64,000 bases of DNA from Membranipora membranacea (Eukaryota > Bryozoa > Gymnolaemata > Cheilostomatida > Membraniporidae), in the NCBI GenBank assembly GCA_914767715.1, contig OU612067.1, positions 6,138,001 through 6,202,000 on the forward strand, given 5' to 3'. The notes under the pieces are model-generated. The model searched no databases, was not told the origin of the DNA, and worked only from the letters and a program-made list of their open reading frames with translations. Of this stretch, positions 1-64,000 are shown one piece after another. Position numbers and translations under genes: made by a program. The stretch's first letter is position 1, and each line of letters opens with the position of its first letter.

Positions 1-1917
1 CTCATTAAACTGTGAGGGTGTACAGGAGTCCGTCTTACAGGCACTACATCTAAATAATACAGAGTAACCCATGTGAGCTTTACAAAGGTGGTCATTACTG
101 AGATATTCGTGTTCTTCATAAATTAATAAACATGTCATTTATAAATCGAAACCCGCAGTGAAATCTAACTTAATCTGGGGCTATTCTGACATTATGATTG
201 ATGATTATTGTTGGGCAAGTTTACAGGAAGACGTTACAAATTGTACTAGAGCACCATATCAAAGGGCAGAAATGAGTTGCATTTGGGTGAATTTTTTACA
301 CCAAAAACTTAGAGGTGCCCTTATGATATATTAATATGATAAAACATATCAACTTTTCAATTCCCTTTTATTCTCTAATATCTGTATAAACAAATTTTTT
401 TCCATCTTGCATAATTAATAATCACAACCAAATTTTCTTTTTACCAACATTGAAATATAATTCACAGACTTAACTGAGTTAAGGTTGGTTTACCTAGTAA
501 CATAGTCATATGTGCCAGAGAACATCTCCTTTATCTGTGGACATGGTAACAGATCTATGAATAGTTTACTGAACTCCTGAGCGTCTTGTTGCTGTGAGGT
601 GTCCAATCCGAGGGTCTCTATCAAAGGCGACGGATCCACACAGCTGTAAATATGATCAAACAATAGCTGATGGGCAGTCCATGGCTATGCTTACAATGAA
701 GTTTACCTCAATATAATACATTAGCTATTGGTATAGTCCTCTTTTTGAATGATCCTTTTCTCAAACACAGTACGACATGGTCTGATGATGTGAACTATGT
801 TGCCTCATTTATATGAAGTTGAACAGTTTGGTATTAATTAATACATACCTTCTATGGCTGAGCTCAAGCAGGCCAAAAATAAATTGTAAAGTCTCACAGA
901 TGGAAAATCCGCCGTCTACAAAATGGGAAAAGTTTAGTAAAAGCATGCATAATATAAGATCTATGATACACCTATGTGTGGGTATGATAAAGCTTCAACA
1001 AATATTTTATTATGACACCCTGTCATCTTTATATCACATCTTTATGTGCACAAGGGCGAATAATCAAAGGACCATTTACATGGTTCTCAAAAAGAGAAAA
1101 TAACTAACCTTCATAAGGGGTCCACTCCAGCACAGCATTTCTGAAGGCAAGGTTATGGAACCAGAGCTGAAGGAATGCGTTCACATAGCACGTAGCGCCG
1201 AGGTTCATCAAACCAACAGGAATCTCCTTCTTTCTCTTCACCAGACAGTCATCATCTTCATCGTCTGATGGCCAATCATAGTCCATATCACCACTTGTCC
1301 ATTTTTCAAACCCGAGCCCAGCTATACATGATGGCTCAGTTATACAATTCTTACTGTGATGAAAAGAAATCATATCAATTGTCAACCTAAAAACACGAAG
1401 TCCGACTTATCTGTTTGTTGCAATAGTAGGCAATGAACCTATTGGAAAGCATAACCAATATTTGTCTTGGTGGTTGTAGAGCTTATGCCAGGTATCAAAG
1501 ACAAGACTGAGAGGCAGTTCAAGACAACCTGCCAAGTCACTTTAGTAACTACACTAGCTAGAGTAGTAGCAACAGTAGCAAGTATTATTTTTATTGAATC
1601 AATCCATTGAATCCAACCAATGCATTCAGTTGCGAGCCCGCCATGCCATTGGTGTGATATTGAGAATTAATGTTTGCTGATCAGTTTGCTACAATAACTC
1701 ACCGACAACTGAGGTGAACATTTTGCCAAGTGGCATCTTCAGCCAGTGGTTTTCTTCTGTCAGTAGCAGTATTACTTTCTGATGTAGATTCAGACAATAT
1801 TGGCCTGACTTTGTATACAATTTCTACATAATTTTTCGGCACATTTGGTGAATCAAGGTCCGGTATCCAACTCCACAAACTCTCCTTGTCTGTGGGCTTT
1901 TTACCTTTTGATGGCAT
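1..1917 (-). CDS. USP48: USP48-like ubiquitin carboxyl-terminal hydrolase, N-terminal part (5' exons)
   Basis: Deubiquitinase of the C19 (USP) cysteine peptidase family, which removes ubiquitin from proteins. Five exons join in frame on the minus strand: 1917-1703, 1353-1109, 915-849, 643-494 and 49-1, continuing past the left edge. The catalytic Cys box [11 protein letters not shown] lies near residue 127 and is followed by [12 protein letters not shown], the usual second conserved USP block. The N-terminal stretch with NC..EPSC..GLG and the start of the next Cys-rich segment (CSACKTDSC) follow the order I recall for vertebrate USP48. The start ATG at 1917 gives a leader of similar length to USP48 plus about 30 residues. 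An acidic insert (DDEDDD) precedes the catalytic box. The catalytic His and Asn would lie outside the window. This is an ordinary conserved gene that marks the edge of the receptor cluster. Confidence 0.88.
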
Positions 1918-3261
1918 ATGGCCACTTCGGTGTTCTTATTACCCTTAAATGTCTCTTTAAACTGTAAAGAGACAAACCAGGCGCCTTGTACAGTCTTGTC
2001 TAGGTGATTACTGCAGTGTTTCCGGTCCTCCAGCTGATACATTTTCCACAGGTTACATTTTGGAAATGTATCAATTTTGAAGTTGTCCTTACTTGAAAAA
2101 CCAGAGCAGACCACTTTTATCAGCAGGCTTATGCCTGCATTTGTGCATTGATACATAAACCAATTAATCAGCTTAGTGTTTCGTTCGTTGGGGGCCTACA
2201 TGGCAAGTAGTCCTATTTGGTAGGGTGACACCAGATATTTGGACTGATTACCTATGAGACTGGATGACCCTATAACCACCTCTCTTTAGCACCTAAGAGA
2301 GCTTAGTGAACTTTTATTTGCTTATATTGCTGTCAGGAGGTCTAGTTTTCAACCTTTTTTACTTAATAAAATTCTGTGTTTCACTTGCTAAAAATTGGCA
2401 AATTATAGTTAGCTCATGATGAAACAACAAAAAAAACATTTTAAGAGCTTCGTCAGCTGGGGTGCTGCCTCGGGACGCCGGCGGGAGTCTTTCATGGTTC
2501 CCCAGACCAACCCATCCCGCAAGGTGATGGACCACCAGATATAGAGCCCAGAAAACTTGTCATGCATGGTTAGGGGTTCCCCCAGTCAATAACACAAAGC
2601 TTGTAAAGAAGCCTGGTGGGTAGTCTCCACGTTGATCCTCTCCCCACCTGCTGTTTTGATTAATTTGATGCGATCATGAGAATCATAAAAAGTAGTTAAT
2701 GATACAATATCTTTACTTCTTTGAGTCTGTGTGTTGTAAATTGTATTGATTATGAAATAAACTATTGAATATGTTGAATTTGTTACATGTATAAATAGGT
2801 AACTAAAATGAGTGACGCTGAGTGTAGCTTAGAAAATCAACCTTTATAGTATATTTAAATTTAAAATTTTGAATAAAGGCATGGCTGCATAGCTATATTT
2901 CTCATTTCTCAGTAACATTCAATTGTTTACAGCACTTCTAGCTGGTTATCGTAGAAACGAAATTTTTCTTTGGCATTCTCAGAAAAAATTCCAAAAGTGA
3001 GGTTGAAAGTTTATCAGGAACACAGTGTTTTTATGTAAAGTATGAATGGTTTACTTTGTTCATAATGCACTTTGGAAGTGAGGTGAGGGACAGGCAGGTC
3101 CTTCTCTTTGACGCCTGGAAAAAATTGCGAGCGCCTAATAACACAAAATTTAAAAGTGAGGTGAAACTCTTCGTAAAATATGCGGTAAAGATAAACAATA
3201 ATAAAAGAAAGAGAAGGCATTGATCATATAGTTCTCAAGTCTCAAAGTTCATGCTAACTTT
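1918..3261. other. Intergenic region between the USP48-like gene and receptor A
   Basis: No supported gene. It holds the USP48-like promoter side and the 3' side of receptor A. A stretch at about 2440-2640 is clearly richer in G and C than its surroundings and includes several short G or C runs; I do not recognise it. The rest is AT-rich and featureless to me. Confidence 0.5.
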
Positions 3262-6200
3262 CTAAGACCCATAAAGATCATTGTCTACGAGGTTTGTTGG
3301 GTTCTCTTTTGATTTATTTTCGACCAGGATTGGAGCGTAGGTGTCCTGCACTTCAGCTTCAGCAGCTAGCCTGTAAACAAAAAGAACAGTGATATTCATA
3401 GACTTAAATTCAGTATTTTTGTTGCTGACCTCATCATTTGGTAATATTATGGCAGCGAGAGTCCATTTGCAGATTATGTCCAATCAAATTCTAAGGAAGG
3501 GGCTATTCTAATCTGGGTTCTGAATTTAGGCACTCAGTTGGTGAGTGGTGACAGTGACAACCCTGGATAATTACTGCCATTTATACCAGGCATGCTAAAA
3601 GATTGTGATGCCTTTATTCTATCAAAATTTTGGATACTAGAGGTGTGTCTATTGAGGCTGAAAGAGAAAAAAAGAAAAGCTCACCTATCGATTGTGGCAG
3701 TATTGTAGTATTCAGCTTCTCCCTCCTCAAAAGTATCGTCTACATTACCATACATGTTTTGTTCACCAACCATAACGCTACCACAATGATATGAGGCAAC
3801 TGTATCATAATCAGTTGTAACATTTGAGTATGTTGAAGCCTCCAAGTTCTCTTTAGCGTCTCCACCTCTATCAGGAGTGGGTGCTGATCCGAGACCTCCT
3901 ACACAATCAGACGCCATCAAGTAATCTGTAAGTAGATCAATTTTGCAGAAATAGAACTGATGCTTAATTTCAACATTGCGGTTCAAGTGTTTTGAGAAAA
4001 TTTGTTTCTGGGGATCAATGCAGTTCAAGCATTTTGATATTATTTGTTTGTAAGGTATTGTTAAGTTAGGATTGTATTGTTTACAAAGAGTCAATCGCTC
4101 TACTTGTTTGGTACAATTGTTTACAGGGCTCTCAACCTGGGAGGATCCAAATCCTAAGTTTTGCCTATACCACGTCATGTAGTAGCAAAACACCCTATGC
4201 ATGAACAGGTGAGGGATTTTGGGGCTGTGGTAGCCTTCCCACCAAGGGTTCGCCGCAAAAACCTAGAGAGCAATTTATGGCTCTACAGATGAATTCTATT
4301 GGTTTTAAGGTTGACATTGTCAGTTTACATATATGTTAGCAGCTAGATCAAGAATCAACTGAATTCCATAACTTATATGAATAATATGTGGGGAAATCTG
4401 AGTTTTAAGCTCATATTCCGAAAACCCCTGAGTTGCCTGAGTTGAATCCAAAAATCAGAGTAACTCGGCTAAATCTGAGTGATTGAAAACCCTGCTATTT
4501 ATGAAGATCAGATTTGACCATCAGTAGTACTGTCTTTGACAGTTAACCGATATATGCATTCTCATTTGATATAGTATTATTGAAACATTTTATATGAATG
4601 AAAAATACACAATTGATAAAAATATTATAAAAAAAAACTCATTAATAATGACAAGAATGTTTGAAATTTAAGTGATTTTATATACATGTATAAACTGTAC
4701 AAGTTGTACATGTGAAAGAGGCCCTGTAATAGAAATCTTGTTTTCTTCTGACGCTAGATTGATTGAAAACACAGGACATAGAGATGCATAATTCTTACAA
4801 TAAACTTACTATTAGAAATGACTTTGGAGTGTATTATTGTTTCAAGGTCATCAGCGGGTGATTCATATATTCCCTCTGTTTCCATTTGCTCAGCTTGTAA
4901 GGCTTTCCTGAAGAAGCAAAATTGGTAAAGTAAACTTTCCATGAGCTGAGAAACTGAGAAATTCAACGCATCACACAACTTTGACTCATGACTGGTAGGC
5001 GAATCAGTGCAGCATTCCCATAAGCCACAATGTAATTTCACCTTTCCATCGGAGAACACAGGCCAAACACTTTGACAGGCTAATTAGCCTGACTTCTCTG
5101 TAATATCTTGGGAACTGCATTGTGGGAAACTCATTAACATCAAATGAAATCAGAGACCAGCAATCTGTCATGAATCGTACTTACTGTTGTTGCTGCTGTG
5201 AGTTAACTCTCTTGCGTCGGATAATGAAGATCATTACAACAGCAGCGATAATGACTGCTGCCACTGCAGACCCTACACCTGCTCCAACCACGGCTGAGCT
5301 CCCACTTTGAGTGGTCCCAACCGAATAATCTTTGTGTGCATCAGCAGTTACTATGAGAAATAAGGCAGACAGACAAAGTGTTACATATTATTTGAATATT
5401 ATTGCTTGGGTCGGTGGTAGTGTCTGCAGCATTTGACGAATACCACTATGGCAACCTGAATAAAACCCTCTACTCACCCAAATGTAAATGGAGAAAATTT
5501 AAAAGAATAGGTAGGAATAAGCATATCAGGAAACGTGAATTTTTAATTTATTGGGCCCATATAATTGAGCGGTATCAACACTCACCTGACAAAGAATAGT
5601 TGGTAGTACTTTCAGTGGAGCTGTAAGTAGTAGAACTAGTTTCACCGGATTGTGAAGCAGGGCTGGTGATGATGGTGGAATGTGTAGAGGTATCGTCTGT
5701 AGTCTCTGCAGTTGATGATGTGCTGTAAGAGGTTGTTGAGGACGTGCTGTAAGAGGTTGTAGAAGACGTGCTGTAAGGGGTTGTTGCACCAGGTTGGCCA
5801 GGTGAGATTGAAGCATCCGTTGCTACAAAGTACCAGCAAGCCAATCAATTATAGTAACATAACGTTGTCCATTAATTTTGTCATGTGGCAGCAGAAAATT
5901 GCTGTAACATTGTAGGTAAACATGCAAACTTGAATAATCAATTGGATGAGCAGAGTATCACGACTTTGCCTGCTTGGATGATTGCTCATATCCAAGCAAA
6001 ATGCAGGGCACATATTTTGTTTGAAACAAAAATGAATACCCTATGAATCTATGGAGTACACAGTTTTAGTTTGCTCAGCTGTGAAGCGATCGTCTAAGGG
6101 GATCTTACTCTGTTTAACCACCGTAGGGTGAAAATTTGACTTGCCCACGCTGAATGAAGAAAAACAAACAACTTTTGTTGTAAATGTTGAGTGTAAGTAA

Positions 6201-7194
6201 AAGGGAGAAAAATGCATACAGTACCATCCTACAGAGCTTTTTTCCATTTTTGTTCATGTCTACTTGAGGCCAGTAAATTAACACAGAATTTGGCAACATG
6301 TAATATTGTCTGTGATATGTAATAAATCAATCAATCAACCAGTTGGTCATGTCTGACAAATCAGCCTAGATACACATTATCTGTGGCAGTGAATAAGTGG
6401 CATAATGGTACGTTTAGATTTGACTGGGATGTGATAGCATTACTTGTACTGGTGAGTGCTATCATGCCAACAAGCATCATCAGAACTCACCTGTGTAATT
6501 GATTCTGAAGTAAGCTTCATAAGGATTTAAATATGCATTGTAAAGGAAACTAATTTTGATCCTCGTATCTCCGGGAACAGTAGTAGTGTTGTATATTTCT
6601 CTTCCATTGTTTAGACGCCCACAGAAACCAATGTCATTGTTTCGCTCATCAATCCATAGAAAGTAATTCCAGGCATTGCATGATCCATTTTCAGTTTGAA
6701 TATAAAAGCTCCCGTCAACCTTTATCTCAACTGAGACAGGGTTATTCATCTCAAGGATGACAGTACATTCAGGATTGCCAGTGTCTGTAGATGTGTTTGG
6801 ATAGCCTTGTGATTGTATGTAGCCTGTAGATGGTGCCTGTACCATTATTGTCTGAATACGGTTCTCACACATTGTTGTGACAGGTCCTGTTGGTAAAATT
6901 TAGCCATTATAATATATTATAGCCATTATTTATTGATAAAATTATTGAATACTCATGTACGAGTGTCATTGTGTAGCAACAAACAAGCAAACAAGAGCAC
7001 TACTGAACCAAATCCTGTCACTATACCAAATTGGACACCAGAAAAGCTGTTTTACCTAATTTTTATATTACAACATCTGTTCATAGTTTACCTGCCGGGG
7101 GTGTTGCCAGTGCCAAATCACTTTGAAACGCAACCAAAATAAGATATACCATTTGAGCTCGTCCCATCAGCACTAAATTCTTCCTCAGCTGCAT
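3262..7194 (-). CDS. Receptor A: single-CUB type I membrane protein with long tyrosine-motif tail
   Basis: Seven exons join in frame: 7194-7092 (signal peptide), 6886-6491 (CUB), 5822-5586 (Ser/Thr-rich stalk), 5350-5185 (membrane span), 4907-4810, 3925-3685 and 3370-3262, giving about 449 residues. The leader starts MQLRKNLVLMG and ends near ALATPPAG. The CUB domain has four Cys (MCENR, ECTVI, SCNAW, FCGRL) and GYIQSQGYPN near its start. The stalk repeats TTSYSTSS. The span is followed by IIRRKRV and a glutamine run. The tail has IYESP, TYSNV, MYGNV, YYNTA, TYAPI and a C-terminal DNDLYGS. YxN motifs suit Grb2-type SH2 domains and YxxP motifs suit Crk-type ones (family knowledge), so a phosphotyrosine signalling role is likely but inferred. 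Its ectodomain nearly matches B and C, while its tail matches the E/G type. No frame break was seen. Confidence 0.8.
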
Positions 7195-8883
7195 TTTGAG
7201 TTGCTATTGTGGAGAACGAAATGATGTGATCCGAGGCGATGATATGTGTAATAGTCTGTCATGTCACTCCAGATAGGACAAAAAACTCCTGAACTGTTCT
7301 TATCAAACTCAATGCGATTCGTTGAGAAGAGATAATGATTGAATTTATGGCTCTGAGTATTAGATTTGCAGATGTGAAGGAGCTATATCAACGAGGAAGT
7401 TCCTACAGAGTAATAATTTGATGATACCCATTTATTTGAATTCAAATTTGTTAACAGCTAGAGTTTTTCGTTACACCACCAAATAAAGTGATCTAATTAA
7501 AGTTATTTCATGTTAAAGTTGAGTATTTTGAACCTCCTCTAACATTTTTATAGTATAGCGTCAGGTGCCAATGACAGCTCAAGGGTGTAAACAAGGAGCT
7601 AGCCCTCCCTTATGTTCCGTACCAAATTTTTGCTATGTTTAGTTACTCTAAACCATAAATCTCCCTGAGCTTTGGTCAAACTGTCCCTTTATCAGGCAAG
7701 CTGCTGTCCAAGTGTTCAATCTAGAAGTGTACCCCTTTTATCAAACTCCTAAACATTTTTATATTTTATGTATATATATATCTATATATGTATTCTATCA
7801 ATTATAATTTATATTAATGGTCCTACCTCACGGGTTCAAACATCAGCCTTAAATCTTCAAGCCTGCCAACCAATTGTTGTTCTGATGTTTATTAGTGCTT
7901 ATAAGCCATGGATCAATAATATCTCATATATTTCTTTCCCATCAGCACAGAAGAAGCTGAATCTTGTAGATTGCCAAATCAAAAAGTATATATTATGTAT
8001 GGCTCATTTCCTGCTGCTATGATGCCAACAAAATGAAATCAATTCTAAAAAGCGGGAAAAGACCTGTCTGTAATACCTGCATAGAGGCTAATCTCTGTCT
8101 TGATGAGCTCACCAAGGAAGCTCGTCAAGAAAGGCTACTTACGGTCTTGACTGGCCTTGGTCTATAGCACAGGACCTGATCAGGTCAGTTATCCTACCTC
8201 TTACACTGTTGTGATAACTCCCATATATAAAAGTCAAGATCGTGTCAGTATCAGCGCCAGGATATGAAATGATATGATATGAAGTCCCAAATGAGCTTAT
8301 TCTGACATGAATCAATTTTCACATTTTCAACCCCCATTATTGAGCATTCTAGAACTACGAGCCTGTATTGGACTGGAACAACCAATGTGACCGATGGCGG
8401 ATGGTGATAGAACCTCATGTTATATCTTATGATGCTATGTCATTAAAAAGTATATGCTGACTTTTTTTGCAGATATTTATACTTAGATTGGCAACCAGAG
8501 TCATATCATTAGAAAAGTTTTGCACTCAGTGCCAGAAAACAAAAGAAACAAAAAAAACAGAAAAAAGTTAAATGGAATGTCATTACCGTTGTTGATCAAG
8601 TTGATAACATATGGTTGATTAGCAATGTTGTAGATGGTGATGATGATAATAAAATGGCACTACCAGCAACCCAGCTAGCATGCTACAATAATATGGTTGA
8701 ACTTAATAAAGTCAGCTTTAAACAGTGTACAGCAAGTCAATATTAGCTCTGTGATCAACGAAAATGTGACTACTAGCATCCGTTGGGTTGGTATGGTTGG
8801 TATGTGACTAATTTTTTTGTTTGTTCAGAAAGGTAGGTCTTACACCGACATCACAATTCTGAGCCATACATTCCAGTACAACA
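7195..8883. other. Upstream region of receptor A, duplicated in the array
   Basis: No coding exon found. This block is repeated at about 12278-14000 and, interrupted, at 18140-20587. It must hold the promoter of A on its left side and the 3' end of B on its right. A short AT dinucleotide tract lies near 7765-7790. The copies stay alike along most of their length, so the promoters of A, B and C should be similar. Confidence 0.55.
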
Positions 8884-11800
8884 TTAAAGATTGTAATAAT
8901 TAGTGTAATCGATAATCTGTATTGTGTTGTACACATGGTCATCTTCACGCTGCTGTCTGGACTTCGTAGATTCATAAACTTGTTCTGTTTGATTTCCATC
9001 CCCTGAATGCTGTAAAACATACACATAAATGTATTTTGTACTACTTTTGTGAGGAGGCAGTATTAGTCAATGTGCTTGATTTTATTGGCTGGCGATTTGT
9101 CAAAGGTAGGCTGGCATTTGTAAATCAGCTGCAATACACTCACTATTTTTTCTCCGAAGGGGGACATTCCGCCATTGCAAGTGTCAGCCAAATTCTATAT
9201 CATGGCATTTGTAAATCAGCTGTAATACTCTCATTATTTGCTTGTTTGTTTTTCTCCAAAGAATGACATTACGCCGTCGATTGCTATAGTCAGCCCAATT
9301 TTCTATCATCTCATCTCTACCAAATACTTACATGACGTAAAGAAATATTGTAATAAGTATCCTCTTTATTCTGTATGGTGTTGTACACATGATCATCTTT
9401 ACCCTGCTGACTGGGCTGGGCTGATTCATACACATGTACTGTTTGATTGACCCTTCTACAATGTTATAAGTTGAATAGGTAGTTTGCACACAGTCAAAAG
9501 CATTCTAATAATCTATCAGATCAACCTCATGACACTTTCAATTACCATACATATCAAAGATATCTGATTACTCATAATTTTCACACCGAGGACTTATTCT
9601 TCTCCAGAATATAAATGAAGTACCTAAAATCACATATAATTATCTTTCTAAAATCAAACTTACTGTCCTCTTTGAAAGTTTGCTCTCTTGCGCTCTTCGA
9701 TTATCAAAACAATAGCAGCCACAGCAACAACGACTGCCACAACACAAGAGACTACAGTTATGCCGACCGTGTTAAAGCTTCCACCAGGGGCAGTCACAGA
9801 AGAATTATTCCTGTAGGCATCTGAAGTTATTTCTTGAAATGAAGCAAACAGGAATAGACATGCAGAATGCAAGTTTGCACCCATGAACTTTACCCAGATC
9901 ACAGGTGATGGTAGTGGCTAATATTGAAATGTATTTTCCAGCAAACAAGGAATAGGACTAAAAATACTCAATTTTAAAAGACTGCAACAAGACTTAGACC
10001 AAGCTGATTCATTTTGCCAGCGTTGAAGTTGCCCTCTGACATACTGACATACTGCAGCCTTTTTTTGCAATTTGCATTGCAATAGAGGAGTGCAACTCCA
10101 ACGATTGCCAGATGGATCAAACCTATCAATCAAAAATTCTGATGACAAGATCATCTACATGATTTGAGGCAATCGTTTGAAAGGCTATATTAATTAAGAA
10201 ATTTAAAATACATTGGCCAGAAGGATGATAATATCACAGAGTAAGGATATCCTTACTCTGTGATAATATATTGCTATTGAATTTTCATATAATGTAATTG
10301 CACTGCAGTTTCCATTGATGGAGGTTACATATGCGAGAGTCTGTAGAAATTTGCCATAATATAATTATATCCTCTATTTTGGGTGACTTATTTTCGATAG
10401 GGAAAAAGGCGAATTTAAGACCTGATGGTCATTTTCAAGCTAGTTTAGCTTGTCTATTAGACCCTTTAAGCTCATCAGTATCAACACTCACCTGATAACG
10501 AGTGGTTGTGAGAACTTTCAGTGGAGCTGTAAGTAATAGAACTAATTTCACTGGGTTGTGAAGGAGGGCTGGTGATGATGGTGGAATGTGTAGAGGTACC
10601 GCCTGTAGTCTCTGCAGTTAAAGATGTGCTGTAAGTGGTTGTTGAAGATGTGCTGTAAGTGGTTGTTGCACCAGGTTGGCCAGGTGAGGTTGATGCATCC
10701 GTTGCTACAAAGTACCAGCAGGCGTGTTAATGATATTAACATAGTATTTACAAAAGTTTTATCATCACATGGCACCAGAAAGTTACTAAATGCATTCCTA
10801 GCCCTTGATATTTAAACATACCATGTACAAAATTAAGGTATCAAACATGCCATGTACCTGAATTATCATTTGGTTGAGCAGAGTTTAATTACTCTTCTGC
10901 TTGGATGCTTAGTGATATACCATAATGCAATGCAAAAAGAATTCCCTGTTAACCGATGCAAGGTCATTAGACGCAGACATGGTTTGCTCAGCTGTGCAGC
11001 GGTATCTCAAAAGGCCTGTAATAGGCTTCCTGAGATAATTGTCTAACTCTGTTGAACAATTATAAGGCTGAAATATGTCTTTCTCTCGTTGAAAAATGAG
11101 GATCAAACGACTTTTCCATAACATTTTTCGACACTAAACTAAGGTCGAAGTCTAAGGCCGTAAATGAAACATCTGCCAACAAATTTTGCATGGCTCACTG
11201 AGGCTAGGAGGATTAGGGAATTTATCAGACTCAACAGAATCGCATTGAATCGGTGCCATATATGAATGTATAGCAGCAAAGATTGTAAGGTGGGAGGCAT
11301 TGGTTCATACCCCTCTGCAGCAGATCATCCTTTAAGTTTTATCATCATGGAAATTGTAAGCGTCCGTTCAAATTGAGAGCAGACAACTCATTTGATGCCC
11401 TCCATTCGACGCATCAAAGCACAGTGATTTAGGGCCATCGAATCATCTTCTGGACTCACCTGTGTAACTGATTCTGAAGTAAGCTTCATGGTACGTTTAG
11501 ATTTGACTGGGATGTGATAGCATAACTTGTACTGGCGAGTACTATCATGCCAACAAGCATCATCAGAACTCACCTGTGTAATTGATTCTGAAGTAGGCTT
11601 CATAAGGATTTGAAAATGAATTGTAAAGGAAACTAATTTTGATCCTCGCATCTCCGGGAACAGTAGTAGTGTGGTATATTTCTCTTCCATTGTTTAGACG
11701 CCCACAGAAACCAATGTCATTGTTTCGCTCATCAATCCACAGAAAGTAATTCCAGGCATTGCATGATCCATTTTCAGTTTGAATATAAAAGCTCCCGTCA

Positions 11801-12277
11801 ACCTTTATCTCAACTGAGACAGGGTTATTCATCTCGAGGATGACAGTACATTCAGGATTGCCAGTGTCTGGAGATGTGTTTGGATAGCCTTGTGATTGTA
11901 TGTAGCCTGTAGATGGTGCCTGTACCATTATTGTCTGATCGTGGCTCTCACACATTGTTGTGACAGGTCCTGTTGGTAAAATTTAGCCATTATAATATAT
12001 TATAGCCATTATTTATTGATAAAATCATTGAATACTCATGTACGAGTGTCATTGTGTAGCAACAAACAAGCAAACAAGAGCACTACTGAACCTAATCCTG
12101 TCACTAAACCAAATTGAACACCAGAAAAGCTGTTTTACCTAATTTTTATTTTACAACATCTGTTCATAGTTTACCTGCCGGGGGTGTTGCCAGTGCCAAA
12201 TCACTTTGAAACGCAACCAAAATAAGATATACCATTTGAGCTCGTCCTATCAGCACTAAATTCTTCCTCAGCTGCAT
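8884..12277 (-). CDS. Receptor B: single-CUB membrane protein with short duplicated tyrosine tail
   Basis: Six exons join in frame: 12277-12175 (signal), 11969-11574 (CUB), 10704-10492 (stalk), 9832-9664 (membrane span), 9455-9332 and 9009-8884, giving about 376 residues. The signal and CUB exons nearly match receptor A. The stalk repeats TTTYSTSS. The span reads ITVVSCVVAVVVAVAAIVLI and is followed by ERKRANFQRGQ. The tail is made of two homologous exons, each with a VYES motif, a DDHVYNTIQ block and a closing YYN; the last exon ends TNYYNL. The VYNTI motifs resemble ITIM-like sites but have His at -2, so they are not strict ITIMs. Compared with A, only the tail and span differ strongly. No in-frame stop or frame break was found. 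Confidence 0.8.
9112..9320. repeat. Intronic tandem duplication between the two tail exons of B
   Basis: Two adjacent copies of roughly 100 bases, each starting GGCATTTGTAAATCAGCTG and including TTCTCC.AA....GACATT, lie at about 9112-9205 and 9206-9320. Receptor C has the same two copies near 14229-14440. The matching intron of D near 20820-20945 shows one copy, so the duplication arose in the B/C lineage. Confidence 0.65.
10232..10265. repeat. Perfect 34-base palindrome in the stalk-span intron of B
   Basis: The sequence is a perfect palindrome centred on GATATC, with 17-base arms beginning TATCACAGAGTAAGGAT. The same palindrome is present in D at 21849-21882, but the aligned site of C (near 15350) lacks it, with only the flanking AATAT left. 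Confidence 0.85.
11454..11490 (-). pseudogene. Orphan fragment of a CUB exon 3' end
   Basis: About 35 bases match the last part of the CUB exon of B, including the splice donor and the codons for YFRI.YTG, but the rest of the exon is missing. It sits just downstream of the intact exon, separated by an intron stretch that is repeated as well, so a small tandem duplication with loss is likely. Confidence 0.6.
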
Positions 12278-14000
12278 TTTGAGTTGCTATTGTGGAGAAC
12301 GAAATGATGTGATCCGAGGCGATAATATGTGTAATAGTTTGTCATGTCACTCCAGATAGGACAAAAACTCCTGAACTGTTCTTATCTAACTCAATGCGAT
12401 TCGTTGAGAAGAGATAATGGTTGAATTTATGGCTCTGAGTATTAGATTTGCAGATGTGAAGGAGCTATATCAACGAGGAAGTTCCTACAGAGTAATAATT
12501 TGATGATACCCATTTATTTGAATTCAAATTTGTTTACTGCTAGAGTTTTTCGTTACACCACCAAATAAAGTGATCTAATTAAAGTTATTTCATGTTAAAG
12601 TTGAGTATTTTGAACCTCCTCTAACATTTTTATAGTATAGCGTCAGGTGCCAATGACAGCTCAAGGGTGTAAACAAGGAGCTAGCCCTCCCTTATGTTCC
12701 GTACCAAATTTTTGCTATGTTTAGTTACTCTAAACCATAAATCTCCCTGAGCTTTGGTCAAACTGTCCCTTTATCAGGCAAGCTGCTGTCCAGGTGTTCA
12801 AACTAGAAGTTAGTGTACCCCTTTTATCAAATCCTACACATTGTTATATTTTATGTATATATATATATATATATATATGTTTTCTATCAATTATAATTTA
12901 TATCAATGGTCCTACCTCACAGGTTCAATCATCAGCCGTAAATCTTTTGCGATCTGCTGAACCAATCTGCAAGCCTGTCAGTGTCAACCAATTTTTGTTC
13001 GGATGTTTATAAGTGCTTACAAGCCATCAATCATATCACATATAATTCTTTCCCATCAGCACAGAAGAAGCTGAATCTTGTAGGTTGCCAAAGCAAAAAG
13101 TATATATTATGTATGGCTCATTTCCTGCTGCTATACTGCCAACAAAAGGAAATCAATTCTAAAAAGCGGGAAAAGACATGTCTGTAATACCTGCATAGAG
13201 GCTGATCTCTGTCTTGATGAGCTCACCAAGGAAGCTCGTCAAGAAAGGCTACTTACGGTCTTGACTGGCCTTGGTCTAGCACAGGACTTGATCAGGTCAG
13301 TTATCTACCTCTTACACTGTTGTGATAACTCCCATATATAAAAGTCAAGATCGTGTCAGTATCAGCGCCAGGATATGAAATGATATGATATAAAGTCCCA
13401 AATGAGCTTATTCTGACATGAATCAATTATCACATTTTTAAGCCCCATTATTGAGCATTCTAGAACTACGAGCCTGTAATGGACTGAAACAACCAATGTG
13501 ACCGATGACGGGTGGTGATAGAACCTCATGTTATATCTTGTGATGCTATGTCATTAAAAAGTATATACTGACTTTTCTTGCAGTTATTTATACTTAGATT
13601 GGCAACCAGAGTCATATCATTAGAAAAGTTTTGCACTCAGTGCCAGAAAACAAAAGAAACAAAAAAAACAGAAAAAAGTTAAATGGAATGTCATTACCGT
13701 TGTTGATCAAGTTGATAACATATGGTTGATTAGCAATGTTCTAGATGGTGATGATGATAATATAATGGCACTACCAGCAACCCAGCTAGCATGCTACAAT
13801 AATATGGTTGAACTTAATAAAGTCAGCTTTAAACAGTGTACAGCAAGTCAATATTAGCTCTGTGATCAACGAAAATGTGACTACTAGGATCCGTTGGGTT
13901 GGTAGGGTTGATATGTGACTACTTATTTTGTCTGTTCAGAGAGGTAGGTCTTACACCGACACAGACATCATAATTCTGAGCCATACATTACAATACAACA
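12278..14000. other. Upstream region of receptor B, second copy of the array spacer
   Basis: No coding exon found. It aligns almost throughout with 7195-8883. A TA dinucleotide tract near 12855-12878 is longer than in the first copy. Promoter elements of B are expected here but I cannot point to them. Confidence 0.55.
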
Positions 14001-17000
14001 TTAAAGATTGTAATAATTAGTCTCATCGATATTCTGTATTGTGTTGTACACATGGTCATCTTCGCGCTGCTTGCTGGACTTCGTAGATTCATAAACTTGT
14101 TCTGTTTGATTTCCATCCCCTGAATGCTGTAAAACACACACATAAATGTATTTTGTGCTACTTTTGTGAGGAGGCAGTATTAGTCAATGTGCTTGATTTG
14201 ATTGGCTGGTGATTTCTCAAAGGTAGGCTGGCATTTGTAAATCAGCTGTAATACACTCACTATTTTTTCTCCGAAGGAGGACATTCCGCCATTGCAAGTG
14301 TCAGCCAAATTCTATATCATTGCATTTGTAAATCAGCTGTAATACTCTCATTATCTGCTTGTTTGTTTTTCTCCAAAGAATGACATTACGCCGTCGATTG
14401 CTATCGTCAGCCCAATTTTCTATCATCTCATCTCTACCAAATACTTACATAACGTAAAGAAATATTGTAATAAGTATCCTCTTTATTCTGTATGGTGTTG
14501 TACACGTGATCATCTTCAGCCTGCTGACTGGGCTGGGCTGATTCATACACATGTACTGTTTGATTGACCCTTCTACAATGTTATAAGTTCAATAGGTAGT
14601 TTGCACACAGTCAACAGCATTTTAATAATGTACATGAGAATCTATCAGATCAACCTCATGACCCTTTCAATTACCATGCATGTCAAAGATATCTGATTAC
14701 TCATAATTTTCACACGAAGGACTTATTCTTCTCCAGAATATAAATGAAGTACCTAAAATGACATATAATTATCTCTCTTAAATCAAACTTACTGTCCTCT
14801 TTGAAAGTTTGCTCTCTTGCGCTGTTTGATTATCAAAACAATAGCAGCCACAGCAACAACGACTGCCACAACGCAAGAGACTACAGTGATGCCGACCGTG
14901 TTGAAGCTTCCACCAGGGGCAGTCACAGAAGAATTATTCCTGTAGGCATCTGTGGTTATTTCTTGAAATAAAGCAAACAGGAATAGACATGCAGAATGCA
15001 AGTTCGCACCCATGAACTTTTCCCAGATCACAGGTGATGGTAGTGGCTAATATTGAAATGTCATTTCCAGCAAACAAGGAATAGGACTAAAAATACTCAA
15101 TTTTAAAAGACTGCAACAAGACTTAGAGCAAGTTGATTCATTTTGCCAGCGTTGAAGTTGCCCTCTGACATACTGCAGCCTTTTTTTGCAATTTGCATTG
15201 CAATAGAGGAGAGCAACTCCAACGATTGCAAGATGGATCAAACCTATCAATCAAAAGTTCTGATGACAAGATCATCTACATGATTCGAGGCAATCGTTTG
15301 AAAGGCTTTATTAATTGAGAAATTTAATATACATTGGCCAGAAGGATGATAATATATTGCTATTGATTTTCCATATAATGTAATTGCACTGCAGGTTCCA
15401 TTGCTGGAGGTTACAGGATGAAGATACATATGTGAGGGTCTGTAGAAATTTGCCATAATATAATCCTCTATTTTGGGTGACTTTTTTTCGATAGGGAAAA
15501 AGGCGAATTTAAGACCTTATGGTCATTTTCAAGCTAGTTTAGCTTGTCTATTAGACCCTTTCGTTACCCTGTAGTTGTGAGAACTTTCAGTTTTAGTTTA
15601 TTGGGCCCATATAATTGAGCAATATCAACACACACCTGACAAAGAGTAGTTGGTAGTACTTTCAGTGGAGCTGTAAGTAATAGAACTAATTTCACTGGGT
15701 TGTGAAGGAGGGCTAGTGATGATGGTGGAATGTGTAGAGGTAGGTAGGTAGGAATAAGCATATCAGGAAACGTGAATTTTTAGTTTATTGGGCCCATATA
15801 ATTGAGCGGTATCAACACACACCTGACAAAGAGTAGCTGGTAGTACTTTCAGTGGAGCTGTAAGTAATAGAACTGATTTCACTGGGTCGTGAAGGAGGGC
15901 TGGTGATGATGGTGGAATGTGTAGAGGTATCGCCTGTAGCCTCTGCAGTTGGTGATGTGCTGTAAGAGGTTGTTGAAGACGTGCTGTAAGAGGTTGTTGC
16001 ACCAGGTTGGCCAGGTGAGGTTGAAGCATCCGTTGCTACAAAGTACCAGCAAGCCAATAAATTATAGTAACATAACGGTGTCCATTTGTTTTGTCATGTG
16101 GCAGCAGAAAATCGCTGTAAAAATTGTAGGTCAACATGCAAACTTGAATAATCAATTGGATGAGCAGAGTATCACGACTTTGCCTGCTCGGATGATTGCT
16201 CATATCCAAGCAAAATGCAGGGCACATATTTTGTTGAAAACAACAATGAATACCCTATGAATCTATGGAGTACACAGTTTTAGTTTGCTCAGCTGTGAAG
16301 CGATCGTCTAAGGGGATCTTACTCTGTTTAACCACCGTAGGGTAAAAATTTGACTTGCCCACACTGAATGAAGAAAACCAAACAACTTTTGTTGTAAATG
16401 TTGAGTGTAAGTTAAAGGGAGAAAAACGCATACAGTACCTTGTACACACTTTAAACGATATTTTGTTTTAAACAATCCTACAGAGCTTTTTCCGTTTTTG
16501 TTCATGTCTACTTGAGGCCAGTATATTGACAGGAATTTCGCAACATGTAATATGTAATGATATGTAATCAATCAATCAATCAACCAGTTGGTCATGTCTG
16601 ACAAATCAGCCTAGATACACATTATCCGTGGCAGTGAATAAGTGGCATAATGGTACGTTTAAGCTGCGTTTACATGTGAGACAAATCGGCTAATAATACC
16701 AACTCCGACAGAGATTATGAATCTGCTCTATAATCGTTGTCTGTCAGCATGTCAACGATACGCTATTTACACACTGTTCATGCCTAACCGATTTCAACAC
16801 AAACTTCCAACTCAACTTGTCTCTGATTGGCTAGTGAGACAACTAGTTGGTTTATTCAGTAGTAGTATTAGCTAGTAACTAGTAGTAACTAGTTAGTAAT
16901 TCATAGCTGGAGAGTGGAGTCTCCTTCACTAGTCTCCCTAGTTGAAAGGCTACTGTTGTGCCCCTGCAGACCACTGACCAGGGAGGGTGGGACTGAGACT

Positions 17001-18139
17001 GACAGAGAGTCATGTTTAGTAATGATTCATCATCTGATGAAGATGTTATAATAGCAGCAGCAGCAATAACTGTTATAACTATATTGCTGTACGTTGCTGC
17101 TAAGGACAAGGAAAGGGTGAGAGAAATATAATGATCAATCACGAATCATCATTACTTATACTCATTTATTGGCTGAACCATTCATAATCGTTAAGATCTG
17201 TCGTTCACTTGTGACATGGTCACAAGTGAACGATTTTGAACAATACAGATTTAAACACCGATTTAAACACAGATTAGCTGTTTACACGGTCAGTCAAATC
17301 GATGACCTGTGTCGGAGTTGTTATTATTAGCCGATCTGTCGCACATGTAAACGCAGCTTTAGATTTGACTGGGAAGTGATAGCATAACTTGTACTGGTGA
17401 GTACTATCATGCCAACAAGCATCATCAGAACTCACCTGTGTAATTGATTCTGAAGTAAGCTTCATAAGGATTTGAAATTGAATTGTAAAGGAAACTAATT
17501 TTGATCCTTGTATCTCCGGGAACGGTAGTAGTGTTGTATATTTCTCTTCCATTGTTTAGACGCCCACAGAAACCGATGTCAGCGTTTCGCTCATCAATCC
17601 AAAGAAAGAAATTCCAGGCACTGCATGATCCATCTTCATTAGTTTGAATATAAAAGCTCCCGTCAACCTTTATCTCAACTGAGACAAGGTTATCCATCTC
17701 AAGGGTGACGGTACATGGAGTGCCAGTGTCTGTAGATGTGTTTGGATAGCCTTGTGATTGTATGTAGCCTGTAGATGGTGCCTGTACTATTATTGTCTGA
17801 TTGTGGCTCTCACACATTGTTGTGACAGGTCCTGTTGGTAAAATTTAGCCATTATAATATATTATAGCCATTATTTATTGATAAAATTATTGAATACTCA
17901 TGTACGAGTGTCATTGTGTAGCAACAAACAGGCAAGCAAGAGCACTACTGAACCAAATCCAAATACCAAATTGGACACCAGAAAAGCTGTTTTACCTAAT
18001 TTTTATATTACAACATTAATTTTGTTCATAGTTTACCTGCCGGAGGTGTTGCCAGTGCCAAATCACTTTGAAACACAACCAAAATAAGATATACCATGTG
18101 AGCTCGTCCCATCAGCACTAAATTCTTCCTCAGCTGCAT
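14001..18139 (-). CDS. Receptor C: single-CUB membrane protein, paralog of B
   Basis: Six exons join in frame: 18139-18037 (signal), 17831-17436 (CUB), 16035-15823 (stalk), 14961-14793 (membrane span), 14572-14449 and 14126-14001, giving about 376 residues, the same size as B. The CUB keeps four Cys but differs from A and B at several places, such as SHNQTII, GTPCTV, TNEDGSCS and YNSISNP. The stalk donor is GTGTGT, weaker than the GTGAGT of A and B. The tail carries two VYES...HVYNTIQ exons and ends TNYYNL. The CUB-stalk intron contains a 697-base inverted-repeat element and a partial second stalk exon. No break in the reading frame was found, so it should be functional if the introns are spliced correctly. 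Confidence 0.77.
15590..15780 (-). pseudogene. Partial duplicate of the stalk exon of C
   Basis: A repeat of about 185 bases carries the 3' half of the stalk exon, its donor and the following intron start (TTTATTGGGCCCATATAATT), next to the full copy at 15823-16035. It breaks off at a GTAGGTAGGTAGG run at about 15738-15750 and has no acceptor that I can see, so it is probably skipped. Confidence 0.65.
16662..17358. mobile_element. Non-autonomous inverted-repeat element (MITE), PIF/Harbinger-like
   Basis: A 697-base insert in the CUB-stalk intron of C is absent from the aligned introns of A and B. The ends are inverted repeats of about 50 bases starting AGCTGCGTTTACATGTG. The site is flanked by TTA at 16659-16661 and 17359-17361, where the empty site in A has a single TTA. 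A 3-base TWA target duplication is typical of PIF/Harbinger elements (family knowledge). It holds a further hairpin around 17200-17235 and no convincing transposase. Confidence 0.82.
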
Positions 18140-20587
18140 TTTGAGTTGCTATTGTGGTGAACGAAATGATGTGATCCGAGGCGATGATATGCCACATGTA
18201 ATAGTCTGTCATGTCACTCCAGATAGGACAAAAAACTCCTGAACTGTTCTAACCTAACTCAATGCGATTCCTTGAGAAGAGATAATGATTGAATTTATGG
18301 CTCTGAGTATTAGATTTGCATCAGATTGCAGATGTGAAGGAGCTATATCAACGAGGAAGTTCCTACAGAGTAATAATTTGATGATACCCATTTATTTGAA
18401 TTCAAATTTGTTAACAGCTAGAGTTTTTCGTTACACCACCAAATAAATGGATCTAATTAAAGTTATTTCATGTTAAAGTTGAGTATTTTGAACCCCTTCT
18501 AACATTTTTATAGTATAGCGTCAGGTGCCAATGACAGCTCAAGGGTGTAAACAAGGAGCTAGCCCTCCCTTATGTTCCGTACCAAATTTTTGCTATGTTT
18601 AGTTACTCTAAACCATAAATCTAGCTAAGCTTTGGTCAAACTGTCCCTTTATCAGGCAAGCTGCTGTCCAAGTGTTCAAACTAGAAGTTAGTGTACCCCT
18701 TTTATCAAACTCCTACACATTTTTATGCCACACCTCGGTGCAGTCATCATCTACCTAGACGGACACATAAATTATTATTATACACATTTTTATATTTTAT
18801 ATATTTATGTATTCGGGAAGTGGGAAATGACCTGTCTGCAATATCGGCATAGAGGCTATTGTCTGTCTTGATGAGCTCACCAAGGAAACTCGTCAAGAAA
18901 GGCTACTTACGGTCCTCACTGGCCTTGGTCTATAGCACAGGACCTGATCAGGTCAGTTATCCTACCTCTTACACTGTTGTGATAACTCCCATATATAAAA
19001 GTCAAGATTGTGTCAGTATCAGAGCCAGGATATGAAATGATACGATAGTGTACGGTATGTTAACGTATCAGGAGAGTTTAAGCAACACAAACGTTTATTT
19101 GTGCAATATCACGAGCTGCTGCCCTGAATAATAAAATTCAAAGTAAACCATAAAACTGGCATAGTGTGGTGATGATACAAAGCAAAAGTGCTATATATAT
19201 GAAAAATCAGCCAAGAAAATTATAGCAGCAAATAATTTCATCTCAGCGATAAACAATACAGTTTGAAATTATTAATTATTATGCTATCAATAATCATTGC
19301 GTGTTGCTTGCTGTTCGATTTGATTCACATTGAATGAAACATTTAAATGCAAAGAATTATGTTACATGATAATTATTATTACACTTACAAAAATACTGCC
19401 CCTCCGTTAACATACAGTAGGTAGGATAAAGAGTTAGGATCTGGTCTAATGATTAACGTATACATGGAAATCTATCATCTGAAAGAAATAGTTATAAATC
19501 ATAAATACATGCTTATTTGTAAGCGCAATAAATTTACACAGAAATACCAAGTGAATCCTGGTGGTTTAAATGATTAATTCAAGAATCGTATTAGCAAACA
19601 CATTGCGTTAATTGAAAAACAATAATAATCGTTGGAGGTGAATTTACTGCTGCCGTGCTGACATGCTGTCAATCTGTCCTCAAGTATTGCAGATGAAAAA
19701 AGTTACTAGAGAAAAATAATCATTTCAGATAAATATTTTAGCTGTACTTACAACTATAGTAGATGTTATCTGTTTGTTAGAATAGAAAACAATACAGTTA
19801 AATGGAATATTGAGAATGATCTGCTGTCATAGTAACAAAGTCAGCGTCTGTTGTACTGAATGTAAGATATTGTTGTATATCATAAAATCATTGGTGTGAT
19901 GGTGACGTACACTTCGGTGGCTAAATTGACACGAGCACATAATTGCCTTACTGCATATGACTGGGTGTGTTACAGTGTCTTGATAAAAGAATGCTAACTA
20001 ATTATAGTGCAACAAAATGTAAATGTTAGAATCTGATTTTAAGCCCCTTTATTGAGCATTCTAGGGGGGGGGGCAGAGTGTCCGCTCCTCCCCTGGAACT
20101 ACGGGCCTGTAATGGACCAATGTGACCGATGTCGGATCGTGATAGAACTTCATGTTATATCTTGTGATATAATGTCATTAAAAAGTATGTGCTGACCTTT
20201 TATATTGGCATCCAAAGTCGTATCATTAGAAAAGTTTTGCATTCAGTGCCAAAATAAATAAGAAAAAAAAATAGAAGTAAAAATAAAAGAAAGAAGATTG
20301 AATGGAATATCATTACCGTTGTTGATCAAGTTGATAACATGTGGTTGAACAGCAATGTGTTTGATGATGATGATGATAATAAAATGCCACTACCAGCAAC
20401 CCAGCTAACATTCTACAATTATATGGTTGAATTAAATCATTTCAGCTTTAAACAGTGTACAGAAAGTCAATAATAGCTCTGTGAACAACGAAAATGTGAC
20501 AACTAGCATCCGTTGGGTTGGTATGGTTGGTATGTGACTAATTTGTTTGTTGTCTTACACCAACACAGACAATTCTGAGTCATACCC
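18140..20587. other. Upstream region of receptor C, with inserted block
   Basis: No coding exon found. The ends match the spacers upstream of A and B, but about 1 kb from about 19046 to 20038 has no counterpart there, and a smaller insert lies at about 18727-18790. A run of G near 20064-20072 and a direct continuation of the spacer follow the large insert. Confidence 0.6.
19046..20038. mobile_element. Inserted block of about 1 kb, possible element
   Basis: This block interrupts the duplicated spacer. Its left end carries ACGGTATGTTAACG and an inverted match CCGTTAACATACAGTA occurs near 19402-19420, which suggests an inverted-repeat element of about 370 bases inside the block. I see no open frame with a recognisable product and no clear target duplication. 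Confidence 0.4.
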
Positions 20588-22696
20588 TCAAATACAGCAT
20601 TTAATATTGTAATAATTAGTTTCATCATCATTATTCTGTATTGTGTTGTATACATGATCATCATCACGTTGCTGGTTGGACTGGGTAGATTCGTAAACTT
20701 GTTCTGTACGATTTCCATCCCCTGAATGCTGTAAAACACACGTATGTATTTTGTACTACATTTTTGACGAGGCAGTATTAGACAATGTGTTTGATCTGAT
20801 TGGCTGGTGATTGGTCAAAGGTAGGATGGCATTTGTAAGTCAGTTGTAATACTCTCACTATTTGCTTGTTTCCTTTTTCTCCAAAGAATGACATTCCGTC
20901 ATCGATTGCAATAGTCTTACCCAATTTTCTATCATCTCATCTCTACCCAGTACTTACATAACGTAAAGAAATATTGTAATAAGTATCCTCTTTATTCTGT
21001 ATGGTGTTGTACACATGATTATCTTTACCCTGCTGACTGGGCTGGGCTGATTCATACACATGTACTGTTTGATTGACCCTTCTACAATGTTATAAGTTGA
21101 ATAGGTAGTTTGCTCACAGTCAACAGCATTCTAATAATGCACATGAGAATCTATCAGAACAACCTCATGACACTTTCAATTACCATGCATATCAAAGATA
21201 TCTGATTACTCATAATTTTCACACCCAGGACTTATTCTTCTCCATAAATGAAGTACCTAAAATCACATATAATTCTCTCTCTTAAATCAAACTTACTGTC
21301 CTCTTTGAAAGTTTGCTCTCTTGCACTGATTGCAGCCACAGCAACAACGACTGCCTCATCACAAGATACTACAGTGATGCCGACCATGTTAAAGCTTCCA
21401 CCAGGGGCAGTCACAGAAGAATTATTCCTGTAGGCATCTGTGGTTATTTCTTGAAATGAAGCAAACAGGGATAGACATGCAGAATGCAAGTTTGCACCAA
21501 TGAACTTTACCCAGATCACAGGTGATCATAGTGGCTAATATTGAAATGTCATTTCCAGCAAACAAGGAATAGGACTAAAAATACTCAATTTTAAAAGACT
21601 GCAACAAGACTTAGAACAAATTGATTCATTTTGCCAGCGTTGAAGTTGCCCTCTGACATACTGACATACTGCAGCCTTTTTTTGCAATTTGCATTGCAAT
21701 AGAGGAGAGCAACTCCAATGATTGCAATATGAATCAAACCTATCAATCAAAAATTCTGATGACAAGATCATCTACATGATTTGAGGCAATCGTTTGAAAG
21801 GCTATATTAATTAAGAAATTTAAAATACATTGGCCAGAAGGATGATAATATCACAGAGTAAGGATATCCTTACTCTGTGATAATATATTGCTATTGAATT
21901 TTCATATAATGTAATTGCACTGCAGTTTCCATTGATGGAGGTTACATATGCGAGAGTCTGTAGAAATTTGCCATAATATAATTATATCCTCTATTTTGGG
22001 TGACTTTTTTTCGATAGGGAAAAAGGCGAATTTAAGACCTTACGGTCATTTTCAAGCTAGTTTAGCTTGTCTATTAGACCCTTTAAGCTCATCAGTATCA
22101 ACACTCACCTGACAATGAGTAGTTGTGAGAACTTTCAGTGGAGCTGTAAGTAATAGAACTAATTTCACTGGGTTGTGAAGGAGGGCTGGTGATGATGGTG
22201 GAATGTGTAGAGGTACCGCCTGTAGTCTCTGCAGTTGAAGATGTGCTGTAAGTGGTTGTTGAAGATGTGCTGTAAGTGGTTGTTGTAGCCTGTAGATGGT
22301 GCCTGTACCATTATTGTCTGATCGTGGCTCTGGCACATTGTTGTAACAAGTCCTGTTATGTAAAAAAGATAATACTAGCCGTAGCCATTATGAATTGATA
22401 ATTAGCGGATTCTCATGTAAAATGTCATTGTTTAACAGCAAAAGCCTAATACAAATATTTCATTCTGTAATTCAGATGAGTACCATCAAAGCAAAGTATA
22501 CTGAAACAAATCCTGTCAAAATACCAATTGGAGACCAGACAATCTCATGTGCCAGGATCGATATTACAGCATTTGTTCAGAGCTTACCTGCCGGAGGTGT
22601 CGCCAGTACCAAGTTTATTTGAAACACAAGATAAGCCAGAATAAATTGCATCATTTGAGATCTTCCAATCAGCACAAAACTCCTCCTCAGCTGCAT
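20588..22696 (-). pseudogene. Receptor D: CUB-deleted paralog of B and C
   Basis: Recognisable parts: signal exon 22696-22588 (intact, MQLRRSFVLIG...ATPPAG), a fused exon 22352-22109, membrane exon 21449-21297, tail exons 21081-20958 and 20728-20588. The fused exon begins as CUB (TTMCQSHDQTIMVQ) but after STGY jumps into the stalk, so almost the whole CUB, an intron and the stalk start are gone. The joint is out of frame (244 bases), and the CUB frame runs to an early stop. The membrane exon is 16 bases shorter than in B and C, has Asp-Glu in the span (SCDEAVVV) and is also frameshifted. The tail exons are open, ending NYYNIKCCI. D is therefore a broken gene, but its tail is the nearest relative of the B and C tails. 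Confidence 0.8.
21849..21882. repeat. Second copy of the 34-base palindrome (in D)
   Basis: Identical to the palindrome at 10232-10265, at the matching intron position of D. Confidence 0.85.
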
Positions 22697-23887
22697 TTCG
22701 AGTTGTTATCGGGAGGAATGAAATCCAGGGCGATGATATGTCTGGGTCTGGGTGTCACTCCAGATATAAAAAAAACTCCTCAACGGTTGTTATCTAACTC
22801 AGTGACATTTATTGAGAGGAGATAACGGCTGAGTTTATGACTCTAAGTATTAGATTTGAGTCAGATTGCAGATGTGGAGGAGCAATATCAATAAGGAAGT
22901 TCTACACAAGTAATAACAAAAAATACCTGTTAATTTGAGTGAATTAAAAGTTTGTGGTTAGCCTGAGAAAATATCCTTTCCATCACTGAGTTAATATATA
23001 CCATTAAAGTGAGAGAATTTTGTGCTTCATACCTGTGAAACAAGGTATTAGGGAAAAGTTTCTTTCTGACATTGAACAGTCAGTGAATGACCTTGCTCTT
23101 GCGTGATTTTCCCTCATCCTCCAAACAGTATATTATGCTCACACTTTATTTCTACGTTTGTACAACATATCTATATGTCTATCATAGTCTATAATCTTAA
23201 ATATGTTAGTCACTGAGCCTGGGTAAGACTATCCTCTGTTAACCGGGCCTGTGGAACAAGCCTGTGGACCAAGCCTAAAAATCTTGTCAGCATACCTTTT
23301 ATCCAGTTAAGTTTTGGGAAGCTATAAACCGGTTATTTAGGATCTGCGCGGAAACTTTTAATATTTCGGAAACTTTTCCAGTACTAGGGGAGATACGTTA
23401 TCTAGTCGCAAGCTTTTGTGAAACTCCTGCCATACATGTTACATCAGCAGTGGTTTGTAATGTACGTGTAAACTCTAATGACGATAAATTGTGTAGCTCT
23501 ATTCTCAACCCATCGTAGAAAAAGGTCAAATTAGAAAAATTTGTTTGTTTCCTCGTATATCACTGTATTACAGTCAATGGAAAAATGGAAAAATGAAGGA
23601 GATCCAAAAAAGTGTGAAATATGCAACCTAACGAGCCTTGGTACTGCTCTCATTATGAAGACAATTTATTTTAACAAAAAACGATGTGATGATCAGAAGA
23701 ATGAAAGACATACATGTGTGCTAATAACTTTTGTCATTGATTCAGTTTTCCGATTATCCAAACTGAAATAGAAAATTAAATAGTAAAGCGAAATGTTGAG
23801 CTTTTTTTTGCCCTCACAGATTGACTGACCATTTCCTGAGAATTAGGCCTCATATAAGTCATTGTCAACAAGCTGAACCGGTATCGT
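22697..23887. other. Intergenic region between E and D
   Basis: No supported gene or repeat. It holds the promoter side of D and the 3' side of E. Short open frames on the plus strand near 23541-23771 show no known pattern and lack splice or homology support. Confidence 0.45.
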
Positions 23888-23930
23888 CTAGGAAGAATTC
23901 TGGACATACAAGTCATTGTCGAGAAGCTGA
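23843..23930 (-). repeat. Tandem duplication of the last codons of E
   Basis: The block encoding MPVQLLDNDLY is followed, past the TAG at 23888-23890, by an in-frame copy encoding IPVQLVDNDLYEA and then TAA at 23843-23845. One copy of DNDLY is thus coding and the other lies after the stop. Confidence 0.75.
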
Positions 23931-26900
23931 ACCGGCATCGTCTTGGAAGGATTCTGAGCGTGTTCTGATGAATAGGTTTCATTATCAACAGCTGCACGTC
24001 TACCAGAGGAGAGATAAAGGCATGGAGTTATTTTTTTTTAACTTCCAACCATGAGATTAGAAGCACCCGGTAAAGGAACATGGTATTGAAATAACTACAT
24101 GACCAAAGGTCTGGCCTTGTGTTGTCCGCTCTCTAGCAAAGAAACGATAACTCCATTGTGTGGATACCTGAATCCTTTCAATATTAGCATTAGGGTGTTG
24201 AATGATGACCCTTGCCGCCTAAATGAGAGAGCTTGTTTTACAGAATATATTCCTTACCAAATATGGCGGTGACCATGGAAAATGTGAGACCTAATTATGA
24301 TTTTATACTGCGCGTACTTTTGGAACTGCCTCACAATTTGGTTTTCTATTTTCTTTCCATTACTGGAGTAGAAATGTTAAATTAAGTTTCTCACCTGTTG
24401 TTGGTTGAGTCCTCCTGCTCAGGGTCCTCAACATTACCATAAAGATTTTGATCATAATTTTCTCTCTTCCTCACAGCAGAAGGCACCGCCACGTCGATGT
24501 TAGCGTACTCAGCTTCGTTATGGTCAGGTGTATCAAAACATTGTAAGATTGACGGTGAAGTTGAATTATTAGATCTGATATCTACCACTGGTTGATTTTC
24601 CTCAGGCAGCGAGCTGTCCATCACTACATGGATAATAAACTACTTTAATAAAGCTGTATGTTGTAAAAGAATATGGGACCTTAAAGGTCAGCTGAATTAG
24701 CGTAATAAACATAACCCGTATTCAGACCTAATTATAAAAGAGTTTCTTCAAAGCAAACCGTGTACTATGAGAATACCTGTTTTGTCCCTTGAAGTCAAAT
24801 TGCTAATAATTATCAAATTATTTGACATTTAAACCTTATGCGATTGGTTGCTGACTTACATTTTTGTCGATAAATTTCATGTACATGTTCTGTGTTGGGA
24901 TCCATTCAAGAAGCAATTTATTTTTATCAATCACATGCGTATACAGCAATTTTTTTCCATTTTCAAGCCTGTTTCCTAGGACACTATGAAAATTTTGAGT
25001 CTCTGCCTTTCCATAAACATCGATTTTACTCACACAGATTTTTGACAAGATATCGGTGTCTATCAATTCTAAACAAAATAATACAGCTGATAGGTTGTGA
25101 CAGACTTACCATGATGGGGAGAGGATTCAGATGGCTGATGACACAGAACCTCATCTGCTAATTCATAGACTTCCATATCGAGCCCTCCATCTGTGGCTGG
25201 TCTACAATTAATCAGAATCAAATCAATCGACCGTCTTTGAGAAAAGGATTCTTGTGTGCTACATGGTAAGAAGATTTGCAAAACAATTATCCCAAAACTT
25301 TCACTGTATGCTACAATACGTATACGTATACGTATACAAGCGTATTCAGTGGTACAATTTTTTAAAAGACTTTCAGAGGTACAACTGTCCTTTTTAAAAC
25401 TATTTTTTGGCCAGCTGCCCAATCCTCCATCAAACCTTCAATGGGAGAGTTATTATCGCTAACATAGTTGCCAGTCATGAAATAATCAGTGGTGAACCTA
25501 GGCTTAGGAATGGGGAGAAAATTTTGTGCGCAATGCAACATCTTCACAAGCCAGGTAGGTTCAGTTGTGAAAGCGTTGAGGTTGGTCATTTGGTATTTCC
25601 TTATTCTAAATAATATCTTTCATATTTTCTTACACTATCTTTTTAAATATGGAAAATCAAACTTGAGTCTCTCCAGCCATTTTTTTGCAGACCTGGCAAT
25701 TACATCTTCTTTCAGTTGCCAAACAAAAGACACTCCAACAGATGACATCAACTCCCACCCATGAAATATTCAAGGACAGACAAGTTGTCATACACCTGGC
25801 TCCAACTTTTCAACATTTGGATATATAGAATGCGCTTCATTCACCCTATTCCGTCTCATGGTTCAAGTTCCAGAGGCGGCCTGTTTTCTCAGCAGTATTA
25901 CTCATGATTGACACTGAATGTGAGACTAATGACTTTGCGGGTCATCATAGAAACTAGCCTCTCTCCCACCGAACAAAGCTTGTAAAGACAGGCCGCATAG
26001 AAACATGCTGACAGTTGAAAATGTAACCAAATATGCTTGATAAAAGCATCAGATTACTTACTTTTCTTTTTGCAATTTTCTTCTCTGCTTTTTGCGATAT
26101 ATAACTACAGCTAGCACAGTGAGTATGATTATGAATGCAGCTCCAGAGCCAACTCCAGCTCCAATCAGAGTCAGACTTCCATCCACGCCTTCACTAACTC
26201 CATCAGCAGTTGATTGATTTTGTGTACCTGTAATAGAAATGTGCGGTGAAAAACATGAGACAAACAACTCAACAATTCAAAGTTTGTACTGCTCTGAATG
26301 GAATCGCCAAATTGGGTTGCAAATTCAATTTGTGGTCTTGAATATCAAAGTTTTAACATCCTTATATTGGAGCCAGAGGAGTGCTCATAAATTATTTCAA
26401 AAGGCTTTGAAAAGTCAGAAGATAGAGCTATATTTATATATATTCTGCCATTTGCTCTGCCTTGGAAACATTAGTATTGGTGCTGCCTTGATTCCTACCG
26501 CTGATTATATTTCTAGCAAGATTAGTTCCTGCTGATGTAATTTGAGGTAGTGACATCGTGGTTGTAGGTGTAGAAGTTGTTGTGGTTGTCTGTTGCATCA
26601 CTGCTGTAAGATAAAAATAACAGCACTTTGTTCGAGTAAGTGGCTTTTGGTAACTATGTATCTCTTTTTTGCTTGCTTACGCTTTTTACATGAAAAATGT
26701 TTGAAATAGCAGCAGAGAAAACATGATATCACATCAACCCAAACAAAGTAGGGCTTTTGAGGATTGAAGAACAATTTGAACATACTCTGTATAAAAGCTC
26801 ATGATTGATTTCTGATGTAATCATCAAATTCTAATTCCAGTTTTCAGTTTTGGTCAATCGCATCCCCCCAAATCCACATATCCTCGCATTGATTTGAACA

Positions 26901-28484
26901 GGCGTGGGTTCATCCAGATAATTTGATACACCTCTGTGCTTCTGTCAGATATTTGGAATAAGCTAAGATAGGTAGTATGCATTGAAAATGACTGGAATGT
27001 TTTCACTGGCAACAACCCAGTAAAATAAGACATCACTTATAAAAGCGCTGTTGACAATGTGAAATACTTCAATAACACTCATCCTGATACACAACCCACC
27101 TTTATATTTGAGAAGAAAGTTCCCGATAAATCTGTCTCCATTAGTTTGCAACCAGAAACATATGTGAGAAGAGTTGAGTGTAAGTGTCCAGCGCTTTCGA
27201 GCATGTTTTCCACAGATGGTAATTTTATGAGTTCCACTTGATATTGTAAGATTGTCCAAACAAGAACCAATATTTCTTAGATAGTTGTTTTGTATATATA
27301 TGACAAATTGTGAATCTTGCTGTAAGTTTGTCAGTGTGAGAGAAGAGTTGATGGTACTGTTTCGATATTCTGGTGAGCCTATATGACTGATGACATATCC
27401 CTCAGTGTCAGCGACATAAATTTGATGTCGATTTTCACCACTGAAATCTATCGGCCTTCTCACTGGATACAGAATATACAATTATATGTAAATATGAAAC
27501 AAACTTACAATAATATAGCCCAATTTGTTTGTAAAATAAAATGTCAGTTTGCCAGTTCTTAGCCTATTACAAATTGAGATACAATTTAGGTTTTCGAATG
27601 AGAATTTCGCAGAGTCGTTGTGTCGCTTAAGGGTAGTAGGGCCTAACAGTGTTGCTTGACTATCAAGAATCGGACGGGGAAGAGGGAAAGTGTCTTGACA
27701 CCGACTTCATTTTACTGACCAGTGTATATTAGTAAGCACACATTTCAAATTATAGTTCCAGTTCTCACCTGTGTAACAAAGTTCAAAGGCAACTCTGCCG
27801 CCACCCCAATATTTGTAATCAAACCCGATGGTTATCGTTGTTTGTCCATGAGCTGAAGCATTAGTAAGGTGCCTGATACTGTCGCCTTCACTTCTGTTTC
27901 CACAAGCGGTGTTACTCACTGACCTATGGTTAATCCACAGGTATCGTCCTGCATAATGGCAGGTGCTACTGTTCGGCGGATTTGTTGGTAAGTGGAAGTT
28001 TCCACCTACTTCTATAGTTACAGAGAATGGATTGTCCACAATAAGCTCAACGGTACAGTTCTGGTCAATTTTCGGTGGATTATTAGGATAGCCTGCTGAC
28101 TGGATGAAGCCGTAGGAACCAGACTCTATACGCTGACTGTGCCGACTACACATTGAAGTGACTGACCCTGTAAAGAAATTGTTAGTAAAAAAGTGCTAAA
28201 AAATGTCAAGCCACACTCTAGCCGAAATAATTCAGTAATCAAGCTAAAGTTTCCAAAAGAAAGGGAAGAGTAAGTGTAAACAGATCGGCCGGAGAAATGA
28301 CCAAACTTCAGCTACAACACAGATCAGTTTCATATTGCTGACACCGTGTCCTAACGTGATTTTGATCTCAGGCATAGAAAAGTTTACCTTCTTGTAACCG
28401 AGAGTAAAACTTACCTGGTGTAACATGTACAGAAGACACTGTATGGATGAATGAGAAAATGAGTACCAATAAGACTGACAACAT
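23888..28484 (-). CDS. Receptor E: two-CUB type I membrane protein with long tyrosine tail
   Basis: Eight exons join in frame: 28484-28415 (signal, MLSVLLVLIFSFIHTV), 28167-27769 (CUB1), 27462-27100 (CUB2), 26603-26499 (Thr-rich stalk), 26227-26062 (membrane span), 25201-25110, 24623-24395 and 23999-23888, about 511 residues. CUB1 has four Cys and GFIQSAGYPN. CUB2 starts VRRPIDFSG, has GYVISHIG and the pair CLDNLTI...ICG, which fits the second half of CUB domains. The span is followed by YRKKQRRKLQ. The tail has EVYELADEV, EYANIDV, LYGNVED, ETYSSE and DNDLYVQ. The stalk donor is GTAGGA, weaker than the others, so the least certain junction is there. After the stop at 23888 a second copy of the C-terminal block follows. 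Confidence 0.76.
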
Positions 28485-31124
28485 GGTGTTATCCAGCAGT
28501 TATGTCCTACAAGATCCTATCAGCAGTAAAAAATCTGTCACTTGTCACACAGCTTAGCAATAGAAACCAAATGGCATGTAACATTCTATCAACACAGCCT
28601 TAGATGATTAACAAGGATGACCTCACATAAGCACTCATACAAAACAAGGAAGTAAACAGTTATAAATTTGAAGTGGTAAATGTCAAGCACGCAAATTGAC
28701 CTGCCTGGTGACAAAAACAGGCGAGATGATTTACTTATAGCATAAACATGAAAATATGCAGGAAGTTGGTTTTATAAGACATCAAACAGACATTAACGAG
28801 GGAGAATTTATGCTACAGGCTATTTGTTCTCATGTGTTTCTCATCAGATTTTTGTAACCTACGTCTAACACTAAATATAAAATTGAGTAAGTTGACTATG
28901 AGAAAAGATAAATAATATGGATTGTAACAGGAAAAGTACACTTGGCCCGGGTGCATAGGTTTGTGATGGGAGCACTCTGCCCTAGTAGCTTACAAGCTAC
29001 CATCGTAGAAATAATATACCTGCGTCAAGAATGATGCATTGATACCTTACCATGGCGCGCTCAGGCAGATGTTTCAACCAAATAGTGGCGTGGCAATGTA
29101 TGACATTGTTGTTATGATTTCATACGGCCATATTTTGAGTGTGATTTCCGAACTATAGCAAATTTCAGATATATGAATTGAATGGTTGTGTGTATGTGTG
29201 ATGACTTGTGTTCACGGCAGCTCTGTGAGTTGGCAAGGACAACCAAGCCTCCGGGTTCTGGAAAATGCAGTAGGTTGGAACATTTTTTTCATAGCAGAAA
29301 CTTGATATGTAGATATCACTTCAGCTATACCACAGATTAAAATAATAAAAAGTTACAGACATCTTTGTCAAGTTGTTGTATTGATTCCAGTAAACTTCCA
29401 CGATCGAAAAAACAGTGGCTGTTATCATCAGACAACGAACTGGCTGACAAGCTATTCTGATCAGAAAAATTATTCTACTAATTTGTCATTGTGAGTTGTG
29501 ACCCCACAAGCGGATTGACATTTCTGATATGTCGTTTCTGATTGGCTGTTGCTCAACGAACTTCGAATTTTCAAACAAGGAAACAATATCACATTTAGAA
29601 ACAGCCCACAAATTTTGATAACTAATGCGTTATGTAGCCAGATTTAGAGGTGACTAAAATTATTTATTGGATGTCATCATTTCAACAAAGAGGAAGTAGG
29701 GAGCAATGTTGGCTGTACATGTAGATAGGATTGTGGAGAGGTTGTGCAGTACTGAGTCATGTTAGTAACATCTATGGTATTCATATCTAGAACATCCTGA
29801 AATGGCCACGCGCATAACGATGTTGCAAATCTCAAGAATATGACATAAATCTGGATGATACTACCATATCTATGAAAAACAACCAAGTCAATGTTGTTCA
29901 GTTTCATTTCTAGTGTTTTTACACATGGTGTATATATTCTTGTTGATCTGAATTGTCTGTTGGTGACTATTTTGAAACTAATGTACAAGCCTGCCAACCA
30001 GAAGCACACTGAGTTAGATATTAACAATGTTTTCCAAAACTTCATCAGAAATCTATCAGTAAATTGGGTTATCCATGTCAATAAAAATATAGTGATAAGT
30101 AATGGATAGGTACAATATCATGATTGCATGAGACTGAAGTCTGTAGAGCCATCAAAGAGCAATTGTTTTAATGTTTAAAAAACATGTCTGCTATTAAACG
30201 AGGTACAGATACTCATGTGGATATTTTATATATAGTATGATTATGAAATATATGATTAAGTAATATATATGTATTATAGATTATTATGTAATATATAATA
30301 TGATTTTTAACCAATTACATGTATGTTATGTTATATATATTTAGCACGTTTCCAGCTTTTTGACATGAATTTGGTGATCCATTAAAATATTGAAAAATCT
30401 TAATCCTCAGAATTATTAAACTCTACATGAAATCGCCTAAAATAATGGCATAAAAAGAAGACAAAGTATTTTTGTAATATTCATTGAACTCATTTGGGAA
30501 AACCCTTTCATTTTCTCAAATTAAAGATGATTATTTAGTGACACATGAGTGCAAAATTGGGATTTAAGATCATTCTTCATGTGAGACATCGGCCATTCCA
30601 TTTGAGTTTCTGATCAGTATAAAAAGCAGCTTACATGTAAGTACGCGATTTAACCATTCAACCTTTTAATATGATTGACTAAACAACCATAAAGTTTTTA
30701 GGGAAGCTATAAGGACCAATGCTAATATTCATAGCAATGAACAAAAAAATTAAATTTACTCGGACAAGGACATTATTGAATGAAATAACCTACTTCAAAG
30801 CGCGAAAACCCAGGGTCTAGGGTAAGTTATCTCCCCTTTTCCAGATTAAGAGTTAATCTGTAACATGGGATATAACATACTCTAGACACTTGGGAATCGA
30901 TTATAGCATTCAAAAATGTCTTTGAGCGAGTTGATTTAGTTTTTTTATCCATTGTTATGAGAATACTTTGATTTGAACAGTGGTTAATATTTGGTTTCCT
31001 AAACACTTAAACAAACTTTGATGTTTGACTGCTGTAATTTGGCTATCACTATAATAGATTTGCCTTGATTTCCCGATATGAATCATGCCTTGCAGACATT
31101 GGAGTCAACAATGACCTTACAGGG
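28485..31124. other. Intergenic region between F and E
   Basis: No supported gene. The part at about 29520-29780 resembles 55545-55760, upstream of gene G. Around 30200-30345 the sequence is almost pure A and T. An open frame of 134 codons at 29677-30081 on the minus strand has no recognised domain and I do not call it a gene. Confidence 0.5.
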
Positions 31125-34100
31125 TTAAATATTTTCATATTCGTCATCAATGTGCTGTGAGGGAATCGTGTTGTTCACATGATCATCTTTGTGCTGACGA
31201 CTTGTCTGGGCATTCACTCTTTCTATCTGATTCACCTCCCTATAATAATAATAAAAGAAAGATCAGTGATTGATGAGCCTTATGTGCTTTTACCTGCTGT
31301 TGAAAATATGGCTTATTTTCAGTACGAAATGCAGGCAGCTGCCATCAAGTGCTGTGTAGGATCATTTAGGAACTATCATGGTTATATTTCTTTTTTTATG
31401 GCCTTACAGGGTTGAATTGTTTTCATAACTGTCATCAATGTGCTGTAAGGGTATCGTGTTGTACACATGATCGCCCTCGCTCTGATGTCGTGGTCAAGCA
31501 GACTCATAAACTTGATCTGCATTACTCTTCTCCCTGCAATGATTTGAAAATGAGGTAACGATTGCTGAGCCCTTCTCTGCTTCAGTTTTCTTGATTCATT
31601 CGTGATTAAGCGTAGAAAAAATTTATCATACTGATATACTGAAAAGCTTATATACTATACAAAAATTTAATCTGAATATATTACTTAGCTCCTCGAAAAT
31701 CTACTGATTACATCCCACCTTTTTCAGCCCACAACAACAATAACAGAACCACGATGTAGCTGAAAGATGACAGAGGTGGCATATAAATTATGATCTTCTA
31801 TGATCATGTCTATTACTAGCAATATTTTTTAGTAAACATACTGATGATTGGTTTGTGCTGTCAGTCTCCTTTTCATCACAGCGACGTAGATTAGGGCTGC
31901 TGCAATAGCAGAGGAAGCAACTCCTGTAACGATTCCTGCTCCTATAACAATCGGTTCAATGTGTGACTCTTCTTTCATTTTTCTTTTCTTTTGATCTTCC
32001 GAAGCTGCAACATAAAATTAAAATAATGTCAATTTAGGCAGCCACAAGGGCATATTGTACTTCCCAAATCCCCTGCTCCTGCAAGGCCAAATATTCTACT
32101 ATTATGAACAAGAAGTAGCAGAAACAAATAAAAAATCTGTTAGTGATGGTTTGTAGCTGGAATTGAAAAGAAATTATATCTAATCACTTGATATTAGTAT
32201 GAAAGTCGCGGTATAAAAAGCAGATATTTCTCCATATTTCAAAATAGTAAACTTCTATGTGTCAGTGACATTGTACTAATGAAAAGAAAAGAACAAATCA
32301 CCAAATAAGTCACTGGTGCTGGTGTTGCGATGAACGTGATGTTTGTTTCTCGTGCTTCAACAACATTAATCAGAGGAAAATTATCAGCAGTTTGAAATAA
32401 GACTTTTTCCTCTCTGATCAATCTGTGATTTATTGGTGACAACTCAGCTGAACAGCCAACTCAAGGCCAGCGAACCTGCGAAGTTTTACTGGATACGTCG
32501 GTTCTCAAAAACATTTAAAAAAAAACAATTTTCACTGTCATTTGGTGGCAAGATGTAGTTTCAACTTATGAAAAGAGGGATACATATCATTTATTACAGT
32601 TAAATTAGTTGTCGTTATTTGCTTCGGTACGAATGTGTTTCTCAGAAGAATCGTTCTTGGCAGCAATGTTGATGATGTTGCTAAAACAACATAATCATAT
32701 GATATTATTTTATCTACAACACTAGTGACATGCTATCCTCAACAAGTCGGGTGCACAAGGACCACCATAGGATCAGGAGAAAGAAACAATCTGGCCACCT
32801 TACGGTCTCATCAATTAAAAAGAGGATGGTAATAATTAGCAGTTATTTTCTAATATTCAAAACACAAAACTGGTGTGGACGAAATGGATGATTATCTTTA
32901 TTCATGCATCACTCACCTTGATACTCAAAAAGAAAAGATCCTCTTTTGTCATCAGAATCGGTCTGGAGCTAAAATGTAATATTCTGAGTGCTAGCTGTCA
33001 GTGGTAGAGCCCACCTACTTTGAGCTGTTCCCTGGCATATTCTTATCATTTCTGGACCATTTATAATTGTAAGCCTGTCACTACACCGCCCTCCGTTCCT
33101 CAAGTTATTGACCCGAACTATGAAGGTGAAGGTTGTTCCAGGCTGGATCCTGGTCAGTGTCAGTATTGAGTTAATATCTCTCCTGTATGGTTGGACGCCT
33201 GTGTGGCTTATGATGAAGCCCTGGCCCAATGCATCATATGTCTGATGTTGATTTCTACCATCAAAGTCAATTGGTGTCCGGACTGAAAATAATTGACACA
33301 CTCATTAGAATTATATGACATATACAAAACCATTACAAGCAAATCAAGCAAAGTTTGAGCCATGTAATTAAAAAAAATTAAGGCTAATGTTGTAACAGGT
33401 TGGGGATGGTGAGATGGAACAATCGGTCAAACCACGATTGCTATTCACTCCCAACCGACTGGTGTCAGAGAAGTTGTGGAGTTGTTTTTGTTGTTTTTTC
33501 CAGCCCTAAGAACCCTAGGGTGTATGTATACCTCTCCTGAAGGTAAATAATGGTCCAGGCTGGATTATAGTCAGTGTAAGTGTTTAGTCAACATGGTCAA
33601 TGGTCAATGGTATATACCTGTGTGGCTCACAATGAAACATTGGTCTAGAGCAGCCATGCTCAACCTCGGCCAAATTGGCCACTAAGGCAAAGACGGTCGT
33701 TTGTCTGGCCAATTGGACCCACTCCATCACGACCTACAGTTCAGCCTCATGGGCTTAAAGTGAATGATGCACCTGGCAGTGACAAGGAAGTGTCCTTACC
33801 TATTATGTAAACTTGTCACCTGTGTACCTGACTCTAAAGTAGTCATTAAAGCTCTCCTCTGGAACTGAATCTCAGCGCTACTAGTCGATGAGCTGCATAA
33901 GTTCATAGTGACTGTCCCAGTTCCCTTTCCCCTCGACCAAGTTTGGTTCATTTGCCTGCATTCAGAGGTGCTCCTGATCAACTAGTCACGCCACAGTGAT
34001 CAGTGGATGGGAGCAATTGGAATGCAGGCAATTGGATTAAACTTGATCTAACTTTCACCTCACAGATTGAGTTATTTGACAACAATTCTTATTGCTACAA

Positions 34101-34862
34101 AGTGAAGTAGATGGTATGCTCTCAAGGTAAGAGGAAAACGATGGACCATAACACTATGACAATGATATTTTTTTATAAAATATCCTTACCTGTGTATCTG
34201 ATTTTGAAAAATGCATCGAAGTTGTTTCCAGTCCTAAAATTGAAACCCAGTGTTACAACTCTTTTTCCGCCAATTGATGAAGCATATACATTCCAAATGA
34301 CTGTCCCATCTCTCTGTTCCCCACAGACTGTGTTATTTGTATTGTTCTGGTTGACCCAGAAATGAGAGCCAACATAAAAACAGTTTTTATTGTTCCTCGG
34401 CAAAGTCGATAGGAAGAATTGACCATCTACTCTGATCTCTACAGGGTTGTTCACCAGCAGACTAACTGTGCAGGTACCGCTAGTATCTGGTGCGTTGTTC
34501 GGGTAGTTCTGAGATCTAATCTATCCATATGATGATCAATGGACTATCTGTTGTCTTTCACTGTGACAGGGGCTGTAAAAGCAAAATAAGAATCAATGAA
34601 ATTTAAAAGTTTTGACCAAAAAATATAAGTCTGAGAAAATATGACAGTTCAGTTTTGGTTTTTTGAATTGGGCAGCACATTATATTACTCAGAGCTGTTT
34701 CACCTGTGCTTTAGTCCTAGTAGGCATAGTACATAATGCAGCTCGAGGGTTTCAACCAACTTAGCCAACACCTACACATTGACTTTATGTCTTACCTGGT
34801 GGTTGAGTAGATTTCACTGTGACAATACCACACATCAAAAGAATGAACAAATCTACAGCCAT
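31125..34862 (-). pseudogene. Receptor F: decayed two-CUB paralog with short-type tail
   Basis: Parts in order: signal exon 34862-34796 (MAVDLFILLMCGIVTV, intact), CUB1 34572-34190, CUB1 fragment about 33990-33815, CUB2 fragment about 33650-33500, CUB2 33282-32917, membrane exon 32004-31842, tail exons 31533-31408 and 31239-31125. CUB1 is 383 bases, not a multiple of three, and has TAG where G has TAT (YGY). CUB2 has TAG at 32969-32971 where G has Trp (FWLQT). The first tail exon has TGA at 31494-31496 after VYESA. The membrane exon (PIVIGAGIVTGVASSAIAAA) and the last tail exon are open. I found no stalk exon. Several independent breaks make a full receptor impossible; a short secreted product would need the CUB1 break to be bypassed. 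Confidence 0.78.
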
Positions 34863-37800
34863 ATTTGTCGAAGTGTTAGTACTGGTTCGTATCATGATGA
34901 GACGTAAAAACGATAGGTTATAGCATAAGACAAGGAACTAGCGGACTAATTTCTGAGAGCACATTATATTGTGCTCCTGACTCATAACTTTTACTTGGAA
35001 ATTGGCTTCTCTGACAGTTTATAAACATCGGGAAAAAGACAAAATCTAATTCTGATGATTATTCAGTCAGAATTCTTGTGAAACAATTCATCTATCAGGT
35101 ACTCGAGCTCAGCTAAAATAGAATACCACAGAGCAGTTTCCTGTTCCTGTTATTATTTAGCCTGTGCTCTATCATTATTACAGCAATGTCTAAACTGAGG
35201 TGTTACCCAGCTTAGAGTCAGCAACTACTTTGAGTTTTGCGCCGCGTCATGCACAAAGCTGATGCTGGCTAACACATTATTTACTACCCACTAATGCATT
35301 GCTGCGAAACCTTGGTTGCCCTTAAAAGAGGGGGTACGGCTCAGATTCACTTTCTCCCGTCCCTATCCAGGTGGATAGATCACCCAATTCTGATTATGTA
35401 CATGTGCTCCAATTTGGAGCCAATTACATCATAACAATTTGTTTACATTTATAAGCAGGAATATGATGTCATAAGTAGGACTCTCATAAACAATGCCCTA
35501 TCAAACAATAATGACTGATTTACATTTAGCGATTTTTCCCAGTAAATATTTAGTAATTTTGAAAATCATTATAGCTACACATTCCTCAACTATATTTGAC
35601 ACTGCTGATGAAGTTTTGAAACCTAATTTTCTTTTTCTTAAAGAAAATTAGGTGTAAAAAAGTGTAGGAATACAATAATTTTCAGTTCAGTTTATAGTTA
35701 AATTACAGTGTCACAAGGTGCACTGCATGATATTGATTTTCTAATGAATTACCAATCAATATATCATTAATCATCATGCTTTACGCTATTAAATATGGCT
35801 CAATGTAGCCTGTCTTGACAAGACATGCTATGCTCGATGTAATTACTGTAATATCAAAAGATATTAGGGTGTAAATTTGAGCATAGCAAATTGGTGAAAG
35901 TCTTTGTCTTTTTGTTATATCACAGCCGGGCCGTTGAGGCTCCTCTATAGTGATTTACAGCTCGTCTGTACAGTGATAGGTAGGTCAGTAGTCAGTGACA
36001 GCTGAATGTTCAAAGAAAGTTGGCAGATTTAAAGATGCAGTTTTTTGGAACAGTTTATAGCGGCCGGAATTCCACGACTCACAACTAGATCACAGTGAAG
36101 TACGTGAAAAAGGCCCTGATTACAGCAGGAGAGTTTCGAATCTCAAACCATAGTGTGGGGGGTTAATCGGGTTAGAGGGGTAACAATGCTCTAGATGTTT
36201 TAGGATCAGTAAGTTGCTAGTATGAACCCATTCACATGCAGTAGAGATGGACGCATGGACGGACTGCACGAGACCACCGGTCTGAAAAATCTCTCAGGGG
36301 CACATCTGAAGGAATTGCGCAGGACTAGGTATATATGAGATGTGAAATTCAAATACGTAAATATGAGGAAAATATCACAGAGAACAATTATCAGTAAGGC
36401 AGACACAAAATAGCACACTGGAATGGGGAGGGAGTAGAAGGGCTGTGGTATAAGGTCAGGTCAGGGAGCTCTGTGTAGTCTATTGGTGAAAAAATACTTC
36501 TTCGCATCGGTGATAAGTAAGTCGCATCACAATTCTTTTTCCCATATTATTACTCCCCGTACATGTTGACCACTGTAGATGGACTACCGAGTCTCTATAA
36601 TTAATGCTGGGTCTGAATTTCAGTTCCTATCGTGGACCGATCCATTATCGTCATACTGCACAGCAGCTCCTGGTTGTTGCTCAATGTTGGAAGCCATCAG
36701 AAAAAGGAATTCACAAATTGAAGTTCTTTCAGCTCGCTAACAATTATGAAAATGACACCAAAAAATAGCACATCAAAATCATCGGCAGTAGAATTTTATG
36801 ACACAGTTATGCAATGCATGGCTCATTATTGGTTTTGTAGTGAATTGTAAATTAGCTGGTCATCAATCATCATGCTGTATGCTACTAAGTACGGCTCAGT
36901 GGAATTTCCCACTGGGTAATTACCGTGATGTCATAAGTTTTTGGATGTGAATTTGAGCATAGCATATGGTAAAAGAAAGTCGCATAACATGTTTTTGGGT
37001 CCATAATATTACTCCCCACATAAGTAAACCCCTGTAGGTGTACTAACAATTCTCTATAATGAATGCTGTACTTGAACTGCTCAACCTCTTTAAGTTGGAA
37101 TTCTGACAGTCAATCAATTACTTGGCATCAACCATATTTAGAGCCTGATTCAAAGCAATCGTAGAAGGAAGTAAATAAGCTTATTCGCTGGTTAATACAT
37201 GTCCAAGATAATAAATCAATAAATGATTTATAGGCATTTATTGAAGGAGAGGCACTCAATAAAACCTGGTCGTGATAAAACCTGCTTGAGTTAATTTTGG
37301 ACCCCTTAATAATAGCACGCCTAACAAGTGGCTAACAGATTTAATTCTAGGCGTCAATGTTATGATAACAGGACAGCAGCAAAGAACTCAAGGTCACCAG
37401 CCATTACTCAATAACAAACATGGTAAAATTGTGATTAATGTGTTTATTCAAATCGCTGTTGTAAAGCTGTTTTCATCAGACTTGGTCGCCTCTATTATTG
37501 GCTAAAAATAATTTTGAGTGCCATTTCATTCGCCTGAATGCACGCCTAGTAAATAATGTGGTCGCCTTGACAACAGACGTCTATTGACAGGCGAATAAGC
37601 TTAATATATATAAATATAAATATATAGGTTGACAGGTTATTTAAATGTGAGAGTGTGCAAGTCTTTACTTTTAATATAAAATTGAGGGTATTTCTGCAAC
37701 ACACATTTATATTTGATTCTAAATATATACCCTATGCAATACATTGCGTGTCATTCCTACCTAATTTCATTCAATTTTTGATGTGTTTGTATGGCAGCGG

Positions 37801-38459
37801 ATGGGAAAACAAGTAATCCTGTGGATGTAGCAATAAATCAGCAAACAAGTTACTACAACATTCTAACAGAATTGCTCAATGGTGTAAACTGTAAAGGTAG
37901 AAAAGGATATAAGTGATGTGGGTGTGTCATAAAAAACATGGGCCACACCCACAATAGGAAAGAGCAGAAAAGTCAAGAGCGCAAAAATATCATTTTCGGT
38001 AAAAGTGTGTGTAATATTCAATCCCTTAAGGGGTATAGATAGCAAGAATCGTGGAACGTCAAACTTACTAAACTCTGAACAGCTTTTGCTACCCACGGGC
38101 AATGATAGTTTGGATCAACACACATATACAACTATAACAAGTTCCAATCGCTCATTAACCCGCTAAGCTATGTGGGTTAAAATTGCAAGTCTGTCTCTGT
38201 CCAAAGACTGAGAAATACTGTGCCTTGAGGGCATGGACGCCATATTCGGTGCCAATTTGATCTCAGTTTGCAGGCAGGTCAGAGGACACCTGGGGCGTCA
38301 AATGAGCCCAGTAGTCAGGAGACTGCAGCAGGATGGAGAGCAATCTAAAAATTGCACTCATATATGGCTGCTACAGTTTGACTATCACTATAATAGAAAG
38401 GCACAAACATAGGCAGCTGCCGGATCATTTTTAGTCATGAGTCATTTAACAACTCTACA
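34863..38459. other. Intergenic region upstream of F
   Basis: No supported gene. Two diverged direct copies of an AT-rich block occur: 35735-35905 against 36838-36975 (both with ATCATCATGCT and GAATTTGAGCATAGCA-like text), and 36525-36620 against 36983-37090 (both with ATTACTCCCC and TCTCTATAATNAATGCTG). Confidence 0.55.
35735..37090. repeat. Diverged direct duplication upstream of F
   Basis: Two similar segments, about 35735-36620 and 36838-37090, share AATCATCATGCT, GAGCATAGCA and ATATTACTCCCC in the same order; the second copy is shorter. This reads as an old tandem duplication with deletion. Confidence 0.55.
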
Positions 38460-40759
38460 GGAAACCGTGTTGTACACATGAGCGTCATCATGTTGTTGAG
38501 TTTACTGGACGGTTTCATAAACTTGTTCCGCATGAATTTGCTCCTTACAATAATATGAAAATGAGGTTAGTGATTGATTCTTTTTACAAGTACTGTTTGC
38601 TGTGGAAAAAATGCCTTACTCTCAAATGCAGGCAGCTGTTGCAAGTGCTGTCGGATCATTTAGGAACTATATTGAGTCAATGATGTATTAAAACAAAAAA
38701 GATGAAGAAAATAGAACATTGATGGCTTTACAGGGTTGAAGGGTTTGCAAGGCTGTCATCTATGTGCTGTAAGGGAATTGTGCTGTACACATGTGCGTCC
38801 TCATGATACCGAGTTGACTGCGTAGATTCATAAACTGTTTCTGCTTGATTAACGATTCTACAATAATAGTAAGCTTGAGGTCAGTGGTTGTGTTGAGTGT
38901 TTCATCATTATTCGATAATGCGGGTAATCTAAAGTGGACAAGTAAAGATATTTAGTAATACTTCCGTGTATATAGAAGATTTAACCAAGTATATAAGTAC
39001 CCTTCAAAAGGTTTTGTCGTATATCCACCGATTGTAAGCCAAAAATAAGAGTGATTCGCACATCATAAAAAAATCAAAAATTAAATGATATAATGAGGGC
39101 CAACAGCTGTTACAAGAAACATATCTGTACAACTAACAGTATTTTTTAGTAAACATAGTTTGTGCAGTCAGTCTCCTTCTCATCACAGCGACATAGATAA
39201 GTGCTACCGCGATGGCTGTGGCAGCAACTCCTGTACCGAATTCTGCTCCTATTACAATAGGTTCAATCTGAGACTCTTCTATCATTGTGACACAGCATGT
39301 TGGATCCACTGTAGCTGCAAGTCAATGAATACTTACGCTTACGGTAATAAATGCGTGAATCGCACCCAAATTTTCCCCAAATTCTTTATGATCATAAGCA
39401 AGAGAAAATGTCATTTCTTTATTAAAACCTACAGAAAGACCAAAGCAATATATAGTATGGTAGCTAGTTTTGCAGTAGCTATTGGGCTGGTACAGCCCTA
39501 GGCTTTGAAACAGCAAGATAAGAAATGGGGCGATTTCTAACATTATACACGACTTTTGACCCAGAAGTGCTTTGAATATCTCCGCTGTTGAGTAGTGCAA
39601 ATCTACTGCAGAACTACCTGCCAGACTATTGCTTTGGTCCTTCTGTACACTTGAAAGATTACGGGGTAGATATTTCTGTCGCTGAGTTTTGTGATGCTCC
39701 ATGCTCATGCCGATAACTTTTTTCACATATGATATAGAATTATCTTTTTTAACTCTTACCAGGATGTGTTGAAACTTTACGTATAAAATGTTAGTATGAA
39801 TGCTTTGAGCACCATGATCCTAATGTTGATTTTAGGGCATATTTTAGGACAATTTTTGCCAGAGTGAGTGAGTGAGTGTACTCCGGGCCCGAACAATAAG
39901 AAAATCATAAAACTCAAACCAAAAACTCTTTTGAAACCTCTCACATGGCAACAAACTAGAGCAATAACCCATCTTCCGATCTCGCCATTCCTCAATTACA
40001 TAGACTTGCCATCTTGCCATAACCAGAGTAGCCATGTGTGGTGGATCTTCCACCACAGCTGAACATTCAAAATTTTATTTCTTAAATCCATGTATCATGT
40101 TAGCTGTCTTCCCATCTCATCATTTAAGTGACTTTTCTAATTTTATATATACTTATTTTTATATCCAAAGCTCCTATCAGGATTGTTCCCTTAGCAACTG
40201 TTCTTATATTCTGGTGAAATTCCATGACGATACTCAGTATTTTTCCACTGCCTGCCAGTGTCATATTACGGAATCATTGTTAGCCTAATACTATGCTTTT
40301 ATAACTAAACACGAGTGTAATCAAACCAGTTAACACTTTGTTAATACCTCGTCAACAGTAACCAATATAGTGCCATACTGAATTTCAACACACTGAAGTA
40401 AGTTCTTGAGTTCTGCCTGCTGGCAGACCTCCCTGCCTTGATATAATGTTGCCCTGTTTGTACTCTGTTGTTTAACTGTGGTCTCCTGTGGGTAGTAGGT
40501 AGAGGCCTAGTAATAACCCCCATTGCACCACTACAACCATTGACCTGAATTCCAGTTATAATTAGTCCAGCCCAGTTATCCTCCCAGCTATCTTGCACAG
40601 ATAGTTGTAACCCAGAACCATTCCCTCCCCCCATTTATCTCGCCGGATAAATAAGGTAATATTTTGTCAAAATCCCACCCCCCCCCCCATTTATCTTACC
40701 AGATAAACGAGGCTATTCCTTTTTACCTATATCTCCCTCCCTCCCCAAAGTCAGGTCAA

Positions 40760-40920
40760 TACTGTTCCTAGTAAGATAGAGTAGACGTACTTGTGTTATT
40801 TCCAGACAAGATAGAGTCGGCCTACTCGTTATTTATTCCCAGGCAAGAGAGAGTAGACGTACTCGTAACATTCCCACTAAGATAGAGTAGGCGTACTCGT
40901 TATAGAGAGTTGGCGTACTC
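40760..40920. repeat. Minisatellite-like tandem repeat
   Basis: About five imperfect units of 20 to 50 bases share the core AGATAGAGTAGRCGTACTCG, ending with TTGGCGTACTC near 40920. Unit length varies. Confidence 0.65.
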
Positions 40921-42084
40921 AGTATAAATAGGCAATGTGTGTGGTTGCAGTGGGGGGTATCGCAGCCTTAGGGTAACCCCCTTAAAATCCTCTACACATG
41001 CCCCAAAAAATATTGCTTGATGACGCTAAGGCCACTCAAAATTAATACCTTGATCTAGATGAGCGCCAGTCACATTGTCAGAGCCCTGATAAAATCAAAA
41101 TACCGCCAGACGTCAGTTGAAAATAGTAATAGAATAAAATATTTTACCCCCTGGTCAATTAACCAAGTAAAATATAAAACATATACCCCTAAACGCCTGT
41201 CAATTCCCTATATGTATGCACATGATATATAATTTTATTACCTATGGTGAGTGGGGACTCAATATGGATGAAGAGAAGAGAACAAAAATTATAATATGAC
41301 AAAACTTTCTCTACAATTTTGTCTTTCTTCTTCATTGTCCATCGTGTATTTTACAATGAATTCTGATTGGCAAATTAAAAGTGTGTTTGACCAATGAGAG
41401 GCGACCTAACATCTTTTGAAATAATCAAACTTGACTCATAGCAGGGTAGAAGGCGTGGCTTGCTACTCTTGTGTAATTGGCTACTTATATGTACACAAAC
41501 ATTCTGAAAGCACACGCATATCAGGCAGCCTAAAGAACTGTTGATAACATAATGCCTTATACTAGCCTTAGTGCTCAGATGGCTTGCAATGTGAGTTAGT
41601 GGCATTATATTATCAAACACTCATGAGGTGGCAGGGTCAACCATTTGTGTATGTGGGAGAAAATAAAAAAAATTTGCAGCCACTTGAGTTCAAGGTATAT
41701 AGATAAAATAGAAAAAATATTTTAACTCCAGCTGTTTTATTGGGCTAAAAAGCAAGTTTTATTATACCATTCCTAAACCCGGTGTTGTAGAAATGCATCC
41801 ATTTCTAATTATCATTCACTACCAAATATTGACCTCCCAACAGCAGAACTCAACTTGGTGATCAAAAATAAAAGATTGTTGGTGTCAATCGCTAATCATC
41901 CAGGGCCAAAATGTAATTTTAATTGAACAATAATCTAGAATGCACTCAATGGGCGTAAACCCCAACACATTTCTAGGGAACCAACGGCTTGCCAAGGACT
42001 TGGAAGTTTGGTAATCAATTACCTCAGAGCACTCTGTCATACAATGGATTCATGCAAGTCCGCATTCCACTACCCAGTGTTTAA

Positions 42085-42634
42085 AGCTGAGGCCACACGA
42101 TGCTGTTTTCTCACGATTCGTATAAATTATTCACGAATTAGGGATTCTCACGATTTCGTGAAACGTTGTATGTTCACGATGCACGAATCCGAATCGTATA
42201 AATTTTCACGAAATGTTATCTGATTGGCTGTCAGATTTGATTGATTGGCTGTCAGTTTTGATTGATAAGTCAAGGCCATATCTATGTAAACAACTACCGT
42301 TAAAAAGATGGAATGGATGATCAATGTGGAGCTTTTCATTGATTTGGACCTGGAGCAAGAGGGAGAAGGGATACAATGACTAATGGTGTATCAAATTGAA
42401 TAAACCTGAGGAGATAGTTGAGTCTAAGCATATCCAGAAGCTGAATCACTGGACTGGTTGGTATAATAAACAAGAAGAAACAGCTTCTCCTTGGTTTAAT
42501 TTTTTAGTTATCACTGTAGGTCTATGGTTTAGATTGGCTGAGGGAGATTACAGTAGGATTACACCCATAAATCATTAGTACGAAATTTAATTTGCAACAA
42601 TTAGTGGAAATTTGCACGAGGCGTGTGGCCTTAG
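42085..42634. mobile_element. Inverted-repeat element, about 550 bases
   Basis: The left end GCTGAGGCCACACGATGC pairs with the right end GCACGAGGCGTGTGGCCTTAGC in inverted order. The left part is rich in CACGATTCGT and CACGAATT motifs that can pair with each other. No transposase is visible and I could not settle the target duplication, so the superfamily is open. Confidence 0.6.
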
Positions 42635-43338
42635 CATAAGTCCGCTCAGCACTCAGGTAGTTCAAATATATTAGATTTTAACTAGAAAATGTTTTGTTTG
42701 CCTTGTATATAATTTTTTGCACAACCATTGTATTCCAGCTCATATATATGAAACCATGTCACTTGACATGGCATTCTTGGTTAATTTTGCGTACACTAGC
42801 GAAAGTAACTTATGCATTCACCAATATGGAAGTATGGATAAACCTCTATGTTGCCACAATTATGAAAACATGTTTCTAAACCTACCATATGAAACCCATC
42901 AAAATGTGGTGAACTTACCATACAGTGTAGATCCAATATCAGAATTGGTTGTGGTGTAAGGCTCTATCATTGCTCCTTGTGTAGTGGGAGTAGTGGTAGG
43001 TCTAGACTTAGCAGTAGTTGTAGTTATTGGTGTAGCGGCAGTTCTATTTTTTGTCATGGCTGTTGAGGTTGACGACACCACTGGAGTTGCTTAAGCACCA
43101 AAACAATAGTAAGGGAGCATTTCATCGTAATATTCTCAAGAGACATGCAAGTTACCCAAAAACATGGCACAAATATTTAGTTCCAATTTACCTTTTTTTT
43201 TCCAAAATATGAGCTATTCTATTGAGTTCTTCCGCACTAACCCCAATGAAACGAGGCATGAAGATTTTCATATTCTGTAAGCAGGAAAACCTAATATAGG
43301 CCTAGTTGTTGAGACTTTACATAATTGATAGTACTGTC

Positions 43339-43752
43339 CAGGGGCGTATATTCTAAAAAATTTCACTCACTGACTTTTCAGAGATGAGCATAGTTATCGG
43401 GCGCAGCCCGATCCACACGCCGTAGGCGTGGCGGGGAGGGTGTGGGAGGGGCGCTTAAGCGCCCTCCCACCACGGAAATTTTTGCATATCGGTAGCAAAA
43501 TAGGGCAAGCAGAGAGGTATTTCAATAGCTCACTGAGCTGTTGGGTACTTTCAGAAAACAACTCAATAGCAGTAGAAGATTACGGTAAAAATGCTCCAGT
43601 TATAAAGCACCCATTTGAAAAAAAACTGACCGTGATGGGATTCAACCCACAACAATCTCATTAACAGTGATTATAAAGCGGACACTCTACACACTGAGCT
43701 ATTCAGCCACTCACGGATATCCGTGGGCCGTGAGTGCTAATATACGCCACTG
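43339..43752. mobile_element. hAT-like MITE with tRNA-like internal region
   Basis: The ends are inverted repeats CAGGGGCGTATATT and CAGTGGCGTATATT. They are flanked by the 8-base direct repeat GTACTGTC at 43331-43338 and 43753-43760. CAG-type ends with GGCG and an 8-base target duplication are hallmarks of hAT elements (family knowledge). The 414-base element contains a strong hairpin around GGGCGCTTAAGCGCCC and no transposase frame. It lies in the CUB2-stalk intron of pseudogene H. Confidence 0.85.
43622..43709 (-). pseudogene. tRNA-like sequence inside the hAT-like element
   Basis: On the minus strand TAGCTCAGTGTGTAGAG resembles a tRNA A box and D arm, and GGTTGAATCCC resembles a B box and T arm at the right distance, followed by a T run. 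The anticodon arm is not regular, so this is a degenerate tRNA or a tRNA-derived piece rather than a working gene. Confidence 0.5.
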
Positions 43753-46040
43753 GTACTGTCCACAGTAAACTTTTAGTTATTTATATAATATTTCCTAATA
43801 TGTATCTTGGTAACACTCACCTTGATACTCAAAAGAAAAGATCCAGAAACGTTATGATTTGTCTGGAGCCCAAATGTAATATTTCCAGTGCTAGCTGTCA
43901 GATCCCACCTCTTTTGATGTGTATTCATGCATATTTTTGTTATGTCTTGGCCGTTGATAATTGTAAGCTTATCCTCGCAATCACTTGGATTCTTCAAGCC
44001 ATTGTTCAGAACTATGAAGGTGAAGGTTGTTCCAGGCTGTATTCTAGTCAGTGTAAGTGTTGAGTTAATATCTCTCAAGTATAGTTGCCTGCCTGTGTGG
44101 CTAATGATATAGCCCTGGCTTAATGCATCATAAGTCCGATCTTGATTTCTACCACCAAAGTCGATGGGTGTTCGCACCGAAATTATTGACACACTCATAA
44201 GAAATTAAAAAGAGCTAAAAAGAGATATATTTTGGTGGTTGAATGGATCCGGGATAAACTTGAAATCATAGGTAAAGTTATTTTAAATGATTATTGAGAT
44301 GTCATTCTAAGATATCATGTCTGCCCTCAATTCTCAAACTATTTTAAACACTGGGGCAATGTTTAAGTTATCAATTTTAGACGATAGGTAAAGATGAATG
44401 TTGTTCCAGGCTAGTACCTAGTCAATTAAAGCGCTGAGTTTAGATTTTCCGTATATTTGGCTACCTGTGTGGCTCAAAATTAAGCCCAGTCAGAATGCTT
44501 CATATGTCCAAGTTTGATTACTACTGCGAAAATCGATGTGTGTACTGGAAAACGATTTACAGACACCAAAGTTGGAAGAACAATTGAGTGATTAAGTGGA
44601 GATATAATATGGCAGAATAGATGCCAAGATAAAAAACCAGTTAATGTTCATGCTATATTATCTTTGCCTGCGCCTCTGTTAGTGCCATTATGATTGACAA
44701 TCGAATGCCTCCAACTTCGTCCTGAGCAAAATTTGAGCTTATAGGCCATAGAGCAAATTTTTGTTCTTATTGAGCATATCGAGGATTGATGATGACTTTC
44801 GGAAATATTTTCGTACAACAGGCTATGCTCTGATAGACTTCAATGATTAGGATCAATTATTCATATATCTATCTATATTTCCATATCTTCAAACGGCTTT
44901 GTGACATAGTCCTCAAGAGTTTCTGAACTTCAGAAAAATAAACCATGTATGCTGGGGCTGATATGATTGATGATGAATGCCCCCTTCAGTTGGACCCCAT
45001 CCAACCATCAAATTTTACCTCGTCACCTGTGTAGGTGGCTATCAAGTAGGCATTGAAGCTTCCATCTGCACTAAAATGGAATCCCAGTGTACCAACCGTA
45101 GGGCGTAGACTATGTATATGGTAACAATTGTTTGATAGTTTGTTGTTGAATAATATACATTCCGATTATTATTATCTTTTTCGTCATCTTGATTGAAATA
45201 TTTGTTTGTTTTTTCTCCTTGGCTGATTTTGTGAAACATTCTGATCGAATGAATATTATGCCAATAAAGTAAGAAAAAGAAAAAAAGAGTTGCCAGGTTT
45301 CGATTTGGCACATCAAACGAAGTTGCCCACTTTCAATTCGCATGGAATGTTTATTGTTTTCATGATGACGAAGCTTTAAAAAAATCTGCCAAGGCCGGGT
45401 TCTGTACATGGGCCTCTCCGACATAGTCTTAGATACATACCGTTAGCCACACTACTTCAGCAAACACTTACAGAAAGCAAAATGAGGGAAAACAAACCGA
45501 TATTGAACTAATCCTGAAATCAATGCATGGAAACGTAGTGTATGACTTTTCCACTTCCCTTCCCCCACATTTATTATTTCTGTTGTGCTTCATTCAGATA
45601 TAAGAGCTACCACAAAAATATTTTGTAGTGATTTTAGATGAACTTGCTATGGAGAATTGTCTGCCAATTTTAATGACTCTACGATATCTTGAAAGAACTT
45701 CACCTGTGTACCTCACTCTAAAGTTTGACCACTAGTTGATGAACTAAAAACATTCCGAATCACTGTCCTATTTCCCCTTCCTCCACAGAATGAGTTATCT
45801 GTGTTGTTCTGGTTGATCCAGAAAAAAGAGCCAGCAAAGTGACATTTCTTGTTGCTACTAGGTGAAGTTGATATGAAGAATAGCCCATCTACTTTAATTT
45901 CTAACGCCACTGGGTTGTTCACCACCAGACTGACTGTGCAGGTACCGTTAGTATCCGGTGGGTTGTTTGGGTAGTTTTGAAATCTAATATATCCATGATA
46001 TGATGATAAATGTATTGTCGTTGTCTGTCTGCGCACATCA

Positions 46041-48352
46041 CTGTAACAAGTATAAAAGTCGAAAATACTGGAACGAACATTGAAACACGCACATATTGTA
46101 TCAATGGGAGAGCAACTCCCCAAAATAATTGTGTTATTTATGAAAGGACCAGCAATCATATTAACTGCCCTGTATGAATGATACTTGTCAGAATCAATTT
46201 TTTGATTTCATCTTTTGCATTTCAAAAAGCATGTTATGAAATGATATCTATTTTTGTTCTTGATTACACAAGCTTTCCTTTTTTTCTCTTTTCCTTTTCC
46301 TTTTTTTTTCGGCACTATTCGGAAAACATTCCACTACTGGAATGAAATAGACTGCCAATAAAAGTGTAAAAAAAAAAGAAAAAAAAAAGGTAATTCTGTA
46401 TTCCTATAACCACGTGTGCTCCACATTGTTGACGATAACCACAACGGAGCATATTGTACTTAACAACAATCACTAAAAAAGTAACATTCATGCCCTCAAT
46501 TTCTTAATATCCTACAAAAGAATCAATGAAACATCGCTTTAGATAATAACATATTTCACATATACACTTTCTTTTTTGTGCACTAGCCTTATCTCGGCGG
46601 CCAAAAAAATGTAAAAAGAGTCGCAGAGATAAGGGTGTGATATGATATCGTATAAGTTGATCGGAGATAAATTGAGCACCTTACCCTTGCATTCGGCATG
46701 AATGATTGATGTCCCTGTCACAGGCACGATATTAAAACTAACCATACCATCTGATACTGGTGAGCAAGTTCCATAAAACTGTTTTTCCCCTCAACGTTGG
46801 GTCCAGTCTACATCAGGGAAAGGGGACACTCTTCCTCGCACCCTCCCTGTCTACATTCATTCCACAATTCCATAAAAGGATCTGTTATGTACAAGTTATC
46901 CACCCCTATCGCAGTAAAAAACAACTCCTGATTTCTAGCCCATCGCTTGTTGTCTGGTTCATTCAGCTTGAGTTAGGAAAAAATAAAAGTTTTTGATTTA
47001 AGATATTTTGAAATTCCAGATTTTCTTCTTCAATACCTTCTAACACTTGTGGTAAGCAAATGAATTGTTAACTGCACTGACTAAAACTAATAAACTGATT
47101 GTAGAGTTTCCTGAAGACATTAATTAATTAAAGAAAGATCCGTACAATTTGAAACATTGTTGGTAGCTCAGTAGCCAATCCAGACTTTAAATCATCTTGC
47201 TGCTTAGTAAGAAACAGAAGAATGGGCTGCCCCTTAAGAGGGACGCAAGGTGCCCTTTATCCTCATACTGAGAATGTCATACATCCAAGAAAACTAGAAT
47301 GCATCCTAGATTTGAGGTCATGAAAGACCTCCTGAACTGGGTGTGCAACAAGCTGCCAAAACCTAAACTCAGCCAATAGGCCAATAGGCCGAGAAGCAAT
47401 ATTATCTGAAAGCAATATTTCATTAGATGAGCGCTTCCCTCTCCTTTTTGTAACACCAGAAGCAAATTTATCATCTTCATTAATATGTGCAGTTTGGCAT
47501 ATGAGAGCTAAGCAAGCTATAGGCAGCTTGGTTGTGTGAATCCTGTGACTCACCCACGGGACATAAATCTAAAGAATGATGACCAACCTTAGCTCGTAGT
47601 GAAGGAGTGTTCAAATCAGGGTAGAAAACACAAAAGAGGAAATATGTTCACAGTTTGATTTGTTCAATACAAACTATTTATTTGAACACTTTAAATAACA
47701 AAACAGAAACTGCTAAATGTCAAACAAAATGTATCCAGCTGGAGCACTAATAGCCTCAAAACAAAGAAAAGCAGGAAGTAAGTATCAGATATCTGTAACA
47801 CTTACATAAAACAAAGGGGAATTATACTCCACTATCAGCCAGTCCCCGTCAGTTTTTGCATACTTTGTTTGTTCATAATGTAAATACCACTAAAGACTGG
47901 ACAGCATTGACAGCTAAAGGCTTGTTATATGAATTGAATGACACATAGCAATTTTCGATCAATGCTCGATCAAATATCATAAGATGTGAACAGGATATGG
48001 TACACAAGAAACAATTAAACATCCACAAAACAATTTTCTAACATCTGATAAAAAAAACATCTGACTTTGGTACGAGGGGCGAGATAAGTTAACATAATGG
48101 TAAGTCAAGAGATACCCGTGAAATCAGAAGAATAATATTGCAAATTATAAAAAAAGCTGTTAAAATATTTCAAAATTTAAAAATATCTTACAATATCACC
48201 TCAACCTATGAGTAAACCAAGAACATACACACCTTGTATTTTTTAGCAGAGAGGGAGAAAAAATAACATTTTTTCTGATTACCTTGGCGCCCTTGAAAAA
48301 TATTATTGGATAAGGCATACGGTCAATTTCAGATTTGTGTCTGTCATGGTCT
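46041..48352. other. Intergenic region between G and H
   Basis: No supported gene. It contains a pyrimidine-rich tract at about 46270-46310, an A-rich tract at about 46365-46391 and one copy of a dispersed repeat at about 47205-47360. A minus-strand open frame of 96 codons at 47263-47553 overlaps the repeat and has no recognised domain. Confidence 0.5.
47205..47360. repeat. Dispersed repeat, copy 1
   Basis: Shares GAGGGACGCAAGGTGCCCT, TCCTCATACTG and AATGCATCCTAGA in the same order and strand with 49256-49405. The unit is at least 150 bases and its ends are not clear. Confidence 0.7.
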
Positions 48353-51300
48353 TTATGTCCCATAAAGATCATTATCTATCAATTCAGCTGTCTCCGTGGG
48401 GTTCTCTGTCCTATAGGTACACTTGTTCTCAGCTAGAATGGGTGAATATCTATCCTCTATTGTCTCCTCATATTGCATCCTTAAAGAGAAATCATTTGGT
48501 TTGGGTTAGTGGTTTCAAGAGAGCCTGAGATCAAATCTTTTGGACAAGGATTTTTACTCCATAGTCGAACTGACCATAGATCTACAGCTGCAACCGGTTT
48601 TTTTAAAGAGTGCCTTATTAAGAAGCTTTATTAATAACTGATAAAAAAAGTCAATATTCCGCCTGAATCTTGAAATCAGGCGCATTTCACACCAGGCAAT
48701 AGTAGAAAATCGTATTGTTGATTTTTCACCAAGACTCACAACAAATTTCATTGATATATCTCTCACAGCTGATTGTGGCAATGGGAGGTTAACAACCATA
48801 TTTTTATTATAAGATCTTTGACCTCTCACCTTCTGATGGTTTCCATATTTGAGTACTCAATCTCATCTATCTCCTGACTTACAGCAGCGCCATCCTCCCC
48901 GTTTATACTATCAATGTTACCATAGAGACTCTGCCCATTTTCACACTGTATGGAGGGTTCAGCCTCACTGTCACCATTCATATTAGAATACTGAGCCTCC
49001 TCTGGGTAGATTGTGGATGAACACCTGGATCGGAGGTCGTGGGGTTTGGATGATCGGGATGTGGCCGGATTCTCCAGTGTGAAATACTGATTCTCAAACA
49101 CGGCAGCTGATTCTGGCTGACCTGTAAACAAGGAAGAGTTCATTCTCTAAAACTTTTGTTGGAGATCAGGCCTGGAGGCTGAAAGTTACAACTGTGTCAG
49201 TAAAAATGTTCTGACACCACATGTGGACAAGATAGACATGATGAAAATTTGCTGTTTAGTAAGAAACAGAAGATTGGGCTGCCCCTAAAGAGGGACGCAA
49301 GGTGCCCTAAATCCTCATACTGGGAATGTGATACATCCTAGAAAACAAAAATGCATCCTAGAGGTGAGGCCATAGAAGTCCTCCTAAACGTGGGTGTGCA
49401 GCGATCTACTTTTGGAGGGTCTGATTCTATGAGTTTGCCCACATTAGCCAAAATCAAACAAGATGTTTCAAATAATTAGTAAATCCACTTACTGTGATTT
49501 GTGTTGCTGACTTGTGACTGCGCCGACCTTAGAACGTCTTCTGGCAGATCATATATGTCCATATTTGTATCAGGTTGTGATGGGGTTAACCTAAAAATAT
49601 GTAATGATAGGAACCTGCACCTCACAAAAATCTGCCATTGTGGAATAAAGGATTTTATATTACAGAGAGCAGAATATCAGCATAAAACAACTGGTAATAC
49701 ATTTGAAAAGATAACTGACATACAAAGAATATTATTTTCGCTATAAGAGGCTGACTATTGATGGACAGAGTCAATCAGAGCTGATCTGAGCTGATCTGAG
49801 CTCTTTACGATGGCCAAAGCTGGTAGAGCGATCATTGAAGTTATAACAGACGCTTTATGAAAGATACACGAAAAAACCTTCATACCACTAGTGGTAGTTA
49901 GGGCTCCGATTTTAGGCAGGCTCATAGTGTAGTAACAAAAAGGTATGCTCGATTATCTGAAAACAACAAATGTTTTGTTAAATTACTAACAGCACGTACC
50001 TGTCCTTCTGCGTGGCACTTTTCCTGCGTTTGCAAACGACATAAAATATGGAGGAGGCAACAACCAAAATAGTCACTCCGACAACAGGACCTATAATCTT
50101 TCCACTGCTGTCTTCAACAGCGCTCATTTCCTCACTGCCCACGCCTATCAAATATAAAACAAGGTTAGGATAATCCTTGTCACACAGCCACTTTTTTTGT
50201 ATTGGGTTGTACCCCTCAAATAAAAATAAGGAGCCGAATGAGAAGGCTAGGTTAGGATAATGTTTAAAATCTAAGTAAAAAAAAATCAAAATTTAATTTT
50301 TGGTTTTCCTCCAAACTCTGTTTTCTCTAGCCCTCTACAATCTGCAGTGTTACAGGCTTCTCAACAGATAGAGATGACAATCAAAACGAACAACTTTGGC
50401 TCTGAGCATGAACAATAAACTAAGAATACACCCATATGACACTCATATCCACAGCACTCCTAGGGCACGCCTGCCAATGATTCGCAAGCTCGGTAACAGA
50501 TTTCCCCATACAGCAATACATAATAGCAATTTATATGTCATCTTCCTTAAAAATTTATGGATGTTTGTGAGTCTGCTATTAACTACCCACAGTGGCGCAT
50601 TTGCATCCTGCTCAGCCAAGTCCCAGTTAAGTGTCAATATTTAATAATTTTAACAAAAAATTCTGTCTTGTATACAGCTATATAAGCTTTTACCTTGCAT
50701 GAACTTGGTAGTCCAACTCATTTATATGCATGTGGCGTGTGGGAGGCATGGTTGGTTGGTTGGTTTACATCACTGAGGGGTCACTTGAATTGCACATTCA
50801 CATTCATGGTAACAATTAAACATCCCTGCTGCTACCATGAGCTGGAATCCAACCATCGTGCAAACATTTTTATAAGTTTATACTGCATGCAACCCATCAA
50901 AACATGCTGAACCTACCATGCATTGCAGATTCAACATCAGAATTGGATGTTGTGTTAGGCTCTATCATTGTAGTTGATGACAAAGTGAGGGTTGTCAGGG
51001 TTGATGTAGTAGTTGTTGAAGTTGTTGGTGTAGTGATTGTTGAAGCTCTTGGTGTAGCGGTGGTAGTGGTACTTCTAGATTTAGCGGTAGTTGTAGTTAT
51101 TGGTGTAGCGGTGGTAGTGGTAGCTCTTGTTGTAGTGGTGGTTGAAGTTTTTGGTGTAGTGGAAATTGTTCTTTTTGTCATAGCTGTTGAGGTTGACATT
51201 ACCACTGGAGTTGCTAATTCACAAAACAATAGACAGGGAGAGGTTCATTGTAATAAGACTGGGCATGGGTTACTTTCAATCTCTAATGTGTATTTTTCTA

Positions 51301-54300
51301 AAAATTATTAGCATAAAAAATTGCAATCATCATGTGAATCATCGTGGGTATAGCAAAATTTGAGCTTTGTTATCTACATGCCTCACCCTAACATTGATGA
51401 AACAAGGTATGAAGATTTTCATTTGCCATAACTAGGTGAACTTTGCACCCTGTAATTGAGAATATTAACATAAATAAATGCACTGAGCACAGCACAGTAA
51501 ACTTGAAGAATCTGTTTTCCTAATCTGTATCAATGTACCACTCACCTTGATACTCAAAAAGAAAAGATCCTTGATTTCTATGATTTGTCTGTAGCCAAAA
51601 TGTAATATTTTGGGTGCTCGCTGTCAGATCCCACCGTTTTTGGGGGGTTCCCATGCATATTTTTGTTCTCCCTTGACCATTGATAATTGTAAGCTTGTCA
51701 AGACACTGCCTTCCATTCTTCAAGCCATTGACCAGAACTATGAAGGTGAAGGTTGTTCCAGGCTGGATCCTGGTTAGAGTAAGTTTTGAGTTGATATTTG
51801 TCCGATATAGTCGGCTGCCTGTGTGGCTTATGATATAGCCCTGGCTCAATGCATCATACATCCGATGTTGATTTATACCATCGAAGTCAATGGGTGTCAG
51901 CACTGAAACTATTGACACATTCATAAGATGGAAATTGAATGGAGAGAGAATTGGAGATGTTTTGGTCGAAGAATGGATCATCAAATACAAGGATAATACA
52001 TGGAAATTACAATACACAGCATAAAGATGATTAGGATTATTGTTGAGGCGTCATTCAAAGATATCATGTCATCCCTCAATCTATTGTAAACACTCATAGA
52101 CATGGGACTTTCCACTTATTGTATGAGCGACAGACTGCAGCCTGTCAAAGTAATCATCAATGATAATGGAACGCCACTAGCTGCGAATCAGGCAAACTTT
52201 GAGCCCTATATTATAGTACCAAAAATGTAGCTAGAAACGCCACTTTATTTACGAAATTGGATCGATAAATTCTAAGAGTGGATTCTAGGGTAGTTTTTTG
52301 ATGCGGTCGCAATGGTGATGATGTACCTTACACAAAGTTGCGCAATAGGCAGCAAAATGCCAAAAACGCTGCCGAAAATGGCCAAAAGTGCTGTTTTTTT
52401 TATATTTAAAAGGTCTGTCCTGTGCTCACCTCATGAGTTGGGCTACTCAAACTCTGCAATCAGATTTATACATACCTTGGTCAGTTTTTGGTATAATATT
52501 AGCATGATATCTCAAATATTGAGTGAATGATCAACCGTATAAAAAGTGATAAAGTGAAAAACGCTGCCGACAAAAGGGAAAGTGATGAAAAAATGATGAT
52601 ATGGTTTCAAAGCGTTCAAAATCTGAAAGAGCATGTCATAATTAGTGGATCTACAAGTGTACATGGGTCTGCTATCATAAATAGCCAAGATGTGCCCAAC
52701 AATCGTTGCAAAACGCCCTTATATCACCTGTATAAAACTATCATTGAAACGACACTACTTTTCCAATTTTGCAGACGCCTCGAAAACTGACTTCGAATGT
52801 TCGTATTGATTCAATTATTATTATGGTGGATTTGTATTGACTCCATCAATGACCAAAACATTTTTTTTCAGCATTACGCACCTTTCTGATGATACTTGAA
52901 GGAGGTAACTTTTGCTTCACACGTAAATAACCTTATAAAGACGATTTTTATGATACTATAAAGGAAACCTAATAACATGCACTATTTGAAAAAGGACACA
53001 TCGGGTCATTAAAAACATGTGTTATGCGATGGGAGGGTCAATACACAGTCACCATACAAAAACCAGATCATCAATACGAACATTCGAAGCCTGTTTTTTA
53101 GGCAGCAGCATAGCATAATTGAAAAAGTAGTTTCGCTTTAATGATAGTTATACACGGGAGATAAAAGGGGTATTGCAACCGTTGTTGGCCACATCTCAGC
53201 TTTTTATGATAGCAGATCCATGTAAAGTTGTAGATCTATAAAATTATGACATGCTCTTTCAGATTTTGCATGTTTTGAAACCATATCATCATTTTTTTAT
53301 CACTTTCCCTTTTACCGGCAGCGTTTTTGGCAATTAGCGGCCCATTGTGCAACTTAGTGTAAGGTACATTGTTACCATTGCGATCAGCATGACAAACTGT
53401 ACCAGAAACAACTGACAAACCTTATCCATAAAGAGTGCAAATGGAAGTGACAAGATAGGCAGGGCTGCCACAGGACTATTGTAAATGAAAGAGCAGCTAA
53501 GTCTGCTCCAGAACCTCATCAAGTAAAGGTGATATTTTTTGTAAGTACTGTGATGACATGATTGATTAGTATACATCAATTTAAATAAGATATGGCAACA
53601 ATGAATAGGACACATAATGCATCCAATATTGTAACTCTACTTCCGCTACTTCAATCCATTATTGCAATATATTATTGTCGAGTATTTTTTATCATACCAG
53701 TGATCATTCATCGCGTTATATTCTCAAATCCAGCAAGGTAAATGGTGACAGATGGACACAATGCAGAAATCTAAATGCTCACAACCAGTAAGGCCACGGT
53801 TTAGCCATGAAAGAAGTTTTTGTAGCACTTTTTCCATCGGGAATAAAATACATCTGAGGGTACTGTGGATTGGAACAATCAATCCAAAACACTCTCCAAA
53901 TTGGTACTGGAATCTACATGCAGGAAGTGAATAGCAAGCAAACCAGCAGATTTATCCATTTCACCATCCCCACAAAACATGGGTTGCTGACCCTTTATTC
54001 ACTTCTTGGGGTTGTGCACTAACATCACATTCAGTTCTTATAGCTCTACAGCTGCCGCTTTTTTAAACACTGTGCATGCGTACTAGTGTTATTTTAAGCT
54101 TACAAGGCATATTGGGATACCATATACTGTTACTGCTGGTCTACATTTCCAAGAAGTCACACAATAATTTGCTCAAAGACATTACAGAGGAGGCGCTGGA
54201 GGCTGGAACGATTGACAATAAAAGCTCCCTCAATTGGGCTCAAATCAACAACTCATATAGCACTATGATCCTGGCAGTGAATAGCAAACATTCTAACATT

Positions 54301-55368
54301 TTGCGCAGCCATCAAGGCATATGACCCAATGCCATTCTGGCTGTCACTCATCAAGTTTAATGCTGAATTTTTGGAAATGCTATTGCTATTGTAATAATCC
54401 TATTGCACTCATTGGATTATTTGATGTGAGCAGCCTCACATCAGTAGTACTGCAACGACATATAACCAACAGTAAACAAATTGAAGCACTTCTCCTACAG
54501 AATCTAACCTGGCACAGGTCTACAAATTGATCAAATAATTCTTCAGCAGAACAGTTATTGCTCTCCAAACTAAGGAACTCAACACAATGATTTTACGATG
54601 TCTTGAAAGATCCTCACCTGTGTACCTAACTCTAAAGTGGGCATTGCGATTGTTTCCAGTCCGGAAGTCAAATCCGAGAGTTACAACTGTTTGACCGCTA
54701 GTTGATGAACTATAAACATCCCGAATCACTGTCCCATTTCCCCTTCTCCCACAGAATGAGTTATCTGTGTTGTTCTGGTTGATCCAGAAATAAGAGCCAG
54801 CATAGTGACATTTCTTGTTGCTACTAGGTGAGGTTGATATGAAGAATAGCCCATCTACTTTAATTTCTAACGCCACTGGGTTGTTCACCACCAGGCTAAC
54901 GGTACAGGTACCATTAGTATCTGGAGGTTTGTTTGGGTAGTTTTGAGATCTAATATATCCATATGTTGATGAATGTATTGTCTGTTGTCTTTCTGCGCAC
55001 ATCACTGTGACATGAGCTACAAAAACAAATATGGATTGGTTCTATAGGTTGTGAAAATTTGTCATTTCTACTGTACATCTCCCTTCCAGGAAGAGAAACC
55101 GCAACCACAAATCTTGACATCAAGTCTGCAGAAGTGAGTTCAATTCAGGTTAAAAATTTGGGTGTTTGTTCTTGTTAGCAAAGTAACACTTCCAGCAACC
55201 ATTAACAACATTGATCTGATTTAGGTGTAGCACAATCCATTTAACTTTGGGGTTCAAATCTTGTTTAGCATAAGCCATACATTGTTGACTACAAGGCTTA
55301 CCTGGCTCTTGTGCAGACATCACAGTGACAACGCTACAAATCAAAACTAACATCAAATCTACAAACAT
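48353..55368 (-). CDS. Receptor G: two-CUB type I membrane protein with PI3K/Grb2-type motifs
   Basis: Eight exons join in frame: 55368-55302 (signal, MFVDLMLVLICSVVTV), 55016-54618 (CUB1), 51902-51546 (CUB2), 51213-50917 (Thr-rich stalk), 50144-50000 (membrane span), 49590-49493, 49121-48830 and 48479-48353, about 593 residues. CUB1 has four Cys and GYIRSQNYPN. CUB2 has PIDFDG, GYIISHTG, CLDKLTI and KICMG. The span is GPVVGVTILVVASSIFYVV followed by CKRRK. The tail has DIYDLPEDV, NQYFTLENP, QYSNMNG, LYGNIDS, EYSNMETI, RYSPI and a C-terminal DNDLYGT. YSNM fits both YxxM (PI3K) and YxN (Grb2) patterns, so phosphotyrosine signalling is likely by inference. The CUB1-CUB2 intron holds an inverted-repeat element. 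This is the intact relative against which F and H can be judged. Confidence 0.83.
49256..49405. repeat. Dispersed repeat, copy 2 (intron of G)
   Basis: Direct copy of 47205-47360 with small differences, lying in the tail intron of G between 49121 and 49493. Confidence 0.7.
52300..53400. mobile_element. Fold-back (long inverted repeat) element in the CUB1-CUB2 intron of G
   Basis: The left arm, about 52305-52810, and the right arm, about 53060-53400, are inverted copies sharing TGATGATATGGTTTCAAA, AATCTGAAAGAGCATGTCAT and CGAATGTTCGTATTGAT, around a loop of about 250 bases. The left arm has an extra internal piece of about 180 bases (52375-52560) bounded by repeated AACGCTGCCG. The outer ends share CGCAATGGT. 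Superfamily unknown; no transposase recognised. Confidence 0.8.
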
Positions 55369-57276
55369 ATCCACTGAGTTTGTTAGTATTAAATTGTCTA
55401 ACAAAGCGTTGACAGTTAATAGTGCATGCTCTCATCAGACTGAACGCTGGATGAATAATTACTGGAATCACAAAAAATACACTCTAGAATTTATCACTTT
55501 GACCTGATAAAGGGAATGACATCTTTGTTAGCTTGTATACAATTGGCTGTTGACTCACGGATTTGAACAAGGAAATACAATTATAATCAGAAACAGCTAG
55601 ACATTTATTTTGACAGTCAATCAGTTACATAATTAAACTTTGAGCCAACTATTAGTATTAATTGGATGATATAATCACAAGGAGGAAGTAGGGTTCAAAA
55701 TGTACTGTCATTGTAGGATGGATGGCAAGTACTGAATCTATCTCAATAACTAGAACATCCTCGTGCGTGCGAGGAACATGGGTAGAGAGCAGTGATGATT
55801 CATCAACAAAATATTCGTATATATCTATATAAACGTACATTAGTCGACCCTCGAAATCCACTCAAAAAATGTCTACCAAAATAGCTAGCAGAAATCTCTT
55901 AGGGAAAATGTTGTTTATAGTATGGTATCTTTCACCGGCCAATCGTCCAATGAGAGCATCATAACCTCAATCACAGAAGGGTATTGCTTTACAAAAAAAA
56001 TCAGGTCAAACAGTTTGTCTGTCTATAAAATTCCGCCAGTCCAGGGGGCTGTATTTGAATCAATTACAAGTAGCAATGCAGATATATTCATTGTATAATA
56101 TGTCTTGTCTTGCGTGCGGGAGGGTAGTGGTATAATACCATCCTCTCCAGAGAACATATGATTGACACCTATATAGTTCTCAAAGATCCCAGAGAATTTT
56201 TGATTATTACTGATATGACACATCCTTGATTGATGTTAGAAGGATTAGTATGTTACTCTGACAGTGTTATGATTACAAGAGTTGTCTGAGTTTGATATGT
56301 GGGTGATTTGTGCGAGTTTTTTGTTGATGCTTATCTGAATTTAAGTGGTATGTGGGTAGGGAGAAGCCAGGATCTCGCTCAATAGCCAAGATGCAATCAT
56401 TTGAGGTCAACAAGTTATTTTTAATTTGCTTTAATTATAAACTTATAGAAAACTTCAATAAATGAATAAATTTGTGCTATCAAAGCCCCCAAGTAGCAAT
56501 GCAGAACAAATCGTGTAAAAGCTATAACATGTCAAACATCACAAAGTTATCATCTCCTGTTAGAGTGCAAGATAACTCTTAATGCTGTGTCAAATAAGTT
56601 CATGTTCGTACTGCACCCTCCCTGACTGCATATTATATTATTTCTGCAGTTAGGTTGAGTCGCAGTCACCTTCACACTATTGTGTATTTTCAGTATATGT
56701 AGCATGAAATACTTATTAAAATTGATTCGGTTAATACTAGTATACAACAATTTTAATCGCATTTTGCATTGAGCTAAGATGGAACAACAAACAATATGTA
56801 TGTAATAAATGTTAAACCAGGAAGGTCAAACAAATGTGATACCTGAATCATAAATATTTTTATTTCGTCTTCATGGGTAGTTGCAGAGAAATTGAAATGG
56901 TGAAATAAAAATAAATCTGCAATACATTTTAGTATGATTATAAGTATAAGCATAAAAACCTGGTAAAAAATGTTTAGCTGCTATCATGGCTATTCTGGGC
57001 GAAACTCTTTTTTTTTTGATTTAATATAATTATACCAAACTGCATAGTAAATAATTTGGTGTGCCAGCAATGCCTGAACTTCACATGCTGGATCATTATC
57101 CCCATTTACCTTACTTATCATGTCCTTCACAGAATTAAATCATGCATATCCGGCAGCATTCAATGCTGACTAACCAGCTGCAACAATTTTGTTGTTCTAG
57201 ACAGTAATCCTAGCAGGACAAAAACTTCTCTGCCTATTATCTCAGATAACTTCAAATCGAGTCAAATCAACATTGT
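55369..57276. other. Intergenic region between I and G
   Basis: No supported gene. The stretch at about 55545-55760, just upstream of the G signal exon, resembles 29520-29780 upstream of E. The remainder is AT-rich with no feature I can name. Confidence 0.5.
55545..55760. promoter_or_regulatory. Upstream block shared with gene E (candidate regulatory)
   Basis: Both blocks show, in order, GGCTGTTG, a GAACAAGGAAA or CAAACAAGGAAA site, AGAAACAGC, ATTGGATG, GGAGGAAGTAGGG or GAGGAAGTAGGG and CTAGAACATCCT. G lies about 180 bases away and E about 1 kb away. Shared order in non-coding DNA upstream of paralogs suggests a common regulatory origin, or a decayed exon. Confidence 0.45.
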
Positions 57277-60200
57277 TCATCTTAACCAGTTTTTTGTATC
57301 ACTGGGTTTTTTATCAGTATCCGGTATTTCTAGAGTCCAGTAAACATTCCGCGAACTCCTAGACGTCAGGGGCCTAGACATTGTGCTTTCATCGCTCCAA
57401 TCCATGCTAGAATACAGTTCCTCATTTATTTGGCTATCCTCAGAGTTTGCCGGATTTGCTTTCTGTCGTACATCAGAATTTGGTTCAGCTGGGTTTTCAA
57501 GTGTGAAGTAAGGGCCGCTGGTTCTCATAGCAGCTCTGGTTACAGGTACTGCTAGCATGTCTGAAAAATTGATGATATTTCAGGTCATCAACAATCACAA
57601 CCAGTTAGCAAATGGGGAGATAATAGCTATCAAATTCAAGTTATCTGGGCAGAAAATAACACTGTTGGTAAAAGACTAATTTAAAATAGGATTATGTTTT
57701 TTTCAGTCTATGGCTACTGTGAAGACTTAGCAACTCACTTGGAGTACTGTATACAGTCTCCGGTCGAGATGAATCTACATTTACAGGTGTGTCATAGATA
57801 GCTGAGTCATCCTCCCAAACTTCCCAAGATTTCCTGTCAAGAAAACATAAATGTTCGATTATATCCTAGATATTTATGTTGGTAGAACCTCTCTTATATT
57901 TATCCAAATGTAAAGAGCAGTACGAAATTTAGTTGTTATTAACGAAAAACTCTTACAAGTCAAAACAGAATAAAGCAGAAACTCTGCAGCCTTTGTCTCA
58001 GAGTAAATAGGATCACTGGTTTTTAGAGCTTGTTAAAGCATCATCAAGTCTTGATTAGATATCAAAGTGATAAAACTTTATCATATGACTAAGAACGTAT
58101 TGTAGACTATGAAGCCAATCTCTTACCAGTATGTATCCGTGAGAGTCGAATAGTTTCTAGCTGGTGTATCATATACGGCTGTATCATCACACCTTGATTT
58201 CCGAGAAGACCTGACAAGAGTAGAAAAAAAGTTTACAAAGAGCCTCGAGACTACTTTTTCATTTTAATTGACTGTGCTACTACCAGGTCATTAATCTTTT
58301 AGTGTTTGTATGCTTGAAAAAAAATGGGTAATTGAAAAATAAATGGTGCACTACAGTTCCACCAGAAATAGCTTACAGTCTCAGAAATCCTACTCCAAAA
58401 TTTTATCACACTTATTAGCTGTCTCGTTTTTAACACTTTTTAAATCTTTTGGTGAAAAACAACGGAAGACCTTGCAACATCATTGAAGATCGCCTCTTTC
58501 TCTCTTAGAAATTTTCAAGGAGTTTTGTGCAACAGACAGGAAAACAGTCTCCCAAATTATTAACATAATATGTGATACACAATGTCATAAAGACAGAAAT
58601 GCCTACCTGCATTGCTGATAGTGCTATTCCATTATCAATCCAAAGCCCGGTATAAATTGCGTTGATGTTGATAATAGAAGGTCACTAGCATGCAGCAACC
58701 AGTAGGGAAAATATATGGTATATATCACTAATATATGTGAGAGAATGTACATACACACCTATATATGTGATGTCGCCTAGCCTTCAATGTGAAGATGGTG
58801 AAGAGGACAGAAGCAGCTAGTCCTAACATTGCAATGGTCACTACTGCAGCTGTCCCTACATCCGTCGTAGGAAGGAGGTTCTGTCCTTCAAATTTTGTAG
58901 TGACATTTAAAGGGTTGTTAGTGCCTGAAAAATCAATACAGTTAATCTGTTTGTAATCAAAGATGGGTAACTACCATTGTTCAAGCAAGCAAGTTGTTTT
59001 TTTGATTGCAGCACAACTTAAATTTAAAAAAATATAGAAATGTTAATGTTTAGCCCCAGGGTTGTTTCAGACAGAATGATAAACATTTTTCCGGCAGTTT
59101 AATATTCGTTTCTGATAAACCCCCACCCTGAAGACACGGAAGTACTTCTCCATTTTATTTCATTTCAACAACACTGTAGACTCATTACGGGCATGTCATG
59201 GCTATGTATCTTTTCAAGACCTGATTTGAATACTGATGCCACAAAACCATTCATTGGTTCCGATGTGTTACTTACCGGTCACAGGCTGGCTGTTATTGTT
59301 GACAGCTGCTGATGTAGAAGGAATTGTTGGTAACTCTGTGTGTGGTGTAGATTCACTTGTCGTGTTGGTGTGAGTGAGTGATATAGAGGTGGTCTGTGCA
59401 GGAGAAGTAAGTTGTATGTCAGTAGTTACCTCTGTTGTTTCATAAAACACAAGTTCTGAAGTGGTTTGGCTATATTCGGGTGTTATGGATGTCACTGGTA
59501 ATTTCGTCAGTTCTGATGTGGTGATCGTAGTTTTTGTTGTCACTGGTGAAGTGGTTTGATCTGATATAGATGTTGTAGTTTCTGTTGTCACTGGTGAAGT
59601 GGTTTGTTCTGATGTAGCTGTTGTAGGTTCTGTTGCCACTGGTGAAGTGATTGGTTCTGATGTAGCTGTTGTAGTTTCTGTTGTCACTGGTGAAGTGGTG
59701 TGTTCTGATGTAGCTGTTGTAGTTTCTGTTGTCACTGGGGAAGTGGTTTGTTCTGATGTAGCTGTTTTAGGTTCTGTTGCCACTGGTGAAGTGATTGGTT
59801 CTGATGTAGCTGTTGTAGGTTCTGTTGCCACTGGTGAAGTGATTGGTTCTGATGTAGCTGTTGTAGGTTCTGTTGACACTGGTGAAGTGGTAAGATCTGG
59901 TGTTATGGTTTCAGTTTCTGTTGTTTTAGGTGAAGTGGTAAGTTCTGGTGTTACTGTTGCAGTTTCTGTTGTCTCAGATATTGTGGTTTGCCCTGATGTA
60001 GCTGTTCCAGTTTCTGTTGTGTTTGTTGATATGATGGTATATGATTGTGTAGTTATCCAGACTGAAAATCCTCTAGTAGAAGATATCGCAGGTAGGCGAG
60101 TAGTGACCACATTGTTATGTGAGGTCAAGCTTGAGTAAATTGAAGTACTCGATGTTGTTTGAGTGATAACTGGGGTCATTTCAGGTGGGTGCGTGACTGT

Positions 60201-62200
60201 AAAAAATTAAGACAGAGAACACCAATAATAAGGCTAAAATTATGGAGAATTTCAGCAGGAAAATCATTTTAGGTGTCAAAAGGGCATAATTGGGACAGAA
60301 AAAACCTTGAAGTATAATTTTCTGGCATTGCAAGGAATCCTGGGCAGGCACAGAGTATGTACATTGCTATTATTGTGTTACTCAAAACTCACAACGTTTG
60401 ATTTTATAGCAATTTAATTTGTAAAGAAGGCAAGTTTTGACAGATTTTAGACTGTGAGCCATCGGATGCACTGAGTTATCTTACATATGATTGAATAATA
60501 TAATAGAAGCTAAAGACTAAAGGAAGAAACAATATGGCGGAGAAGCCAATTGAATCTCGGAATAACCTTTGTTATGACATAATGACCGATACTCAAAACT
60601 GAATGACTCAGCAAGTGTGGTAGAATTAGAAAAAATTGACTCACCATTATATGTCAACAGGATATATCCAGTAAACCTGTCATTATTCGTCAGAAGTTTG
60701 AAAATAAGTTTTGAGTTGTTTTGACCGACTCCGGTGATATGATACGTAGTTTCTGTGTCACTTCCACATATTTTGGTGACTTGGTTTTGGTTTTCGATCA
60801 CCAAGTTATCTTTGCAACTATTTTGACTTTTAAGATGGTTCACCAGTAGTGATATTGTTACTATAGAGCCTGGCGCAATCAAGGACAGTGAGAGCTTCGA
60901 TCTGATATTTGGTCGATAAGTTTCTCCACCTATATGACTGATAATGTAGCCAAAATCACCTGCAGGATGAGTGATTTCCGTATTGTGTCTGTTGAAGTCT
61001 ATGGGCCGCCTCACTGTTAAATAATAAAAATCAGTAACAAATTAAAAACTAAAGATGGTTGCTGATGCTTCTGTGCGTATCAAAAATGTTAATAGAATTG
61101 ATAATAGCAATTTCTATGGCAATGACTAATTGGAGAGAGAAGATAATGATGACTGACATTGCAACCAACCTGTGTAAATTATTCGGAAGAGAGCATCTAC
61201 AGATCCCCATTTCGAAAACCGGAAGGCGACTTCAATAGTAGTAAACCCGCTAGTAGATGCATTTTCAAATCTGCCTATTATTTCGCCATTTACATGGTAA
61301 CCGCACAAGCTTATGGTCTTCCCCTCACTGCTGAGTCTGAACTGTCTTCCCAGCCAATAGCATGAAGTACTGTGTTCTGGCAAAGTCGGTACTTGTAATA
61401 TAGTGTCTACGGCAAACTCAACGGATACAGGGTTCTGAACCTGAAGTATCACATGACATTCCCCGAAGCTGTCCGGGGAAAGATTAGGATAACCCTGAGA
61501 TTGAATAAATCCATAAGTTGATGATTCAACTGACTGAATGCGTTGATCGCAAATTGTGGTAACTGCACCTAAAAAAATAAATGTAGACTTTACTAGTATT
61601 TTGCTTGAGAGTCATATTTATACATCATGAGATGAGCACACACAGGACTGCTAGGGAAGACACAATTGTATCATTGCAACTTTTAGGGGATATTGAGATC
61701 ACTATCACTTGAACACCAACATTAGTGGAGCCCCATCAGTTCTAGCAATGAATAAGCAAGCTCGGGATAGAGAAAATTGCATAAACTTCTACATGGTGCG
61801 ACTTTGCATAAAAGCTAGAATACAACACCTCAACCTACAACAAACTAAAATAAATTAAGCATGTTACCCAATGTTTGGATATATATTACAGGCCGACGCC
61901 ATATCCCGGAGCATAGGCAGTGAAATTTTGATCGCCTTATTTGCGAGGCTGCAATGTCAGTGCCAGGTTGCTCTCTGTTTGCGGGCTGGTGTTAGTTATA
62001 TATTTTAGACACACATTTACCAACTTTAAGTAAAAAAGTTCTAAAAATCATTTTTTTCTCAGTCCATGGTCAAATGCCAAAATAATGACTGCTTGTTCCA
62101 AGTCAGCTACATAATATAGATTAGCATTCCACTCACCTTTTGGAAGCACGCATTCTATACTTGCTACCATTGAACAGAAAACGAATGCATATGCCCCCAT
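57277..62200 (-). CDS. Receptor I: two-CUB membrane protein with mucin-like repeat stalk
   Basis: Eight exons join in frame: 62200-62137 (signal, MGAYAFVFCSMVASI), 61568-61170 (CUB1), 61013-60645 (CUB2), 60196-59276 (stalk), 58924-58759 (membrane span), 58210-58127, 57833-57739 and 57560-57277, about 793 residues. CUB1 has GFIQSQGYPN and four Cys; CUB2 starts VRRPIDFNR with GYIISHIG, CKDNLVI and KICG. The 307-residue stalk is almost all Thr, Ser, Pro and Glu in 16-residue repeats, a likely O-glycosylated rod. The span (TAAVVTIAMLGLAASVLF) is followed by KARRHH. The tail has VYDTP, IYDTP, VYSTP, PYFTLENP, LYSSM and VYWTLEIP, rich in YxxP (Crk/Nck-type) plus one YxxM. An extra 2-2 phase exon repeating the YDTP motif sets it apart from A, E and G, and it lacks DNDLY. 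Confidence 0.82.
59536..60016 (-). repeat. 48-base coding tandem repeat (16-residue mucin-type units)
   Basis: About ten units start at 59536 and every 48 bases after (59584, 59632 and so on to 59968). The plus-strand unit opens GTTGTCACTGGTGAAGTGG; the protein unit is close to TTATSEPITSPVATEP. Spacing is exact, so the reading frame is kept at any unit number. Confidence 0.9.
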
Positions 62201-63603
62201 GATATGTATGTATCCTGTATGTATTTAATTCTGTTATCCAGCGAACAAAAGCACTGATACTAATTATTAAATGATATACTGAACACTAAGAACTCCTTGT
62301 AGAGAGAGATCTCGGTCTGTTGTACTTGCGTGTGACAATGATGTATAATGTGAACCGAGTCAGGTGATGCTTCCTCAGTATGCTGCTGCCCTATTATAAA
62401 TGTGGAAGTAAGCGTGTAAGTTGCAGAAGTAACACACAAATACTCTTATAAGCATCAATTATGTGATGAAAACAATAATTATTTAATAAGCAAATTATAA
62501 TCAGCTTGTTTGGTTGATTAAATTTGTCATCTTCCGTCATTGCAATGTGTTGATGGTAGGGATATGTGCGGAATATTTTGGTGATTAAATCAGGTCAATT
62601 ACCGAGTGCACTGATCGAAAACTTCCTCATGGTACCATTCGAACAGCAGCTTCTGTCATTCTTATTTATGGAGCTGTATCCCAGGCAGTTTACCCGATGA
62701 TGGTCTGAGGGTCCAGTTTTCCTGTGTCCTGTGGTATCATTTGGACTAATAGCCATGGATACAACTGATGAATGCGTTGACATTTTTGAGTAACTGATAT
62801 GCAAAAGTCCATTATGCAGTGTGCTATATGCACTGGTGCATATATGCATTTTGTATGGACTGATGTATTCATATTATACAAAGTGGGAAGTCGAGTACGA
62901 GTGACTGGATTTTGTTTTTCATACAGTTTTTTATTATTCTGTACACACTGGCTGGATCACTTGCAATCCCCTCTATATTTTATTTAATCATTATGACAAT
63001 AACAACACTTGCGACTTATTATATTATTATGTTTTTATAGTGTTTGCAAGGGAAAACTACTGTTTTACTGAAATATACACAGATGTTTCTCCCAAATGTC
63101 ACAAAGTACACAAGACCAGACAAAAAAGTTATTCTTACGGCTTTGTCCTTATCTTTTCACATTTGTTGTGTGTTCCCACTGCTTGTTGCATATGTAGACA
63201 CAGGTACTTAGCTGATAAAAACAACTTATGGAGACAGAAAAGTAGGCACAACATTTAGTTTAAATAACAACTAGGTATCATATTTCACCTTTTTCCCCAA
63301 CTGCCAATAGGGTGAAGATTAATCATTATGGGTTTTTTTTTCAACTAAATTAATCATACTACGGGCATTTGGACACCTTTTTTAGCGAATCAACCCATAC
63401 AATTATCCCTAAGAATCTCATCCAACTTAACAGGAATGAAAGTTAGAAGCTCAAGTCAGCTTGGTTGATTAAAAAAAAAAACCAAATGCCTAAACATATA
63501 TATATTTATAAACATCTTGTGCCCTGTCATTTGGTTATTATTAATTTACAAATGGAGCCCAGCAATAGTCACAATTCCTATCAATCTGATAACCATTCAC
63601 ATT
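62201..63603. other. Intergenic region upstream of I
   Basis: No supported gene. It carries the promoter side of I and the 3' side of the next gene. A-rich and T-rich runs near 63338 and 63471 are the only marked features. Confidence 0.45.
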
Positions 63604-63860
63604 TCAGCTAATGATTGGAGTGAAATGAGCACAACTCCCATCTGCTTCCAGTTTGGTAAACATTCTGTTGTAGCCGTTTAGCTCACAAAACCCAAGAAAC
63701 TGCCAATAATTGACTGAATAGCAGTCTGGGTTTGCAGCACAATAGAAGACACAGGTAGAGGCTTCTGAAACAGATGGTAGGCTCATTAATGTGTAGTTAC
63801 GCAGTATGACTCCAAGATGTTTCACAAATGTCATGCCAAGGTTGCCAACAAGCCTGCTGA
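63604..63860 (-). CDS. Last exon of a PAN/Apple-domain protein (partial gene)
   Basis: An exon that starts in phase 1 after an acceptor (TTTTGCAG) and ends at TGA 63604-63606 codes for about 85 residues. The pattern ASTCVFYCAANPDCYSVNYW followed by GFCELN and GSCAHF matches the Cys spacing of PAN/Apple domains, which bind proteins or sugars outside the cell. The domain is the C-terminus of the protein; no membrane span follows. Upstream exons lie beyond the right edge, so the whole architecture is unknown. The phase-1 start matches the module phase used by the receptors. Confidence 0.7.
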
Positions 63861-64000
63861 CTGCAAAACAATATCATATATCTTGAAAAATTCACCAAAT
63901 ATCATTATAAAAACCCAACACAAGACTTCTTTGCCCCATCACCAACTCATACAATGTCAGTATGCCAAATAAAGTGATATTTTTTGCTTGTCATACTGAG

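What the first reader, a model, noticed from the sequence alone, without database searches (positions are those of the whole stretch)
3262..18139. Near-identical ectodomains on different tails (A versus B and C): paired-receptor-like design
The signal and CUB exons of A and B differ at only a few codons, but A carries the E/G-type tail (YSNV, MYGNV, DNDLYGS) and B and C carry the VYES/HVYNTI tail. The switch happens in the stalk-span intron. Simple unequal crossing over between an A-type and a D-type gene would create B and C as hybrids. In vertebrates such pairs give opposite signals from one ligand.
Basis: partly seen in the sequence, partly recalled or inferred. Interest (0 to 1): 0.88.

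Follow-up and report, generated by a model that had tools for sequence, protein, structure and literature searches.

The report
Hybrid CUB receptors with swapped tails
An invertebrate chromosome carries neighbouring cell-surface receptor genes with nearly the same outer domain but two unrelated signalling tails, apparently made by recombination between neighbours, much like the paired immune receptors of mammals; whether the two tails give opposite signals is not shown.

Summary
A, B and C are complete minus-strand gene models: signal peptide, one CUB domain, Ser/Thr stalk, membrane span, tyrosine-rich tail. A and B are 96-99% identical from 500 bp upstream through the CUB exon; their tails are unrelated. 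B and C match A at the 5' end and the decayed gene D at the 3' end (B: 111:3 and 66:0 diagnostic sites for A, then 0:16 in the stalk and 4:54 in the span exon). The switch is not at one place: B changes about 85 bp after its CUB exon, leaving a relic CUB-exon end; C changes after its stalk exon. Hybrid origin is well supported. New here: each B/C tail has two ITAM-spaced motifs (YNTI-x6/7-YYNI/L; shuffle P 0.0002-0.0004), and the genome holds Syk-like and SHP-2-like genes. But A's ITIM match is at chance level (P 0.32), so 'opposite signals' is unproven; the motif it shares with E and G is YxN[V/I/M]. Closest parallel: CEACAM1/CEACAM3-type pairs. New variant of a known kind; expression, ligand and assembly are unchecked.

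The parts
7092..7194 (-). Gene A exon 1: signal peptide (ATG at 7194)
   Evidence: open frame, donor GTAAACTA
6491..6886 (-). Gene A exon 2: CUB domain
5586..5822 (-). Gene A exon 3: Ser/Thr-rich stalk
5185..5350 (-). Gene A exon 4: membrane span
   Evidence: only 61% identical to B's
4810..4907 (-). Gene A tail exon 1 (GIYESPADDL)
3685..3925 (-). Gene A tail exon 2 (STYSNV, TDYDTV, NMYGNV, AEYYNT)
   Evidence: E/G-type by alignment
3262..3370 (-). Gene A tail exon 3 (DTYAPI ... DNDLYGS, stop)
   Evidence: relatives at C3:4.40-4.43 Mb (E 0.001-0.13 genome-wide; 1e-7 to 4e-9 in the fetched 60 kb) and perhaps C3:32.60 Mb (E 0.64; read)
12175..12277 (-). Gene B exon 1: signal peptide
11574..11969 (-). 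Gene B exon 2: CUB domain, A-type
   Evidence: 382/396 identical to A
11460..11488 (-). Relic 3' end of a CUB exon inside B intron 2: likely fossil of the A-type to D-type junction
   Evidence: TGAAGCTTACTTCAGAATCAGTTACACAG followed by GTGAGT, 28 of 29 bases as in A's CUB-exon end; the intron beyond it is a diverged relative of A's intron 2 (local score 61, best of 200 shuffles 34)
10492..10704 (-). Gene B exon 3: stalk, D-type
   Evidence: 0:16 diagnostic sites A:D
9664..9832 (-). Gene B exon 4: membrane span, no charged residue inside
9332..9455 (-). Gene B tail exon 1: HVYESA..HVYNTIQNKEDTYYNI (ITAM spacing x6)
8884..9009 (-). Gene B tail exon 2: QVYEST..HVYNTIQIIDYTNYYNL (ITAM spacing x7, stop)
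18037..18139 (-). Gene C exon 1: signal peptide
17436..17831 (-). Gene C exon 2: CUB domain, A-type
   Evidence: 370/393 identical to A
15823..16035 (-). Gene C exon 3: stalk (mixed A/D sites 9:8)
15591..15745 (-). Junction zone of gene C: partial second stalk copy between A-type and D-type sequence
   Evidence: self-BLAST breaks
14793..14961 (-). Gene C exon 4: membrane span, D-type
   Evidence: 2:55 diagnostic sites A:D
14449..14572 (-). Gene C tail exon 1 (ITAM spacing x6)
14001..14126 (-). Gene C tail exon 2 (ITAM spacing x7, stop)
20588..22696 (-). Gene D, decayed: signal exon, CUB exon fused out of frame to stalk by a deletion, damaged span exon, ITAM-type tail exons (spacing 6 and 8)

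Best explanation
A, B and C are tandem type I membrane receptors with one CUB domain. Shown from sequence: B and C have the upstream DNA, signal and CUB exons of A and the span and tail exons of D, with two different junctions. Inferred: the ancestral neighbours were a D-type gene, whose tail carries ITAM-like repeats, and an A-type gene with a long YxN-rich tail; unequal recombination, at least twice, or once followed by conversion, made the hybrids, and D later decayed. Inferred function: A and B/C read the same or very similar ligand under similar promoters. On ligation B and C are phosphorylated at their paired tyrosines and recruit the genome's tandem-SH2 Syk-like kinase in cis (no charged residue in the span, so no DAP12-like partner is needed), while A docks Grb2-like (YxN) and perhaps SHP-2-like SH2 proteins. 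One recognition surface thus feeds two different outputs.
For: Complete exon models. Diagnostic sites and segment identities place the 5' halves of B and C with A and the 3' halves with D. Relic CUB-exon end at the B junction, followed by a diverged relative of A's intron 2. Two ITAM-spaced motifs in B and C: P 0.00039 and 0.00016 by residue shuffling; 0.002-0.009 for a single repeat. Spacings are 6 and 7 in B and C, 6 and 8 in D. The tail is confined to this locus: all 8 protein hits at E<=1 lie in the window, and 9 of the 39 genome-wide HVYNTI-type pattern hits are here, the total not being clearly above the reversed-pattern control of 38. Frames are kept: 0 of 6 pairwise coding indels break frame, 35 of 41 non-coding ones are not multiples of three. 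Syk-like kinase with SH2 pieces and SHP-2-like phosphatase in the same genome. CUB fold.
Against: No transcripts, proteins or ligands. Tail exons of B and C differ as much as their introns (8 non-synonymous, 2 synonymous; dN 0.041, dS 0.044), so purifying selection on the tails is not seen. CUB dN/dS 0.50-0.66 is not clearly different from neutral. The two ITAM repeats within a tail are duplicates and not independent. D resembles B at about 95-100% only from the stalk to tail exon 1 and at about 88% beyond, to about 20.1k, and its first 68 CUB bases are B/C-like: D has probably exchanged sequence with B/C later, so the direction of transfer is not settled. The relic is closer to A's CUB end (28/29) than a D-type CUB would be expected to be. 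Older relatives of the tail (window 31.4k, 38.8k) keep VYNTI-like halves, mostly lack the second YxxI/L and look decayed. No relative in the protein database.
Confidence: 0.6

Rival explanations
1. True paired receptors with opposite signs: A inhibits through ITIM/ITSM and SHP-2, B and C activate through ITAM and Syk.
For: A has STYSNV (ITIM consensus) and TDYDTV (ITSM consensus); SHP-2-like gene present; CEACAM pairs in mammals show the same anatomy (PMC2832619, passages).
Against: ITIM match expected in 32% of shuffled A tails, ITSM in 8%, both in 2.2%; D's second ITAM-type repeat also matches the ITSM consensus, so that match is not specific. E and G do not keep the -2 residue at the matching place (AEYANI, AQYSNM), though G has SLYGNI.
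Confidence: 0.3
2. Both tails give positive but different signals (A by Grb2-type YxN docking, B/C by Syk), so the family diversifies outputs without opposition.
For: YxN[V/I/M] is the motif shared by A, E and G; the Pfam GRB2-binding adapter GAPT is a sub-threshold match to B's tail (E 0.06); YYN[I/L] also occurs in B/C.
Against: No binding data; A also has YxxV/I sites.
Confidence: 0.3
3. Neutral by-products of tandem duplication: B and C are young hybrids on the way to decay like D and, apparently, the genes at 31-35k and 38-46k, with no selected function.
For: D is decayed and two further neighbours with this tail type look decayed; tails of B and C evolve at the intron rate.
Against: Open frames with AG/GT at every intron, and 0 of 6 coding indels out of frame versus 35 of 41 non-coding.
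Confidence: 0.2
4. Draper-like alternative splicing across the array: transcripts join one ectodomain to either tail, so the gene boundaries given here are not the real units.
For: The exon junctions from signal to tail have the same phases in A, B and C (1, 1, 1, 2; from the exon lengths), so such joins would stay in frame; Draper isoforms with ITAM or ITIM are recalled, not read.
Against: Each gene has its own complete set of exons, upstream copy and stop.
Confidence: 0.08
5. Assembly artefact: two haplotypes joined in tandem.
For: A/B 5' halves differ only by 1-3.5%, a possible allelic distance; no reads were available.
Against: B and C have different junctions, C has a private 0.7-kb element in intron 2, and the array lies in a 35-Mb contig; the CUB-exon search found no further close copy (other hits 48% identical or less). 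Alleles of one gene would not explain two unrelated 3' halves.
Confidence: 0.07

Closest known systems
Mammalian CEACAM1 / ITAM-bearing CEACAM pairs (CEACAM3, canine CEACAM28)
   Same: Near-identical ligand-binding exon, ITAM-like motif in the receptor's own tail, similarity attributed to conversion/recombination; in the canine pair the high-similarity region covers leader exons, intron 1 and about 1 kb upstream, as here (PMC2832619, passages)
   Different: Ig domains, not CUB; CEACAM1 has ITIM/ITSM, for A this is not established
KIR, LILR, PIR, PILR, SIRP, Ly49 paired receptors
   Same: Shared ectodomain, different cytoplasmic output (PMC3533184, passages); clustering of genes recalled
   Different: Activating members such as PILR-beta, SIRP-beta and NKG2C use DAP12; B/C carry the motif themselves
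Botryllus fester co-receptors (FcoR)
   Same: Invertebrate multigene receptors with ITIM or hemITAM tails and exchange of motif (PMC12065747, passages)
   Different: Ig and sushi ectodomains; hemITAM, not full ITAM repeats; motif swap by alleles and splicing
Hydractinia Alr family
   Same: Invertebrate allorecognition candidates with ITAM/ITIM-type tails (mentioned in PMC12065747; family details recalled)
   Different: Ig-like ectodomains (recalled)
CDCP1
   Same: CUB membrane protein phosphorylated by SRC kinases that associates with SHP2 (PMC4395315, title and start of abstract only)
   Different: No ITAM repeats known to me; no homology test made

Membership tests
CUB domain | CUB fold with paired cysteines | tested here: met
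ITAM-bearing receptor | YxxI/L-x(6-8)-YxxI/L in the tail | tested here: met
   Two per tail in B and C; spacing 6 and 7
ITAM-bearing receptor | Binds tandem SH2 of Syk family when doubly phosphorylated | not testable with these tools
   A Syk-like kinase locus with SH2 pieces exists at C11:17.33 Mb
ITIM-bearing inhibitory receptor (gene A) | [ILVS]xYxx[ILV] conserved in the tail | tested here: inconclusive
   One match, chance 0.32; not conserved at the same site in E and G
Paired receptors | Closely similar ectodomains on members of one cluster | tested here: met
   CUB exon 96.5% A/B, 94.1% A/C
Paired receptors | Tails of unrelated sequence | tested here: met
   A/B tail score reached by 133 of 500 shuffles
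Paired receptors | Opposite signalling outcomes | not testable with these tools
   No functional data
Paired receptors | Shared ligand | not testable with these tools
   Ligand unknown

The most novel reading that the evidence does not exclude
An invertebrate CUB-based paired-receptor system in which an ITAM-tail gene and a docking/inhibitory-tail gene repeatedly recombine so that the activating member always carries the current ectodomain of its neighbour: the CEACAM logic evolved independently, with a complement-type domain, outside vertebrates.
Probability: 0.3. Interest if true: 0.82.

Novelty: new variant of a known kind. Interest (0 to 1): 0.62.

Why it matters
Paired receptors are best known in vertebrates and are thought to arise under pathogen or self-ligand pressure. 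An array caught with two hybrid genes, a decayed relative of their tail donor and a likely junction fossil shows how such pairs can be made, in a genome that also holds Syk-like and SHP-2-like genes. It makes testable whether an invertebrate uses one CUB surface to drive two different tyrosine-signalling outputs.

Tried and rejected
Pfam gave no CUB above cut-off, resolved by profile and fold. A window scan against Rfam found nothing. Selection tests: CUB and tail dN/dS uninformative. The idea that A's tail is a clear ITIM tail was rejected as unproven. One common junction for B and C was rejected on diagnostic sites. Genome-wide HVYNTI pattern gave 39 hits against 38 for the reversed control; the 30 outside the window were not read. 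The top hit of the Syk-like kinase piece in the PDB was a record named EGFR (9p9u, E 5e-37, two stretches), above SYK at 6e-26; I did not check what that record is. An SH2 piece from the same locus scored best against SHP-2, so 'Syk-like' rests on the kinase piece plus SH2-bearing pieces in the same locus; no full gene model was built. Only 3 of the SH2 loci were opened. Papers: searches (20 of 82 listed; 15 of 105 listed; 8 of 123 listed), CC-licensed PMC only, listed no CUB receptor with ITAM repeats; that is not proof of absence. Species: not named by any tool; the mitochondrial COX1 (contig C18) reads with TGA=W, AGR=S, ATA=M, AAA=K, which fits a bilaterian invertebrate; the phylum was not determined. 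Foldseek 'pdb' was busy and not tried again after that; the second-look aligner was answered.
Full report
Setting. The window lies on C3 of an unnamed 339-Mb eukaryote assembly of 18 contigs; contig C18 carries mitochondrial COX1 whose code use (TGA=W, AGR=S, ATA=M, AAA=K) fits a bilaterian invertebrate. The genes studied are on the minus strand, in the order D, C, B, A.

The swap. From 500 bp upstream through the CUB exon A and B are 96.5-99% identical in coding and non-coding DNA alike; then similarity falls to 65% in intron 2 and 61% in the span exon; B and C stay at 94-97% from intron 3 to their stops. Gene D, the next one upstream, is 73-82% like A, B and C in its upstream DNA, signal exon and intron 1, but 88-98% like B and C in segments from the stalk to the tail. 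At sites where A and D differ, B follows A 111:3 upstream and 66:0 in signal plus intron 1, but D 16:0 in the stalk and 54:4 in the span exon; C follows A 105:4 and 62:3, is mixed in the stalk (9:8), A-like in the first 60 bp of intron 3 (23:1) and D-like in the span (55:2). So both are A/D hybrids, with different junctions.

Limits on direction. D is about 95-100% like B from the stalk to tail exon 1, about 88% beyond that to about 20.1k, and not clearly alignable further on. In the first 68 bp of the CUB exon the diagnostic sites are split (B 4:5, C 5:4). D has therefore probably exchanged sequence with B or C after they arose, and which copy was the donor in the middle part is not settled. 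That the ITAM-type 3' half is foreign to the A-type gene does not depend on this, since A's span and tail exons differ.

Junction fossil. About 85 bp into B's intron 2, A-type intron sequence stops and is followed by 29 bp, 28 of them as in the 3' end of A's CUB exon, with a donor site. What follows is a diverged relative of A's intron 2 (local score 61 against at most 34 in 200 shuffles; 59% identity in a full alignment). This is what a crossover between A's intron and the end of a paralogous CUB exon would leave. C instead has a partial second stalk copy at 15591-15745. Two ectopic recombinations, or one plus later conversion, fit. D lost most of its CUB exon by a deletion that joins it out of frame to the stalk, and part of its span exon.

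The tails. B and C each hold two repeats of VYES-HVYNTI-YYN[I/L] that fit YxxI/L-x(6-8)-YxxI/L: spacings 6 and 7; D has 6 and 8. Shuffling the residues gives two such motifs in 0.039% (B) and 0.016% (C) of trials, and one motif per single repeat in 0.2-0.8% (0.3-0.9% with tyrosines fixed). The repeats are duplicates, so they count as one origin. Genome-wide the tail is found only here: 8 of 8 protein hits at E<=1, and 9 of 39 HVYNTI-type pattern hits, the total being about the same as the reversed control of 38. Two older relatives at 31.4k and 38.8k look decayed and keep the first half better than the second. A's tail is of the E/G type (0 of 500 shuffles) and its last exon recurs in a cluster at C3:4.40-4.43 Mb and perhaps at C3:32.60 Mb. 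It has one ITIM and one ITSM consensus match, at chance-like rates (0.32, 0.08, both 0.022); what A, E and G share is YxN[V/I/M].

Function under selection? Coding indels among A, B and C are all in frame (0 of 6 pairwise counts out of frame; about three events) while 35 of 41 non-coding ones are not multiples of three. But substitutions do not show constraint: CUB dN/dS 0.50-0.66, tail B/C 2 synonymous and 8 non-synonymous.

Machinery. A scan for SH2 exons gave 44 matches. Of three loci opened, one encodes tandem SH2 plus a phosphatase domain like SHP-2 (PTPN11 E 8e-30 for one SH2 exon), one has SH2-bearing pieces plus a kinase piece whose best named family after one odd EGFR record is SYK (6e-26), its tested SH2 piece scoring best against SHP-2, and one looks like RasGAP (by eye).

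Reading. The most likely account is a CUB receptor array in which recombination has put one ectodomain on two unrelated tyrosine tails, B/C probably working through an ITAM-Syk route in cis. Sign opposition with A is possible, not shown. The nearest worked example is the CEACAM1 and ITAM-CEACAM pairs, where similarity spanning leader, intron 1 and upstream DNA is also reported (PMC2832619, passages). Invertebrate receptors with ITIM or hemITAM tails are known from Botryllus (PMC12065747, passages); they use Ig and sushi domains. I found no printed CUB receptor with ITAM repeats in the listings.

Noticed in passing
window 16661-17359: About 0.7-kb MITE-like element with 65-nt inverted arms (86% complementary) in intron 2 of gene C, not in A or B.
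   Followed up: partly
window 31100-34900 and 38400-46200: Two CUB genes that look decayed, with ITAM-type tail repeats (YNTI-x8-YENN, VNNTI-x8-YENI, HVYSTI).
   Followed up: partly
G000 C3:4.404-4.429 Mb (L025-L030): Tandem CUB membrane genes with a similar last tail exon (DYAPI..LIDNDLYGT), repeated YDMAGQV, DYTLAEE and proline-rich tail motifs.
   Followed up: partly
G000 C5:2.235-2.281 Mb: Four more exons of this CUB type (25-38% identical to A's); tails not read.
   Followed up: no
G000 C3:22.76-23.60 Mb: Large array of CUB exons in similar copies tens of kb apart (150 of 931 candidates scored).
   Followed up: no
window 57277-61611: Gene H: two CUB exons, a long TTS-rich repetitive stalk and a third, different tyrosine tail (AIYDTPVN, TVYSTP).
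   Followed up: no
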